62,419 nucleotides of DNA, from NCBI GenBank assembly GCA_031280125.1, contig JAITHE010000004.1:1-62419 (forward strand), given 5' to 3'. Both the position numbers and the translations under genes were made by a program. Numbering within the stretch: position 1 is the stretch's first letter; each line of letters opens with the position of its first letter. Under the pieces are notes generated by a model. That model was not told the origin of the DNA, made no database searches, and was given only the letters and a program-made list of their open reading frames with translations. Source of the stretch: Treponema sp. (lineage in GTDB: Bacteria; Spirochaetota; Spirochaetia; Treponematales; Breznakiellaceae). Positions 1 to 62,419 of the stretch are shown here, piece after piece.

Positions 1-53
1 GGGCTTTTTGTGGTTACCCCGTTTTAATAAAAAACTATTGGTGGGGTTTTTTT

Positions 54-63
54 GGGGGGGGGG
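54..63. repeat. poly-G (G10) tract directly after T7, upstream of the ABC permease start
   Basis: Read directly: ...ggggtttttttggggggggggttgtgggg; ~56 nt upstream of the ATG at 119. Confidence 0.85.
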
Positions 64-118
64 TTGTGGGGCCGGCCCCCCACACCACGCCCGGGGAGAT
101 ACCGTAAGGAGGCGCTCT

Positions 119-1030
119 ATGAACATCTATAAAAGGTGGTTTTGGATTTTTGTCCTTCCCTCCTTAATTCTTTTTGTGTTTGTCATCATACTTCCCTTTG
201 TCATGGGGGTTTTTAACTCCTTTGTTTCATGGCGGGGTTCCTATTACTTTGATCCTGCATCGGGGACCAGGGCCCGGTCGGTGTTCCATGCCTTTACGGG
301 ACTTGCCAACTACAGGGCGGCCCTGGGGGATGAACGCTTTATCAGGGCTCTGTGGTACACGGTGCGCTACACCGTGTTGGCAGTGGTTTCGATCAACACC
401 GCCGCCCTCTGTATGGCCCTTTTGGTAAACCGCGCCGTCCGGGGGGCGGGACTCTTCAGGACCACTTTTTTTCTTCCCAACATGCTGGGAGGACTGGCTC
501 TGGGTTTTATCTGGCAGTTCGTGTTCCAGATTATTTTTACCAGCCTGCTCTTTGGTCCCGAAGGAATTTTCCACGTTGAGTTTATGCGTTACATGACCCA
601 GGATTCGGTCAAAGCCCTCTTTGCCCTGGCCCTTCTTAACACCTGGCAGACCGCGGGGTACATGATGATCATCTACATCGCCGGGCTTAACAACATACCC
701 AGGGACCTCTACGAAGCGGCGAGCATCGACGGGGCCAGCCCCTGGCTCACCTTCCGAAAGATCACCGTTCCCATGCTGATGCCTTCGTTTACCATCGTGT
801 TCTTCATGACCCTGGCCAACAGCTTTAAGCTTCTGGATCAGAATGTGGCCCTCACCGACGGAGAGTTTAATACCCGGATGCTGGCCATGCAGATCCTGCG
901 TACCGTCAAGGATACTACCCCGGCGGATTACGGCAAGGCCCAGGCCCAGGCGGTGCTTTTCTTTATCATGATTGCCGCCATCACCCTGACCCAGGTGAGC
1001 ATCACCAAAAAACGGGAACTGGAGGCTTAA
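119..1030 (+). CDS. ABC sugar transporter permease (MalF/UgpA-like)
   Basis: ORF 8..1030; preferred start MNIYKRW at 119 after an AGGAGG-like RBS; binding-protein-dependent transport motif (EAASIDGASPWLTFRKITVPML). Confidence 0.88.
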   Translation: MNIYKRWFWIFVLPSLILFVFVIILPFVMGVFNSFVSWRGSYYFDPASGTRARSVFHAFTGLANYRAALGDERFIRALWYTVRYTVLAVVSINTAALCMALLVNRAVRGAGLFRTTFFLPNMLGGLALGFIWQFVFQIIFTSLLFGPEGIFHVEFMRYMTQDSVKALFALALLNTWQTAGYMMIIYIAGLNNIPRDLYEAASIDGASPWLTFRKITVPMLMPSFTIVFFMTLANSFKLLDQNVALTDGEFNTRMLAMQILRTVKDTTPADYGKAQAQAVLFFIMIAAITLTQVSITKKRELEA

Positions 1031-1032
1031 GG

Positions 1033-1881
1033 ATGAAGGAAAACTATTTTTTGAAAAAACGGATCGGCCTTTTTTTGGTATACGCCGCCCTCTCCCTTAT
1101 GGCCCTTTACACCCTGGCCCCCCTCTGGTTCCTCTTTGTCAATTCCTTCAAAGGTCAGGCGGAGATCATCGGGGATCCCCTGGGACTTCCGGAACGTTTT
1201 GATTTTCAGTATATCCGGCGGGCCATGGGGGAGATCCACTTTTTCAAGGCCCTGGGCGTTACCGCCATGATCACCGCCGTGTCGGTGGGGCTTATCGTGC
1301 TTGTTTCGTCCATGGCGGCCTGGCTTATGGTCCGGTGCAAAACAAGAATTTCAGGCGCCCTTTTTATGATCTTTGTGGCCGCCATGCTGATCCCCTTCCA
1401 GGCTATTATGTATCCCCTGATCCAGTTTTTCGACGGCCTGGGCCTCAAAAATACCGGGGGTCTTATCCTTATGTACGGGGGCTTCGGCCTTTCCATGTCG
1501 GTGTTTCTCTACCACGGATTTGTCAAGGGCGTTCCCCTGGGAATTGAAGAGGCGGCGTTCATCGACGGCTGTAACGTGTTCCAGATTTTTTTCATGGTGG
1601 TTATGCCCCTTTTAAAATCCATTACCGTTACGGTCATTGTCCTTAACGCCATGTGGATCTGGAACGATTACCTTTTGCCTTTTTTGGTGATTGGTAATTC
1701 TTCCAATAAAACCCTGGTGCTGGAACTCTACTTTGCCCGGATTACCGCGGGCCAGTTTGGCAATCCCTGGCAGTTGATCTTCCCGGCGGTCTTTGTTTCG
1801 ATCATCCCCATTGTGATTGTATTCCTCTTTCTCCAGAAATTTATTGTCCGGGGAATCAGCGACGGGGCGATCAAGAGTTAG
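1033..1881 (+). CDS. ABC sugar transporter permease (MalG/UgpE-like)
   Basis: EEAAFIDGCNVFQIFFMVVMPLLK permease motif; directly follows the first permease. Confidence 0.88.
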   Translation: MKENYFLKKRIGLFLVYAALSLMALYTLAPLWFLFVNSFKGQAEIIGDPLGLPERFDFQYIRRAMGEIHFFKALGVTAMITAVSVGLIVLVSSMAAWLMVRCKTRISGALFMIFVAAMLIPFQAIMYPLIQFFDGLGLKNTGGLILMYGGFGLSMSVFLYHGFVKGVPLGIEEAAFIDGCNVFQIFFMVVMPLLKSITVTVIVLNAMWIWNDYLLPFLVIGNSSNKTLVLELYFARITAGQFGNPWQLIFPAVFVSIIPIVIVFLFLQKFIVRGISDGAIKS

Positions 1882-1979
1882 CGGCGGCCATAAATGAACG
1901 GCGGGCGGAGCGTAAAAATCCCGCCTGAAAAATCCCAGGGGCGAAGGAAAATTTCTTTTTCAGGAAGGTTACAGAAAGA

Positions 1980-3569
1980 ATGACTTCCATAACTCGGGAC
2001 AATCCCATGTACGAAACCAGGCCCCGCCACTCCGGAATTCTTCTCCATATCAGTTCCTTGCCCGGTCCCTGCGGGATCGGTGACCTGGGGGCGGCGGCCC
2101 GGTCCTTCGCGGATTTCCTCGCCTCCGCCAAAGTATCCTTCTGGCAGATCCTTCCCCTGGGGCCTACGGGGTACGGCAATTCCCCCTATGCGGCCCGGTC
2201 CGCCTTTGCGGGGAATGAACTGCTCCTTTCGCCGGATTCGCTGGCGGAACAGGGGCTGCTGGAGGCGGAGGAACTGGCCGGCCTGCGTCTGGCCATGGCC
2301 GCTTCAAAGGGCAGGGTGGACTACGGTCTGCTGGAAAAACGGAAACTGCCCCTCCTAAAAAAGGCGGCCCGCCGTTTTCTGGATGCCGGAAAGGACCGGG
2401 CCGCTTTCGATGCCTTTTGCGGGGCCGAAATCCGCTGGCTTGAAGATTACGCCCTTTTCCAGGCGCTGTGTGAGACATACCGGGACGCCCGGTGGCATAC
2501 GGTCTGGGACGGCGGTCTGGCAAGGCGGGAACAGGCGGCGCTGGAGGCGGCGCGGAAAGAAAAAGCGGCGGAGATTCTGGAATGGAAGGCCCTGCAGTAC
2601 TTCTTTGAATGTCAATGGCGGGATCTTAGGGCCCATGCGAACAGCCGGGGGATCCGGATCATCGGGGATATTCCAATTTTCGCGGCCCCCGACAGCGCCG
2701 ATTCCTGGGTCCATATTGGCCTGTTTAGAACCGGGCCGGACGGCAGATACTCGGTGGTATCCGGAGTACCGCCGGACTACTTTAGTCCCACAGGCCAGCT
2801 TTGGGGAAACCCTGTCTATGACTGGGACAAAATGGCCGCCTCCGGTTATGGGTGGTGGATAGACCGAATCCGGCGGCTTCTGGGTCAGGTGGATATGTTC
2901 CGTATCGATCATTTCCGGGGTTTTGACGCCTACTGGGCCGTGCCCGCGGGGGACGCCACGGCGGAACACGGTGTGTGGGAACAGGGGCCCGGCCCAGCCT
3001 TTTTCGCTGCCCTCAAAAGGGAACTGGGGGAGCTTCCTGTGCTGGCGGAGGATCTGGGTTTCCTCACCGAAGGGGTCAAGACCCTCCGGGACAGTCAGGG
3101 TTTCCCAGGGATGAAGGTCTGCCAGTTCGGTTTTGAAGATATGCGGGGGGGGATCCTCGACGGCCGCCACCTTTTTCTCCCCCACAACTACAGCTATAAC
3201 TGGGCGGCCTATACGGGAACCCACGACAACGACACCACCGCGGGCTGGTATGGGGCTCTGGGTGTAGCGGACCGGAAAACTGTGGCGGCCTACCTCAACT
3301 GCCCCCTGGGGGAAGGGAGTTTTGCGCCCCCCCCGGAGGACATTGCCTGGGCGATGATCCGCGCCGTCATGGCTTCCCATGCGAAGTACGCGATCTTTCC
3401 TATACAGGATCTTTTGGGTCTGGGAACGGAGGCCCGGATGAACACCCCCGCCACCTGCGGCGCGGAGAACTGGTCCTGGCGCGTGGAGGAAGAATTTTCC
3501 TCAAAATCCTATCAAGAACTTGCCCGGCGCGCCGCATCTTTAGTATCATTGTATAGCAGGGATGGATAA
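1980..3569 (+). CDS. malQ: 4-alpha-glucanotransferase (amylomaltase, GH77)
   Basis: SSLPGPCGIGDLG, IGDIPIFAAPDSADSW, DMFRIDHFRGFDAYW, VLAEDLGFLTEGV, TGTHDNDT motifs. Confidence 0.93.
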   Translation: MTSITRDNPMYETRPRHSGILLHISSLPGPCGIGDLGAAARSFADFLASAKVSFWQILPLGPTGYGNSPYAARSAFAGNELLLSPDSLAEQGLLEAEELAGLRLAMAASKGRVDYGLLEKRKLPLLKKAARRFLDAGKDRAAFDAFCGAEIRWLEDYALFQALCETYRDARWHTVWDGGLARREQAALEAARKEKAAEILEWKALQYFFECQWRDLRAHANSRGIRIIGDIPIFAAPDSADSWVHIGLFRTGPDGRYSVVSGVPPDYFSPTGQLWGNPVYDWDKMAASGYGWWIDRIRRLLGQVDMFRIDHFRGFDAYWAVPAGDATAEHGVWEQGPGPAFFAALKRELGELPVLAEDLGFLTEGVKTLRDSQGFPGMKVCQFGFEDMRGGILDGRHLFLPHNYSYNWAAYTGTHDNDTTAGWYGALGVADRKTVAAYLNCPLGEGSFAPPPEDIAWAMIRAVMASHAKYAIFPIQDLLGLGTEARMNTPATCGAENWSWRVEEEFSSKSYQELARRAASLVSLYSRDG

Positions 3570-3698
3570 TTCCCTAAAGGACGGGGAAGGCGCAAAACCG
3601 CACGTTTCACCGGGAACCGTACTCCCGTGCCGGCGCAGTCCCGGGGATTGCGCCGGAAAGAAACTGCCTAGGCCTACAGGCTTAACAGCGCATCAAAG

Positions 3699-5054
3699 AT
3701 GACAAAAAACCTTACCGTCGGTAATCCGGCGCTTCTTATCGTATCTTTTACCGTACCTCTTTTGATCGGGAACCTCTTTCAGCAGTTCTACAATATGGCG
3801 GATACCTTTATCGTCGGACGGACCCTGGGGGTGACCGCCCTGGCCGCGGTGGGCAGTACTGGGAGTCTCATGTTCCTTATCCTGGGCTTTGTGATGGGTT
3901 TTACCTCCGGTACGGCGATCATCACCGCCCAGCGTTTTGGCGCTTCCGATGCGGCGGGGGTTAGGCGCAGTTTCGCCGCCAGCATTGTCTTGGGGGTCCT
4001 GGTGTCGGTTTTCCTCATGGCGGCGAGCATCCCCTTTGCCCGGGAAATCCTCCTTCTTATGAGGACCCCGGAAGAGATCGCAGACGGCGCCTACGATTAT
4101 ATGATTGTGATTTTTTGGGGTATCCCTGTGGCGGTACTCTTCAATCTTCTTTCCAACGTGATGCGTGCCGTGGGAGACAGCCGGACCCCCCTGGTTTTCC
4201 TGGTTATCGCCTGTGTGATCAATATCATCCTGGATTATGTGTTTATCCTGGTCTTCCACACCGGTACCGAAGGGGCAGCCTATGCTACGGTCATCGCCCA
4301 GTTTGCATCGGGGATCCTCTGCCTCGTTTATGTGATGAAGAAGATGCCCATTCTCCGGCTCCGGCGGGAGGACTGGCGCTTTGGATGGAAGGAGCTTGAG
4401 GTTCATGCCGCAGTGGCTTTACCCATGGGTTTCCAGATGAGCATCATCGCCATCGGCACGGTGATTGTCCAGTTTGCCCTGAACGTCCTGGGTACCACCG
4501 CGGTGGCGGCCTTTACCGCCGCCCTTAAAATTGATCAGATCGCCACCCTGCCCATGAGTTCCTTCGGGGTAACCATGACCACCTACACCGCCCAGAATTA
4601 CGGCGCCCGCCGGTACGGCCGGATTAAAAGCGGGGTACTGCAATGCGCCCTTATCTCAGGATCCTTCAGTGTTTTTATGGGGATCCTTTTCGTATTTTCC
4701 GGCCGCTTTCTGGCGTCCCTCTTTATCGGCGCGGACGAGAAGGCGGTGGATCTGGCCAGGGTATACCTCATTATCAACGGATCCTTTTATGTGGTGCTGG
4801 CCCTGCTCTTTATTTTCCGCCAGACCCTCCAGGGTCTGGGAGACAGTCTGGTGCCCACCCTAGCAGGGGTCATGGAACTGGTGATGCGCAGCGCCGCCGC
4901 CCTCTTTTTGCCGGGGCCCTTTGGTTTTGCGGGGATCTGTTTTGCCTCTCCCCTGGCATGGCTGGGGGCCTGCGTTCCCCTGGGGGCGGCCTTTTTCTTT
5001 ACCAGCAGGAAACTGCACAGAAAAGCCCTGGCGGAACACAGGCAGGCATCATGA
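3699..5054 (+). CDS. MATE family efflux transporter
   Basis: 451 aa multi-TM; PLLIGNLFQQFYNMADTFIVGR and second-half MATE pattern. Confidence 0.92.
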   Translation: MTKNLTVGNPALLIVSFTVPLLIGNLFQQFYNMADTFIVGRTLGVTALAAVGSTGSLMFLILGFVMGFTSGTAIITAQRFGASDAAGVRRSFAASIVLGVLVSVFLMAASIPFAREILLLMRTPEEIADGAYDYMIVIFWGIPVAVLFNLLSNVMRAVGDSRTPLVFLVIACVINIILDYVFILVFHTGTEGAAYATVIAQFASGILCLVYVMKKMPILRLRREDWRFGWKELEVHAAVALPMGFQMSIIAIGTVIVQFALNVLGTTAVAAFTAALKIDQIATLPMSSFGVTMTTYTAQNYGARRYGRIKSGVLQCALISGSFSVFMGILFVFSGRFLASLFIGADEKAVDLARVYLIINGSFYVVLALLFIFRQTLQGLGDSLVPTLAGVMELVMRSAAALFLPGPFGFAGICFASPLAWLGACVPLGAAFFFTSRKLHRKALAEHRQAS

Positions 5055-5969
5055 ACGCCTTGCCGCCCGGAGGATCATAACGTCCCCGGCGCCCAGGGTC
5101 TTGGCCAGAACGTCGGCCATAGATTTTACCGGCCCGGGGGCGATCCCCGCGGCGAGGCCTCCCCAGGTGCGGATCTTTTCCACGGTAAAACCCGCCCCCT
5201 CCAGCAGCGCCCGGAGGGTTTTGACTGAAAAAAGGTAGAGATGATCGAAGATCGCTGAACGCCACCGGGAACCGAAGATTCGTGCCTGGAAACCGGCGAT
5301 GTTGGGCGTGGTTACGTAGAAGCGGCCGCCGGGTTTACAGATCCGGTATGCTTCCCGGACAAAATTGCCCGGATCATTGAGGTGTTCGATCAGGTGGGAG
5401 GCAAGGATGGCATCGAAGTTCTCCGGGGGGAAGGCGGCTTGTTCCAGGGACAGGGCGCTTACCTCAAGGCTCCGCCGGCGGCAATATTCCGCCTGGGGCG
5501 GGGAAATTTCCAGTCCCCGGACGGCCCAGCCGCGATCCCGGAGCAGGGCAAGCAAAGCCCCGGTGGCGCATCCCACGTCCAGTGCCGCCGGAGGGTGCAG
5601 CGCCCCTGGAGGATCCGGCGGGGCAGACGGGGAAAGCAGTTTCTCCTCCAGATCGAAAAAGCCCGCGTCATCCAGGGCCAGCTCCTGGAGCCGAAGAAAG
5701 GATTTTTCGTTGGCCCTTTCGTAGGCCAGGTAATCTCCGCCGCAGCCGGAGTTTTTGTCTTCCGTGGATCCGTACCGCACCGCCACTGCCGCCGGACCGG
5801 GCTGGGGATTTATCTGGACCAAGCCGCATTTTCCGCAGCGGACATACCTGAAGGGGAGGGCATTTTCACCGCAGGTAAAGCGGGGAAAAAAAGCCGTCCC
5901 GCCGCAGAGGGTACAGGGAACGGGGCGGGTTTCTTCTTCCGTTACCGGGGTGGACCAGGTTTTTACCAT
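5049..5969 (-). CDS. Class I SAM-dependent methyltransferase with N-terminal Cys-rich segment
   Basis: PCTLCGG...CGKCGLVQINPQP; LDVGCATGALLALLRDRGW; IEHLNDPGNFVREAYRICKPGG. Confidence 0.85.
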   Translation of the reverse strand: MVKTWSTPVTEEETRPVPCTLCGGTAFFPRFTCGENALPFRYVRCGKCGLVQINPQPGPAAVAVRYGSTEDKNSGCGGDYLAYERANEKSFLRLQELALDDAGFFDLEEKLLSPSAPPDPPGALHPPAALDVGCATGALLALLRDRGWAVRGLEISPPQAEYCRRRSLEVSALSLEQAAFPPENFDAILASHLIEHLNDPGNFVREAYRICKPGGRFYVTTPNIAGFQARIFGSRWRSAIFDHLYLFSVKTLRALLEGAGFTVEKIRTWGGLAAGIAPGPVKSMADVLAKTLGAGDVMILRAARRS

Positions 5970-6113
5970 GACGGATCATCCATCCGGTTGCAGGGGTAAT
6001 CGCCGGACTTATTTCCCGGCCACGCTGGTTGTCCCGCGGACCTTGCGAAACGCCCTGTGTTCCGCCGTTTTCCAGCGAACACTGTCTGGGACCTTACGTT
6101 TTTCAGGGCAGCC

Positions 6114-6977
6114 CTATTCAACGTTGAGCCGGTAGGTAACGCTGCGGGTATTCCCCGCTATGTCCAGAGCTTCTATCACCAATGTAGCCTGACCCCGGGT
6201 AAGGCGCAGTTCTCCCAGGCCGAAACCCCGGGGATCGTACACTAAGGAAGCGGGCACCAGGCCGTTGCGGTATACCATGCGGTCTCCGCTTTTTGCCGTC
6301 AGGGTCTCAAAACTCAGCATCCCTGTTTCAGCGCCATTGAGGGAACAAATGATCCGGTTAGGAGCCAGGGTTTCACCGGTGGCGATGGTATCCGCGGCGT
6401 CCACATAAACCGTATAAAGCCCCTGGGGTATGTTCCGCATTTGGGAAGGATAGTAGACGGTGCCCGCGGTACTGCGGAGTGCCACCTGCCGGATCACCGG
6501 AGGCCGGGTATCTTCCAGGCCGGCGATGATAATTGAAGGATTTATCCACCTTCTTTCCCGGCGGTCAAAGAAGGCAAAATAAAAACCCTCCTGGTCCGTC
6601 CAACCGCTTATCCCCGCCGGGGCAAGGATCGTGTTTTTTTCCACCACCGTGGGGATCCTTTCTTCCTGGAGGTCTGCGTAACGTCCGTATATGCCCACCA
6701 TGTTGTCCCCGTGATCCAGGGCCATCCAGGATCCCAGGGGAGAGGGAAAACGGGAGGCCGGGCTGGAAGGATCGTGGAAAAAGACAAGTTCCCCCACATC
6801 GGAGGGGTAGATCGGCCCCAGGGAAGCAAAGGAATTACCCAGCACCGGGACGCCCCCGTCGTTGCGGCCAAAATTGGAAACCAGTACGCCCTCCCTGGAA
6901 GGCCACTCCATGGCGTCTGCAAAAAGGGAAGCCAAAAGAAGCGCTGCAAGGGCGCACCACCGGCTTATTTTTTTCAT
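6114..6977 (-). CDS. Secreted M23-peptidase-like protein, apparently degenerate
   Basis: Signal peptide MKKISRWCALAALLLASLFADA; LDHGDNMVGIYGRYADL resembles the M23 core; start chosen at the internal Met before the signal peptide. Confidence 0.5.
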   Translation of the reverse strand: MKKISRWCALAALLLASLFADAMEWPSREGVLVSNFGRNDGGVPVLGNSFASLGPIYPSDVGELVFFHDPSSPASRFPSPLGSWMALDHGDNMVGIYGRYADLQEERIPTVVEKNTILAPAGISGWTDQEGFYFAFFDRRERRWINPSIIIAGLEDTRPPVIRQVALRSTAGTVYYPSQMRNIPQGLYTVYVDAADTIATGETLAPNRIICSLNGAETGMLSFETLTAKSGDRMVYRNGLVPASLVYDPRGFGLGELRLTRGQATLVIEALDIAGNTRSVTYRLNVE

Positions 6978-6991
6978 TCGCAGTGGGGTTT

Positions 6992-7031
6992 GATACCAAG
7001 AGCCCGTTTGCGCGGGGGAGGTTTGCGGCGG
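6992..7031. repeat. Copy 1 of ~40-bp direct repeat (gataccaagagcccgtttgcgcgggggaggtttgcggcgg)
   Basis: Near-identical to 7130..7169. Confidence 0.85.
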
Positions 7032-7129
7032 TTTAGAAATGTTATTTTTTATAGATTCCATGGTAACAAACCCCGTAGTTACATAATTTCCTCAGCGGAA
7101 CGAACCTTGTAAACAAGGCAACGCCGCAA

Positions 7130-7169
7130 GATACCAAGAACCCGCTTGCGCGGGGGAGGTTTGCGGCGG
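7130..7169. repeat. Copy 2 of ~40-bp direct repeat, with cgccgcaa/ttgcggcg outer arms and cccgc-ttgc-gcggg inner hairpin
   Basis: Read directly; outer left arm starts ~7122. Confidence 0.85.
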
Positions 7170-7193
7170 AACGGTCCATTATCTTACCCCTCT

Positions 7194-8303
7194 TTACCTT
7201 TTGTCCAGCCTAAAGGAAGCCAAGGTCATGCCGCCGCCCACAAAAAGATCTCTTCCCCGCCGGGCCAGAAAGGCCGTTTCGCCCTTGAAGGGAACATTGA
7301 CCAGTTCCGTGCCGGGAAGCTTAATGCCCACAAAACGTTTTTCCCCGCCGCCGGAGGTAATAAAAAAGAAAAATCCGCCGCCGCCGTCTTCGTCCAGGGC
7401 TTCCAACTTTCCCGAAAGGGGCAGGGTAACGATGCTCCTGGATTTAACATCGTACACCCCCAGGCCCGTTTCCAGTTCAAAAACCACCCGGCTGCCTCCG
7501 TCGATAAAGGCAAGCTGTACTTCCCGGCGGAATCCCTCGCCCTTGAGCCAGTCGTGGAAGGTAACCTTGTAGCCTCCCTCGCCGTACCATTCCAGAAAAA
7601 GAAAACGCTGTTTGTCAATACCCGAAACGATGGCCAACTTAGAGCCATCCGGGGAAATTCGGCAGCCCAGGATCACCGGTATCCGGGAACCGGTGGGGGC
7701 GAAGGAGGGAAAGACGGGTTTTCCTTCCCTGTCCAGCAGATCCACCATCCCGTCCAGGGTACCGGTAAGGACATAGCCCCCGGCGGCGTCAAAGCAGGTT
7801 AGGGGGGCTTCAAAGTCGTAGGTCCACAGCTCCGTTCCGGATTTGTCTATTTCCCCCAGGGAGGTCTGATCCTTGCTGATAATAAAAATACGGCCGTCCA
7901 TAAAAAGGGGGTATCCCCAGGGGGGATCAATGATGATCTCTTCCTCCGATCGGGAGTGGTGTATCACCAGGGTTTCCGGGGCGGGATCGTATTCGGCCCA
8001 GTAATCCCCGGAAAGGGAGACGATTTTTTCCTGTTCCCGGTTCATCAGCAGATTTCCAGTATTCTCCGCATAGCCAAAACGGCCCCCCAGCTTAAAGGGG
8101 ATAAGATATTCCCCCCCGCCGGAGGACCTGTTTTCTTCCCCGTTTTCCGCCGGGTTGATGTCCTGGTCCAGGGATCGCAGCCAGCCGCCGGTCAGGATCG
8201 TTTCCCTGGGAATGGGCTGAGCGGCCAGAACTATATAGGCGGCAAAGGCAAAAATTGCGATAATAATAAAGGAAACTTTTTTTTCTCTCTTATCGGCTGC
8301 CAC
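7194..8303 (-). CDS. Hypothetical membrane-anchored beta-propeller (WD40-like) protein
   Basis: N-terminal TM segment (FIIIAIFAFAAYIVLAA) followed by repeated short beta-strand motifs. Confidence 0.5.
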   Translation of the reverse strand: MAADKREKKVSFIIIAIFAFAAYIVLAAQPIPRETILTGGWLRSLDQDINPAENGEENRSSGGGEYLIPFKLGGRFGYAENTGNLLMNREQEKIVSLSGDYWAEYDPAPETLVIHHSRSEEEIIIDPPWGYPLFMDGRIFIISKDQTSLGEIDKSGTELWTYDFEAPLTCFDAAGGYVLTGTLDGMVDLLDREGKPVFPSFAPTGSRIPVILGCRISPDGSKLAIVSGIDKQRFLFLEWYGEGGYKVTFHDWLKGEGFRREVQLAFIDGGSRVVFELETGLGVYDVKSRSIVTLPLSGKLEALDEDGGGGFFFFITSGGGEKRFVGIKLPGTELVNVPFKGETAFLARRGRDLFVGGGMTLASFRLDKR

Positions 8304-8392
8304 AATGGTACTATACTGAAAAAGAAACCCCGGGTCAATGCACCCCGGCGGGGCGGTTCAGGGGGAATGTCTAAAGCACCGGAGGCGAAACT

Positions 8393-8828
8393 ATGGATAT
8401 GGAAGCACTTTTCCTGGCTGCCTTGAAAGCGGCGGCGGCGGCCTACGCCCCCTATTCCCGTTTCAGGGTGGGAGCAGCCCTGTTGGGGGCCGATGGAAGG
8501 ATTTTTACCGGGTGTAATGTGGAAAACCGCTCCTTTGGGCTTACCATCTGCGCCGAACAAAGCGCCCTGGTCCAGGGGGTAAGCGGGGGAGTCCGGTCTT
8601 TCCTCGCCCTGGCCGTGGCCGCCTTGGATTCCGGGGATCCCATCCCCCCCCTGCGGCGCCTGCCGCCAGGTACTGAGCGAGTTTATGGAAAGCTCCTGCC
8701 CGGTCCGTTTTGGGGGTTCCGGGCAGGACCGGGTGGACGCCACCGTGGGGGAACTCTACCCCTGGGATTCCCTCCACGATTTGGCCCGGAATACCCATGA
8801 AAAGGATGAATCCTCCGGAATGGATTGA
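8393..8828 (+). pseudogene. cdd: Cytidine deaminase with apparent frameshift at a C8 tract
   Basis: Frame 1 gives AAYAPYSRFRVGAALLG...CNVENRSFGLTICAEQSAL; after 8644-8651 (CCCCCCCC) the +1 frame gives PCGACRQVLSEFMESSCPVRFGG... to TGA at 8826-8828. Confidence 0.8.
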
Positions 8829-8860
8829 CATATCATGCGATATAATGTATTTTAGATGTA

Positions 8861-9511
8861 ATGATTGACGAAGAAATTTTAACGATTGATGAGGTTGCCA
8901 AATACCTCCGGGTTTCGGAGCGGACCGTCTACGATTGGGCCCAGAAGGGGGAAATTCCCGCCGGAAAAATCGGCACGGTCTGGCGTTTCCGCAAGGCGGA
9001 AGTGGAGCAGTGGATCAACCACCGTATCTCCAATCACCGCATTAACGCCTCCTATAATGCCGTACAGGTCGAGTCCATCGTTTCCCCGGACCGGGTGCTT
9101 TTTCTCAATTATGAAACCAAGCGGGACGCGCTTATGGCCATGGCGGCAAACCTGGCCGAAGCTCCCCAGGTAAAAAACAAGCAGGAACTGGCGGAAGAGA
9201 TCCTCCGGCGGGAAGAGCTGATGAGTACCGCCATTGGCCGGGGAATCGCCATCCCCCATGTCAGGCTTAATTCGGTAACGGATCTGGTCGTTTCCGTGGG
9301 GATCAGTAAAACCGACATCCTGGACTTCCAGCCCCTGGATGATGAACCGGTCAGGCTGGTTTTTATGATAGCCGCCGCCCACAATCAACATGCCTACTAC
9401 CTCCAGACCCTCTCTTTTTTCAGCGCCCGGCTCAAAAACAAGGATCTTCGGGGTTCCCTTTTAGAAGCCCAGTCTGCTGATGAGATATACCGGCTGCTGG
9501 TAAAGGTCTAG
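8861..9511 (+). CDS. Excisionase/MerR-type HTH fused to PTS EIIA (fructose/mannitol, PtsN-like) domain
   Basis: LTIDEVAKYLRVSERTVYDWAQKGEIPAGKIGTVWRFRKAEVEQWI; GIAIPHVRLNSV active-site His. Confidence 0.9.
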   Translation: MIDEEILTIDEVAKYLRVSERTVYDWAQKGEIPAGKIGTVWRFRKAEVEQWINHRISNHRINASYNAVQVESIVSPDRVLFLNYETKRDALMAMAANLAEAPQVKNKQELAEEILRREELMSTAIGRGIAIPHVRLNSVTDLVVSVGISKTDILDFQPLDDEPVRLVFMIAAAHNQHAYYLQTLSFFSARLKNKDLRGSLLEAQSADEIYRLLVKV

Positions 9512-9692
9512 TACTCCAGCGCAGACGTATTCCAGGTGTAAGTTTTATTACCTTGCCTGGCAAGAATAGACTCCCCGGAGCGGATTATGCCCCGCCGATG
9601 ATAAATCAATAACCCCGCCGTAAGCGGATAGATCCAATTCCCGTTCCATGCCTGGGGAATTCCAAATTTTTTATAAAAAAATCATTTTTTTG

Positions 9693-9698
9693 TTGACA
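9693..9698 (+). promoter_or_regulatory. Candidate -35 (TTGACA) upstream of the riboswitch
   Basis: ttgttgacagatagaaatttccatgctgaaataatatatg; the -10 is imperfect. Confidence 0.4.
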
Positions 9699-9769
9699 GA
9701 TAGAAATTTCCATGCTGAAATAATATATGTACGGATTCCAGATCAAAGTTAAGGAGGGCATGAATTTAT

Positions 9770-9925
9770 AAAGGCACCGGCATAGGCATGAAGGGTATGA
9801 ACCGGTGCCGTTCCTATAAAGGCTGCTAGCAGGGCAATCAGGTAAAATCTGAACGGTCCCGCCACTGTAAGGGGAATACCCCAAGTCAGAAAACCTGCTT
9901 GCGGTAACATCACTGAACACTCTAC
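9770..9925 (+). promoter_or_regulatory. Cobalamin (AdoCbl-type) riboswitch
   Basis: ggcaccgg...ccggtgcc stem; core agggcaatcaggtaaaatctgaacggtcccgccactgtaa (B12-box GCCACTG) and aagtcagaaaacctgc; boundaries approximate. Confidence 0.88.
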
Positions 9926-9988
9926 GCGCGATAGAGGTGATTTGTAGGGGTGAAAACTTTTTTACAGAGAAAACGGTTTTATCGCGCG
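9925..9988 (+). promoter_or_regulatory. Long stem immediately 3' of the riboswitch core (cgcgcgata / tatcgcgcg)
   Basis: 9-bp perfect inverted repeat at 9925-9933 and 9980-9988, extendable by a G-U and an A-U pair. Confidence 0.6.
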
Positions 9989-10171
9989 GGGCAGGATCTT
10001 TGTGTTAAAAAGCGTTGATTTTTTCTAGTTTTTGTACTCCAGTCTCAATCCTTTCCAGTGCGTCGTGGTTGCATTTTTCTCTTAATCATAGAACATCCCC
10101 GTATCGCCGATGAAGTATCTGCCGTTTTTCACGGTGTATACTAATATTTTTTATTGATGAGGAGAGTTTTT

Positions 10172-10453
10172 ATGACACAAGAAGCGTTGGGACTGGTTGA
10201 GACCAAAGGCTTGGTTGGAGCGATTGAGGCGGCGGATTCCATGACAAAGGCCGCTAACGTAACCTTGGTGGGTTACGAGAAGATCGGTTCCGGTCTTGTT
10301 ACCGTTATGGTTCGGGGAGATGTGGGCGCTGTTAAAGCCGCCGTTGACGCGGGAAGTTCCGCCGCCTCCAAGATTGGTACGGTGGTATCCACCCATGTGA
10401 TCCCGAGGCCCCACAGCGACACCGAAAAACTGATCCCCAAATCGCTCGGTTAG
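10172..10453 (+). CDS. pduA: BMC-domain hexameric shell protein (PduA/PduJ-like)
   Basis: [57 protein letters not shown]. Confidence 0.93.
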
Positions 10454-10475
10454 GTCTTTAAGGAGGATTTAAGCG

Positions 10476-11261
10476 ATGAACGACAGCATGGTAAACAAAA
10501 TTATGGAAGAAGTCATGAAAAAGGTGGGGGACGCGGAGAATGTTTCCTCCGGATTTTCTTCCGGTTGCTGTGGAACAGGGATGACTGAATTTGTGGGAAC
10601 CGGCCCGGGGGACACCATTGGGCTCGTAATCGCAAATGTTGATCCTTCGGTCCATAAGGCCCTGGAGATAGACGATAAATACCGTTCCATTGGTATTATC
10701 GGCGGCAGAACCGGGGCGGGGCCCCAGATTCTGGCAGCGGACGAGGCGGTAAAGGCTACCAATACCGAAGTTATCAAAATTGAGCTTCCTAGGGACACCA
10801 AGGGTCAGGCAGGACACGGTAACCTGATCATTTTCGGCGCCGAGGATGTATCCGATGCCCGCAGGGCCGTGGAAGTTACCCTTAAGGAACTTTCCCGAAC
10901 CTTCGGCGACGTACACGCCAACGAAGCCGGTTATATCGAGCTTCAGTACACAGCCCGGGCCAGCCACGCCTGTGCCAAGGCTTTTGGAGCCCCCTTGGGT
11001 AAGGCATTTGGATTGGTGGTGGGAGCCCCTGCTGCAATCGGAGTGGTAACCGCCGATACGGTGGTAAAAGCGGCCAATGTGGACGTTCTGGCGGTATCAA
11101 CACCGGCCAAAGGAACCAGCCTTACCAACGAAGTGATCATTTTCTTTTCAGGCGATTCCGGCGCGGTCAGGCAGGCCCTTATAGCGGCCCGCGAGGTGGG
11201 CGTCGGGCTTTTGGGAACCCTGGGAAGCAAGCCCAAGAATGATTTTCCCTCATACATTTAA
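10476..11261 (+). CDS. pduB: BMC shell protein PduB (tandem BMC trimer)
   Basis: TEFVGTGPGDTIGLVIANVDPSVHKAL...GGRTGAGPQILAADEAVKATNTEV. Confidence 0.93.
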   Translation: MNDSMVNKIMEEVMKKVGDAENVSSGFSSGCCGTGMTEFVGTGPGDTIGLVIANVDPSVHKALEIDDKYRSIGIIGGRTGAGPQILAADEAVKATNTEVIKIELPRDTKGQAGHGNLIIFGAEDVSDARRAVEVTLKELSRTFGDVHANEAGYIELQYTARASHACAKAFGAPLGKAFGLVVGAPAAIGVVTADTVVKAANVDVLAVSTPAKGTSLTNEVIIFFSGDSGAVRQALIAAREVGVGLLGTLGSKPKNDFPSYI

Positions 11262-11276
11262 GCAGGGAGGTACACC

Positions 11277-12938
11277 TTGAAATCAAAGCGATTTGAGGTT
11301 CTGGCCAAGCGTCCTGTTAACCAGGATGGCTTCGTAAAGGAGTGGCCGGAAGTCGGTATGATGGCAATGAACGGTCCCAACGATCCTAAGCCCAGTATTA
11401 AAATCGAGAACGGGCGGATCGTGGAGATGGATGGCAGAAAAAGGGCGGACTTCGACATGATCGAAACCTTTATTGCCAACTATGCCATCAACCTTGAAAA
11501 CGCGGAGAAGGTCTGCGGTATGGATTCCAGGAAACTGGCCTTTATGCTCTGCGACCCCTGCGTCAAGCGGGAAGAAATCATTCCCCTCACCACTTCAATG
11601 ACCCCCGGTAAAATTTGCGAAGTTCTGGGGTACATGAATGTTGTGGAAATGATGATGACCCTGCAGAAAGTCAGGGCTCGCAAGACCCCCTCCAACCAAT
11701 GCCACGTTACCAACGTAAAGGACAATCCGGTCCAGATCGCCGCGGACGCTGCGGAAGCGGCTATTCGCGGATTTGACGAACAGGAAACCACCGTTGGTAT
11801 CGCCCGGTACGCCCCCTTCAACGCCATGTCTATTCTCATCGGCTCCCAGACGGGTCGGCCCGGTGTTCTTACCCAGTGCGCTGTAGAAGAAGCCACAGAA
11901 TTGGAACTGGGTATGAAAGGATTCACCGCCTATGCCGAAACCGTATCGGTTTATGGCACTGAACCGGTATTTGTTGATGGGGATGACACTCCCTGGTCGA
12001 AGGCGTTCCTGGCATCTTGCTACGCCTCCCGAGGGCTCAAGATGCGGTTTACCTCTGGTACGGGGAGTGAAGTACAAATGGGCTACGCCGAAGGAAAGTC
12101 CATGCTCTACCTGGAAGCCCGGTGCGTATACGTTACCAAAGGCGCCGGGGTTCAGGGCCTTCAGAACGGATCGATCAGCTGTATCGGCGTTCCCGCGGCC
12201 GTACCTTCGGGTATCCGGGCGGTACTGGCGGAAAACCTAATCACCTGCCTTCTGGACCTGGAAGTGGCATCGGGTAACGATCAGACCTTCTCCCATTCGG
12301 ACATGAGACGCACGGCCCGCCTTATGATGCAGCTCCTTCCCGGTACGGACTTTATTTGTTCCGGGTTTTCCGCTGTTCCGAACTACGACAACATGTTCGC
12401 CGGTTCTAACGTGGATGCCGAGGACTTTGACGACATCAATGTGATCCAGCGGGACCTGATGGTGGATGCAGGGCTCAAGCCCGTTTCGGAAAACCAGGTG
12501 GTGGCGATCCGGAACAAAGCCGCCAAGGCACTGCAGGCAGTATTCAAAGAACTGGGGCTTCCCGCCATTACCGACGGGGAAGTCGAGGCGGCTACCTATG
12601 CTCACGGTAGCAAGGACATGCCCGACCGGGATGTGGTGGCGGATCTTAAGGCTATCAGCGAAATGATGTCCCGGGGAACCACCGGTATTGATTTTGTAAA
12701 GGCCCTCGCCAAAAACGGATTTACCGATGTAGCGGCGGCGGTACTAGGTATGCTCAAAGCCCGGGTTGCCGGCGACTATCTGCATACTTCGGCCATATTC
12801 ACCAAGGATTTCAAGTGCATAAGCGCCGTCAATGACGTGAACGACTATGCCGGGCCGGGTACAGGGTACCGCATCAGCAAAGAGCGCTGGGAGGTCATTA
12901 AGGATATTCCCAACGCTATCGACCCGCAGACGATTTAA
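11277..12938 (+). CDS. pduC: B12-dependent propanediol/glycerol dehydratase large subunit
   Basis: [40 protein letters not shown]... characteristic of PduC/DhaB1. Confidence 0.96.
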
Positions 12939-12949
12939 GGAGGACGCTT

Positions 12950-13633
12950 ATGGAAATCAATGAAGCGTTGATACGGCAAGCGATAATTGAGGTGCTCAAG
13001 AACTACAGTCCCGGTGAAATCCCTGTGGGCGGGGGTTCTTCGGGAGGCGGAAACCCTTCCCGCAGCAGGGAGGGCAGCTCCGAGGCCGCCGATATCCTGC
13101 TTGAGGAAAAAGGGCCTGCCGGTACCGGACCAAAAGACGAAGTGGTTGTGGCTTTGGGCCCAGCCTTTGGCGCCTACCAGTTCAATACCATCGTGGGGAT
13201 CCCTCACGGCCAGGTTTTGAGGGAAGTGCTGGCCGGCATAGAGGAAGAGGGAATGAAGGCCCGGGTGGTCCGGTTTTTCCGTTCTTCTGATATAGCCGCC
13301 TTTACATTGGAAGCTGCGAAACTTTCCGGTTCCGGCATTGCCGTGGGAATCCAGTCACGGGGGACCACGATTATCCACCAAAAGGATCTACAGCAGTTGT
13401 CCAATCTGGAACTTTTCCCCCAGGCTCCCATTATTGACCTGCCCACATACCGGGCCATAGGGAAGAACGCGGCAAAGTACGCCAAAAACGAGTCGCCCAA
13501 CCCGGTGCCGACCAAGAACGACCAGATGGCCCGTCCCAAGTACCAGGCCATAGCGGCCCTACTCCACATCAAGGAAACGGAGCATGTGGACGCCAACCGC
13601 AAGCCTGTGGAGCTTTCGGTTAAATTCAAATAA
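12950..13633 (+). CDS. pduD: Diol/glycerol dehydratase medium subunit with N-terminal targeting-like helix
   Basis: [56 protein letters not shown]. Confidence 0.94.
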
Positions 13634-13643
13634 GGGGCTCAAA

Positions 13644-14156
13644 GTGGATCAATCAACACTGGAAAAGATTATTCGGGATGTGATTTCGGGGATGGAAAGC
13701 AGTTCAGGACCCCGGCGCCAAACGGGGGGGGGTAACAGTGGCAGGATAACGGCAGTGGATTATCCCCTGGCTGAAAAAAGCGCCAGCAAGCTTAAAACCC
13801 CCACGGGGAAAAGCTATGGGGAGATTACCCTTGACACTGTGATGAACGGGGCCATTGGATCCCAGGATGTAAGGATTGCTCCGGAAACCCTGGAAATGCA
13901 GGCCCAGGTAGCCGAATCCATTGGACGGAAAAACCTGGCCGGCAATTTCCGGCGGGCGGCAGAACTCATCGCTGTTCCCGACCAGCGGCTTCTGGAAATT
14001 TACAACGCTCTCAGGCCCTATCATGCCACCAAACAGGAACTGCTGGCCATTGCCGATGAACTTGAAAACAAGTACAACGCTAGGGTTTCCGCCGCCCATG
14101 TTCGTGAAGCGGCAGAGGTGGGAGAAGCCCGAGGCAGGCTGAAGAAGGTTACCTAG
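13644..14156 (+). CDS. pduE: Diol/glycerol dehydratase small subunit (GTG start)
   Basis: VDQSTLEKIIRDVISGM; DYPLAEKSASKLKTPTGKSYGEITLDTVMNGAIGSQDVRIAPETLEMQAQVAE. Confidence 0.93.
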   Translation: MDQSTLEKIIRDVISGMESSSGPRRQTGGGNSGRITAVDYPLAEKSASKLKTPTGKSYGEITLDTVMNGAIGSQDVRIAPETLEMQAQVAESIGRKNLAGNFRRAAELIAVPDQRLLEIYNALRPYHATKQELLAIADELENKYNARVSAAHVREAAEVGEARGRLKKVT

Positions 14157-14159
14157 AGC

Positions 14160-15977
14160 ATGATCATCGCTGGGGTTGATATTGGCAACGCTTCCACAGA
14201 GACCGCCCTTGGTTCCTTGGAGGGGAATGGGGTAAGGTTTCTGGCATCGGGTATCGTAGACACTACAGGTATCAAGGGAACGCTGCAGAACATCCACGGT
14301 GTATTTGCCTCTATAAAACAGGCTGCGGACAAAACCGGTATCCCGGTGGAGGATATCGGCTTTGTCAGCCTCAATGAGGCTACCCCGGTGATCGGCGATG
14401 TGGCAATGGAGACCATAACTGAAACCATCATCACCGAATCAACCCTGATTGGTCATAATCCCCATACCCCCGGCGGGGAAGGCATTGGTAGCGGCATTAC
14501 TATCCCCATCAGGGAAATTCCCGGTACTGGGGTGGGCAGGGATTACATCACGATCATAGACGGTTCTGTGGACTATGAAGAGGCGGCAGCCGTTATCAAC
14601 GACGCCGTTAAACGGGGGGTGGGAATCAAGGGCGCCATAGTTCAGCGGGACGATGCGGTCCTTATTGTAAACAGGCTTGCAAGGCCCATCCCCGTGGTGG
14701 ACGAAGTAAAATTTATTGAAAAAGTACCAGCCGGCATGCCGGCGGTGGTTGAAGTGGCCAGGGCAGGGGGTGTTGTGGAGATGCTTTCCAATCCCTACGG
14801 TATCGCTACGGTTTTTGGGCTGGACCCGGAAGAAACGAAATTCATCGTACCCATTGCCCGGGCCCTTATTGGTAACCGTTCTGCGGTGGTAATTAAAACT
14901 CCCGCAGGAGATGTAACCGAAAGGATTATTCCCGCGGGAAAACTACAGATCATAGGAGAGACAAAAACCATCGGTGTCGATATCGAGGCCGGATCGGAAG
15001 CGATCATGAAAGCGGTTCTTGAGGCGGCGCCCGTGGCCGATGTTAAGGGTGAAGCGGGGACCAACGTCGGCGGTATGCTTGAGCGGGTCAGGCAGACCCT
15101 TTCAAATTTAACAGACCGCCTTCCCGGGGACATCAAGATCCAGGATCTTTTGGCGGTGGACACCTTTAACCCCCAGAAGGTTTCGGGGGGGGTAGCGGAG
15201 GAATTCTCCATGGAAAACGCCGTGGGATTGGCCGCTATGGTTAAATCTGACCGTCTCCAAATGGACATGATTGCCCGGGAACTCACTGAGCAGATGAAGA
15301 TCAACGTGGGTGTGGGAGGAATCGAGGCCGATATGGCAATTCAAGGCGCCCTAACTACACCGGGGGTAACCAGTCCGCTGGCTGTTATTGATATGGGTGC
15401 TGGTTCCACCGATGCTTCTATCATCAAAAAAAACGGCGGCGTGAAGTCGATACATCTGGCCGGTGCGGGCAACATGGTTACGCTGCTGATCCAAACCGAA
15501 TTGGGACTCGATTCTTGGGAAATTGCCGAGGATATAAAACGTTATCCCCTGGCCCGGGTCGAAAGCCTCTTTCATATACGGCATGAAGACGGGACGGTGG
15601 AGTTTTTTAAAGAGGCTTTACCGCCCAGTACCTTCGCCAGGACCATTTTGATCAAAGACAGGGCCTTTGTTCCTATTCCTATCAGTGCCTCCATTGAAAA
15701 AATAAGGACGGTGAGGAAAGAGGCGAAGGAAAAGGTTTTTGTTACCAACTCCCTCAGGGCATTAACCATGGTAACTGAGACCGGTAACATTCGGGAGATT
15801 GATTTTGTGGTACTAGTGGGCGGGTCGGCGCTGGATTTTGAGGTTCCTCAGCTTGTAACCGACGCCCTTTCCCGTTATGGAATCGTAGCTGGCAGAGGTA
15901 ATGTCCGGGGAATTGAAGGGCCCAGGAACGCCGTTGCCACCGGGCTGGTTTTAAATTACAGGAGGGAACATGCTTAG
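14160..15977 (+). CDS. pduG: Diol dehydratase reactivase ATPase large subunit
   Basis: MIIAGVDIGNASTETALG...; AVIDMGAGSTDASII; 605 aa. Confidence 0.95.
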   Translation: MIIAGVDIGNASTETALGSLEGNGVRFLASGIVDTTGIKGTLQNIHGVFASIKQAADKTGIPVEDIGFVSLNEATPVIGDVAMETITETIITESTLIGHNPHTPGGEGIGSGITIPIREIPGTGVGRDYITIIDGSVDYEEAAAVINDAVKRGVGIKGAIVQRDDAVLIVNRLARPIPVVDEVKFIEKVPAGMPAVVEVARAGGVVEMLSNPYGIATVFGLDPEETKFIVPIARALIGNRSAVVIKTPAGDVTERIIPAGKLQIIGETKTIGVDIEAGSEAIMKAVLEAAPVADVKGEAGTNVGGMLERVRQTLSNLTDRLPGDIKIQDLLAVDTFNPQKVSGGVAEEFSMENAVGLAAMVKSDRLQMDMIARELTEQMKINVGVGGIEADMAIQGALTTPGVTSPLAVIDMGAGSTDASIIKKNGGVKSIHLAGAGNMVTLLIQTELGLDSWEIAEDIKRYPLARVESLFHIRHEDGTVEFFKEALPPSTFARTILIKDRAFVPIPISASIEKIRTVRKEAKEKVFVTNSLRALTMVTETGNIREIDFVVLVGGSALDFEVPQLVTDALSRYGIVAGRGNVRGIEGPRNAVATGLVLNYRREHA

Positions 15978-16320
15978 CCAAACGGCGGTTCCTTCCATAA
16001 AATTATACGCCAATTCTGACTTGGAAAGTCCGGAATTGGTACAAGAAATACTTTGCGGGGCCGAGGAAGAGGGGGTACCCTGCGAATTGGATGCCTCCGC
16101 GGAGGGAGCGGCGGTAGTTCTGGCATTCAGGGCCGCGCTTGATTCGGTTCTGGGGGTAGGTATTGGCATAGACAGCAAAGGAACCGCCGCTGTGCATTAC
16201 AGTAAACTACCGGAAAACAGCCCTCTCTTTACGCTGAATTACCGGATTGACGGCGAAAAACTGCGAGGTCTGGCCTCGAACGCCGCACGGCTTGTGAAAG
16301 GTATGCCCTTTGTACTGTAA
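15970..16320 (+). CDS. pduH: Diol dehydratase reactivase small subunit
   Basis: [33 protein letters not shown]; overlaps the pduG stop. Confidence 0.88.
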
Positions 16321-16337
16321 GGGCTTTGGAGGTTTGT

Positions 16338-16841
16338 ATGACAGGAAATGCGTTGGGGTATATTGAAGCCGTCGGTTTGACTGCAGCGGTGGAAGCGGCG
16401 GATGCCGCAGTAAAGTCTGCCAATGTCAGGCTTTTGGGTTACGAGCTTGCCAAAGGAGACGGAATGACAACAGTAAAGATCGCAGGCGACGTGGGGGCGG
16501 TAAAATCTGCCGTAACTGCCGCCGCTGCCGCCGCCGGCAAAGTTGGCCGGGTCGTTTCGATCCATGTGATACCCCGGCCGGCGGCGGGAACCGAGAAGAT
16601 AACCATGAGCCGGGATACGGTGGGGCTTAAGAAATCTCCCGTTGGGACCGAGGCTCCCAGGCCGGAACCAAAACCAGAACCGCCAAAGGTTCCAAAACCA
16701 GCCGCCGACCCTGTCTCCACCCCCGAAACCGCGAGAGCGTCCGAGGAAGATGCAAAGACACCGGAGGAGTCAAAGAAACACCGGGGACAGCCCAAAAAGG
16801 CCGGCAAGCAAGAAGGGCTTGAGTTGAAAATTAACGGATAA
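16338..16841 (+). CDS. pduK: BMC shell protein with long Pro/Glu/Lys-rich C-terminal extension (PduK-like)
   Basis: BMC domain [26 protein letters not shown]... then ~75-residue low-complexity charged tail. Confidence 0.8.
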
Positions 16842-16846
16842 GAAAT

Positions 16847-17497
16847 ATGGATCAGCAAAGTCTAAGAAAACTGATAGAGGATACAATTCTTCATGTTCAG
16901 AATGTTCCCTATGTTATCACCGGTGTGTCCAACAGGCACATACATCTTTCCCGGCTAGATATGGATACCCTTTTTGGACCAGGTCATGAACTGACGCCGG
17001 TTAAGGATCTTTTGCAGCCCGGCCAGTATGCATGTAAAGAAACGGTCAGCGCCGCCGGTCCCAAGGGAAGGATCAATAATATCCGGATTTTAGGCCCTGT
17101 CCGGGGAGAAACCCAGCTTGAGCTTTCCATGACCGATACTTTCAGTCTGGGCGTTTCCTGTCCCATAAACGAGTCGGGAAACCTCGATAAAGCCGGCAGG
17201 ATCAGGATAGAAAATCCCGTCATGGGAACTTCCATCGAAAAAAACTGCGGTATCATAGCCCTGCGGCATGCCCATCTAACGCCGGAAACGGCGCGAAAAT
17301 TCAACCTTCGGGACAAGCAATTTGTGTCTCTGGAATATGGTGGAAAACGGGGGATCCGCTACGGCGGCGTACTGCTCCGGGTTTCAGATCGTTTTTGTGA
17401 TGAGATTCACTTGGATACCGACGAGGCAAATGCTGGGGCTGTAAAGAACGGAGATATGGGAGTGATTGTTCCATTAAAAGGACGCCATGACGTTTGA
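16847..17497 (+). CDS. pduL: Phosphate propanoyltransferase PduL
   Basis: VPYVITGVSNRHIHLSRLDMDTLFG.GHELTPVKDLLQPGQYACKETV; HAHLTPE. Confidence 0.94.
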   Translation: MDQQSLRKLIEDTILHVQNVPYVITGVSNRHIHLSRLDMDTLFGPGHELTPVKDLLQPGQYACKETVSAAGPKGRINNIRILGPVRGETQLELSMTDTFSLGVSCPINESGNLDKAGRIRIENPVMGTSIEKNCGIIALRHAHLTPETARKFNLRDKQFVSLEYGGKRGIRYGGVLLRVSDRFCDEIHLDTDEANAGAVKNGDMGVIVPLKGRHDV

Positions 17498-18110
17498 GGA
17501 TCTGATAAAAATTATCGTTGAGGCCGTAACCAAGTATCTCTTTTTGGAACGGCGAAAGGTCTTGGCCCTCTGTTTTGACGGAGAAAACAAAACGGAACTT
17601 ATGGAAGCGGCCCAATCCATAAACGGCAGAGCGGATTATTTTTCCGGTGGCGACATTGAAAAGATAAATGGGGATTACGACGTGATGTTTGTAGATTACA
17701 TGCCCCTTTCCGGACTGGCGGAAGCCGCTTTGGGGCTGACCATCAGTCCCTGGGGCAGGCTGATGGGAACCATGCTTATCCGGGGCAGGACTGTTTTTCA
17801 ATTGAAAAAAGCGCCAGAAAGCGGGGATATCACTCCGGCCTACTTGGAACTGTTAAGGGCCTATTGGACCCAACTCCACAAATTGGGAGTGGTATTTCTG
17901 AATTCCGGGATAGGAAGGGTGTCCGGTAAAACCGGGGAGGCACCGGTTTTAGGGAAAAAAGATGTATATATAAAGAATGTACTGTCCCGGCAGGACCTTA
18001 TGGCCTACGTCGGTACGGACAGGCTCTTGGTCGGCAGGGATGTTCTGGTTACTGCTTTGGCGGCTGATACGGCTAGGGCCATGAAAATAAACATAGTAAA
18101 ACAGAAATAG
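17487..18110 (+). CDS. pduM: PduM-like microcompartment protein
   Basis: Position between pduL and pduN; MTFEDLIKIIVEAVTKYL N-terminal helix; overall PduM-like pattern but divergent. Confidence 0.55.
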   Translation: MTFEDLIKIIVEAVTKYLFLERRKVLALCFDGENKTELMEAAQSINGRADYFSGGDIEKINGDYDVMFVDYMPLSGLAEAALGLTISPWGRLMGTMLIRGRTVFQLKKAPESGDITPAYLELLRAYWTQLHKLGVVFLNSGIGRVSGKTGEAPVLGKKDVYIKNVLSRQDLMAYVGTDRLLVGRDVLVTALAADTARAMKINIVKQK

Positions 18111-18119
18111 GAGAAATGT

Positions 18120-18386
18120 ATGCTGATGGGAATAGTCAAAGGTATGGTGGTTTCCACCCAGAAAGATGAACACTTGGTAGGAACTAAATTGCTGGTTGTC
18201 CAGGCGGTTGATTCCTCCCATAAGCCTCTCCGGGACGAAGAGGTGGCGGTGGATGCGGTGGGCGCCGGGGTAGGGGAATATGTTCTGCTCTGTCAGGGCA
18301 GTTCTGCCAGGAATGTGTTTAACGATCCCAAGATGCCGGTGGATCTGGTGGTGGTGGGTATTATCGATAAACAACCGGAAGATTAG
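18120..18386 (+). CDS. pduN: EutN/CcmL-type BMC vertex protein (PduN)
   Basis: MGIVKGMVVSTQKDEHLVGTKLLVVQAVD...DAVGAGVGEYVLLCQGSSARN. Confidence 0.93.
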   Translation: MLMGIVKGMVVSTQKDEHLVGTKLLVVQAVDSSHKPLRDEEVAVDAVGAGVGEYVLLCQGSSARNVFNDPKMPVDLVVVGIIDKQPED

Positions 18387-18405
18387 GACTACGGAGAGGC
18401 GTGAA

Positions 18406-19410
18406 TTGAATATTTTTACCAAGCGCGGCGATGCCGGTAAGACCTCGCTCTACGGCGGAAAAGAAGTTTTCAAGGACGATCTACGAGTTTGGTGTTACGG
18501 TACCGTTGACGAACTTAACAGTGCCCTTGCCATGGTTCACGCTTTTTTGGAATTCGATGATCTTAAGGCTGTTGTCAGGGATATTCAAAACAAACTTTTT
18601 GTCGTTGGGGCGGAACTGGCTAGTGATGAGAGCCAGCGGAGGAAAAACGAGTCCCGTATAAATGAAGAAGATGTGGCATACCTTGAAGGGATAATCAGCG
18701 GATACACGGAAGAATTCGGCAGGGTAACAAATTTTTCCCTGCCCGGAGAAACCCCCGTATCTGCTATGTTCCACTTTGCCAGAACCATTGTACGGCGGGC
18801 AGAACGGCATACGGTAAGCCTCTCAAGGGAGGAAGAAGTATCGCCGGTTCTTCTTAAGTATCTAAACAGGCTTTCCGATACCCTCTTTGTCCTGGCCAAA
18901 ATAGAGGTGTACAAAAGTTTTATCAAGCGGGTGGTAGACAAATTGGGGGAACTAACAGGGAGAACTGGTGTGATTCTAGGCGGTGTGGAGCCGGAAGAGG
19001 CGGTTTTTTGCCCGGAACTCTGCGACCGGCTTCGGGATGCAGCGGCTAGAGAAAGCGTTAAAATAGGCGTACCTGTTTCACTGGCTATTGCCGACGGAGG
19101 GGGGAATCTTTGTTACTTCTACCGTATGCCCGGCGCCTCTTTGGTAAGTTTGGGGATTGCCCAGAACAAGGCCTATACCGCCGTTGCCATGAAACAGCCC
19201 ACGGGGAATTTGTACGATTTGGCGCTGCCCGGAGGAAGCCTGCATGGACTTAACACGGCAGATCCCAGGCTAGTGGTTTTTGGGGGCGGATTCCCCCTTT
19301 TTGCGGGTGGCAGGCTGACAGGGGGCGTTGGAATATCAGGCGGATCTGTCCCTGAGGATGAACAGATAGGCGGACGGGTTGTGGCCGAATTCGAAGCCCA
19401 ATTCAAGTAA
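18406..19410 (+). CDS. pduO: Cob(I)alamin adenosyltransferase PduO with C-terminal GlcG/HbpS-like domain (TTG start)
   Basis: NIFTKRGDAGKTSLYGGKEVFKDDLRVWCYGTVDELNSALA; C-terminal AIADGGGNLCYFYRMPGASLVSLGIAQNKAYTA. Confidence 0.92.
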   Translation: MNIFTKRGDAGKTSLYGGKEVFKDDLRVWCYGTVDELNSALAMVHAFLEFDDLKAVVRDIQNKLFVVGAELASDESQRRKNESRINEEDVAYLEGIISGYTEEFGRVTNFSLPGETPVSAMFHFARTIVRRAERHTVSLSREEEVSPVLLKYLNRLSDTLFVLAKIEVYKSFIKRVVDKLGELTGRTGVILGGVEPEEAVFCPELCDRLRDAAARESVKIGVPVSLAIADGGGNLCYFYRMPGASLVSLGIAQNKAYTAVAMKQPTGNLYDLALPGGSLHGLNTADPRLVVFGGGFPLFAGGRLTGGVGISGGSVPEDEQIGGRVVAEFEAQFK

Positions 19411-19428
19411 GATAGCGGAGGAAAAACT

Positions 19429-20808
19429 ATGGCTGGGGATGTTGATGTCTTGGTTAGGCAAGTAATGGAAAAACTTCAAAATGGAGGGAAGGCCGGCTCT
19501 GCGGGGATCTTCAAAAATATGAACGACGCGGTGGAAGCCTGTGCCCGGGCCCAGAAGGAATATGTAAAACTCAGCCTAACGGCTAGATCGCGAGTTATCG
19601 ATGCCATCCGTAAGGTGATTTACGATAATGCCGAAGAACTTTCTCGCCTTACCGTGGAAGAAACAAAGATGGGAAACTATGAAGACAAGATCGCAAAAAA
19701 CCGGTTGGTAGCGGATAAGACCCCCGGTGTAGAGGATCTTAAATCCGAGGCCATGACAGGAGATAGCGGCCTTACTTTGATAGAACTTTCTCCCTTCGGG
19801 GTTATCGGGGCCATTACACCCACCACCAACCCTACGGAAACCCTCTTTTGTAATTCTATAGGTATGCTGGCCGCCGGAAACGGCGTAGTTTTTTCTCCCC
19901 ATCCTACCGCTAAAATGGTATCCCTTAAAACAATTACCCTGATTAACCGGGCGATTACCGCCTCCGGCGCTCCGGCCAATCTGGTTACCGCCGTGGAGAA
20001 CCCTACCTTGGAACAGACTAACGCCATGGTGTCTCATCCCAAGGTAAACCTCTTGGTAGCAACCGGCGGTCCTGGCGTGGTAAGGGCGGTTCTTTCTTCC
20101 GGAAAAAAGGCCATAGGGGCCGGGGCGGGGAATCCTCCGGCGGTAATCGACGAAAGCGCCAATATCGAAAAGGCGGCGGTGGACATTATCCGGGGTTGTA
20201 GCTTTGACTACAACCTGCCCTGTGTCGCCGAAAAAGAGGTGATTGTGGAAGAAAAGGTGGCGGATTACCTTCTTTTTTGTATGAAGGGCAGCGGTCTTGC
20301 CCACATTATTGAGGACCGATCCGCATTGAGGCGGCTTGAAGAACTGCTTTTGGCCGCGGACACGCCGAACAAAAATTTTATAGGCCGTTCCCCCCAGGTG
20401 ATAGGCGAAAGCGTTGGCCTTAGGGTTGACGAAAAAATCAAGGTCCTCTGCATGGAAGTTCCTTTTGAACATCCCTTTGTCCAGCATGAATTGATGATGC
20501 CCGTGCTTCCCATTGTAAGGGTAAAGGATTTTGATGAAGCCATGAAAAAAGCGATTGAGGTTGAGCATGGTTACAGGCATACGGCGATCATGCACAGCCG
20601 TAATGTGGAACATCTTTCTGCCATGGCAAAAGCGATACAGACTACCATCTTTGTCAAGAACGCTCCCTCCTATGCGGGTATCGGTGTGGGTGGTGAGGGC
20701 CATACCACCTTTACCATTGCAGGACCGACCGGAGAAGGGCTCACCTCGGCCAAGACCTTTACCCGGAAGCGCCGTTGTGTGTTGGCGGATAGCTTTAATA
20801 TCAGGTAG
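19429..20808 (+). CDS. pduP: CoA-acylating propionaldehyde dehydrogenase PduP
   Basis: DVDVLVRQVMEKLQ targeting-like helix; GVIGAITPTTNPTETLFCNSIGMLAAGN; CVAEKEV. Confidence 0.95.
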   Translation: MAGDVDVLVRQVMEKLQNGGKAGSAGIFKNMNDAVEACARAQKEYVKLSLTARSRVIDAIRKVIYDNAEELSRLTVEETKMGNYEDKIAKNRLVADKTPGVEDLKSEAMTGDSGLTLIELSPFGVIGAITPTTNPTETLFCNSIGMLAAGNGVVFSPHPTAKMVSLKTITLINRAITASGAPANLVTAVENPTLEQTNAMVSHPKVNLLVATGGPGVVRAVLSSGKKAIGAGAGNPPAVIDESANIEKAAVDIIRGCSFDYNLPCVAEKEVIVEEKVADYLLFCMKGSGLAHIIEDRSALRRLEELLLAADTPNKNFIGRSPQVIGESVGLRVDEKIKVLCMEVPFEHPFVQHELMMPVLPIVRVKDFDEAMKKAIEVEHGYRHTAIMHSRNVEHLSAMAKAIQTTIFVKNAPSYAGIGVGGEGHTTFTIAGPTGEGLTSAKTFTRKRRCVLADSFNIR

Positions 20809-20825
20809 TATAAGATAGGAGTACC

Positions 20826-22166
20826 ATGAGTTTGCTGGATAATATATTTGCCGCAGGTATAGTCGGTGAAGGGGGCGCAGGATTTCCCACCCACATCAAG
20901 CTGAACTGCAAAGTGGAGTACCTTCTCTTGAACGCCGCCGAATGTGAGCCCCTTTTGCATACCGATAAATATATCCTGAGGAATTTTTCAGATAAGATTC
21001 TGGAAGCCCTTGAAGCAAGCGCCGCCTTTATTGAAGCATCGCAGATAGTTATTGCCGTTAAAGGGGTAAACACCACCGAAATCTCTGCCCTTGAAAAGGC
21101 TATAGCCGAAAAAAAATCCACCGTCAGGATTTTTAAGCTGGACAATTACTACCCCGCTGGAGATGAGCAAATGCTGATTTACGACGTTACCGGCCGGGTG
21201 GTGCCTCCGGGACAAATACCCCTCAAGGTGGGGGCTGTAGTTTCCAACACCGCCACCATGCTGGCCATTTTCGATTCCCTTTCCGGCAGACCCGTAACCC
21301 ACAAATTTATTACCGTTGCTGGCAGAGTAAACAGACCGGCAGTACTGAAGGTTCCTATTGGTACGAGTTTTGCCGAATGTATCGCCGCCTGCGGAGGATC
21401 AGCGCAGAAAGACTACAATATTGTCAACGGTGGACCCATGATGGGGAAAGTATACCCAGGCGGAGAGGAAAAAAAACTTTCCGTTACCAAAACCACCTCG
21501 GGAATCCTCGTCTTTTCTGGCAGGGATAACTTTATCGCCCGAACCGGGACTCTTTCGGTCAGACAGATCCTTTCCCGGGCTAAAGCGGCCTGTATCCAGT
21601 GTTCTTTCTGTACCGATCTTTGTCCCCGCCGCCTCATCGGCCACAGTCTGCATCCCCACAGGATCATGCGCAAAATGGCCATGCTGGATTTTAACAAACC
21701 CCTGGAGGCGGACGATGTTTTACAGGAAGCTTTGATCTGCTGCGAATGCGGCATATGCGAAACCTTTGCCTGTCCCATGGATCTTTCTCCTCGGCAGGTA
21801 AATAAATACGTCAAATCACAGCTAAAGGGGGGGGGATTTGAACAGCGAACCCCGCTGGATCCCTCTCCCCAGCGGGGTTACCGAAAGATCGCCCCTCAAA
21901 AAATTATGGCCCGTATGGGGCTTCTGGGTGAGTACGATACATGGAACGAGCGCTACTTGGAGCTAAACCCCGGCATGGTGAGGATTCCTTGCGCCCAACA
22001 TATAGGGGTCCCCGCTATACCAGTGGTCGCTACAGGGGATCACGTTGAATGCGGCCAGCTTGTCGCCAGAGCGGTGGAGGGCAGGCCAAGCGCCAATATT
22101 CATGCCAGTATTGCCGGACGCGTCGTCTTGGCGGATTCGGTAATTGTTATTGAAGGGGGATCCTGA
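20826..22166 (+). CDS. pduS: PduS, RnfC-like Fe-S cobalamin reductase / electron-transfer protein
   Basis: GIVGEGGAGFPTHIK; CIQCSFCTDLCP and CECGICETFACP [4Fe-4S] motifs. Confidence 0.93.
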   Translation: MSLLDNIFAAGIVGEGGAGFPTHIKLNCKVEYLLLNAAECEPLLHTDKYILRNFSDKILEALEASAAFIEASQIVIAVKGVNTTEISALEKAIAEKKSTVRIFKLDNYYPAGDEQMLIYDVTGRVVPPGQIPLKVGAVVSNTATMLAIFDSLSGRPVTHKFITVAGRVNRPAVLKVPIGTSFAECIAACGGSAQKDYNIVNGGPMMGKVYPGGEEKKLSVTKTTSGILVFSGRDNFIARTGTLSVRQILSRAKAACIQCSFCTDLCPRRLIGHSLHPHRIMRKMAMLDFNKPLEADDVLQEALICCECGICETFACPMDLSPRQVNKYVKSQLKGGGFEQRTPLDPSPQRGYRKIAPQKIMARMGLLGEYDTWNERYLELNPGMVRIPCAQHIGVPAIPVVATGDHVECGQLVARAVEGRPSANIHASIAGRVVLADSVIVIEGGS

Positions 22167-22711
22167 TGGATTCAATTGGCTTTTTAGAGCTTTCAAGCAT
22201 AGCCGGGGGAATCGAAATTGCCGATGCCATGCTCAAAACCGCCCAAGTTGATTTGATTTTTGCCAAGGCATCCTGTCCCGGAAAGTACTATATATTGACG
22301 TCCGGCCAAGTTTCCAATGTGGAAAAGGCGGTGCAGAAGGGCGTATATATGGGCAAGGGCTTTATGGTGGCCTCCCTGGTTCTGCCCCGGGTTCATCCCC
22401 AGGTTATAAAGGCCATTAACCAGTCGGTGATGCCGGAAAAACCCGCCGCCATCGGCGTAATGGAATTTTATTCGGTGATGAGTTCCATCATGGCGGCGGA
22501 TACGGCGGTTAAATCCGCCAATGTGGACCTGGTAGATCTGAGGCTTGGTACGGGCATAGGCGGAAAAAGCTTTGTGGTGCTTACCGGTGATACCGCGGCG
22601 GTGGAATCGGCGGTGGCCAGCGCAGTAAGGCCCCAGATGGGTAGCGGTATGCTGGTAAACAAAATTGTAATTCCCAATCCGCGGAAAGAACTTATAGCGA
22701 GCCTTTATTAG
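22166..22711 (+). CDS. pduT: BMC shell protein PduT (tandem BMC, Cys in CPGKY loop)
   Basis: SIGFLELSSIAGGIEIADAMLKTAQVDLIFAKASCPGKYYILTSGQ. Confidence 0.93.
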   Translation: MDSIGFLELSSIAGGIEIADAMLKTAQVDLIFAKASCPGKYYILTSGQVSNVEKAVQKGVYMGKGFMVASLVLPRVHPQVIKAINQSVMPEKPAAIGVMEFYSVMSSIMAADTAVKSANVDLVDLRLGTGIGGKSFVVLTGDTAAVESAVASAVRPQMGSGMLVNKIVIPNPRKELIASLY

Positions 22712-22735
22712 CGTTTTGGTTTAACGGAGGCGGCG

Positions 22736-23083
22736 GTGTTTGAGGAAAAACAAAGAATCATTCAGGAATATGTTCCCGGCAAGCAGATAACTCTTGCTCA
22801 TTTGATTGCCAATCCTGCCCCTGGGCTCTACAAAAAACTGGGAGCGGTGGATGTGGAGTTGGGCGCCCTAGGGATTATGACGATTACTCCAGGGGAAGGG
22901 GCTATTATCGCCGCCGACATTGCCTCAAAATCGGCCCGGGTAAATCTTGTATTTGTGGATCGTTTTTCCGGTTCCCTGCTTCTGAACGGAGATGTTTCCA
23001 GCGTGGAATCCGCCCTGCGGGAAATTATCCAGGTTCTTGAACGCACCCTGCGTTTTACTCCCGCCCTTATCACCAAAACATAA
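22736..23083 (+). CDS. pduU: BMC shell protein PduU (permuted BMC; GTG start)
   Basis: [23 protein letters not shown]...[25 protein letters not shown]. Confidence 0.92.
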
Positions 23084-23092
23084 GGGTTTGGA

Positions 23093-24343
23093 ATGGACTA
23101 TCGCGATCTTGATCCTGAAAAGCTTAAACGCTATATCGCAAAAGAGACCTCTCTGTTTCCCGGGGATATGGATTTTTCCGTAAGCGAGATAGGGCGGAAT
23201 GAATTTGAGGGTGACGGTTACGTCAACTATATTTACCGAATCTGTTCCCGGGATGGAAAATCCCTTATCGTAAAACAGGCAAAACCCTACTTCAAGTATT
23301 TCGGCAGGGACAGCGGCTTTCTTCCGGAGGATCGCAACAGTTCTGAAGTTGATATAGGTCTTATCCGCGCCGCCATTGTTCCCCGGTATGTTCCCAAAAT
23401 ACTTCATTTTGACAAGGACAATTTTCTCTATATCGCAGAAGACTGCGGGCATCTTGACATTATGCGGTTCGGGCTTTCCCGGGGACGACGCTATCCTGAG
23501 TTTCCCCGGATGATGGGAGAATTTATAGCGAAGTGCCATTTTTATACTTCGGAACTGTACCTGGATCAATGTCTCCATAAGGAACTAGGCCGACGCTTTA
23601 CCAGCCCTGAGATGAGCAGAATAATGGAGGTTATCCTGTTTCTCCGGGAACCCCTTATTGCAGGGCTTGATGAAGGGGAAGCCGATCCGGTACACAAGGA
23701 CATAGCCAATTCTTTCTGGAACAAAAAAAATGCCAAGGTTGAACTGTTAAAACTTAGGGATCTGTATATGAAAAAACAGGAATGTCTTGTCCACGGGGAT
23801 CTCCATACCTCCAATACGATGGTTTCTGGCGGCGAGATGAAGATTATTGATATGGAATATACCCACCTGGGGCCCTTTTCCTCCGATTCAGGATACCTTT
23901 TGGGAAACTTGGTCTATACCTACGATACCTGGTTCTACCATGACGAGTGGACAGAGGAAGAGCGTTTCCGTTACCGGGAAGAGATCCTTTCCTACATCAC
24001 CGGAACCCTTAGGGAATATATCCGGGTTTTTTCCGAATGCTGGGACAGGGATGTAAAAAGCTTTTTCCGTCCTTACCCCGAATATCGGGCAAGTCTTTTT
24101 GCCGGTTACCTTAGGGAGACCGCAGGTTTTATGGGATCCCAGATATGTTCCCGGATAGGGGCTTTAGCGGAAACCTTCGATTTTGACGTGATCCTTGACC
24201 GGGAAAAACGCAACGAAGCCCGGGCCATGGCCATAAGTACCGGTTATGCCCTTATTATGAGGCGCGATGAAATAATGGAACCGGAAGATATTGCGGGAAT
24301 AGTCAGGGGTTGCGCGGAGACCTTTCGCCGGCTGCGAATATGA
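23093..24343 (+). CDS. Methylthioribose-kinase (MtnK/DrdK)-family sugar kinase
   Basis: GDGYVNYIYRICSRDGKSLIVKQAKPYFKYFG; CLVHGDLHTSNTMVSGGEMKIIDMEYTHLGPFSSDSGYLLGNLV; aligns by eye to MtnK. Confidence 0.85.
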   Translation: MDYRDLDPEKLKRYIAKETSLFPGDMDFSVSEIGRNEFEGDGYVNYIYRICSRDGKSLIVKQAKPYFKYFGRDSGFLPEDRNSSEVDIGLIRAAIVPRYVPKILHFDKDNFLYIAEDCGHLDIMRFGLSRGRRYPEFPRMMGEFIAKCHFYTSELYLDQCLHKELGRRFTSPEMSRIMEVILFLREPLIAGLDEGEADPVHKDIANSFWNKKNAKVELLKLRDLYMKKQECLVHGDLHTSNTMVSGGEMKIIDMEYTHLGPFSSDSGYLLGNLVYTYDTWFYHDEWTEEERFRYREEILSYITGTLREYIRVFSECWDRDVKSFFRPYPEYRASLFAGYLRETAGFMGSQICSRIGALAETFDFDVILDREKRNEARAMAISTGYALIMRRDEIMEPEDIAGIVRGCAETFRRLRI

Positions 24344-24807
24344 AGGAAAGCCCAAAACTGCTGGTCGCGGGCCCGGTATTTTCGGGAAAAACCACCCTTT
24401 GCCGGAACCTCGCGAATCTTCCCCAGGTATATGTAAAAACCCACGCGATAGAAATTGTGGGAAACGCTATTGACACTCCGGGGGAATACATTGAAAACCG
24501 GTGCCTTTGGCACCGCCTTAAGGTAACCTCTTGCGACGCAGAGCTTGTGCTTTTTTTGCAAGACGCTGTTAACCTCAATTTTTATTTTGTTCCCGGGCAG
24601 GCATCCATGTTCAATTGCCCTGTGGCGGGGGTTGTTACCAAAAAGGATCTTGCCGGGCCCGCCGCTTTGGAGCAGGCGGGGGAACTCTTGACCTTGGCCG
24701 GGGCTTCTCCTTGTTTCACCGTTTCCCTTTTATCGGGGGAAGGGATGGACGTATTGAGGGAATTTATTGCTTCCAGGCTTGCTCCCCGCCAGGGCGGACG
24801 GGAATGA
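24340..24807 (+). CDS. pduV: PduV/EutP-like P-loop NTPase
   Basis: LLVAGPVFSGKTTLCRNLANL; THAIEIVGNAIDTPGEYIENRCLWHRLKVTSCDAELVLFLQDA. Confidence 0.85.
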   Translation: MKESPKLLVAGPVFSGKTTLCRNLANLPQVYVKTHAIEIVGNAIDTPGEYIENRCLWHRLKVTSCDAELVLFLQDAVNLNFYFVPGQASMFNCPVAGVVTKKDLAGPAALEQAGELLTLAGASPCFTVSLLSGEGMDVLREFIASRLAPRQGGRE

Positions 24808-25463
24808 AGCAGCCGGAGGTTCTTTTCGAAGATCCCTTCCTGCTTGTTTTGAACAAGCCCGCAGGACTTTCCGTCCAGGGAGGACAGGGGGCAGGGCTGG
24901 CGCTGGATTCCCTTCTGGCCCGTCTTTATAAACCCAGGCCCCTATTGGTTCACCGGCTTGACAGGGATACCTCCGGGGTAATTGTTACGGCCAAGACCAG
25001 GGAAGCCGCCGCGGCCTGCGCCTCCCTCTTTACAGGAGGGGCAGGGATGGAAAAACATTATCTGGCCCTGTGCGCGGGGAGCCTGGATAAAAAGGGCAGG
25101 GTGGAAAAAAGTCTCCAGGTAAAAGGCAGGGAACGGGAAGCACTGACCTGCTACGTCCGGCGGGCCTATTCCCGAAGGCTGGACTGTTCACTGGCGGACA
25201 TGGAACCCGCCACGGGAAGGATGCACCAGATCCGCCGCCACCTGGCTGCCCTGGGCCGCCCCATACTGGGGGACGGCAAGTACGGCGACTATGGCCTTAA
25301 CAGGGAATTAAAAAAAAAGACAGGCCTCAAGCGGCTCCTTCTCCATGCCTTGTCTATCCGTTTTCCCCATCCCCTGGGAGGGGGTGTGGTGGCGGCGGAG
25401 GCTCCCCTGCCGGATCATTTTACGGATTTTCTGGAACAGGCGGGGATTGCATTGCCCAGGTAA
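24804..25463 (+). CDS. RluA-family pseudouridine synthase
   Basis: LLVHRLDRDTSGVIVTAKTREAA; TGRMHQIRRHLAALGRPILGD; ATGA overlap with the upstream stop. Confidence 0.9.
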   Translation: MKQPEVLFEDPFLLVLNKPAGLSVQGGQGAGLALDSLLARLYKPRPLLVHRLDRDTSGVIVTAKTREAAAACASLFTGGAGMEKHYLALCAGSLDKKGRVEKSLQVKGREREALTCYVRRAYSRRLDCSLADMEPATGRMHQIRRHLAALGRPILGDGKYGDYGLNRELKKKTGLKRLLLHALSIRFPHPLGGGVVAAEAPLPDHFTDFLEQAGIALPR

Positions 25464-25481
25464 TTGCATAATACTTTAAGA

Positions 25482-26693
25482 ATGACGTGGCGCTCACAGG
25501 GTGCGGCGGCCGGAAATTTCCGGAAGAGATTTGGGCTGCCCATCCTCCTTGCCGGTCTTGCCTTTTTCAGTACCCAGGGGTATGCCCAAAACGCGGAAGA
25601 AAGGGAGGCGGTGGCCCTGGTTCCCTTTTGGGGAGACGATGAAGGAGTGGCCGTCATCTTTGGCGGAGTGCTGAACCAGACCCTTGCCGGAAATCCCCGT
25701 TACCGTCCCATACCCATTGACATGAACAATCTGCCGCCGGATGTCCCGGAAGGGGGGTATCCTCCCTATGTTTGTCCAAGCCCTTCGCTGGTCAAAGGAT
25801 CACCCTATGCCTTGACCGGAGAAATTGTCCTGGACGACAATGGATTATACCATCTACGGCTCTATCTTTATGAAATGGAAAATGTCCGGCTGTTGTGCAG
25901 CGACGAATTGACCGCCCGGGACAGATCCGAATGTGGGCAGTATCTTCCCTCTTTGCTGGAATGGCTGTTTTCCTGGATTCCCCGTCCGGCGCCGGCGGAT
26001 GGGGCGGAAGAAGCAGGCGCGGAGAATTCTGGAGATACGGAAGTCCAGGCTCCGCCCCGGCTTCTTCCGGCGGCGGAAGAAAAGCGGCTGTACCTGGGAC
26101 TGCGGGCCGGTACTTCCCTCCGCTTTTATTCTAGGGACCGGGCGGACCCTTTTATCCAAGACAAGGTCCACGATTATTACAACATAAGCGCTGCTTTCCA
26201 GGCGGCCTGGCAGTTTTCTTCGTTCTTTGCCCTCCAGGGGGAGGCGATCTGGACCACCGATTACGCATCCTTCAGCTATTCCACAAGCGGCGTCGGTTCC
26301 TTCACCGTAAACACCGATCCGATCAGGTCTTCTTCCATAATGTTTCCCCTTCTTTTGAAAGGGGTGTTTAGAAGAGATTCAAGTTTTGTCTCGATTTTTG
26401 GGGGAGCCTTTTTTATTCTGCCCCTGGGGGAGATGTCGAGTACAAGAATGGGGAAATTCGCCTATACCCTTACCCTGCCCCTGGGTTATACCCTGGGGGC
26501 AGGCATGGGGGTAAAGGCCGGCCCGGGGTTTATTTTTTTCGATCTGCGCTGGGCCGCGGATTTAGGGGGAACGGTTACCAGGGCGGGGGAACTGGTCTAT
26601 AAACGGAGCATGGTTTCCCTCAGCGCTGGGTATGAACTGGGTTTTTTTTCCAGGAGATCCGGAAAAAAGACTTCCCGGGATACCCCTCTCTAA
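25482..26693 (+). CDS. Exported protein, probable outer-membrane beta-barrel
   Basis: Signal peptide LPILLAGLAFFSTQGYA; C-terminal alternating strands; start uncertain (TTG 25464 or ATG 25482). Confidence 0.5.
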   Translation: MTWRSQGAAAGNFRKRFGLPILLAGLAFFSTQGYAQNAEEREAVALVPFWGDDEGVAVIFGGVLNQTLAGNPRYRPIPIDMNNLPPDVPEGGYPPYVCPSPSLVKGSPYALTGEIVLDDNGLYHLRLYLYEMENVRLLCSDELTARDRSECGQYLPSLLEWLFSWIPRPAPADGAEEAGAENSGDTEVQAPPRLLPAAEEKRLYLGLRAGTSLRFYSRDRADPFIQDKVHDYYNISAAFQAAWQFSSFFALQGEAIWTTDYASFSYSTSGVGSFTVNTDPIRSSSIMFPLLLKGVFRRDSSFVSIFGGAFFILPLGEMSSTRMGKFAYTLTLPLGYTLGAGMGVKAGPGFIFFDLRWAADLGGTVTRAGELVYKRSMVSLSAGYELGFFSRRSGKKTSRDTPL

Positions 26694-27907
26694 CGGTCCA
26701 GCAGTTTTTTAATGAAAAAACCTATTCTGTCCAGGATCCGCCTAAAGATGGTTCCCCGTTCCGCCTCCTTTTCCAATACCAGGGAAACGCGGAGAATTTC
26801 CCCCGTTTCATCGCGGATAACCAGGACGCCAGCCCAGGCCCCGGCCGGAAGGGGGGCCCAAAGGCCGGTGGAAAGTTCCGCCGCTTGTTCCGGCTCTCCT
26901 GCCCGGTATACAGAAACGGTACAAACCGGGGCGGAGGCGGCTTTAAGGGCCGCGTATTTCTCTCCTCCTCCCCAGATCCGTATCCTGGGAAGAGGAGCCG
27001 CCTCAAAATAACGGGTCTTGAAATTGGCGAACCCCCATTCCAGCAGGGCTTCCCCATCCCGGCTCCGGTCCCCTTCGGTTTTTGATCCCAGGATAACGGC
27101 GATAAGCCGGGTTTCTCCCCGTTTGGCGCTGAGAGCGATATTGTAGCCCGCTTCGCGGATATGCCCTGTTTTAAGGCCGTCCACCCCGGGAACTCCCCCG
27201 GAGCCGGTATCCAGCAGGCCGTTGTGGTTGTACTGTAGGATGGTCCGTGGGGGGATGCTCCCCGTGTGCGCCGCCAAGGGATAGGCAAAGAGGGGCGAGG
27301 AATGGAGAAACCCCAGGCTTTCCGGGTGTTCCTGGAGGTAAGCCCTGCAGAAGAGGGCAAAATCCATGGCGGTGGTGGCGTTTTCAGCGGAAATTCCCGA
27401 AGGCTCCGTAAAGCGGGTAGATCCCATTCCCAGCCGTTCCGCCTCGGCATTCATCCTGGACACAAAATGTTTCATGTCCGGAGCCAGATAGAGGGCGGCG
27501 GCCACGGCGGCGTCGTTACCGGAGGGAACCGCCATACCCAGAAGGATTTCACCCAGGGTAACCTTCTGGCCCCGGCCCAGGAACATAAGGCTTGAACGGG
27601 GAGGCTGATTTTCCGCCCAGCTTTCCGGGGGCAGATCCACCAGGCCGTCGAGGGATTTTCCGCCGGCTTTTGTTTCCCGCAGAGCCAGGTGAATTGTCAT
27701 CAGCTTGGCAAGGGACGCCGGAGGAATAACCAGATCGGATCCGGCGCTGTAAAGAACCGTCCCGGTGGCCGCATCCATCAAAACCGCCGCAGGAGAGGCA
27801 AGGCGGGGCGGATCCGAGGAAGGGTAGAGGGGATTACCGGGATTTTCCGGTGTTCCGGCGGCGGCGGGAAATGCCCGAATCGTACACCCAAGGACAAGAC
27901 AAAACAA
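26690..27907 (-). CDS. dacA: D-alanyl-D-alanine carboxypeptidase (S11)
   Basis: PPASLAKLMTIHLAL (SxxK), PSGNDAA (SGN), DGLKTGHI (KTG). Confidence 0.92.
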   Translation of the reverse strand: MFCLVLGCTIRAFPAAAGTPENPGNPLYPSSDPPRLASPAAVLMDAATGTVLYSAGSDLVIPPASLAKLMTIHLALRETKAGGKSLDGLVDLPPESWAENQPPRSSLMFLGRGQKVTLGEILLGMAVPSGNDAAVAAALYLAPDMKHFVSRMNAEAERLGMGSTRFTEPSGISAENATTAMDFALFCRAYLQEHPESLGFLHSSPLFAYPLAAHTGSIPPRTILQYNHNGLLDTGSGGVPGVDGLKTGHIREAGYNIALSAKRGETRLIAVILGSKTEGDRSRDGEALLEWGFANFKTRYFEAAPLPRIRIWGGGEKYAALKAASAPVCTVSVYRAGEPEQAAELSTGLWAPLPAGAWAGVLVIRDETGEILRVSLVLEKEAERGTIFRRILDRIGFFIKKLLDR

Positions 27908-27986
27908 GACCGCCCGGTAACCCTGTGTTTTGGGGGAAAGGATCTGTCTAAAAACCTTTCCCGGTCCGGCTCGGCGGAATTGTGTT

Positions 27987-29393
27987 TTAATAGAGCTGCC
28001 CCGCCGCCCGGGGATAGGGAATTACGTCCCGGATATTCGCCATCCCCGTAACATACTGGACAAGCCGTTCAAAACCTAGGCCGAAACCCGCGTGGGGAAC
28101 CGTACCGTAACGGCGTAAATCCAGGTACCAGCCGTAATGCTCCTCCCCCATCCCCAGTTCGGCCATCCGCTTTTCCAGCGCCGCCAAATCTTCCTCCCGC
28201 TCAGAACCGCCGATAATTTCTCCAAGCCGGGGAACGAGCACGTCCATGGCCCGGACGGTTTTGCCGTCGCTGTTCATTTTCATGTAAAAAGCCTTGATTT
28301 CCTTGGGGTAATCGGTAACAATCACGGGCCCGTGGACAAGCTCTTCGGTAAGAAACCGTTCATGTTCACTTTGAAGGTCGCAGCCCCAATGGGGCTGGAA
28401 TTCAAAAAGATCCGTCCTGGCGGCGGCGGCCTTTTCCAGTTCCCCGACGGCTTCGGTATAGTTCAAATGAACAAAACGGGATTCTGCCACGGAACGGATG
28501 GTGCGGATAAGACCATTTTCAATCCGTTCATCAAAAAAATTCATGTCCCCGGCACATTCTTCCAGGATCGTCTGAAAGCAGAATTTAAGAAAATCCTCCG
28601 CCAGAGTCATATTTTCCTTGAGACGGAAAAAGGCTGTTTCCGGCTCGATCATCCAAAATTCCGCCAAATGCCGGGCGGTGTTGGAATTTTCCGCCCGGAA
28701 CGTGGGGCCGAAGGTATAGACCCGGGAAAGGGCCGCTGCGTAGGTTTCCGCCTCAAGCTGGCCGGAAACGGTAAGGAAACTTTCCCTGCCAAAAAAATCC
28801 CCGGTCCCGGGCTTTGTGGTTTCTCCTTCCGCTGGCGCCGTGTCCGCCGGCTTGAGGGTGGTAACCCGGAACATCGCCCCGGCCCCTTCGGCGTCGCTGC
28901 CGGTGATAACCGGCGTATGGAGGTAGTGGTAGCCCCGGTCCTGAAAGAATCGATGCACCGCAAAAGCCAGCCGGCTGCGGACCCGCATCACCGCCCCCAG
29001 GGTATTGGTCCTGCCCCGAAGATGGGGCATTTCCCGCAGGAATTCCAGGGTATGCCGCTTTTTTTGCAGGGGATACCCCGAAGCGTCTCCCAAAAGGGTA
29101 ACGGAGGAGGCGGCTACTTCCACCGCCTGGCCCTGGGCGGGGGAAGGAACCAGGCGTCCCCTGATCTCCACCGAAGCGCCGGTTCCCAGGGCCGCGAGCA
29201 TTTCCGCCGGAATGCCGGTTTTTTCCATGTCGAAGGTACACTGGATGCCCCGAAGGGAGGATCCGTCGTTTACTTCCACAAAGACGATGTTTTTCATGTC
29301 CCGCCTAGTCCTGACCCAGCCCCGGATACAGACTTCATCCCCCTGCGCTTCGGCGGAGGATTTTTCCAAAATTTCTTTTATCAGGGGAAACAT
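27987..29393 (-). CDS. asnS: Asparaginyl-tRNA synthetase
   Basis: True start MFPLIKEIL at 29393; VCIRGWVRTRRDMKNIVFVEVNDGSS; FRAENSNTARHLAEFWMIEPE; GFGLGFERLVQYVTGMANIRDVIPYPR. Confidence 0.94.
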   Translation of the reverse strand: MFPLIKEILEKSSAEAQGDEVCIRGWVRTRRDMKNIVFVEVNDGSSLRGIQCTFDMEKTGIPAEMLAALGTGASVEIRGRLVPSPAQGQAVEVAASSVTLLGDASGYPLQKKRHTLEFLREMPHLRGRTNTLGAVMRVRSRLAFAVHRFFQDRGYHYLHTPVITGSDAEGAGAMFRVTTLKPADTAPAEGETTKPGTGDFFGRESFLTVSGQLEAETYAAALSRVYTFGPTFRAENSNTARHLAEFWMIEPETAFFRLKENMTLAEDFLKFCFQTILEECAGDMNFFDERIENGLIRTIRSVAESRFVHLNYTEAVGELEKAAAARTDLFEFQPHWGCDLQSEHERFLTEELVHGPVIVTDYPKEIKAFYMKMNSDGKTVRAMDVLVPRLGEIIGGSEREEDLAALEKRMAELGMGEEHYGWYLDLRRYGTVPHAGFGLGFERLVQYVTGMANIRDVIPYPRAAGQLY

Positions 29394-29501
29394 GACGTTA
29401 GTATACACCAGAAGGGCCTGCTTGGAAAATCCTTTCTGGAACGCCGGAAGGGCCCTAAACCGCTTTTCCGGATCCGCCGATACTGAATTAAGGAGCAGAC
29501 A

Positions 29502-30356
29502 GTGGTAAAAGGCATCTATACCGCCGCCAGCGGCATGCGGGCACAGCAATGGCGGCTTGATTCGGTGGGGAATAACCTGGCTAATTTGAATACCGATTCC
29601 TACAAAAGGGAACAGGCGTCCTTCAAGGCAAATCCGGAGATGCTCCTCCGGCGGACCGGCGACGACGGGGTTTTTCTTAATCCCTTTGGTTCCCACGATA
29701 ACGCTCCTATCATCGGAAAGCTGGGGACCGGGGTGGAACTGAACGAACTCTATGTGGATTTTTCCCAGGGGGCCTTCAAAGAAACGGAAAACGACTATGA
29801 TCTGGCCCTGGACGGCGGGGGGTTTTTTGTGGTAACCACTCCCTACGGCGAGCGTTATACCCGGAACGGCGGTTTTCAGTTGGGAAAGGAAGGATTTCTG
29901 GAAACCAAAGAGGGCTATCCCGTGCTGGGGCAAAACGGTCCCATCCGGATCCAGGCGAATAATTTTAAGGTAGACAAGGAAGGCCATATCTGGATTAACG
30001 GGGAATACGCGGAAGATCCCGAAGCCCTGATTGGCCGGGAAGATAACGAATGGGGCCGGGTGGCGCTTTTGGATACCCTCCGGCTTGTGGGGTTTGAGCG
30101 GGAACGGTATCTGAAAAAACAGGGTTCCAGCCTTTACCAGGCGAATGAATTTTCCGGAGAACCCGTTGAACTGGAGCCGGAAGACCGGCCCCAGGTCCAC
30201 CAGGGTTTTAACGAGGCGGCCAACGTGGATCCGGTGGTGGAGATGGTCCAAATGATCGAAGTGAATCGTTCCTACGAAGCGAACCAGAGGATCATCCAGA
30301 GCCATGATTCCATGATGGGCACCTTGATTAACCAGTACGCGAAATATAACGGCTAA
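29502..30356 (+). CDS. flgF: Flagellar basal-body rod protein FlgF (GTG start)
   Basis: VKGIYTAASGMRAQQWRLDSVGNNLANLNTDSYKREQ. Confidence 0.9.
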   Translation: MVKGIYTAASGMRAQQWRLDSVGNNLANLNTDSYKREQASFKANPEMLLRRTGDDGVFLNPFGSHDNAPIIGKLGTGVELNELYVDFSQGAFKETENDYDLALDGGGFFVVTTPYGERYTRNGGFQLGKEGFLETKEGYPVLGQNGPIRIQANNFKVDKEGHIWINGEYAEDPEALIGREDNEWGRVALLDTLRLVGFERERYLKKQGSSLYQANEFSGEPVELEPEDRPQVHQGFNEAANVDPVVEMVQMIEVNRSYEANQRIIQSHDSMMGTLINQYAKYNG

Positions 30357-30426
30357 GGGGAGTTTCTCCGGGGCCTGATATGGCGGGATACGCAGCTTAT
30401 GAAAGAAATATAGACGGGGGAAACCA

Positions 30427-31224
30427 ATGGTAAGAAGTTTATGGACCGGAGCTTCCGGCATGATAGGCCAGCAGGCCAACATCGACACGATTTCCAACAA
30501 TTTGGCCAACGTTAATACGGTGGGGTTCAAAAAGGTCAGGGCAGATTTCGAGGATCTGATCTATCAGACCATAAGAACCGCCGGAACCCCCGCCACGGAA
30601 GAAACGGTGGTACCCGTGGGTACCCAGATGGGCCATGGGGTAAAACTGGCGGACACCCAGCGCATCTTCGGGCAGGGGGCGCCCCAGTACACGGATGTCC
30701 CCACCGATGTGGCGATTGTGGGAGAAGGCTTTTTCCGGGTCCAGCTTCAGGATGGAAGTTACGCCTATACCCGCAACGGTTCGTTCAAGGTGGATCAAAA
30801 CGGACGCATGGTAACCAGCGAAGGCTACTGGCTTTTGCCGGACATCGTTATGCCCGCTAACTTTATGCCGGAAAGCATCACCGTTTCCAAAGACGGCCGG
30901 GTGGAAGTAAAGGTACCGGAAATCAGTGATGAATATATCCCCGTGGGGCAGATTGAACTGTACCGCTTTCCCAATCCGGTGGGGCTTACCGCCCTGGGGG
31001 AAAACCTTTTTAAGGTAACCAACGCTTCGGGGGATCCTATCCCCGGCCGTCCCAACGATCTGGGAATGGGCCAGATCTACCACAAGTACCTGGAAATGTC
31101 CAACGTTTCGGTGGTCCGGGAGATGGTTGATTTAATCGTAGCCCAGCGGGCCTATGAATTTAATTCCCGGACCATACAAACCACCGATAATATGCTCGGT
31201 ACGGCCACATCGCTGAAACGGTAG
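30427..31224 (+). CDS. flgG: Flagellar basal-body distal rod protein FlgG
   Basis: VRSLWTGASGMIGQQANIDTISNNLANVNTVGFKKVRADFEDLIYQ. Confidence 0.95.
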   Translation: MVRSLWTGASGMIGQQANIDTISNNLANVNTVGFKKVRADFEDLIYQTIRTAGTPATEETVVPVGTQMGHGVKLADTQRIFGQGAPQYTDVPTDVAIVGEGFFRVQLQDGSYAYTRNGSFKVDQNGRMVTSEGYWLLPDIVMPANFMPESITVSKDGRVEVKVPEISDEYIPVGQIELYRFPNPVGLTALGENLFKVTNASGDPIPGRPNDLGMGQIYHKYLEMSNVSVVREMVDLIVAQRAYEFNSRTIQTTDNMLGTATSLKR

Positions 31225-31241
31225 AAGGGGCAGAGCTTATT

Positions 31242-31661
31242 ATGGCGATAACAGGAATTTCCGGCCTTGACAGGATTCAGACTCCCCAAAGGGATCTCAA
31301 TTTTCCCCGGAGCACTTTTCCCCGGATCATGGAGGAAAGCCTGAAAAAGATGAAGGCCGAGGGGTCTGGCGGGGCGGGGGAACCGGATCCGCCCCGGACA
31401 GGGATCGACAAAACAGGCAAACTCTACGAACAATGTGAAGCTCTGGAAACCTTTCTTATAAAGAATATCCTTGCGGGGATGCGGAAAAACGTGATAAAGT
31501 CGGATCTGCTCGATACCGGTTTTGCGGGAGAGATCTACGAGGATATGCTTTGGGACGAGTATTCCAAGGAATATTCAAAGAAAGCCGGATTCGGCCTGGC
31601 AGAGCTGGCCTATCTGGAACTGACCGGACAGCGGGGTAAAAAACTTGCGGGCGCTTTTTAG
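31242..31661 (+). CDS. flgJ: Rod-binding protein, FlgJ N-terminal-like (no muramidase domain)
   Basis: CEALETFLIKNILAGMRKNVIKSDLLDTGFAGEIYEDMLWDEYSKEYS. Confidence 0.82.
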   Translation: MAITGISGLDRIQTPQRDLNFPRSTFPRIMEESLKKMKAEGSGGAGEPDPPRTGIDKTGKLYEQCEALETFLIKNILAGMRKNVIKSDLLDTGFAGEIYEDMLWDEYSKEYSKKAGFGLAELAYLELTGQRGKKLAGAF

Positions 31662-31746
31662 CCGCCATATCGGCACCGCCTTTTTCCGGGCCCATACACC
31701 AGCCGGATTCACGGCGGCGGCAGGTTCTGTCTAAGGGGAGGATGGG

Positions 31747-33588
31747 GTGAAAACCGGCCCTCTTGGGGCGCTTTTAGCGTTTCTTTACGGCGAAGAACGG
31801 GCGGAAAGCCTTCTTTCCCGGTTGTACGGGATCCTCGGTTCCGCCCGGTCCGGCGGCGGAAAAGAGGTTCTTGATCCCGCGGAGGGCCTGATTGGCTGCG
31901 GAGACGCCCTGTTGATTTCCTATGGGGATATGCTGGGCGCGGAGGCCGGGAACGAAAGCGGCGAATCCGGGCTGGGCCGCCTGTTCCGTTTTCTGGAAAA
32001 GCGGAACCGGGGGGCCTTTACCTGGCTTCACATTTTACCCTTCCACCCCTATTCCTCGGACGACGGGTTTTCCGTTATTGATTACCGGAAGGTGGATCCC
32101 CGTTTTGGCTCCTGGGAGGATCTTGAAAAACTTAAAACGCTGAACCTTAACCTGGCCTTTGACTTTGTGATCAACCACGGCAGCGTTCAGAGCGAATGGT
32201 TCAGGGAATTCCTTGAGGAAAAGGAAAACCGCCGGAACTGGTACATCCGCCGGCCCGCCTCCTACGACTATAGTTCCGTGGTCCGCCCCAGGACACACCC
32301 CCTGCTGACCCCCTTTGCCGGGGGAAGGGGAAAAGAACCGGTATATGTGTGGACCACCTTCAGCGCCGATCAAGCGGATTACGATTTTTCAAACCCGGAG
32401 GTACTGCTTGAATTTGTCAGGATCCTTCTGGAATATACCAAGCGGGGGGCGGGGATTGTACGGCTTGATGCCATAGCCTACCTCTGGAAAGAGGATGGAA
32501 GCCCCTGTCTTCACCATGCCAAGACCCACGGAGTGGTAAAGCTTTTCAGAGCCGTGGTGGATCATCTCAGGCTGCCCCTCCTCCTCCTTACCGAAACCAA
32601 CGTACCCCACGGGGAGAACATTTCCTACTTTGGCAGTCCCCTGGGGGACCCTGCTCTAGACAGTCTCCCCGAAGCCCACATGGTGTACAACTTTGCCCTG
32701 CCCCCTCTGACGCTTTACGCCGCCCTTTCCGGGGATGCCGGACCCCTGCGGAACTGGGCAAAAACCCTGCCGGCGGGACCCGTCCTGGAGAACGCCGGAT
32801 CGCCCCCAAGGTATTTTCTTAATTTTTTGGCAAGCCACGACGGGGTGGGTCTTACCCCCGCCAGGGGACTGGTGGATGATCAAGCCTTTAACGCGGTTAT
32901 CGAAGAGGCGAAAAGGCGGGGCGCCCTGGTTTCCTATAAATCCTCCCCCCGGGGGGATATTCCCTACGAGCTGAACTGTTCCTATGCCGCGGTGATCGCT
33001 CCGCAAAACATGGGCGATTCGGCCCTGAGGGCCAGGGCCTTTCTGGCAGTCCACGGGGTCCTTTTTTCCCTGGCGGGACTGCCGGCGGTTTATTTTCATA
33101 GCTGGACCGGCTCCGAAGCTTGGACCGAAGGTCCGTCGGTTTTGGGATACAACCGGGCGATCAACCGGGAAAAACCCGTCCTTGACCGGGTGGAACAGGA
33201 ACTGAAGGATCCCCGGTCCTTCCGTTTCCACGTGTACCGCGGTTTTGCGGAACTCCTTGGTTTCAGGCAGGAAGAGAGGGCCTTTGATCCCCTTGTACCC
33301 CAGTATGTGTTTGACAGCCCGGAAGAGGGTGGAAAAAGTATCTTTGCCCTGATCCGGGGTCCTTCAAAGGAAGGCCGCTGGGTCCTGTGTATAGAAAATC
33401 TGGGGGGCGCAAAAGCCCTGTGGAAGGCCCCCGGGGAAAGGCCGGACCTCCCGGAACCTTTCCGTCGCCAGGGGATTGTTCCCCTGGAGTGGAAAGAGAT
33501 TGTCCTGGAACCCTGGGAATGTCTCTGGCTTGTTTTTAGCGAAGGGGCGCTTTTTTCCCGGCTGTCTACAATTCCAGGGCTGCCCTGA
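31747..33588 (+). CDS. GH13_18 sucrose-phosphorylase-like / glucosylglycerate-phosphorylase-like alpha-glucan enzyme
   Basis: LHILPFHPYSSDDGFSVIDYRKVDP; FDFVINHGSVQSEWF; IVRLDAIAYLWKEDG; LLTETNVPHGENISYFG. Confidence 0.88.
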   Translation: MKTGPLGALLAFLYGEERAESLLSRLYGILGSARSGGGKEVLDPAEGLIGCGDALLISYGDMLGAEAGNESGESGLGRLFRFLEKRNRGAFTWLHILPFHPYSSDDGFSVIDYRKVDPRFGSWEDLEKLKTLNLNLAFDFVINHGSVQSEWFREFLEEKENRRNWYIRRPASYDYSSVVRPRTHPLLTPFAGGRGKEPVYVWTTFSADQADYDFSNPEVLLEFVRILLEYTKRGAGIVRLDAIAYLWKEDGSPCLHHAKTHGVVKLFRAVVDHLRLPLLLLTETNVPHGENISYFGSPLGDPALDSLPEAHMVYNFALPPLTLYAALSGDAGPLRNWAKTLPAGPVLENAGSPPRYFLNFLASHDGVGLTPARGLVDDQAFNAVIEEAKRRGALVSYKSSPRGDIPYELNCSYAAVIAPQNMGDSALRARAFLAVHGVLFSLAGLPAVYFHSWTGSEAWTEGPSVLGYNRAINREKPVLDRVEQELKDPRSFRFHVYRGFAELLGFRQEERAFDPLVPQYVFDSPEEGGKSIFALIRGPSKEGRWVLCIENLGGAKALWKAPGERPDLPEPFRRQGIVPLEWKEIVLEPWECLWLVFSEGALFSRLSTIPGLP

Positions 33589-34165
33589 GGTACACCGTTA
33601 TATTGTAAAGTCCGTGGGCCAGGGCTATGCCGTGGAGGGACGATGTCTTGATATAAACCAGCGAAAGAAAAACACCCGCCAGGAGAGCGTTGACAAAACC
33701 CCAGGGGCCCTCATAGATATGACAGAAAGCAAAAAGCAAAACCGGAAAGGGGATGCGGCCAAGGTTCTCCCTGGAAAAGACATGTTCCGCTGTTTTTCCC
33801 TGAAAAAGCCCCGGCAGCCGCCTTAGAAGGTATACCCGGAAATAGGTTTCTTCCAGGTAGCCAGCGCTGAGGGATCCGGCGATAACCCTGATCCATGAAT
33901 GCAGGCCCGCCGGGGCGGAAAGATCCTTCCCGGGAACAAGACCCGTAAGGGCCGCGGCCAGGGCGGTAAGAAACCCCGTAAAACAAAGTCCGGGGAAGGA
34001 GATCCCCAAAACGGCAAGATCCCCTTTGCGGGGCCGGAAAAGACGGAAATCTCCCTCCCCCAGAAGGAACAGCACCAGCAGCAGCGCCGGAATCCGCCAG
34101 AAAAAGGACCGCCACAGTTCCCCCGTGGAGGAAGAGAATGTTTCCGGACGGGGAAGAAAGATCAC
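33566..34165 (-). CDS. CPBP-family intramembrane metalloprotease
   Basis: LEETYFRVYLLRRL, FAFCHI, ALAHGLYN motifs. Confidence 0.85.
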   Translation of the reverse strand: MIFLPRPETFSSSTGELWRSFFWRIPALLLVLFLLGEGDFRLFRPRKGDLAVLGISFPGLCFTGFLTALAAALTGLVPGKDLSAPAGLHSWIRVIAGSLSAGYLEETYFRVYLLRRLPGLFQGKTAEHVFSRENLGRIPFPVLLFAFCHIYEGPWGFVNALLAGVFLSLVYIKTSSLHGIALAHGLYNITVYLRAALEL

Positions 34166-34246
34166 AAAAAAAAGGATCAGAGATTCTACAGGGCCTTTAA
34201 TAGCTTCTCCTTTTATTATACTATACTACATGAGGGGAAACATGCA

Positions 34247-35401
34247 ATGTTTGTTACGGTTCTGGTAATCGTCGTGGTTGTTTCCGCCCTAGTCCTCTTT
34301 ATCTTTTCCCGCGGGGGAAAAGATAAAGGACAGTCCTGGGTGCAGTTTTTTGCCCGGGGCAAAGACGCCGGGTTTGGTTTTGGGGAAATCGAACTCCTCC
34401 GGCGGCTGGCGATAAAAAGCGCCCTGGCCGATCCCTGCGCTCTTTTCTGGTCCCAGGATCAGCTTGATATGTGCATCAGAAACCTGGTCCGCAACACCCG
34501 CCTGGCGGGAGGGGGCAGTCAGGAGACCCAGGATTTTCTTTCCAAACTGTACGATTACCGCAAAAAGATAGAGTTGGAAAGACCCCGGATTAAACACGGA
34601 ATCGGCGGTACCCGGCAGATTGAGGAAGGACAGGGGCTGCGGATCCTGGTCAAGGATCAGGGAGTCTTTTCTTCCAGGCTGATAAAAAATACCTCGGGCC
34701 ATCTGATCCTTGCCAGGCCCGTGGGACAGAAAATTCCCGCCGGTTTCACCTGGAAGGGGCGTACCCTTTCGGTCTACTTCTGGCGGGAAGACGATGCCGG
34801 CTATGTCTTTGACACGGAAGTGACGGATGAGGTTTTTTTCAGGGGGTCCATGTCTCTTAAAACGGGCCATGGGGAAAACCTGTTCAGGACCCAGAAACGG
34901 TGTTCGGTGAGAATAAAAACCCACAAGGCCGCCTTTCTGTATGTCCTGGACGGTGAAGATCCTTCTTACCATATTGAGATGGACCCGGGGCTGAAGTGTT
35001 TTGTGGAGGATTTGTCCGATTCAGGCTGCGCCGTACTTATCGGGGGACAGGCAGTGATGAGCATGCGGATCAAGGTCCAGTTTGTCCTTAACGGCGCCGT
35101 CATCTGCATATCCGGAACGGTACGGTCCATGGAATATGATCAGGAACAAAACCGGTCTCTCCTGCATATAGAGGCGGATCCCATGGTTGTGGAAACCCGC
35201 AACCACGTGCTGGGAGAAGTTTTCGGCATGATCAGCGAAGAAGAAGAATTGCCCGTCAGGGTAGTAGAGGAGGAAACGGAAAACGCCGAAAATACCAAAG
35301 ACAACGGATTTTCAGAAGAAACCGCCCCGCAGGACGCCGTTGAGAGGGCGGCGGAAAACGGCGAAACCGGCGCAAGCGCTGCGGCGGAGAACGCCCTATA
35401 G
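34247..35401 (+). CDS. Membrane-anchored PilZ-domain (c-di-GMP binding) protein
   Basis: N-terminal TM VTVLVIVVVVSALVLFIF; RCSVR (RxxxR) ... DLSDSG (DxSxxG). Confidence 0.82.
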   Translation: MFVTVLVIVVVVSALVLFIFSRGGKDKGQSWVQFFARGKDAGFGFGEIELLRRLAIKSALADPCALFWSQDQLDMCIRNLVRNTRLAGGGSQETQDFLSKLYDYRKKIELERPRIKHGIGGTRQIEEGQGLRILVKDQGVFSSRLIKNTSGHLILARPVGQKIPAGFTWKGRTLSVYFWREDDAGYVFDTEVTDEVFFRGSMSLKTGHGENLFRTQKRCSVRIKTHKAAFLYVLDGEDPSYHIEMDPGLKCFVEDLSDSGCAVLIGGQAVMSMRIKVQFVLNGAVICISGTVRSMEYDQEQNRSLLHIEADPMVVETRNHVLGEVFGMISEEEELPVRVVEEETENAENTKDNGFSEETAPQDAVERAAENGETGASAAAENAL

Positions 35402-35419
35402 GGGAGTTAAGGAGGCGGT

Positions 35420-36406
35420 ATGATGTTTTTTGAAGCCTTCAAAAAGGCGGCGGTTTCCGGCGCCCTTTTTGTTTTAGTGCTGCCAGCTGTCCTGGATGCC
35501 CAGACAAGGGGGGAGGAACTGCTCAATTCCTATGAAAGGAATTTTGTCCGTTCAGATCTTCCCACCAAGAACAACATTTTACGGGACGCAGCCACCGACG
35601 AAGCGGCGCCGGAATTTTACGGCCCCCTCTGCGCCCTGGCCCTGCAGTTTGCCCTGGACAATGCGAAACTCTTCCGGCAGGATGCGGACATGATCAATCT
35701 GGCCGTTCTGTCCCTGCAGGGGTTGGGGGCGGCGTCCTACAGACCCGCCGCGGAAAAACTGCTCCAGTTATGCCTTTACTACGAAGACAATGTAATCCGC
35801 CATGGGGCGCTGAAAATTCTCCCCAGGCTTATCAAGGGAAACCTGGAGGCATATCTGTTAAGGATCGTGGTAAATAATCCGCCGGAGGAAAAACTTGCCG
35901 CCCTGTACCTTTTTTTAGCCATGGAAAATCCGGGCCCGGAGGCCCGGGGAAGAATGGCGGAATCCGCCCTGGAAACAGGGCTTTCCTTTAAGGGTACCCA
36001 GGGAAAGGAACAGATTAGGAAGCTCTGCAGAGTTTCCCTGGGGGTGATCCAGGAAAGCCGCTGGGTAAGGTCTACCCCCGCGGTGCTGAAATACTATAAC
36101 CAAAGCCTTGTGTCTTACCGGACCGATCCTTCCTACAAGGATGATCTTTTGGCATCCATAGATTGTCTTGGGGCTTTGAAAAATACCGATGCGGCCCAGG
36201 CATTGATCCTCCAAATGGGTTTATACAATGATCGCTCTTCCTCCCTAAGCTCTGCCGACATGGAACTGGTTCTGGCCATGGTACAGTCCCTGGGCAATCT
36301 GGGTTATAAGGCGTCCTACGACGTTCTTTATCAGGCGGGAACCCGTTCCTATCCTGATGAAATTAAGACCGCCGCCCGGAACGCCCTGGATAGTTTAAAA
36401 TGGTAA
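35420..36406 (+). CDS. Exported HEAT-like helical-repeat protein
   Basis: Signal peptide then alpha-helical repeats (AAEKLLQLCLYYEDNVIRHGALKILPRLI). Confidence 0.55.
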   Translation: MMFFEAFKKAAVSGALFVLVLPAVLDAQTRGEELLNSYERNFVRSDLPTKNNILRDAATDEAAPEFYGPLCALALQFALDNAKLFRQDADMINLAVLSLQGLGAASYRPAAEKLLQLCLYYEDNVIRHGALKILPRLIKGNLEAYLLRIVVNNPPEEKLAALYLFLAMENPGPEARGRMAESALETGLSFKGTQGKEQIRKLCRVSLGVIQESRWVRSTPAVLKYYNQSLVSYRTDPSYKDDLLASIDCLGALKNTDAAQALILQMGLYNDRSSSLSSADMELVLAMVQSLGNLGYKASYDVLYQAGTRSYPDEIKTAARNALDSLKW

Positions 36407-37896
36407 GCCCTTCGATTATAGCGGCCCTGGCTGCGGCCCTTGTTTTTTACATTCCCCTTCCTGCCATGCGCCTTTTGGTTCCCGCCGCGGCGGTTCTTAT
36501 TTTTGTTTTGCCCCGCCGGGGCCCATTTTCTTTTCTTCCGGGGATCCCTGTTTCCTCCGGCGCTTTTGCAGGCGCCCTCGGCCTGGGAATTGTCTGCGGT
36601 TTCCTAGCCGCCGCCGGAACCGGGAATTTTGCCCCGGGCCTTCCGGCGGAACGAATCTACAGCCTCCGGGGAAAACTTCTGGATGATCCCAGAAGCCTCC
36701 CTTCTGTTTCCGGTTCCGGGGGTTCCCGCCGGAACATGCCGGCGGCCCCGGAAGAAGAACGGGGTATGGCCTATCTGAAACTGGAGGAAGCCGGCGCCTT
36801 CCTGCCCGGAGCGGCCGCCAAAAGTTCCGCCCGGGGCCGGGTTCCGGTTTTTTTCCCCCCCGGCACGCTGGGGCGGGTAAAGGAGTTTGGCCGGGGGGCG
36901 GAAGTGTATGTGGAGGGGGCTTTTCTTTCCGGCGAACCGGCCCGAGGGCCCCGGTTCAGGGCAGTTTCGGCCCATACGATCCGTCCGGCCCCGGCGCCGG
37001 AACGGATCCGTACCGCCGTCAGGAGCGCCCTGTTGGCCCGGCTGGAGGAAAAACCCTGGGGCGGCTTGGCTGCCGCCCTGCTTCTGGGAACCAGGGAAAA
37101 CCTGGATGATGAATTGGCCCGGTCTTTCCGTGATGCAGGGCTTGCCCACATCCTGGCTCTTTCGGGGATGCACCTGGCCTTCCTTTCCGCCCTGCTGGCT
37201 TTTTCGTTAAAAAAGCCCCTGGGAAAAAAGGGGGCGATCCTTGCCGGGCTGGTTTTCATCATTTTGTACGTCTTTCTTGTGGGGCCCCAGCCCAGCCTGA
37301 TACGGGCGGCAATCATGTATATCCTGGGAAGCTGTCTCTTCCTTGCCGGGATGGGCGTCCGGCCCCTGATCCTTCTGGGCATATCTTTTTTGATCCAGAT
37401 CCTCCTGGATCCTCCTTCGGCACGGAGTCTTTCCTTTATCCTGTCCTATCTTGCCCTGGGGGGAATCCTCCTTTTGGGAAACACCCTGGACAGCCTTTTC
37501 CGGGGCCTTCTGCCCCCTTGGTTGGCCGGCGGGCTTGCGCCCTCCCTGGGTGCTTTTTTGGCCACCGCTCCGGCGGCGGCGGCCTGTTTTGGCATACTCC
37601 GGCCCGCGGGTATCGTGGTGGGACTTATTGCGGCGCCCCTTTCCGGGGTCTTTATGGCCTTTTCCTTGGGCGCCCTTGTTCTGGAACATATCCCCGGCCC
37701 GGCTTTTTTATTTGACAGGATACTTGTTCTTTTGCAGTTGATCCTGCAAAGAACGGTTTCCGCCTTTTCCCGGGGTTTGGCTTTTAAGGCGGCCCCCCTT
37801 GCGGTCTGTCTGGGCCTCCCGCCGGTCCTCCTGCTTCTTTTTTTTCTGGCGGATCGGCGGAACAGGTACAGGAACAGCCTTGCCCCCTTTGCCTAG
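36400..37896 (+). CDS. comEC: ComEC/Rec2-family DNA-uptake membrane protein
   Basis: LLLGTRENLDDELARSFRDAGLAHILALSGMHLAFL; VGPQPSLIRAAIMYILG. Confidence 0.9.
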   Translation: MVSPSIIAALAAALVFYIPLPAMRLLVPAAAVLIFVLPRRGPFSFLPGIPVSSGAFAGALGLGIVCGFLAAAGTGNFAPGLPAERIYSLRGKLLDDPRSLPSVSGSGGSRRNMPAAPEEERGMAYLKLEEAGAFLPGAAAKSSARGRVPVFFPPGTLGRVKEFGRGAEVYVEGAFLSGEPARGPRFRAVSAHTIRPAPAPERIRTAVRSALLARLEEKPWGGLAAALLLGTRENLDDELARSFRDAGLAHILALSGMHLAFLSALLAFSLKKPLGKKGAILAGLVFIILYVFLVGPQPSLIRAAIMYILGSCLFLAGMGVRPLILLGISFLIQILLDPPSARSLSFILSYLALGGILLLGNTLDSLFRGLLPPWLAGGLAPSLGAFLATAPAAAACFGILRPAGIVVGLIAAPLSGVFMAFSLGALVLEHIPGPAFLFDRILVLLQLILQRTVSAFSRGLAFKAAPLAVCLGLPPVLLLLFFLADRRNRYRNSLAPFA

Positions 37897-37918
37897 GCCG
37901 GAACGTCCGGCGGGGATC

Positions 37919-38824
37919 ATGCACGGCGATTTTCCCGATTACAATTCCGGCCCCGCCCTCCGCGCCTATCTGGAAAAACGAGGCCTGGGGATACGGAAAT
38001 ACTGGGGCCAGCATTTTTTAATTAACCCCTCCGCCCGGCGGGCTGTGGCCGAAGCCCTGGAAATGGAGAAGGCGGGATCGGTGTGGGAAATAGGCAGCGG
38101 CATGGGCTGCATGACAAAGGAACTCCTCCAGGCGGGCGGGCGGGTAACGGCCTTTGAGGTGGATCCGGGATTTTGTGCGATCCTGGAAGGGCTTTTTGCT
38201 TCCTTCAGCGGTTTTACCCTGGTCAAGGGGGATGTGCTTAAAACCTGGAAATCCTGCGGCGGCGGGAGTCCCTATCTTCTGGGGAATCTTCCCTATACGG
38301 TGGCGGCGGCGCTTCTGGGGGATCTGATAGAGGGGGGTCGTTTTTTTACCCGCATGTCCGTAACGGTCCAGAAAGAAGTGGCCCGCCGTATGACAGCTCT
38401 TCCCGGTTCCGCCGATTATTCATCCCTTTCCGTACTCTGCGCTTCCGCCTATACCGTGAGGATCGTCATGACCCTCAAGGGGGCTTCCTTTTATCCCCCC
38501 CCCAGGGTTGAATCCGCCGTGGTCTGTTTTGAACGCCGGGAGGATTTTCCTGCCCCGGCGCCCCTTTTTTTTCCTTTGGTCAGGGCCCTCTTCGCGTCCC
38601 GGCGAAAAACCATCGTCAACAACCTGGAGCATTTTCTCGGTTGTTCCTGTATAATGGATGGGGTTCCCCGAACCGCCGTGCCGGAAGCGGCCGCCGCCGC
38701 CCTGGAGCAAAGCGGAGTTAGGGGAGGGGAGCGGGCGGAGAAACTTCCCCCGGAGGCTTTTGCCGCCCTGACGGCGGCCCTGACCCCATTCGTCAAGGAG
38801 AAAAAAAGTGATGAGCATGGGTGA
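37919..38824 (+). CDS. rsmA: 16S rRNA (adenine1518/1519-N6)-dimethyltransferase
   Basis: KYWGQHFLINPSARRAVAEAL; VWEIGSGMGCMTKELL; LLGNLPYTVAAALLGDL. Confidence 0.93.
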   Translation: MHGDFPDYNSGPALRAYLEKRGLGIRKYWGQHFLINPSARRAVAEALEMEKAGSVWEIGSGMGCMTKELLQAGGRVTAFEVDPGFCAILEGLFASFSGFTLVKGDVLKTWKSCGGGSPYLLGNLPYTVAAALLGDLIEGGRFFTRMSVTVQKEVARRMTALPGSADYSSLSVLCASAYTVRIVMTLKGASFYPPPRVESAVVCFERREDFPAPAPLFFPLVRALFASRRKTIVNNLEHFLGCSCIMDGVPRTAVPEAAAAALEQSGVRGGERAEKLPPEAFAALTAALTPFVKEKKSDEHG

Positions 38825-39506
38825 ACGGATTGACGGGATCCGGGAACGCATTGAAAAGGCATGCCTCCGGTCCGGCAGAAAACCCGAAGAAGTCCGCTTG
38901 ATGGGGGTTTCCAAATTCCACGGGACCGCCGAAATTGAGGAAGCCCTGGGAAAAGGGATAACCCTCTTCGGAGAAAGCCGGGTCCAGGAAGCGGTAAAAA
39001 AGTACCCCCCCCTCCGGCAAGCCCATGAAGGGCTGGAACTCCACATGATAGGTTCCCTCCAGCGGAACAAAATAAAAAGCGCCCTGGAGGTTTTCGACGG
39101 TGTCCAGTCCCTGGACAGGGACGGTTTGATCGCCGCGCTGGGGGCCTTGACGGAAGAAAGGAACCAGCCTTTAATGGTATTATTGGAGTTCCATACCGGC
39201 GAGGATTCAAAATCAGGTTATCCTTCCCTGGATTCCCTCCTTCGGGCGGCGGAACTGGTTCTTTCTTTCCGCTGCCTTAAACTTTCCGGACTTATGACCA
39301 TGGCCCCTTATACGGAGGATAAAGCCCTGGTACGGCGATCCTTCCGGGCCGCCGCCGCCGCTAGGGACGCCCTGTGGAAACGGTTTCCCGGGACGGATCT
39401 TTCCTGCCTGTCCATGGGAATGTCCGGCGATTTTGAGACCGCTGTGGAGGAGGGTTCCACCCTGGTCAGGGTAGGTACGGCCATTTTCGGAGAGTGCTTG
39501 CCATGA
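38811..39506 (+). CDS. YggS-family PLP homeostasis protein
   Basis: LMGVSKFHGTAEIEEALGKGITLFGESRVQEA; LHMIGSLQRNKIKSAL; LSMGMSGDFETAVEEGSTLVRVGTAIFG. Confidence 0.93.
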   Translation: MSMGERIDGIRERIEKACLRSGRKPEEVRLMGVSKFHGTAEIEEALGKGITLFGESRVQEAVKKYPPLRQAHEGLELHMIGSLQRNKIKSALEVFDGVQSLDRDGLIAALGALTEERNQPLMVLLEFHTGEDSKSGYPSLDSLLRAAELVLSFRCLKLSGLMTMAPYTEDKALVRRSFRAAAAARDALWKRFPGTDLSCLSMGMSGDFETAVEEGSTLVRVGTAIFGECLP

Positions 39507-39946
39507 ATAGATGGTTTTTGCTGACGCTGATGTTGATCGCCGGTTTTGCCTGTGCCCAGGAGGGGGAGGTTCCTGAAACTCCGGAGGCGGTTTCTCCGGA
39601 CTTTTCCCTTCCCCTTGAAACCTCCGGCGCCTTTCCCCGGCCTGTTTCCCCCGGTCCGCCCCGGTGGGTCAAGGATCTCCGCCGGGGTGAGATCGTGGCT
39701 TTTGGTTCTTTGCCCATTACGATGTTTTTTACCGCCCTTTTTATGGACCTCTACCGGTGTGCTGTCCACGACTGGGACAGACGGTACGCTCCCTGGCCCG
39801 CCAAGGCCGCCGGGGCGGTTCCCATGGAAACCGGCGAACTGCGAATCATGATCGGTATAGCCGTTTCCTTTTCGCTGATCATCACCGTGGCGGACTATCT
39901 TGTGGTACGCCACCGGAGGAACCGGGCCGCGGAAACGGAATTTTGA
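39503..39946 (+). CDS. Hypothetical exported membrane protein
   Basis: Signal peptide plus C-terminal TM; overlaps the upstream stop. Confidence 0.6.
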   Translation: MNRWFLLTLMLIAGFACAQEGEVPETPEAVSPDFSLPLETSGAFPRPVSPGPPRWVKDLRRGEIVAFGSLPITMFFTALFMDLYRCAVHDWDRRYAPWPAKAAGAVPMETGELRIMIGIAVSFSLIITVADYLVVRHRRNRAAETEF

Positions 39947-40890
39947 TGGACCGTTTCAGTTATAGGGGAGTGGCGGTGGACATTCCCGGGGAAATAAGGC
40001 TGGACCGGTATGCAGCGGAACAGGTAAAAATACTCAGCCGTTCCCAGATAAAAAGCCGGATCCTGGAAGCCCGGGTTAACGGCAGATCCGTAAAACTTTC
40101 CCGTCTTATCCGGGCCGGGGACCTGCTGGAGCTTTCCTGGCTTACCCCGCCGGAAGAAAACCTTGTGCCGGAAGACATCCCCCTGGATATTCTTTACGAA
40201 GACGAAAGAACCGTGGTGATCAACAAGCCCGCGGGCATGGTGGTACACCCCGGGGCGGGCAATCATTCCGGGACTCTGGCAAACGCCCTGCTCTGGCGGC
40301 GGCTGGTCCTGGGGAAAACTGAAAGGGGTCCCGGCCCTGCAAACAGGACTGGCATTGTTCACCGCCTGGACAAGGATACCTCCGGGGTCATGATCGCCGC
40401 TTATGACGATGGAGCCCTGGCCTTTCTTGCCTCCCAATTTAAGGCGCGGAAGGTTGAAAAACGTTATGCGGCCCTGGTTCGGGGAACTCCCCGGGAAAAG
40501 CAGGGACTAATCCACAGGGGGATCCTCCGGGATCCGGGAGACAGAAAGCGGTTTACCGCCGCGGCGGATCCCCCCGGTTCCGGCGGCAGGGTTAAGCCCG
40601 CTCTGACCAGATACCGGCTTATCCGTTCCTGGGGAGACTATTCTCTGCTTTTGCTAAGGCCAAAAACAGGACGGACCCACCAGATCCGGGTACACCTCCG
40701 GTTCCTGGGTCATCCCATTTTAGGGGATCCCCTCTACGCTCCCCGGGACCGGGGTTTTCCCCACGCTTCTCTGATGCTCCACGCCTCCAGCCTTACCCTG
40801 GCGCTGCCGGACGGCGCCGGTCCCTGCCGTTTTAGGGCGCCCCTGCCGGACCGGTTCAAAACGATCATTACCTCCCTCAAGCGGGCATGA
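39946..40890 (+). CDS. rluD: RluA/RluD-family pseudouridine synthase with S4 domain
   Basis: LDRYAAEQVKILSRSQIKSRILEARVNGRSVKLS; GIVHRLDKDTSGVMI; GRTHQIRVHLRFLGHPILGD. Confidence 0.93.
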   Translation: MDRFSYRGVAVDIPGEIRLDRYAAEQVKILSRSQIKSRILEARVNGRSVKLSRLIRAGDLLELSWLTPPEENLVPEDIPLDILYEDERTVVINKPAGMVVHPGAGNHSGTLANALLWRRLVLGKTERGPGPANRTGIVHRLDKDTSGVMIAAYDDGALAFLASQFKARKVEKRYAALVRGTPREKQGLIHRGILRDPGDRKRFTAAADPPGSGGRVKPALTRYRLIRSWGDYSLLLLRPKTGRTHQIRVHLRFLGHPILGDPLYAPRDRGFPHASLMLHASSLTLALPDGAGPCRFRAPLPDRFKTIITSLKRA

Positions 40891-41624
40891 ACGGTTCTCT
40901 GTCCGGCGATTCCTGGACGGCGCCGCCCCTGGTTCCCCGGATGGCCGCCGGGGAATCTTCTTATGTGGTGGTTTATAAGCCTCCCCGGATGCACACGGTT
41001 CCCCGTTTGGCCGCGCCGGAAAAGGATTCCCCATGCTCCGTTCTTATGGACTGGGTCTTTTCCCGGTTCCCCGGAATTGCGGCGGTCCGGGGACACGGTG
41101 AAAACCAGGGAGGGCTTCTTCACCGGCTTGATTATGAAACCCGGGGACTGGTCTTGATAGCCCGGACCAGTGAAGCCTTTACCGCCCTGGCGGCTCAACA
41201 AGCGCGGGGAGAGTTTATCAAGGAATACGAGGCCCTTTCGGGAACGGGGGAACCGTTTCCAGGTTTTCCGCCCCGGCCATTTTCCGGCCGAATCCGGTAT
41301 ATTGAAAGCGCCTTCCGTCCCTATGGAAAGGGGCAAAGGGCGGTACGGCCCCTTCCGCCGGAGAGAGGGGGCGAAAAACCCCTTTACCGGACTGAAATCC
41401 TTTCCTGCGGGGAAGGGCCGGAGAAGACCGGGCTGTTCAGGCTGAGGCTTGCCAGGGGTTTTCGGCACCAGATCCGGTGCCACCTGGCCTGGATCGGCCG
41501 GCCTCTGCTGAACGACCCCCTTTACGGAGGCCCTCCCTTTCCCGGCGGATTTCTGGCCCTAAGGGCCTGCGCCCTGGTTTTTACCGACCCCCTAACGGGG
41601 GAAAGGCGGGAATACCGGATTTAA
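40887..41624 (+). CDS. Second RluA-family pseudouridine synthase
   Basis: GLLHRLDYETRGLVLIARTSEA; GFRHQIRCHLAWIGRPLLNDPLYGG. Confidence 0.88.
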   Translation: MNGSLSGDSWTAPPLVPRMAAGESSYVVVYKPPRMHTVPRLAAPEKDSPCSVLMDWVFSRFPGIAAVRGHGENQGGLLHRLDYETRGLVLIARTSEAFTALAAQQARGEFIKEYEALSGTGEPFPGFPPRPFSGRIRYIESAFRPYGKGQRAVRPLPPERGGEKPLYRTEILSCGEGPEKTGLFRLRLARGFRHQIRCHLAWIGRPLLNDPLYGGPPFPGGFLALRACALVFTDPLTGERREYRI

Positions 41625-41628
41625 TCCG

Positions 41629-42429
41629 TTATAAAAACCGTCCCAGGATTTCAAGCATGGCTTCATGGATCGCTCCGCTGCTTGAAGCAAGACTGGTGTG
41701 CCTGCCCTCGTAGGGCATGGGAGTTCCATCCCATTGGCTTACCAGACCCCCCGCCTCCATAAGGATTGCCGCTCCCCCCGCATAATCCCAGGGGCTAAGA
41801 TGACGGCAGAAATGAACCATGGCCCGGCCTGAAGCGATATAACTCATGTCTATGGCGGCGGAACCGGTGATTCTCAAATCGAGGCATTTTTGAAAAACTG
41901 CCCTGATTAGATCCATGGAAGGGTTCTTTTTCCGGTCAAAGTAGGGATCCGTTTCGGCCATCACAATCGACACATCCAGGGCAGCGGCGCTGTTAACCCT
42001 GACGGCCCTGACAGTTTTTGCGGGCAGGTTTTCCGCCAGAGCCCCGTGGTTCCGGGCGGCGGAAAAAAGTTCTCCCGTTCCGGGGAGGTACACCACGCCG
42101 AGGAGACTCTGCATCTCGTGAACCAGTCCTATGGAAACCGCGTAAAAAGGAAGGCCGTAGATTAGATTGTTGGTTCCGTCAATGGGATCGATGATCCACC
42201 GGTAGGGAAGGGAAGAAGCAGCGTCCTTCCTTTCTTCCGATACAACCTGGGAATCGTCAAGGAGCGCGGGAAGGACCGAACACAGATATTCGCTTATTTC
42301 CAGATCTACCCGGGTTACAAAATCATGGGGTCCCTTGACCTGCACCTCAAGATCCGCGCCGTTTTTAAGGCGCCCCCAGGAATCAAGGGCAGCCTGTTTG
42401 ACTTTGGGAAGCAGAACGCCTAAATCCAC
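41629..42429 (-). CDS. Inositol monophosphatase family protein
   Basis: WIIDPIDGTNNLIYGLPFYAVSIGLV; LSPWDYAGGAAILMEAGG. Confidence 0.92.
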   Translation of the reverse strand: MDLGVLLPKVKQAALDSWGRLKNGADLEVQVKGPHDFVTRVDLEISEYLCSVLPALLDDSQVVSEERKDAASSLPYRWIIDPIDGTNNLIYGLPFYAVSIGLVHEMQSLLGVVYLPGTGELFSAARNHGALAENLPAKTVRAVRVNSAAALDVSIVMAETDPYFDRKKNPSMDLIRAVFQKCLDLRITGSAAIDMSYIASGRAMVHFCRHLSPWDYAGGAAILMEAGGLVSQWDGTPMPYEGRHTSLASSSGAIHEAMLEILGRFL

Positions 42430-42438
42430 GGCCCCTCC

Positions 42439-43083
42439 CTAGGGAATATCCAGCAGTTCCCGGGGATGGGAAACAATCAGATCCGCCCCTTCCAGTTCTT
42501 CCCGGCCCTTGAAGCCCCAGGTTACCCCGCAGGTAAACATGCCGCCGTTTTTTCCCGTGGCGATGTCGGGACCACCGTCTCCGGTAAAAACGGCATCCCC
42601 AGGGGATACGCCTAGTTTGTTCAGTTCCGCCAATACCCGTGAAGGATCAGGTTTCATGGGCGCCCCTTCACGTCCGCCCAAAACAAAAGCAAAGTCAATA
42701 TCCCTAAAAAGGGCGGCTGCTATTTTTTGCCCCAGCACTTCGGGTTTATTGGTAAAGATCCCCAGTATGGCGGACCGGCGGGAAAGAATTTGAAGGGTTT
42801 CGGGGATCCCCCCGTAGGGTCTGGTTTTGTCCAGGCAATGGGCTTCGTTATGGACCGTATAGGCCCTGCGGAGGGCCGTCTGTTCCTCCGGGGAAAGCTC
42901 ATCATAACCGGGCATGGCCCGGCTCAGGGTTACTCCTATACCCATACCCATATAGGTCCGGTATTCTTCGTAGGTATGGAGGGGCAAACCCCTTTCGGCG
43001 AGGAGGCAGTTAACGCTGTCGCCAATATCGTAGATGCTGTCGGCCAGGGTTCCGTCCAAATCAAAGATATAGGCCTTTTTCAT
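42439..43083 (-). CDS. gph: HAD hydrolase, phosphoglycolate phosphatase-like
   Basis: AYIFDLDGTLADSIYDI; GIFTNKPEVLGQKI; AVFTGDGGPDIATGKN. Confidence 0.87.
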   Translation of the reverse strand: MKKAYIFDLDGTLADSIYDIGDSVNCLLAERGLPLHTYEEYRTYMGMGIGVTLSRAMPGYDELSPEEQTALRRAYTVHNEAHCLDKTRPYGGIPETLQILSRRSAILGIFTNKPEVLGQKIAAALFRDIDFAFVLGGREGAPMKPDPSRVLAELNKLGVSPGDAVFTGDGGPDIATGKNGGMFTCGVTWGFKGREELEGADLIVSHPRELLDIP

Positions 43084-43134
43084 AAAAAAAGGCTATCACT
43101 TTATTTTACGTTTGGCAATATCGTGAATAAAAAA

Positions 43135-43163
43135 TTGACAAACGATGGAAAGTGATATATGAT
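43135..43163 (+). promoter_or_regulatory. Sigma70-type promoter TTGACA-N17-TATGAT
   Basis: ttgaca aacgatggaaagtgata tatgat, upstream of the PTS operon. Confidence 0.8.
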
Positions 43164-43208
43164 AAATCCCTCCGAAACGAAAAAGGAGCTAGGGAGATTG
43201 AAACCACG

Positions 43209-43697
43209 ATGAAAATAGAAGATATCCTCAAAGAGGATTGCATCATTGAACACCTTGAGGCGTCGTCCAGGGAAGAGGCTTTGACGGCCATGTGCCGGAC
43301 GCTGCTTTCCAAGGGCTATGTAAAAGAAAGTTTTCCCGCGGCGATCCTGGAACGGGAACGGCTTTACCCCTCGGGGCTTCCCATGGAGGGCCATAAAATC
43401 GCCATCCCCCACTGTGATTCGGAGCATGTAAACCAATCGGCAATTCTCTTTGCCCGGCTTGCCCGGCCTCTGGAATTTTGCTCCATGGGGGACCCGGAGG
43501 AAAAACTCCAGGTTCAGCTTATCTCCATGTTTGCCCTGGCGGAAAAAAAGAAGATTGGTTTTTTGCTGGAGGTCCTGATCACCGCCTATTCCAGCAGCGA
43601 AGTGCTGGATTCCATCCTTCGTGCCCCTTCGGCGGCGGCAATCTACGGTATCCTTCGTAAAGCCGTGGGGGATCAAATGAAGGACGAAGAGGCATAA
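43209..43697 (+). CDS. PTS EIIA (galactitol/fructose type)
   Basis: MEGHKIAIPHCDSEHVNQSA active-site His. Confidence 0.9.
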   Translation: MKIEDILKEDCIIEHLEASSREEALTAMCRTLLSKGYVKESFPAAILERERLYPSGLPMEGHKIAIPHCDSEHVNQSAILFARLARPLEFCSMGDPEEKLQVQLISMFALAEKKKIGFLLEVLITAYSSSEVLDSILRAPSAAAIYGILRKAVGDQMKDEEA

Positions 43698-45430
43698 TGC
43701 AGACGCTTTCGGGCTTGACCGCCTCCCCGGGGATCTGTTCCGGAAAGGCGTATATTTTTAGGGCCGTTGATTTAAGCTACGATCCTGCCCGCATGGAAAG
43801 CCCCGGGGAGGAAGCAAAACGGCTCAAAGACGCCTTTGACAGTGCCTGGAGGGAGCTTGACGGGATCAAAAATACCCTTTCCGGCAGCATGGGTGAAGAA
43901 TACGCCCATATTTTTAGGGCACAGATGACCATCCTGGAAGATGACGATTTCCGGCAGGAGATTACGGACAAGCTGAACGAAGCCGCCTGCCGGGCGGAAA
44001 CGGCGGTGGAAGAGGTATACAAGATGTACGCCGGACTGTTCTCCCAGATGGAAGACAGCGCCTATAACGCCCAGCGCTTGGCGGATCTTAACGATGTCTG
44101 CCAGCGGGTACTCCGTAATCTCCTGGACAGGGAGGAAATAACCCTGTCTTCCCTGCCCCCGGAAAGCATCGTCATCGCGAAGGAACTTTTCCCTTCCGAT
44201 ACGGCGGTGATGGACCGGAAAAATATCCGGGGCTTTGTAACGGAAAGGGGGGGCCTTACTTCCCATGTGGCGATTCTGGCCAAGAGCCTTTCCCTTCCCG
44301 CCGCGGTAGGAACCCCCGGCGCCATGGAGGCGGTGAAAAAAAAAGACGCCGTTTTTCTGGATCTCCGGGATTATGAAAAGGCCCTGGTATACGTAAACCC
44401 CGGCGTGGAAAAACAAAAAGAACTGACGGCTCTGGAAAAGGAGTACCTGGAACGGCAGATGGAACTCCTTAAAATGAAGGATCTGGAAAGCGTTACCCTG
44501 GACGGGCGAAAAATCACCCTTTCCGCCAATATCGGTTCCCTGGAGGATCTGGCCGCCGCCGGGGAATTCGGAGCAAAAAGCGTGGGACTGTTCCGTACCG
44601 AATTTCTTTTTCTAAAGGGGGATCTGCCCCGGGAAGAAGAACAGTACCTGGTTTATGCGGAGGCCGCGAAAAAACTTGCCGGAGGCATGTTGATCGTAAG
44701 AACCCTGGACATAGGGGGAGACAAGGAAGTAAAGGCCCTGAACCTGCCCAAGGAAGAAAACCCCTTCCTGGGCCTGCGGGGGATTAGACTTTGCCTGAAA
44801 TACGAAGAACTCTTCCTTGCCCAGCTGCGGGCCCTGCTGCGCGCCGCGGTCCACGGCGATCTTAGGATAATGTTTCCCATGGTGTCTTCGGTCCTGGAAT
44901 TCCGCCGGGCCCGGGAACTGGTTGTCCGGGCGGCGGCGGAACTGCGGGAAAAGGGGATTCCACATAAAAGCGACCCTCCCCTGGGGGTGATGGTGGAAAC
45001 CCCCGCGGCGGTGTTTTTGGCGGAGGATCTGACGCGGGAGGCAAGTTTTGTCAGTATGGGGACCAACGATTTAACCCAGTACGTGCTGTCCGTGGACCGG
45101 GGCAACGAGGCAATCAGTTCCTATTACCGGACCTTCAGCCCCGCCGTGCTCCGGGCCGTCGGCTTAACCGCCGCCGCCGCCGCCAAAAACGGAAAATGGG
45201 CCGGGGTCTGCGGGGAACTGGCGGGCAATCCCATGGCCGTTCCGCTTCTTGTCGGTCTTGGCGTGGAGGAACTAAGCGTAACCGCATCGGCCCTGCCCCA
45301 AACCATAGCCCTGATACGGAGCCTGAATTTTAACCGCTGCAGGGAAGCCGCCCAAAAGGTCCTGGCCATGTCCACCGAGGATGATGTGAAGGCATGCCTG
45401 CAGCAATGTGCATGGCGGGATCCTCCGTAA
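43697..45430 (+). CDS. ptsI: Phosphoenolpyruvate-protein phosphotransferase (Enzyme I)
   Basis: GGLTSHVAILAKSLSLPAAVG; VGLFRTEFLFL; GVMVETPAAVFLAEDL; FVSMGTNDLTQYVLSVDRGN. Confidence 0.95.
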   Translation: MQTLSGLTASPGICSGKAYIFRAVDLSYDPARMESPGEEAKRLKDAFDSAWRELDGIKNTLSGSMGEEYAHIFRAQMTILEDDDFRQEITDKLNEAACRAETAVEEVYKMYAGLFSQMEDSAYNAQRLADLNDVCQRVLRNLLDREEITLSSLPPESIVIAKELFPSDTAVMDRKNIRGFVTERGGLTSHVAILAKSLSLPAAVGTPGAMEAVKKKDAVFLDLRDYEKALVYVNPGVEKQKELTALEKEYLERQMELLKMKDLESVTLDGRKITLSANIGSLEDLAAAGEFGAKSVGLFRTEFLFLKGDLPREEEQYLVYAEAAKKLAGGMLIVRTLDIGGDKEVKALNLPKEENPFLGLRGIRLCLKYEELFLAQLRALLRAAVHGDLRIMFPMVSSVLEFRRARELVVRAAAELREKGIPHKSDPPLGVMVETPAAVFLAEDLTREASFVSMGTNDLTQYVLSVDRGNEAISSYYRTFSPAVLRAVGLTAAAAAKNGKWAGVCGELAGNPMAVPLLVGLGVEELSVTASALPQTIALIRSLNFNRCREAAQKVLAMSTEDDVKACLQQCAWRDPP

Positions 45431-45447
45431 CTTTTTTCAGTTTTTGC

Positions 45448-45476
45448 TTGACAGGTCCGGAAAAGAGGCGGATACT
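45448..45476 (+). promoter_or_regulatory. Candidate internal promoter TTGACA-N17-GATACT ahead of EIIB
   Basis: cttgacaggtccggaaaagaggcggatacttag. Confidence 0.55.
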
Positions 45477-45531
45477 TAGAAGCTTATCGCGTACCGGTCA
45501 GGTTCGGAAGATACTTTTACAGGAGTTTAGA

Positions 45532-45816
45532 ATGAAAAGAATTATGCTGGCTTGCGGAACGGGAATTGCCACTTCCACGGCGGTTAATGTAAAACTCACT
45601 AGAATCCTCCATGAACGGGGGTATGAAGGTAAATTTAAAATTACCCAGTTTAAAATAGGGGAAGTGGTGGCAAATTCATCGAACTATGATTTTTGTGTGG
45701 CAACAACCCAGGTTCCTCCGGGCGCGCAGTGTCCGGTAATTATGGGGATTCCCTTTCTAACCGGCATCGGGATGGAACCGGTGATAGACAAGATTATAGC
45801 TGAACTGGAAAAATAG
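45532..45816 (+). CDS. gatB: PTS EIIB, galactitol-type
   Basis: IMLACGTGIATSTAVNVKL. Confidence 0.92.
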   Translation: MKRIMLACGTGIATSTAVNVKLTRILHERGYEGKFKITQFKIGEVVANSSNYDFCVATTQVPPGAQCPVIMGIPFLTGIGMEPVIDKIIAELEK

Positions 45817-45866
45817 AAATCAAAACCTTTCCATGGCGGTAAGGTTTATTTTTAGGAGGCAATGTT

Positions 45867-47246
45867 ATGGAATTTTTAACTGCGATTTGGGGAGGGATCC
45901 TGGCCTTTTTCGGGTTTGTCTCAAACCTTGGTCCTTCGGTCGTCATGCCCATCATTCTGTTTATTATGGGATTCCTGCTCAAGGCGGGAGGGGGGAAGGC
46001 CCTGCGGGCGGGCTTAACCGTCGGCGTCGGTTTTATCGGACTTAACCTTGTTATCGGCATGATGGGCAGCAATCTGGGTCCCGCCGTTCAGCAGATGTCC
46101 GAGCGTTTTAATCTTTCCCTGTCTGTGATTGACGTAGGCTGGCCCGCAGCGGCGGCCATTGCCTTTGCTTCCCAAGTCGGGGCGGTTATTATTCCGGTAT
46201 GTTTGATTGTGAATATCATTATGCTTCTTCTTAACGCCACCCAGACCATCGACATTGATATTTGGGACTATTGGCACTTTGCCTTTACCGGAGCGCTGGT
46301 GGCAATCCTTACCGGAAGCCAGGGGATCGGCATTGCCGCCGCTGTCCTCAATGAAATGATCGTCCTGGTCTTGGGAGACTACACCGCTCCAGGGCTTGAG
46401 AAGTACAACGATCTTCCCGGCATATCCCTGCCCCATGGATTTACCACCGCTTTCGTTCCAGGGGCCATTGTGCTTAACAAGATCATAGATCTTATTCCCG
46501 GGATCAACAGGATCGATTTTGACATAACAAAAATGCAGAAACGTTTTGGTGTATTCGGTGAACCTATCCTGGTTGGAACGGTGCTTGGCCTTATCATCGG
46601 CATTGTGTCGGGAAAAGATGTTCCCGGTGTTTTGAGCCTGGGCGTTACTCTGGGCGCCGTGCTGGTGCTTATTCCGAAAATGGCCGCCCTCCTTATGGAA
46701 GGGCTGGTGCCCATTTCCGACGCCGCTTCCGAATTCATTTCCAAGCGTTTCAAGAGCCGTGGTAAAATTTATATAGGCCTCGATTCCGCCATAGGTATTG
46801 GACACCCCACCACCCTGGCAGTGTCCCTGGTACTGGTTCCCCTGACGGTGTTTATTGCGGTGGTTCTTCCAGGGAACCGGGTGCTGCCCTTCGCGGATCT
46901 GGCGGTCATTCCCTGGATGTTCGTCCTGATTATTCCGGTGGTAAAAAATAACGGTTTCCGCGCGCTGGTGATCGGCTTCTTTACCCTTCTGGTGGGCCTG
47001 TGGATTGCCACCGATCTGGCCCCCATGATTACCCAGGCGGCGATTAACGCCAAGTTTGATATTCCCACCGGGGCGGATCAGATTTCCAGTATCTGCGATG
47101 GCGCCAATCCTCTTACATGGGCCATTGTACGGCTCCACGGCCTTGGCGTTATTGGCATCGGTATTGTGGCGGTCATTGCCGTTGCCCTTTCGGTGATTAA
47201 CCGTATGCGGATTATCAAGGAAGCAAAAGCAGTCCATACCTCCTAG
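45867..47246 (+). CDS. gatC: PTS EIIC, galactitol-type
   Basis: 459 aa multi-TM; FVSNLGPSVVMPIILFIMGFLLKAGGGKALRAGLTVGVGFIGLNLVIGMM. Confidence 0.93.
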   Translation: MEFLTAIWGGILAFFGFVSNLGPSVVMPIILFIMGFLLKAGGGKALRAGLTVGVGFIGLNLVIGMMGSNLGPAVQQMSERFNLSLSVIDVGWPAAAAIAFASQVGAVIIPVCLIVNIIMLLLNATQTIDIDIWDYWHFAFTGALVAILTGSQGIGIAAAVLNEMIVLVLGDYTAPGLEKYNDLPGISLPHGFTTAFVPGAIVLNKIIDLIPGINRIDFDITKMQKRFGVFGEPILVGTVLGLIIGIVSGKDVPGVLSLGVTLGAVLVLIPKMAALLMEGLVPISDAASEFISKRFKSRGKIYIGLDSAIGIGHPTTLAVSLVLVPLTVFIAVVLPGNRVLPFADLAVIPWMFVLIIPVVKNNGFRALVIGFFTLLVGLWIATDLAPMITQAAINAKFDIPTGADQISSICDGANPLTWAIVRLHGLGVIGIGIVAVIAVALSVINRMRIIKEAKAVHTS

Positions 47247-47284
47247 GGTTCTGTGATAAAGGGCAGATCGTTTTTCTTGCGGGC

Positions 47285-47328
47285 AAAAACATCCGCCATT
47301 TCCGTCGCGGAAACGGCGGATGTTTTTT
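47285..47328 (+). terminator. Strong Rho-independent terminator after gatC
   Basis: aaaaacatccgcc-a-tttccg-tcg-cggaaa-c-ggcggatgtttttt. Confidence 0.88.
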
Positions 47329-47356
47329 GGTTCCAGGAGGAGGGGCATCCAGCGTC

Positions 47357-47944
47357 ATGAAAAAGGAATACATATACGATCCAAAACGTTACTTTATGCA
47401 GATTACCCTTATTGGATGGTTTTGCGTAGCGGTTTTTCTTTTAAGCCTTTTTATGATTGGATTTAGTTCCAACCGCCCCCTTTTTTTTCTGGCTGCCCTG
47501 GCCGCAGCTTATACGGTGTGGAATACTTTTTTGTCCGGATCCAATCCAAATAAAGTAATTCTGGAAGAAGACGGCATCTCCTTTGAATCCTATGGGAAAA
47601 GGATCAAGTATCCCTTCAGCGGAATCACCGTGTTTTTGGTAAAGGATTTCCGCGGTTCCGGTAAAATATTTTTGAGAATAAACAGGCATAATTTGTTGCG
47701 GGGCCGATTTTGGATACATACCCGTGAATTTAACGATTCGGAAGAATTGTTTCTATATCTTTTAAAGCTGGAATACCAAACCCATCCGGACGGCCTTAAG
47801 GCCCGGGCCTGGGATTCTACCAGGCCGGATGTTGACAAAAGGCCGGTATTACCCTGGCATCTTCCGCCGGCGGAAAAACAGCAAGACCACGGGCAGGGGA
47901 AGGTCCGGAAATCCGACGATGGAGGCGCTGAAAGTGAAATTTGA
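47357..47944 (+). CDS. Hypothetical membrane protein (two TM helices plus PH-like C-terminus)
   Basis: KKEYIYDPKRYFMQITLIGWFCVAVFLLSLFMIGF... Confidence 0.6.
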   Translation: MKKEYIYDPKRYFMQITLIGWFCVAVFLLSLFMIGFSSNRPLFFLAALAAAYTVWNTFLSGSNPNKVILEEDGISFESYGKRIKYPFSGITVFLVKDFRGSGKIFLRINRHNLLRGRFWIHTREFNDSEELFLYLLKLEYQTHPDGLKARAWDSTRPDVDKRPVLPWHLPPAEKQQDHGQGKVRKSDDGGAESEI

Positions 47945-48617
47945 AAAAGAACGGGAAGAGATAAGGCAGGCGGGCATAAAGCTTGACCGTTACGGTTTAA
48001 TAGTTCTTTCGGGCGGAAACGTAAGCGCCAGGATGCCTTCAGGAGAATTTCTGGTAACCCCATCGGGCATGCCATACGAAGACATGACTCCCTCCGACGT
48101 ACTGGTCTTGTCAAAAGACGGCGGGGTTGTTGAAGGTGAAAGAAGCCCTTCGGTGGATACCGGGGCGCTTTTATACATTTTTAACAAAATGCCCCATATC
48201 AATGCGGTTATTCATACCCACCAGCCTTACGCCACTGCGGTTGGTTTGGTGGCCGATGAACTGCCCTGTATTGTAACGACCTTGCCCAACGCTACCAAGG
48301 GACCTGTAAAGGTCTGTCCCTTTTCTTCTGCGGCCAGCGTAGATATGGGCGTACAGACGGTTGAAAACTGCGGATCCACCCTGGCGGTTATTCTAAAATG
48401 CCATGGGGTCATGGCCCTTGGAACAAGCCTTAGGGAGGCCCTTTACTCCTGTGTGTATCTTGAAGAGGCTGCCAAGACCTATGTTTTTGCCCGTTCCATG
48501 AACGATAGGGTTGCATCCCTGTCTCCGGCCCAGGTTAAACAGGCGGTTGATATTTTCCGTTACTACGGCCAGGGAAAGGCATCCATGCCGGAGGGTCTTG
48601 CCAAAACGGCGCATTAA
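47919..48617 (+). CDS. Class II aldolase (L-fuculose-phosphate aldolase-like)
   Basis: LSGGNVSARMPSGEFLVTPSGMPYEDMTPSDVLVL; AVIHTHQPYATAV; ILKCHGVMALG. Confidence 0.88.
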   Translation: MEALKVKFEKEREEIRQAGIKLDRYGLIVLSGGNVSARMPSGEFLVTPSGMPYEDMTPSDVLVLSKDGGVVEGERSPSVDTGALLYIFNKMPHINAVIHTHQPYATAVGLVADELPCIVTTLPNATKGPVKVCPFSSAASVDMGVQTVENCGSTLAVILKCHGVMALGTSLREALYSCVYLEEAAKTYVFARSMNDRVASLSPAQVKQAVDIFRYYGQGKASMPEGLAKTAH

Positions 48618-48620
48618 ATG

Positions 48621-48726
48621 GACTTGTTCGCTAACCCGGTTGGTTATCGAACAAGGCTTGCAAAATGTTGCACATTTTGCTGTTTTTAGCGGAATTTGTT
48701 CGGAAACTGAGGTTTCCGAACAAGTC
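48621..48726. repeat. Triple-hairpin intergenic element bounded by 10-bp inverted repeat gacttgttcg/cgaacaagtc
   Basis: Hairpins at 48623-48655, 48660-48680 and 48696-48723 read directly. Confidence 0.85.
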
Positions 48727-48749
48727 TAATATAGATTAGGAAGGAACTT

Positions 48750-49868
48750 ATGGCACACCTAAAAACCCTGTTGAAGCTGTCGTTATTTTACGGAAACAAT
48801 CCTGAGTATATTCTTTTCGGCGGAGGAAACACCTCGGTTAAAGAAGGGAAAGAACTGTGGGTAAAGGGATCCGGCCTTTTTTTGAAGGGAATTACGGAGT
48901 CTGGTTTTGTCGGCATGGATCATGCCGCCTTGGAAACGATCTGGCAGAAAAAGTATTCCAGGGATCCTTTGGAACGGGAAGCGGAAAACCTTAAAGACAT
49001 TTTAAGCGCTAGACTTCCCGGCCAGAAATCCCGCCCCAGCGTTGAAGTTCTTTTTCATTCCTTTTTACCGGGCAGATATGGCGTTCATACCCATCCGGTC
49101 TTAATTAACGGCTTAACCTGCGGCATGGAGGGGGAAAAGGCCGTGGAGAAACTCTTTGAGGGTAAAGCCCTTTGGGTTCCGCAGCACGAACCGGGCTATA
49201 TTTTGGCTTCCAGTGCCCGTAAAAAATACCTGTCCTTTGTTAAGGCCAGAGGAATGATGGCGCGGATCATCTTTATGCAGAACCACGGCTTATTTATTCA
49301 TGGAGATACCGAAAAAGAAATCCGGGATCTGTACGGCCTGGTCCGGGAGAAGGTTTTAAAAAAAATAAAAAAACTTCCCGATGGGGTCAGTAAAAAACTT
49401 CCCGCGCCGGTCATGAAGTCCTTGGCCGCAGAAACAGAAAGATGTTTTGGCCCCGGCTGCGCCGTGTCAGGCGCTGTTAACGGAACAATTTTACAATTCG
49501 CTGCGGATCCTGTTTTGTGCAGGGGTATAGCCGTTCCCTTTACCTGCGATCAGGTTCTTTACGCCGGCGCCGCAGTCTGCCGCCTGGAAACAATAGGAGA
49601 TATGGCAAAAACCGTTTCCCGGTACAAGTCAAAGTTTGGGCGGGATCCCGCGGCCTTTATCCTGGCAGGTGAAGGACTTTTTGGTATTGGAAAAGATGCA
49701 GCCTCGGCGGGTTATTCCCTGGCATTGGCCAGGGACGCGGTACGTATCGCCTGGAGTTCCCGGTATTTCGGCGGCCCCCATCCCCTAAAAAAGCGGATCA
49801 TTGATTTTATTTTAAACTGGGAGGCAGAAAAGTACCGCGCCGCGGCGGGCCGGCGGTCTGCCGCTTGA
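48750..49868 (+). CDS. Class II aldolase, RhaD-like aldolase domain without the usual SDR domain
   Basis: YILFGGGNTSVKEGKELWVKGSG; YGVHTHPVLINGLTCG; FMQNHGLFIHGDT; C-terminal FGGPHPLKKRIIDFILNWEAEKYR. Confidence 0.82.
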   Translation: MAHLKTLLKLSLFYGNNPEYILFGGGNTSVKEGKELWVKGSGLFLKGITESGFVGMDHAALETIWQKKYSRDPLEREAENLKDILSARLPGQKSRPSVEVLFHSFLPGRYGVHTHPVLINGLTCGMEGEKAVEKLFEGKALWVPQHEPGYILASSARKKYLSFVKARGMMARIIFMQNHGLFIHGDTEKEIRDLYGLVREKVLKKIKKLPDGVSKKLPAPVMKSLAAETERCFGPGCAVSGAVNGTILQFAADPVLCRGIAVPFTCDQVLYAGAAVCRLETIGDMAKTVSRYKSKFGRDPAAFILAGEGLFGIGKDAASAGYSLALARDAVRIAWSSRYFGGPHPLKKRIIDFILNWEAEKYRAAAGRRSAA

Positions 49869-49899
49869 CGGACGGGGACAAGGCGGTCATAATACGGCC

Positions 49900-50184
49900 A
49901 TGAAATCAATAACCCTTACGGTTAAGAACGAAACAGGGCTTCATTCAAGGCCGGCGGATCTTTTTGTCAGAACGGCAAAGCTGTACCAGTCCTCTGTCGA
50001 GGTAAGCAAGGGCGAAAAAAAAGCAAACGCTAAGATGATCCTAAAGGTGATTCTTTTGAACGTCTGCGAAAACGATGAAATTATGATCACCGCGGACGGT
50101 CCTGATGAAGAAGCCGTTTTGAGGGATCTTAAGGCCCTGGTTGAATCGGATTTTAGCGCCGTCAATCCTACAGTACAGATTTAA
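49900..50184 (+). CDS. HPr-family phosphocarrier protein (His15 present, Ser46 position Met)
   Basis: TGLHSRPADLFVRTAKLYQSSVEVSKGEKKANAKMILKVILLNV. Confidence 0.92.
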   Translation: MKSITLTVKNETGLHSRPADLFVRTAKLYQSSVEVSKGEKKANAKMILKVILLNVCENDEIMITADGPDEEAVLRDLKALVESDFSAVNPTVQI

Positions 50185-50203
50185 CCGAAAACCGGCGGCG
50201 GGA

Positions 50204-50230
50204 TCATGCTCCGGGCGGAGCGGAGCATGA
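50204..50230. terminator. Hairpin between convergent genes (tcatgctccg-ggcggag-cggagcatga)
   Basis: 10-bp perfect stem between the HPr stop and the CpXC stop. Confidence 0.6.
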
Positions 50231-50238
50231 CCGGCGCG

Positions 50239-50862
50239 TCATTTTAATTCATCGGGGCGGAGCATGTTTTGGATAGAACAATAGCTCTTGACCTGCAGCG
50301 ATGCGAAGGGCTCCGCCCGGTGATTTTTTTTGTAATCCCCCAGGGTTTTTTCGTATACCGCCGCGGGTACCCTCATTACCGCCACTTCATTATCCTTGAT
50401 ACCGTGGATGTGGAATTCAAGATCATCGCCGGTTTTTGTATTATACCAGACGCTCAGCTCCCCCTCAGGGCATGATTCATCGGCCTTAACAAAAAGGTAG
50501 TATTTTAGGGCCTCCACCACCCCGGTGGAAAGGCCGTCCTTGATAAGGGCGATCCGTTCCGCCAGTTCCGGGTAGGAAATAACCGTTTCCAGGGATTTGT
50601 TCCGGCCCTTCTCTTCTTTCCTTAAATAAAAGGCCCCCCGGTCCAGTTCGGGAAGGACCTCGATAAGGCGCCCCCGGGAGGGCCATTTAACGATGATGGG
50701 AAATTCCGGTTTGTGTTTTTTGCCGCAGCTTCCGCAGGTAAAATTCATAAAATGACCCGCCAGAATATCTTCGACGTACCGGGGATCCGCATCCAGATTG
50801 ATCTCCTCCGGAACCTCCACGGTAAAAGTGTTATCGCAGAAACAGGGTATCTTGCGCTTCAT
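50239..50862 (-). CDS. CpXC-domain protein
   Basis: KIPCFCDNTFTVEVPEEI; NFTCGSCGKKHKPEFPI. Confidence 0.8.
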   Translation of the reverse strand: MKRKIPCFCDNTFTVEVPEEINLDADPRYVEDILAGHFMNFTCGSCGKKHKPEFPIIVKWPSRGRLIEVLPELDRGAFYLRKEEKGRNKSLETVISYPELAERIALIKDGLSTGVVEALKYYLFVKADESCPEGELSVWYNTKTGDDLEFHIHGIKDNEVAVMRVPAAVYEKTLGDYKKNHRAEPFASLQVKSYCSIQNMLRPDELK

Positions 50863-50889
50863 TTTGTACTCCTTTGTTTTTCCGCGGTC

Positions 50890-52251
50890 CTAACGTCCGG
50901 TAAAGAAGAGGATATCATTAAAGACCGCGAAGATCATAAGGCCGGCGATGATCACCACGCCGACGGTTTGAAAGGCGGAAACCGCCCTGGGGTGCAGGGG
51001 CTTTCGTCTTGCTGTTTCTATCAGATAAAGGAGGATCATCCCTCCATCCAGAACAGGCAGGGGCAGAAGGTTCATGAAACAAAGGGCAATTGAAATAAGA
51101 GCCAGAAAATTGAGGACCGAGTTGAACCCTGTTTCCACGCTTTCCCTGAAACCCCCGGCGGCTATGTCTCCTACCATATAGGTAATACGGGCAGGGCCTG
51201 ATACGGCCTGGGTTAGATCAATCTCTTTTTTGAAGAGGAGCCCCAGGCTTTTTATGGAAAGCGCAAAGGTTTTGGCCGCCTCGGCGCCGCCCCGGGCCAG
51301 CGCCCGGAAGGGGGAGAGGGCGGGGGTTTTATAACGGAGGACCCGGTATTCTATCCCCAAATCGGGAAGGCCCTCCAGGTATTTAACGCCGCTTAACTCC
51401 GCCATTTTTGTTTCACCCCTGTGTTCATACTGCACGGAAAAAGCGGCGGGGCTTTGTTCCCCGAAAATACGGAAAAGGGCCGCCGTATAAGGAAATTCTT
51501 CCCCGTTGATCGACAAAATCCGGTCTTCCGGTTCAAGTCCGGCCTGTTCCGCGGGACTCCCCGGACGGACCTCCTCCACCACGGGATCCGTCCAGTGGTA
51601 AACGCCTATTTTACCGGCGCCGTTTCCGTCCAGTTTGGGCCTTACCCGGAGGTTCAGCCGTTCACCTTCCCGCAGGACCGTAAGGGGAAGATCCCGGTCC
51701 GGGTTCAGGGCGATGTGCTCCTGTATGTCCCGGTAAGTGCCGGTTTCATTTCCATTGATCGACAAAATCCGGTCCCCGGTGCGGAGTCCTCCCTGATCGG
51801 AGGGGTGGCTTTGACCGTCTATATCGGAAAGAAGCACGATCTTATTTTCCGGTGTTTCAACCTCAATACCCTTGCCCCAGATAACCGAAAGGACCATAAC
51901 GGCAAAGATAAAATTAAAAAGGGGGCCCGCGAAAGATACGGCAACCCGTTTCCAGGGGGCGGCACCGAAAAAACTGCCCGGGGATAGGGCCGTGCCTTTT
52001 TTTGAATTTTCCCAGGTTTCCTGAAAATCACCCTCCCCCCGCATTTTGCAGTAGCCCCCCACGGGAAACATGCCGATTCTGTATTCGACGCCGCCGATTT
52101 TTTTTTTAAGAACCGGATTTCCCCAGCCGATGGAAAAGGCCTCCACGTCTATACCGGAACAGCGGGCGGCGATAAAATGCCCCAGTTCGTGGACAAATAC
52201 CACGATCCCAAGACCCGTCAGGCCCAGCAGCACCTTAATCAGTATCATCAA
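50890..52251 (-). CDS. rseP: RseP-type site-2 zinc metalloprotease with PDZ domains
   Basis: VVFVHELGHFIAAR; MNLLPLPVLDGGMIL. Confidence 0.93.
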   Translation of the reverse strand: MMILIKVLLGLTGLGIVVFVHELGHFIAARCSGIDVEAFSIGWGNPVLKKKIGGVEYRIGMFPVGGYCKMRGEGDFQETWENSKKGTALSPGSFFGAAPWKRVAVSFAGPLFNFIFAVMVLSVIWGKGIEVETPENKIVLLSDIDGQSHPSDQGGLRTGDRILSINGNETGTYRDIQEHIALNPDRDLPLTVLREGERLNLRVRPKLDGNGAGKIGVYHWTDPVVEEVRPGSPAEQAGLEPEDRILSINGEEFPYTAALFRIFGEQSPAAFSVQYEHRGETKMAELSGVKYLEGLPDLGIEYRVLRYKTPALSPFRALARGGAEAAKTFALSIKSLGLLFKKEIDLTQAVSGPARITYMVGDIAAGGFRESVETGFNSVLNFLALISIALCFMNLLPLPVLDGGMILLYLIETARRKPLHPRAVSAFQTVGVVIIAGLMIFAVFNDILFFTGR

Positions 52252-52256
52252 TGCTC

Positions 52257-53108
52257 CTAAAAAAAGAAACGGTACAAAACATAAAAAACCGGAGCCGAGA
52301 GCGCCACCGAATCGGTGGAATCCAGGACTCCCCCCCTGCCGGGAACGGCTACCCCGGAATCCTTGAATCCGCAGCTCCGCTTGATCGCCGATTCCGCCAG
52401 ATCCCCCAGGTTGACCGCCAGCCCTGAGAAAAGGCCCAACAGCATCGCCGAAGGCAGCCTAGGCATCTGATCCGGCTCAAAGGCGCGGGGCAGGAAGAAG
52501 GCAATCAAAGAACAGATCAGCACCGACGCCCCCAGACCGCCTGTAAACCCGGCGGCGCTCTTGTTGGGGCTTACCGGAAAAAGCCCCCGGTTGTTTTTTC
52601 CAAAGAGGCGCCCCGCTGCCCAGGCCGTTGAATCATTGCCCATAACGGTAAGTATAAAGGCCAGGAGAACCGTACTTGAATGTTTCAGGGTGGACATGGT
52701 AATGATCCAGCTTAAAAGGAGTCCTGGATATATCATTACCGAAAAACCCGCCGCCAGGCGGCTCAGGACTTGGGAAAAATCATTTTTCCGCCCGTAAATT
52801 TCCGACACCAGGATCCATGCAGCCCCTATGACAAACAGAGAATTAGTGATTCTGCTGTTGGTGCCGAAACTGACAATTAAGGTCATGGATACGGGGCTAA
52901 GAGAACCAAGAACAGCCGCTTCGGGGATACAAACAGAGAACCCCTTGGTTTTAAGCATCCGGGCGAATTCTGCCGCCCCCAGGGAACTTGCCAGGGTAAT
53001 GAGTATGTTTAAAACCAGGTGATTGTACTGGGGCAGAAAAATGATGATCACGGCCAATGCGGGGATGCCGGTAAAAAAAACAATAAAGCGCTGCGCCAGT
53101 TCTTTCAT
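52257..53108 (-). CDS. cdsA: Phosphatidate cytidylyltransferase
   Basis: GNDSTAWAAGRLFGKN...SPNKSAAGFTGGL; KRSCGFKDSGVAVPGRGGVLDSTDS. Confidence 0.93.
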   Translation of the reverse strand: MKELAQRFIVFFTGIPALAVIIIFLPQYNHLVLNILITLASSLGAAEFARMLKTKGFSVCIPEAAVLGSLSPVSMTLIVSFGTNSRITNSLFVIGAAWILVSEIYGRKNDFSQVLSRLAAGFSVMIYPGLLLSWIITMSTLKHSSTVLLAFILTVMGNDSTAWAAGRLFGKNNRGLFPVSPNKSAAGFTGGLGASVLICSLIAFFLPRAFEPDQMPRLPSAMLLGLFSGLAVNLGDLAESAIKRSCGFKDSGVAVPGRGGVLDSTDSVALSAPVFYVLYRFFF

Positions 53109-53812
53109 TCCCTTAAACCGCCAAATTTACGTTCCCGTTTTTCGTAGCTTTCAAGGGCGAGGCGGAGATCCTCTTCCGTCCAGTCCGGCCAAAGCCGGGG
53201 CGAAATGTAGTATTCCGCATAGGCTCCTTCCCACAACAGAAAATTGCTGATCCTAAATTCACCGGCGCTTCTTATAATAAGGTCTGGATCAGGAATATCG
53301 GGATTATCCAAAAATTTTCCCAGTTCCGCTTCGGTAAGGGCGGCAAGATCCAGGCCGGCCAAAGCCGCCCGCCGCAGCGCCCGGACAATTTCATCCCGGC
53401 CTCCGTAATTCAGGGCAAGAATTACCTGGAGGCCGCCGTATACTCCCGTTTCCTCGCAGGTCAGGGCGATCTCTTCCGCGATGTCCCGGGCAAGGCCGCT
53501 TTTATCTCCGGCATAACGGAGCCGTATGCGGTTTTCCCGGTAAAAATCCAACTCGCTACGAAGGTACTGTTTTACCAGCCCCATGATAAAGTGGACTTCC
53601 TCCCCGGCACGTTTCCAATTTTCCGTGGAAAAAGCATAGAGGGTCAGGTACTGTAAGCCCATGCCGGCGGCGGCTTTGACAATGTGCTTGGCAGTTTCAA
53701 GCCCTGCCAAATGCCCCGCCGTCCGCCGTTCCCCCCGGGCTTCCGCCCACCGGCCGTTCCCGTCCATAATAATTCCCACATGGGAAGGGATCTTACCCTC
53801 TGCCGCCGCCAT
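53105..53812 (-). CDS. uppS: Isoprenyl (undecaprenyl) diphosphate synthase
   Basis: HVGIIMDGNGRWAEARG; LTLYAFSTENWKR; DLIIRSAGEFRISNFLLWEGAYAEYY. Confidence 0.94.
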   Translation of the reverse strand: MAAAEGKIPSHVGIIMDGNGRWAEARGERRTAGHLAGLETAKHIVKAAAGMGLQYLTLYAFSTENWKRAGEEVHFIMGLVKQYLRSELDFYRENRIRLRYAGDKSGLARDIAEEIALTCEETGVYGGLQVILALNYGGRDEIVRALRRAALAGLDLAALTEAELGKFLDNPDIPDPDLIIRSAGEFRISNFLLWEGAYAEYYISPRLWPDWTEEDLRLALESYEKRERKFGGLRE

Positions 53813-53842
53813 AGGACCCCGGCAAAAACGACCGTATGCCGG

Positions 53843-54397
53843 TCATATCTCCATGATCTCCGTTTCTTTTTCTTCCAGTGCCTGATCTATCTGCTTGATG
53901 TAGGCATCGGTCAGTTTTTGGAGCCCTTCGGAGGATTTACTTTCTTCATCTTCGGTCAGTTCCTTGTCCTTGAGGAGTTTTTTCAATTCCTCGTTGCCGT
54001 CCCTGCGGATATTCCGCACCGCTACCCGGCCCTGCTCCGCCTGGGCCTTGGCCTGTTTTACCAGTTCCTTCCGCCGTTCCTCCGTAAGGGGCGGGACGGC
54101 GATACGAATCACCTTGCCGTCGTTTGAGGGATTAAGGGAAAGATCCGAAGTACGGATTGCCTTTTCAATTTCCCCTATCAGGGCCTTGTCCCAGGGCTGT
54201 ATAACCAGAAGCCGGGCCTCGGGGGCCGAGATATTGGCCACCTGGTTAAGAACCGTCTTTTCACCGTAGTAATCCACCCGGATCTTGTCAAAGAGGGCGG
54301 GGGAAGCCCGTCCGGTTCTGAGGGCGGCGTAACCTTCCCGAAGGCTGATCACGGTTTTTTTCATCCGTTCTTCGCAGGCGGTGATGGCGCTATGCAT
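53843..54397 (-). CDS. frr: Ribosome recycling factor
   Basis: [52 protein letters not shown]. Confidence 0.95.
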
Positions 54398-54487
54398 GGG
54401 ACGCTCCTTTTATTCGCGGCAAAGGATTAAAGCTCCGCCGTTCTGCGGCGGCGGGGGTAATCCTGCGGCGGAACATGGAACAGCCTT

Positions 54488-55345
54488 TCATGATCCGACC
54501 TTGTAATAAACGTAGGCGGTAATGTCCAGGGCGGATCCGGCCTTTTTACCGGCCTCTTCCAGCGCCTTGCCGACGCTTATTTTTTCATCCTTTACATAGC
54601 CCTGATCCAGAAGGCATATATCTTTGAGGAATTTGTTTATCTTTCCCTTGAGGATATTATCCGTCACATTGGCCGGCTTGCCCTTAACCGAATCGTCCCC
54701 TTCCATCTGTTTGCGGAAAATTTCTTCCTGTTCCTTGAGCCATGCGGGATCGATCTTGTCCCGGGACAGGGCCAAGGGGTTAAAGGCGGCGATGTGCAGG
54801 GCCAGGTTAAAGGCCAGCGCCTTTACCTCTTCGTTTCTGAAAACTTCGGCCTCACCGGCGGCGAGTTTTACCACCACCCCAATGGCACCGTCGCCGTGGA
54901 TATACCGGGTCAGGTATTCGTTAGGACCGGCGTCCACAACGGCAATTCGTTTCAAGGCCATATTTTCCCGGATTTTGGCCGCCAAGCCGGTAACCATGGC
55001 GGAAAGTTCTTCCGTAACGCCGGTATAACCCTTTTCCAGGGCCTTTTCGGTCAGGGCCGTTCCCAGGGCGGTAAATTCAGGGTTTCGGGCGACAAAATCC
55101 GTTTCACAGGCGATCTCCGCCAGTACCGCCCTGGATCCGTCTTCTTTTATTTTAATAAATATCTTGCCTTCGTTGGTGGACCGGCCGGCCCGTTTTTCCA
55201 CCGCCGCCAGGCCCTTTTCTTTAAGGAGCTTTTCCGCCGCCGCCGCGTCTCCATCGCTGGAGACCAGGGCGTTTTTACACTCCATCATCCCCGCCCCGGT
55301 TTTTTCCCGAAGCTTTTTAACATCCGCTGCCGTTACTTCCGCCAT
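54488..55345 (-). CDS. tsf: Elongation factor Ts
   Basis: AADVKKLREKTGAGMMECKNALVSSDGD; CETDFVARNPEF. Confidence 0.95.
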   Translation of the reverse strand: MAEVTAADVKKLREKTGAGMMECKNALVSSDGDAAAAEKLLKEKGLAAVEKRAGRSTNEGKIFIKIKEDGSRAVLAEIACETDFVARNPEFTALGTALTEKALEKGYTGVTEELSAMVTGLAAKIRENMALKRIAVVDAGPNEYLTRYIHGDGAIGVVVKLAAGEAEVFRNEEVKALAFNLALHIAAFNPLALSRDKIDPAWLKEQEEIFRKQMEGDDSVKGKPANVTDNILKGKINKFLKDICLLDQGYVKDEKISVGKALEEAGKKAGSALDITAYVYYKVGS

Positions 55346-55374
55346 TTCTCTTAACTCCTTCCGTTACGCTCCGC

Positions 55375-56262
55375 CTAGGCGTCTTCTTCGTAGACCTTGT
55401 CCATGTCCACGGGCAAATCGTCCTCTTCTTCCTTCACCGCTTCTTCCCGGCCTTCGTTTGTTTCTGAAGCATAGGATGCGATGTCGATTTCCCGGTCCTC
55501 TTCTCTGGCGGAAACATCGTTTATCATCCCTTCAATATCTTCATCTTCTTCCCCCAGGGTTTCGATAATCTTGAGTCCTGCCTCGTTGTCGGCCTCCACC
55601 ACCGCATTGGCGACGATCTGGGTAAAGAGGGTAATTGCCCGGATAGCGTCATCGTTTCCCGGGATGGGATGACTTATTCCTTCGGGGTTGCAGTTGGTGT
55701 CTACCACCGCCACGATGGGGATGCCCATGCGCTGCGCCTCGGCAACGGCGATGGATTCCTTGCGGGTGTCAATAATAAAGAGGATTCCTGGGGGATCCTT
55801 CATCTCTTTGATGCCCCCCAGGTTTTTTTGAAGTTTGGACCGTTCCTTGCACAGGGCGGCGATTTCCTTTTTGGTAAGGTTTTCAAAGGAGCCGTCCACT
55901 TCCATTTTTTCCAGTTTTTTAAGCCGCAGCAGGGATTTTTTGATGGTAACGAAGTTGGTAAGCATCCCCCCCAGCCAACGGTTGTTTACATAGAACATGC
56001 CGCAGCGCTCGGCCTCTTTCTGGATCGCCTGCTGGGCCTGCTTCTTTGTACCCACAAAGAGTACCGTCTTGCCCGCACTAACAGTCTTGCGGACTGCTTC
56101 ATAGGCATCCTTGATGGACTGGATTGTTTTTTGTAAATCGATAATATGGATCCCGTTCCGCTCGGCGAAGATATACTTCTTCATCCGGGGATCCCAGCGC
56201 TTTACCTGATGACCGAAGTGGACCCCCGATTCAAGCAGGCTTTTCATGGTAACCACCGCCAT
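55375..56262 (-). CDS. rpsB: 30S ribosomal protein S2 with acidic C-terminal extension
   Basis: [38 protein letters not shown]; true ATG at 56262. Confidence 0.95.
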
Positions 56263-56277
56263 GTTTTCCTCCTCTAA

Positions 56278-56329
56278 GGAAGTTTTCGTTCCGGAAAACT
56301 TCCCCGCATAAACCGCCGGGCTTATGCGG
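56278..56329 (-). promoter_or_regulatory. Two adjacent hairpins in the rpsB 5' leader
   Basis: ggaagttttc-gttccg-gaaaacttcc (56278-56303) and ccgcataa-N10-ttatgcgg (56304-56329). Confidence 0.6.
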
Positions 56330-56410
56330 CCTTCTCTGTATCTCCCGGCCTGAAAAACCGGAAAATACCGGTGTATCCGCGCCGGGGAAGGTACGGTTCC
56401 ATATCCGGCG

Positions 56411-56998
56411 CTAGGGGCCGTACTGGTAACCGTTCTCGATAAGCATAGCATAGAACTCGCGCAGGGGCAAGCCCACGATGGCGCTGTGAGATCCCGCGAT
56501 GGAAGAAATAAAGCAGCTCCCTAAGCCCTGGATCCTGTAGGAACCTGCCGCCCCCTGCCATTCTCCGGTATTGAGGTACCATTCCAGTTCGGTGTCGGAT
56601 ATGGGAGCAAAGACAACCCGGGACCGGACGGTACGGCAGTCGGTGCTTTGGTTTTTTCCGCCAAAGAGGGCCACCGAGGTAACCACTTCATGTTCCCGGC
56701 CCCGGAGTTTTTCCATCATGTCCCGGGCCTCGGTCCGGTCCCGGGGCTTGCCGAAAATTTCCCTCCCCAGGGCGATCACCGTATCGGCCCCGCAGATCCA
56801 CTGGGGTATCCGGCCCCGGAGCTGCTCCAGGATTCGCCGGATCTTCCGTACCGCCATATCCCGGGTGTACTCTTCGGCGCTCTGTTGCTCCCAGGGAAGC
56901 TCGTCCAGCTTGGCGGGGATGATGTTAAAGGGCAGCCCCAGAAGCTTAAAGTATTCCTGCCTTCTTGGGGAACTGGAGGCCAGAATAATCGGTTCCAT
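56411..56998 (-). CDS. maf: Maf-family nucleotide pyrophosphatase
   Basis: [36 protein letters not shown]. Confidence 0.94.
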
Positions 56999-57001
56999 GG
57001 A

Positions 57002-57751
57002 TCAGGTTATCCGTGGGATAATGCCGGCCAGAAGGGCGCTTACCCGGGCGGCGTTTTCGGCAAAAACCCTGGCAACCATCTCCCAGCTTACCGGCTCTTC
57101 GCCGGACCGCCAGGAATCGTAGTCGGTACTCATGGCCGCCGCCGCATAGGGGATCCCCATTTCGTTGGCCAGTACCGTTTCGGTGGCGATGGACATATTG
57201 ATAATGTCCGCCCCCAGGGTACGAAACATAAGGGACTCCGCCCGGCTAGAAAAGCGGGGTCCTTCGATGGTTACCACCGTACCCCGCTCGTGGAAGGGAT
57301 AGGCCAGGCGGCGGCATTCTTCTATCAGCAGCCCGCGGAGGCCCCCATCGTAGGGATCCGCCATGGGACAGTGGAGGGGACTGCCGGGTTTGAAGGATTC
57401 GTGGTAGGTCATTTTTCGCTGTTTGGTAAAATCAATAAACTGATCGATGATCACCAAATCTCCCCGGCGGATTTCTTCCCGCAGAGACCCCACCGCCGTA
57501 GTGGCTATTATATGGGTACAGCCCGCGTCCTTCAGGGCCGCTACGTTTGCCCGGTAATTCACCTGGCTGGGGGGAATCGTATGTTCCCGGCCGTGCCGGG
57601 CCAGAAGCGCCACCTCCCTGCCGCCGATGGTTCCCCGCCGCAAGGGTGAAGACGGTTCTCCCCAATAGGTGGTTATCCGTTCATCCCGGGGCCGGGAAAG
57701 AATGTCCGGGTTGTCCAGTCCGCTGCCTCCGATAATACCGATAACCGCCAT
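57002..57751 (-). CDS. mtnP: S-methyl-5'-thioadenosine phosphorylase
   Basis: IGIIGGSGLDN; LLARHGREHTIPPSQVNYRANVAALK; TIEGPRFSSRAES; INMSIATETVLANEMGI. Confidence 0.93.
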   Translation of the reverse strand: MAVIGIIGGSGLDNPDILSRPRDERITTYWGEPSSPLRRGTIGGREVALLARHGREHTIPPSQVNYRANVAALKDAGCTHIIATTAVGSLREEIRRGDLVIIDQFIDFTKQRKMTYHESFKPGSPLHCPMADPYDGGLRGLLIEECRRLAYPFHERGTVVTIEGPRFSSRAESLMFRTLGADIINMSIATETVLANEMGIPYAAAAMSTDYDSWRSGEEPVSWEMVARVFAENAARVSALLAGIIPRIT

Positions 57752-57752
57752 C

Positions 57753-58367
57753 TTAACCTCCGTTGGTTCCGTATTTTTTAACGCTTTCCAGGATTAGATT
57801 CAGGCTTGTTTCCACCGTTGGTCCGTAGGCCAGGATCCCCTCGTCGTGTCCCGCAAGAACCAGGATCCCCTGGGTTTTCCCTTCGCCGCTGACGCTTCGT
57901 TCAACGGCCAGGGCAAGTTCCGGGGTTCCGTAGGCCGCCCCGGACGGAGTGGCAGGGCTGTGGTCCCGGAGCATCCCGTCAAAGAGGAGCCGGGAATGGA
58001 CGTGGATCACCGCGTTTACCCCGGGAGAAGCCCGGTATACCGCCCCATGGGTCAGGGATTCCGAGGACGCCCGGACAGGTCCGAAAGAGACCAGCCTGTT
58101 TCCGGCTATGTCGAAGGATTCCACCAGACAATACCCCTCCGGTCCCAGAACCGGCCGGGCGCCGGTGGCGGTACCGCTGATCAAAAAGGATTCCCCCTTA
58201 AAGCGGAGGCTCAGGTTGCCGAAACCGGCCCTTTGAGAATTAATCCCCACCAGGCCCATCCGGTAGAGCAGGGTCCGGGCGCCGTTAAGTTCCTTCCAGC
58301 CGGGCGCTTCCGGAACTTCTCCCATCCGGTGATCGGCGCTGTATTTGACATAACCTTCTTCAACCAC
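57753..58367 (-). CDS. Class II aldolase/adducin family protein (DHAP-shunt aldolase or MtnB-like)
   Basis: GFGNLSLRFKGESFLISGTATG; AVIHVHSRLLFDGML; LVLAGHDEGILAYG; immediately upstream of mtnP on the same strand. Confidence 0.82.
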   Translation of the reverse strand: MVEEGYVKYSADHRMGEVPEAPGWKELNGARTLLYRMGLVGINSQRAGFGNLSLRFKGESFLISGTATGARPVLGPEGYCLVESFDIAGNRLVSFGPVRASSESLTHGAVYRASPGVNAVIHVHSRLLFDGMLRDHSPATPSGAAYGTPELALAVERSVSGEGKTQGILVLAGHDEGILAYGPTVETSLNLILESVKKYGTNGG

Positions 58368-58568
58368 GATTTACCCCCCTTCCGTCCGGCGTGGAAGGCG
58401 CAAGGCCGGGATACAGCACCCCGATTCCCTCCTTCTTCTGGAGTGTCTGCAAGCCAAATGGTACGGTAGTGCTGTCCGTTTACATTCATTCCGCCGGTTC
58501 CGTGTAAAGAAAATAACCTTCCCCGCCCTGAAGCGCCGGGTGTGCAGCCCGCAGACAGAATCAAGTGA

Positions 58569-58642
<74 letters not shown>

Positions 58643-58795
58643 AAGGTTAGGCATAGAATACGCTTTTCCGGGAGGATTGTCAATTGCCCGCATGGCTTTA
58701 TACTGCTTCAACCCCAGGGAAACACGCCTTTAACGCCGGTACATCCACCGTTTCAGGGATGTAGGAGCGCGGGGATTGCTCCGGTTTCCTTGATT

Positions 58796-61393
58796 TTACC
58801 GGCCGGATCCGGCGGAAGGGGAGGGCTGCGCCCTTTCCTTCCGGGGCTTTCCGGCCTTTTTCCCGGAGACCCCCTTCGTACCCGCCGGGGGACGGTAGAT
58901 ACTGCCGTCAAAGAGAAATCTGAACACATCCCCGGCGGTTTCCACAAATTCCGTCCCAACCGAAGAACGGATATCCCTGTCCAGTTCATTCCAGTCCTCC
59001 CGGTTGCCCTCCGGGAGCAGTACCTTTTCCATGCCGTTCCGTATGGCCGCCAGAATCTTTTCCTTAAGGCCCCCAATGGGGAGGATCCGCCCCGTCAGGG
59101 TCAGTTCTCCGGTCATGGCGATCCCCGCCCCGGGAGCCCGGCCGCAGAGGGTTGACAGCAGGGAGGCGGCCAGGGTGATCCCTGCGGAGGGGCCGTCCTT
59201 GGGAATCGCCCCTTCGGGGACATGGATGTGAAAATCGGTTTTGGCAATATCCGCGGCAAACCGGAAAGCGGTCTGTTCGCTGCGAAGATAGGAAAGGGCA
59301 ATCCGGGCGCTTTCCTTCATCACGTCCCCCAGGTTTCCCGTAATGGTCAGTTCTCCGGTTCCCTCGTACCCTTTTGTTTCCACCGGAAGGATCGCCCCCC
59401 CCGTTTCGGTCCAGGCCAGGCCGTAAACCACGCCGGTCCGGGCCTCTTTGAACACCAGGTCCCGCTTGTACTTCCGGCGGCCCAGCAGTTTTTCCAGGCC
59501 GTCTTTGGTAACGGTTTTTTTATAGGAACCCACGGGCTTCCCTTCCCGGCCGTACCCGCTTTCCACCGCCTTCCGGGCCAGCCGCCTGACGCAGCGGGCT
59601 ATCTCCCTCTCCAGACCGCGTACCCCGGATTCCATGGTCCAGTACCGGATAATCGAAAGCACCGCCTCGTCCCGGAAGGCGATCCGTGCCTCCCCCAGGG
59701 AATTTTCCTTCAATTCCTTGGGGACCAGAAACTGTTTGGCGATGGCGAGTTTTTCATTTTCGCCGTACCCGGGAATGTCGATCACCTCCATGCGGTCCAA
59801 AAGCGGGTAGGGGATAGTATGGAGGGAATTGGCGGTGGCGATAAAGAGAACCCGGGAAAGATCGTAGGGAAGCTCCAGGTAGTGATCGGTAAAGGATCCG
59901 TTCTGTTCGGGATCCAGCACTTCCAGCAGGGCCGAGGCGGGATCCCCCCGGAAGTCGCCGGAAAGCTTGTCAATTTCGTCCAGAAGAAACACCGGGTTTA
60001 CCGTTCCGGCCTTTCGCATGGACTGAAGTATCTTCCCCGGCAGGGCCCCCACGTAGGTTTTACGGTGCCCCCGGATCTCCGCCTCGTCCCGGACGCCCCC
60101 CAGGGAAATCCGTACAAACCGGCGGTCCAGGGCCCGGGCCACCGATTTGCCCAGGCTGGTTTTTCCCGTTCCCGGAGGACCGGCAAAACACAGGATGGGG
60201 CCCTTCACCGGCAGGCCCTCCCCCCCGGCCAGTTCCCGGACGGCGATATATTCCAGGATCCGTTCCTTGGCCTTTTCCATGCCGTAGTGATCCGCCTCCA
60301 GGATCTCTTCCGCCTCCGCCAGATGGTCCGCCCCCGTCCTGGGCGGCGGACCATCTGGCGGAGGTTCCGCCGCCGGGGCTTTCCCCGTATCCGCCCAGGG
60401 AAGATCCGCTATCCACTCCAGGTAGCCCCGGAGTACCCCCGCTTCGGGGGACAGGGGTTGAAGCTTTTTAAGCCGGGCCAGTTCTTTCCGGGCCTTCTGG
60501 AGTACCTCTTCCCCGGGGTTTTTGGCGGCGATGGCCTCCTCCAGTCCGGCCACTTCATCCCCCCGTTCTTCCCTGCCCAGTTCCCGGTTGATTTCCCGCA
60601 GTTGTTCGTGGAGAATATATTCCCGGTGTTTTTTTTCCATCCGGCTTTTAACCTTGCCGGAAATGTTTTTCTGGATCCCCAGAATCTCGTTTTCCAGTTC
60701 TAAAACTTCCAGCAGGGCCGCAAGACGCTTTTCATCGTCCTCGTATTCCAGAAGGGCAGCCTTTTTTTCGGCGTTAACCGCCAGGGCGTTGCCGATGATG
60801 TTGCACAGCCGTTCCGGGCTTTCTGTCCTGTCGCTGACGGCCAGGGTTTCCGAGCTGACCTTTTTGGAGAATTCCGCATACTGGACAAAGGCCCTTTGGA
60901 CCGAACGCATCAGAGCCAGCCTGCCGGGACCCGGCTTTTCTTCCCCCTCCCGGGGGATGCCCAGGGCCCGGATCCGCACCCCCGTGAGGGCGCCGTTTTT
61001 TTCCAGGGCGGTGATTCTGCCCCGGTATTCCCCGTGGAACACCACCCGGTAGGAACCGTCGGGCAGGCGGAGATGCTGGACCATGCGGACCACGCTGCCC
61101 AGTTCATAGATTTCCCCCGGCTCCGGAGGGGCCGCCGCCTGGGAGGCCTGGGGCCGGAAGGAAACCGCAAAAAGCCGCCGGTCCCCCCGGAGGGCGCACT
61201 CCACCGCGTCGATCCCCGACCGGTAGGTAATGTAGACGGGTACAATGGTTTGGGGAAAGATCACCAGCTCCCGCAGAGGCAGCAGAGGGAATTCTTCGCT
61301 CCCCGTCTTGCCCGACAGGGCTGAAATGATCCGGGCAACTCCCCCCGGGGCGCCCTGTTTTGCCGGCGGGTTAACCGGAACGCCGTGTTTCAT
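58796..61393 (-). CDS. lon: Lon protease (endopeptidase La)
   Basis: GPILCFAGPPGTGKTSLGKSVARAL; VHVPEGAIPKDGPSAGITLAASLLS; GLKEKILAAIRNGMEKVLLP. Confidence 0.96.
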   Translation of the reverse strand: MKHGVPVNPPAKQGAPGGVARIISALSGKTGSEEFPLLPLRELVIFPQTIVPVYITYRSGIDAVECALRGDRRLFAVSFRPQASQAAAPPEPGEIYELGSVVRMVQHLRLPDGSYRVVFHGEYRGRITALEKNGALTGVRIRALGIPREGEEKPGPGRLALMRSVQRAFVQYAEFSKKVSSETLAVSDRTESPERLCNIIGNALAVNAEKKAALLEYEDDEKRLAALLEVLELENEILGIQKNISGKVKSRMEKKHREYILHEQLREINRELGREERGDEVAGLEEAIAAKNPGEEVLQKARKELARLKKLQPLSPEAGVLRGYLEWIADLPWADTGKAPAAEPPPDGPPPRTGADHLAEAEEILEADHYGMEKAKERILEYIAVRELAGGEGLPVKGPILCFAGPPGTGKTSLGKSVARALDRRFVRISLGGVRDEAEIRGHRKTYVGALPGKILQSMRKAGTVNPVFLLDEIDKLSGDFRGDPASALLEVLDPEQNGSFTDHYLELPYDLSRVLFIATANSLHTIPYPLLDRMEVIDIPGYGENEKLAIAKQFLVPKELKENSLGEARIAFRDEAVLSIIRYWTMESGVRGLEREIARCVRRLARKAVESGYGREGKPVGSYKKTVTKDGLEKLLGRRKYKRDLVFKEARTGVVYGLAWTETGGAILPVETKGYEGTGELTITGNLGDVMKESARIALSYLRSEQTAFRFAADIAKTDFHIHVPEGAIPKDGPSAGITLAASLLSTLCGRAPGAGIAMTGELTLTGRILPIGGLKEKILAAIRNGMEKVLLPEGNREDWNELDRDIRSSVGTEFVETAGDVFRFLFDGSIYRPPAGTKGVSGKKAGKPRKERAQPSPSAGSGR

Positions 61394-61657
61394 GGGTGGT
61401 ACCCTCAGGATACCCGCAACAGGGGAGGAAACTCAAGGCCGACGATACCCCCTCATCCGCCCTATGATACTACCAGTACGGCCCACAACAGCCGGGGGAA
61501 CCCAGCCGAAAAGCGGCAAGGGGACCCCAACCAAGCGGCAAAGCCGCGAAGGTTCCCCCCGTGCCGCCGCCAAGGATGGCGGTGTTTGTGTGCTTTAGGT
61601 GGAGTTGGCAAAGCAAACTCCCAGCCGAAAAGCGGCATGGAGGCCGTTTTTCGGCGC

Positions 61658-61686
61658 TTGACAAACCCCCGCGCCCGCCCTATGAT
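61658..61686 (+). promoter_or_regulatory. Consensus-like sigma70 promoter TTGACA-N17-TATGAT
   Basis: cttgacaaacccccgcgcccgccctatgatagc. Confidence 0.7.
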
Positions 61687-61853
61687 AGCAGACGCTACGG
61701 CCCACAGCCGTAGAATCGTATCCGGGAGGGTTGTGTCTATGCATGCGCTAATTCCTTACAGTACAACGATTTACCCCCCCCTCCCAGCAATTTTCTAATT
61801 CTTGCACAGTAATAGGTAATCCGCCCCGCGCTCCCGGAATTCCCGGCGGTTTG

Positions 61854-62125
61854 TCCGGGGTTCCGGCTCTCCGGTCCGGCGTACCCGCCGTTTTATCCGG
61901 GGTACAGAATACTTTATCCGGAGTACAGAACGATCCATCCGGAGTACAGAACGATCCATCCGGGGTACAAAACACTTCATCCGGGGTACAGAACGCTCCA
62001 TCCGGAGTACAGAACGCTCCATCCGGAGTACAGATCAAAGCGATCTGTACTCAGATCAGAGCGATCTGTACTCAGATTAAAACGATCTGTACTCCGGTCA
62101 AAGCAATCCGTATTCCGGTCAGCCC
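61854..62125. repeat. 21-bp-period tandem repeat array (tccggagtacagaacgatcca-type) switching to inverted orientation
   Basis: tccgg at 61854, 61875, 61896, 61917, 61938, 61959, 61980, 62001, 62022; then gatctgtact at 62042, 62063, 62084 and degenerate aatccgtatt at 62105. Confidence 0.92.
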
Positions 62126-62163
62126 CTTCGGGGGCCGGAACATAGCATGGAAGGAGACGCACG

Positions 62164-62419
62164 GTGGGCGGCTATAACGGAGACTGGGTCCCCGGCAGGC
62201 GGGACGACGTGTTGAACATGGGCCAGGTCTGGATGACGGTGATGGCCCAGAAGGGGGCGGCCTGGGGGATTCCCCAGACCGAAATCACGGCCCTGGTGGA
62301 ACTGGTGGGTACCGCCTCGGCGGCCCTGGCCACGGCCAAGGGCTCCGACAGGAACCAAAGGACCACCGCGGCCTGCCGGGCGGCCTTTGGGGCGCTGGTT
62401 AAAAAGATGCGGTTCCTCA
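62164..62419 (+). CDS. Hypothetical protein, 3'-truncated by window end (GTG start)
   Basis: VGGYNGDWVPGRRDDVLNMGQVWMTVMAQKGAAWGIPQTEITALVELVGTASAALATAKGSDRNQRTTAACRAAFGALVKKMRFL; aaggaga RBS upstream. Confidence 0.65.
   Translation, partial: MGGYNGDWVPGRRDDVLNMGQVWMTVMAQKGAAWGIPQTEITALVELVGTASAALATAKGSDRNQRTTAACRAAFGALVKKMRFL

Follow-up and report, generated by a model that had tools for sequence, protein, structure and literature searches.

Why would a protein resembling methylthioribose kinase (MtnK) be encoded in the middle of an operon for a bacterial microcompartment (BMC) and its B12-dependent diol dehydratase? The question is raised by a 416-aa kinase in the window, i.e., the whole 62,419-nucleotide stretch of Treponema DNA analysed here. 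The preliminary description had placed the kinase gene inside the BMC operon, and that assignment stands: the open reading frame is real, 9 bases separate the pduU stop from the kinase start, and the TGA of the kinase overlaps the ATG of pduV (24340). Gaps do not exceed 24 bases anywhere from pduA (10172) to pduV (24807), and the set comprises pduABCDEGH, a BMC-H gene, pduL, a pduM-like gene, pduN, pduO, pduP, pduS, pduT, pduU, and pduV. With PduCDE, PduGH, PduP, PduL, and shell proteins all encoded, the locus is a PDU-type microcompartment operon. The features of the window are the following.

9786-9916, + strand: cobalamin riboswitch, 5' of the pdu operon (Rfam RF00174, 34.5 bits versus a gathering score of 31.5)
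10172-10453, + strand: pduA-like BMC shell protein (from sequence; 89-93% identity to pduA of relatives)
10476-11261, + strand: pduB shell protein (NF011944 and TIGR04501 above cut-off)
11277-14156, + strand: pduCDE, B12-dependent diol/glycerol dehydratase (NF011979, NF011616, and NF011972 above cut-off)
14160-16320, + strand: pduGH, dehydratase reactivase (TIGR04491 above cut-off; pduH assigned by position and as a relative of the PduD family)
16326-18386, + strand: BMC-H gene, pduL, pduM-like gene, and pduN (BMC-P)
18280-22166, + strand: pduO, pduP, and pduS (Pfam matches; the true start of pduO is probably after 18386)
22166-22711, + strand: pduT-like trimeric shell protein (TIGR02526, 142.6 bits; two BMC domains)
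22736-23083, + strand: pduU/eutS-like shell protein with a GTG start at 22736 (NF012012, 120 bits; BMC domain)
23093-24343, + strand: MtnK-fold kinase of the dehydratase-linked clade (416 aa; HGDLHTSN at 234-241, DME at 253-255, S353-R354)
24340-24807, + strand: pduV/eutP (PF10662, 131.9 bits; TIGR02528, 122.7 bits)
24804-25463, + strand: RluA-family pseudouridine synthase, end of the co-directional run (TIGR00005, 142 bits)
57002-57751, − strand: mtnP, MTA phosphorylase, at a separate locus (TIGR01694, 272.6 bits versus a cut-off of 274.85)
57753-58367, − strand: class II aldolase adjoining mtnP (PF00596, 49 bits)

Two genes at the borders of the operon deserve mention. The start of the RluA-family gene (24804-25463) overlaps the pduV stop, and it may share a transcript with the microcompartment operon. 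Directly 5' of the pdu operon, positions 8861-9511 encode a fusion of an excisionase-type HTH with a PTS EIIA domain, a possible sugar-status regulator with 87% identity in the relative G084.

The presence of the kinase gene in the operon is not due to chance, since the gene also accompanies pdu genes in related species and in other phyla. A neighbourhood survey of pdu loci placed the kinase (K) at pduU/pduV in four relatives, in the orders U-K-V (G084), T-K-U-V (G062), K-U-V (G090), and K-V (G111). The order is K-U-V in Christensenella, U-V-K-K in Lachnospiraceae, S-T-K in Propionibacteriaceae, and S-T-K-adh-B-C-D-E in the cultured Ilyobacter polytropus (Fusobacteriota; kinase gene ILYOP_RS11995), where the clade motif was checked; the S-T-kinase order recurs in Ilyobacter, Propionibacteriaceae, and G062. 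Spirochaetota, Fusobacteriota, Actinomycetota, and Bacillota all have pdu operons that hold members of the clade, and at two loci the kinase is followed by an AraC regulator and then by a BMC shell gene. A scan of GTDB genomes for the kinase clade yielded 80 loci, and a BMC or pdu gene lies within 3 kb of the kinase in 14 of them, when about 1 would be expected under a rough chance model; this count leaves out L106, whose match is a 20%-identity non-BMC aldehyde dehydrogenase.

Most Acetobacterium, Eubacterium, and Synergistaceae genomes have the kinase among unrelated genes. A shared metabolic neighbour outside pdu loci was sought and given up, as the neighbours in these three groups (uppP, a nitroreductase, and a fetAB-like ABC system in Acetobacterium), named by eye from the sequences, look unrelated. 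Riboflavin genes near two kinase copies (L080 and L105) were put down to coincidence. Several Lachnospiraceae loci (L120, L121, L123, L132, and L134) carry tandem kinase copies, two or three after pduU-pduV, and a genome of this family may hold up to six copies (G612 is among the multi-copy cases).

The preliminary description linked the kinase to a B12-dependent diol dehydratase, and this link is borne out at the level of whole genomes. The large subunit of the dehydratase (PF02286) is encoded in 41 of 50 carrier genomes, with the kinase gene mostly elsewhere and far from it. In three of the nine PF02286-negative carriers (L109, L125, and L132), pdu genes adjoin the kinase, and we therefore ascribe the absence of PF02286 there to assembly gaps. 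Among 200 genomes of the family to which the window belongs, PF02286 was detected at cut-off in only four, all of which possess the kinase (Fisher p 2e-7, uncorrected for the relatedness of the genomes); in G082, the kinase and PduC lie on different contigs. Likewise, PduC is found in 3/3 Lachnospiraceae carriers versus 19/295 non-carriers (p 3.5e-4, again uncorrected for relatedness) and in 0/11 Lachnospiraceae with canonical MtnK only. Related species are among the genomes counted, and part of the co-occurrence reflects joint transfer of the kinase and the operon. The relation is one-way: 19 of the 22 dehydratase-positive Lachnospiraceae are without the kinase, which is therefore not needed for the dehydratase pathway.

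What kind of protein is the kinase? Its match to TIGR01767 (S-methyl-5-thioribose kinase) spans the whole protein (E 1e-78), and the only PDB sequences that match it well are the MtnK proteins of B. subtilis and Arabidopsis. An AlphaFold2 model (pLDDT 91.1) submitted to Foldseek returned MtnK structures as all of its 15 best PDB matches (E 1e-22 to 1e-27; TM 0.80-0.89), followed by the tryptamine kinase PsiK. Since these three lines of evidence all point to MtnK, the predicted fold and the mechanism class, an APH-type ATP-dependent phosphotransfer, can be considered secure, and in fold the protein is MtnK-like, as first described. Its TIGR01767 score, 265.2 bits, is nonetheless below the curated equivalog cut-off of 275, when a true MtnK scores 488.9 bits; other clade members fall on both sides of the cut-off (260.8, 272.3, 305.4, and 308.5 bits).

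A tree of 64 clade rows and 23 canonical proteins (mtnK products encoded beside mtnA, MtnK-MtnA fusions, and B. subtilis MtnK) placed the clade on one side of a single branch, with an SH-aLRT of 100, apart from canonical MtnK. An independent survey of 298 Lachnospiraceae gave two score classes, 476-544 versus 232-279 bits. The clade was sampled with two search patterns that cover residues 231-238 and 249-255, and conservation within these segments is therefore partly imposed by the sampling; positions 43, 240, 241, and 353 are outside both patterns. At 240-241, all 85 clade members sampled have Ser-Asn where canonical proteins have Gly-Ser, and position 241 is Asn in 85/85 clade members versus Ser in 31/32 canonical proteins. 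A catalytic-loop Ser in place of the Mg-binding Asn is a signature of MtnK (PMC4702295). The G-loop, GXGNXN in MtnK (PMC2194712), reads GDGYVN in the window kinase, and 81 of 82 clade members carry Y or F at position 43, where MtnK has Asn. The first arginine of the MtnK RR motif, called strictly conserved, hydrogen bonds with both O2 and O3 of the ribose of methylthioribose (MTR) (PMC2194712). This residue, at position 353, is Arg in 32/32 canonical proteins, and for the 85 members of the clade the residues listed are S (45 cases), F (19 cases), G, A, and I, without any R. The window kinase has Ser353-Arg354, and the second RR arginine, Arg354, is kept in the clade. A semi-conserved W-loop Trp was dropped as a clade marker because canonical proteins without this Trp also exist.

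The remainder of the catalytic apparatus is intact. Lys61, Asp236, Asp253, and Glu255, which correspond to the ATP lysine and to the catalytic HGD and DXE motifs of MtnK, are kept in the clade, and their retention together with Arg354 predicts an active enzyme. The clade is, judging from its residues, distinct from canonical MtnK and absent from public family models as a family of its own; the TIGR01767-type model mixes two clades with different predicted active sites. The loss of the O2/O3-contacting arginine, the changed signature residues, and the score under the cut-off leave the initial assignment of the kinase to the MtnK/DrdK type without support.

These differences bear on the substrate. 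The preliminary description proposed that the kinase recycles 5-deoxyribose: 5'-deoxyadenosine from inactivated coenzyme B12 (or from radical SAM enzymes) would be hydrolysed, the sugar would be phosphorylated, and the 1-phosphate would pass through MtnA and a class II aldolase to DHAP and acetaldehyde, the latter being oxidised by PduP. The MtnK fold, the tight tie to a B12 enzyme whose inactivation gives 5'-deoxyadenosine, the occurrence of MtnA in 44 of 50 carrier genomes, and the fact that DrdK takes 5-deoxyribose and MTR about equally (PMC6079011) are all consistent with such a role. However, the MtnK-type active site was the main support of this model, which is weakened by its loss, above all by that of the arginine that contacts the sugar O2 and O3, and we now regard the model as unlikely. 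The operon holds neither a nucleosidase nor an isomerase, and a DrdK-style cluster, with an MtnA-type isomerase and a class II aldolase, was not found within it. The lack of an isomerase gene in the window, pointed out at the outset, extends to the genome (77% complete), in which a search for MtnA found none. The nearby mtnP and class II aldolases had been taken to fit the recycling route. The mtnP-aldolase pair does exist, but since, going by the enzyme families, MtnP would convert 5'-deoxyadenosine directly to the 1-phosphate, it suggests a route without any kinase; the other two class II aldolases (47829 and 48750) follow a galactitol-type PTS and not the pdu operon.

The context of mtnA in carrier genomes points in the same direction. 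In Eubacteriaceae and in the relatives of the window genome (mtnA-aldolase-mtnP in G090), mtnA adjoins mtnP, whose product needs no kinase to form the 1-phosphate, whereas it is fused to canonical MtnK in Lachnospiraceae and paired with one in Geosporobacter, Anaerosolibacter, and G082. Canonical MtnK-MtnA thus exists in addition to the clade kinase in Geosporobacter, Anaerosolibacter, several Lachnospiraceae, and G082, which makes the clade kinase an extra paralogue there and argues against its being the 5-deoxyribose kinase. A literature search returned no paper joining 5-deoxyribose with microcompartments or adenosylcobalamin, and no DHAP-shunt MtnK turned up when E. coli was searched by DNA similarity. 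Overall, the substrate is probably not the 5-deoxyribose first proposed. The two PTS-linked aldolases belong to a separate cluster (43152-49868), in which genes for EIIA, EI, IIB, and a galactitol-type IIC precede them; one is nearest to ribulose-phosphate epimerase/fuculose aldolase models and the other to RhaD-type fusions.

The cobalamin riboswitch upstream of the operon raises the alternative that the kinase serves cobalamin assembly, as an analogue of the pdu L-threonine kinase PduX or as an aminopropanol kinase; amino-alcohol kinases belong to the same fold superfamily, and the Salmonella pdu operon carries pduX. Examination of CobD makes this role highly improbable. CobD-like scores in carriers form two groups, >240 bits versus <200 bits, and about 13 of 48 carriers are in the lower one, i.e., without a CobD-like protein. 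They include two well-assembled, kinase-positive genomes, G111 (99% complete; best score, 149 bits) and G084 (91% complete; 157 bits), although the window genome does hold a CobD-like protein (266 bits). CobD-less carriers have no consumer for threonine phosphate, which disfavours a threonine kinase, and a PduX-like function was set aside on these grounds. A protein substrate within the microcompartment, for instance PduU or PduV, whose phosphorylation would regulate the shell or its movement, might explain why the kinase repeatedly adjoins pduT, pduU, pduV, and lone shell genes and why it has the Mg-binding Asn of protein kinases. This idea also seems improbable, as the nearest structures are small-molecule kinases and many copies are distant from all shell genes.

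We consider it reasonably probable that the protein, with its MtnK fold, actively phosphorylates a small molecule with ATP, probably in the cytosol, and that it represents a separate clade whose carriers almost all possess an AdoCbl-dependent diol/glycerol dehydratase. This reading builds on the predicted fold, on catalytic residues that are intact, on the separation of the clade, on its place in operons of several phyla, and on its co-occurrence with the dehydratase across genomes. Lys61, Asp253, Glu255, and probably Asn241 would bind ATP and magnesium, and Asp236 would activate a hydroxyl of the substrate. The changes at the active site suggest that MTR and 5-deoxyribose are not bound in the MtnK manner, and that the substrate either has no ribose O2/O3 pair or does not present it to an arginine. 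The substrate is most likely a compound other than MTR, within diol-dehydratase metabolism: the kinase may phosphorylate a hydroxyl of a small metabolite that either enters dehydratase or microcompartment metabolism or escapes from it (a deoxy-sugar, a polyol, or a by-product), and thereby trap this metabolite in the cytosol for further breakdown. Alignments inspected by eye revealed no encapsulation-peptide-like extension at either end of the kinase, and its product is therefore presumably cytosolic.

A narrower form of this small-molecule kinase reading, which we hold to be possible, places the kinase in the catabolism of a sugar or polyol that feeds the diol dehydratase, e.g., a 6-deoxyhexose derivative. 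Several diverged copies per Lachnospiraceae genome are in line with it, as is the presence of a cupin-AraC regulator next to the kinase at three loci (Pfam-checked in L128 only). The variability of residue 353 suggests substrate diversification, and with multiple copies the substrate may differ among subclades. Nevertheless, no transporter, isomerase, or aldolase is adjacent in a consistent way. We also tentatively propose that the clade represents a new enzyme activity, in which ATP-dependent phosphorylation serves to remove or salvage a specific by-product of the AdoCbl-dependent diol/glycerol dehydratase. If so, the by-product would derive from the cofactor or from the diol, and its phosphorylation would be a step missing from present Pdu schemes and common to anaerobes of at least five phyla.

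How does the clade relate to known systems? With MtnK (TIGR01767; 2PUN, 2OLC, and 2PYW) it shares the whole-length fold, the ATP lysine, the catalytic aspartate, DXE, and the second RR arginine, whereas the first RR arginine is missing, the G-loop N is replaced by Y/F and the catalytic-loop Gly-Ser by Ser-Asn, and the genomic tie is to diol dehydratase rather than to mtnA. DrdK is likewise an MtnK relative, and both kinases could touch 5'-deoxyadenosine waste, but DrdK belongs to a kinase-isomerase-aldolase cluster and the window kinase does not; this comparison is one of gene context. Beaudoin et al. (2018) described DrdK-DrdI-DrdA without mention of B12 or microcompartments (PMC6079011). The window locus resembles PDU loci of the Salmonella, Listeria, and Acetobacterium types in its pduA-V set, with B12-dependent PduCDE, PduGH, PduO, PduP, PduS, and shell genes, and differs from them by the MtnK-fold kinase between pduU and pduV; a term search of two BMC catalogues (PMC4207490 and PMC8217296) turned up nothing on a kinase of this sort in PDU loci. 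A phosphotransferase is likewise described as encoded in the RMM-type locus (PMC4207490), which is another BMC type. In Acetobacterium woodii, Awo_c26590, annotated as methylthioribose kinase, directly follows pduU-pduV2 and was judged by the authors to be unrelated to BMC function (PMC7593272). By its annotation and its position adjoining pduU and pduV, it is a candidate member of the clade, and our survey suggests that its dismissal be revisited.

The novelty is the linkage of a separate kinase clade to B12-dependent diol dehydratase and pdu operons. In bacteria of the gut and in acetogens (Anaerobutyricum hallii, Acetobacterium, Eubacterium, and Ilyobacter), a gene read as one of methionine salvage is tied instead, across phyla, to propanediol/glycerol metabolism and hints at a further reaction in a bacterial organelle that is among the best studied. 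Because the MtnK model mixes two clades, annotation-based reconstructions of methionine salvage would be wrong for some such genomes.

The survey also brought to light a different BMC locus, common to two families of the spirochaete phylum (L068, 4504-16493, in G013, and L204, 3275-12367, in G524); a term search through the text of the 2021 BMC catalogue did not turn it up. Its genes encode a ribose-type ABC transporter, a BMC-P triplet, MtnA, DeoR, a class II aldolase, and a kinase of the true MtnK type (489 bits in G013), to which the G013 locus adds BMC-H, BMC-T, and an aldehyde dehydrogenase resembling PduP. Such a set suggests an encapsulated DHAP shunt that would convert 5-deoxyribose or a similar sugar to DHAP and an aldehyde. 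Lastly, MtnK-MtnA fusions of ∼800 aa occur in Lachnospiraceae and relatives (L194, L196, L202, and L203), and in L203 a class II aldolase adjoins the fusion.
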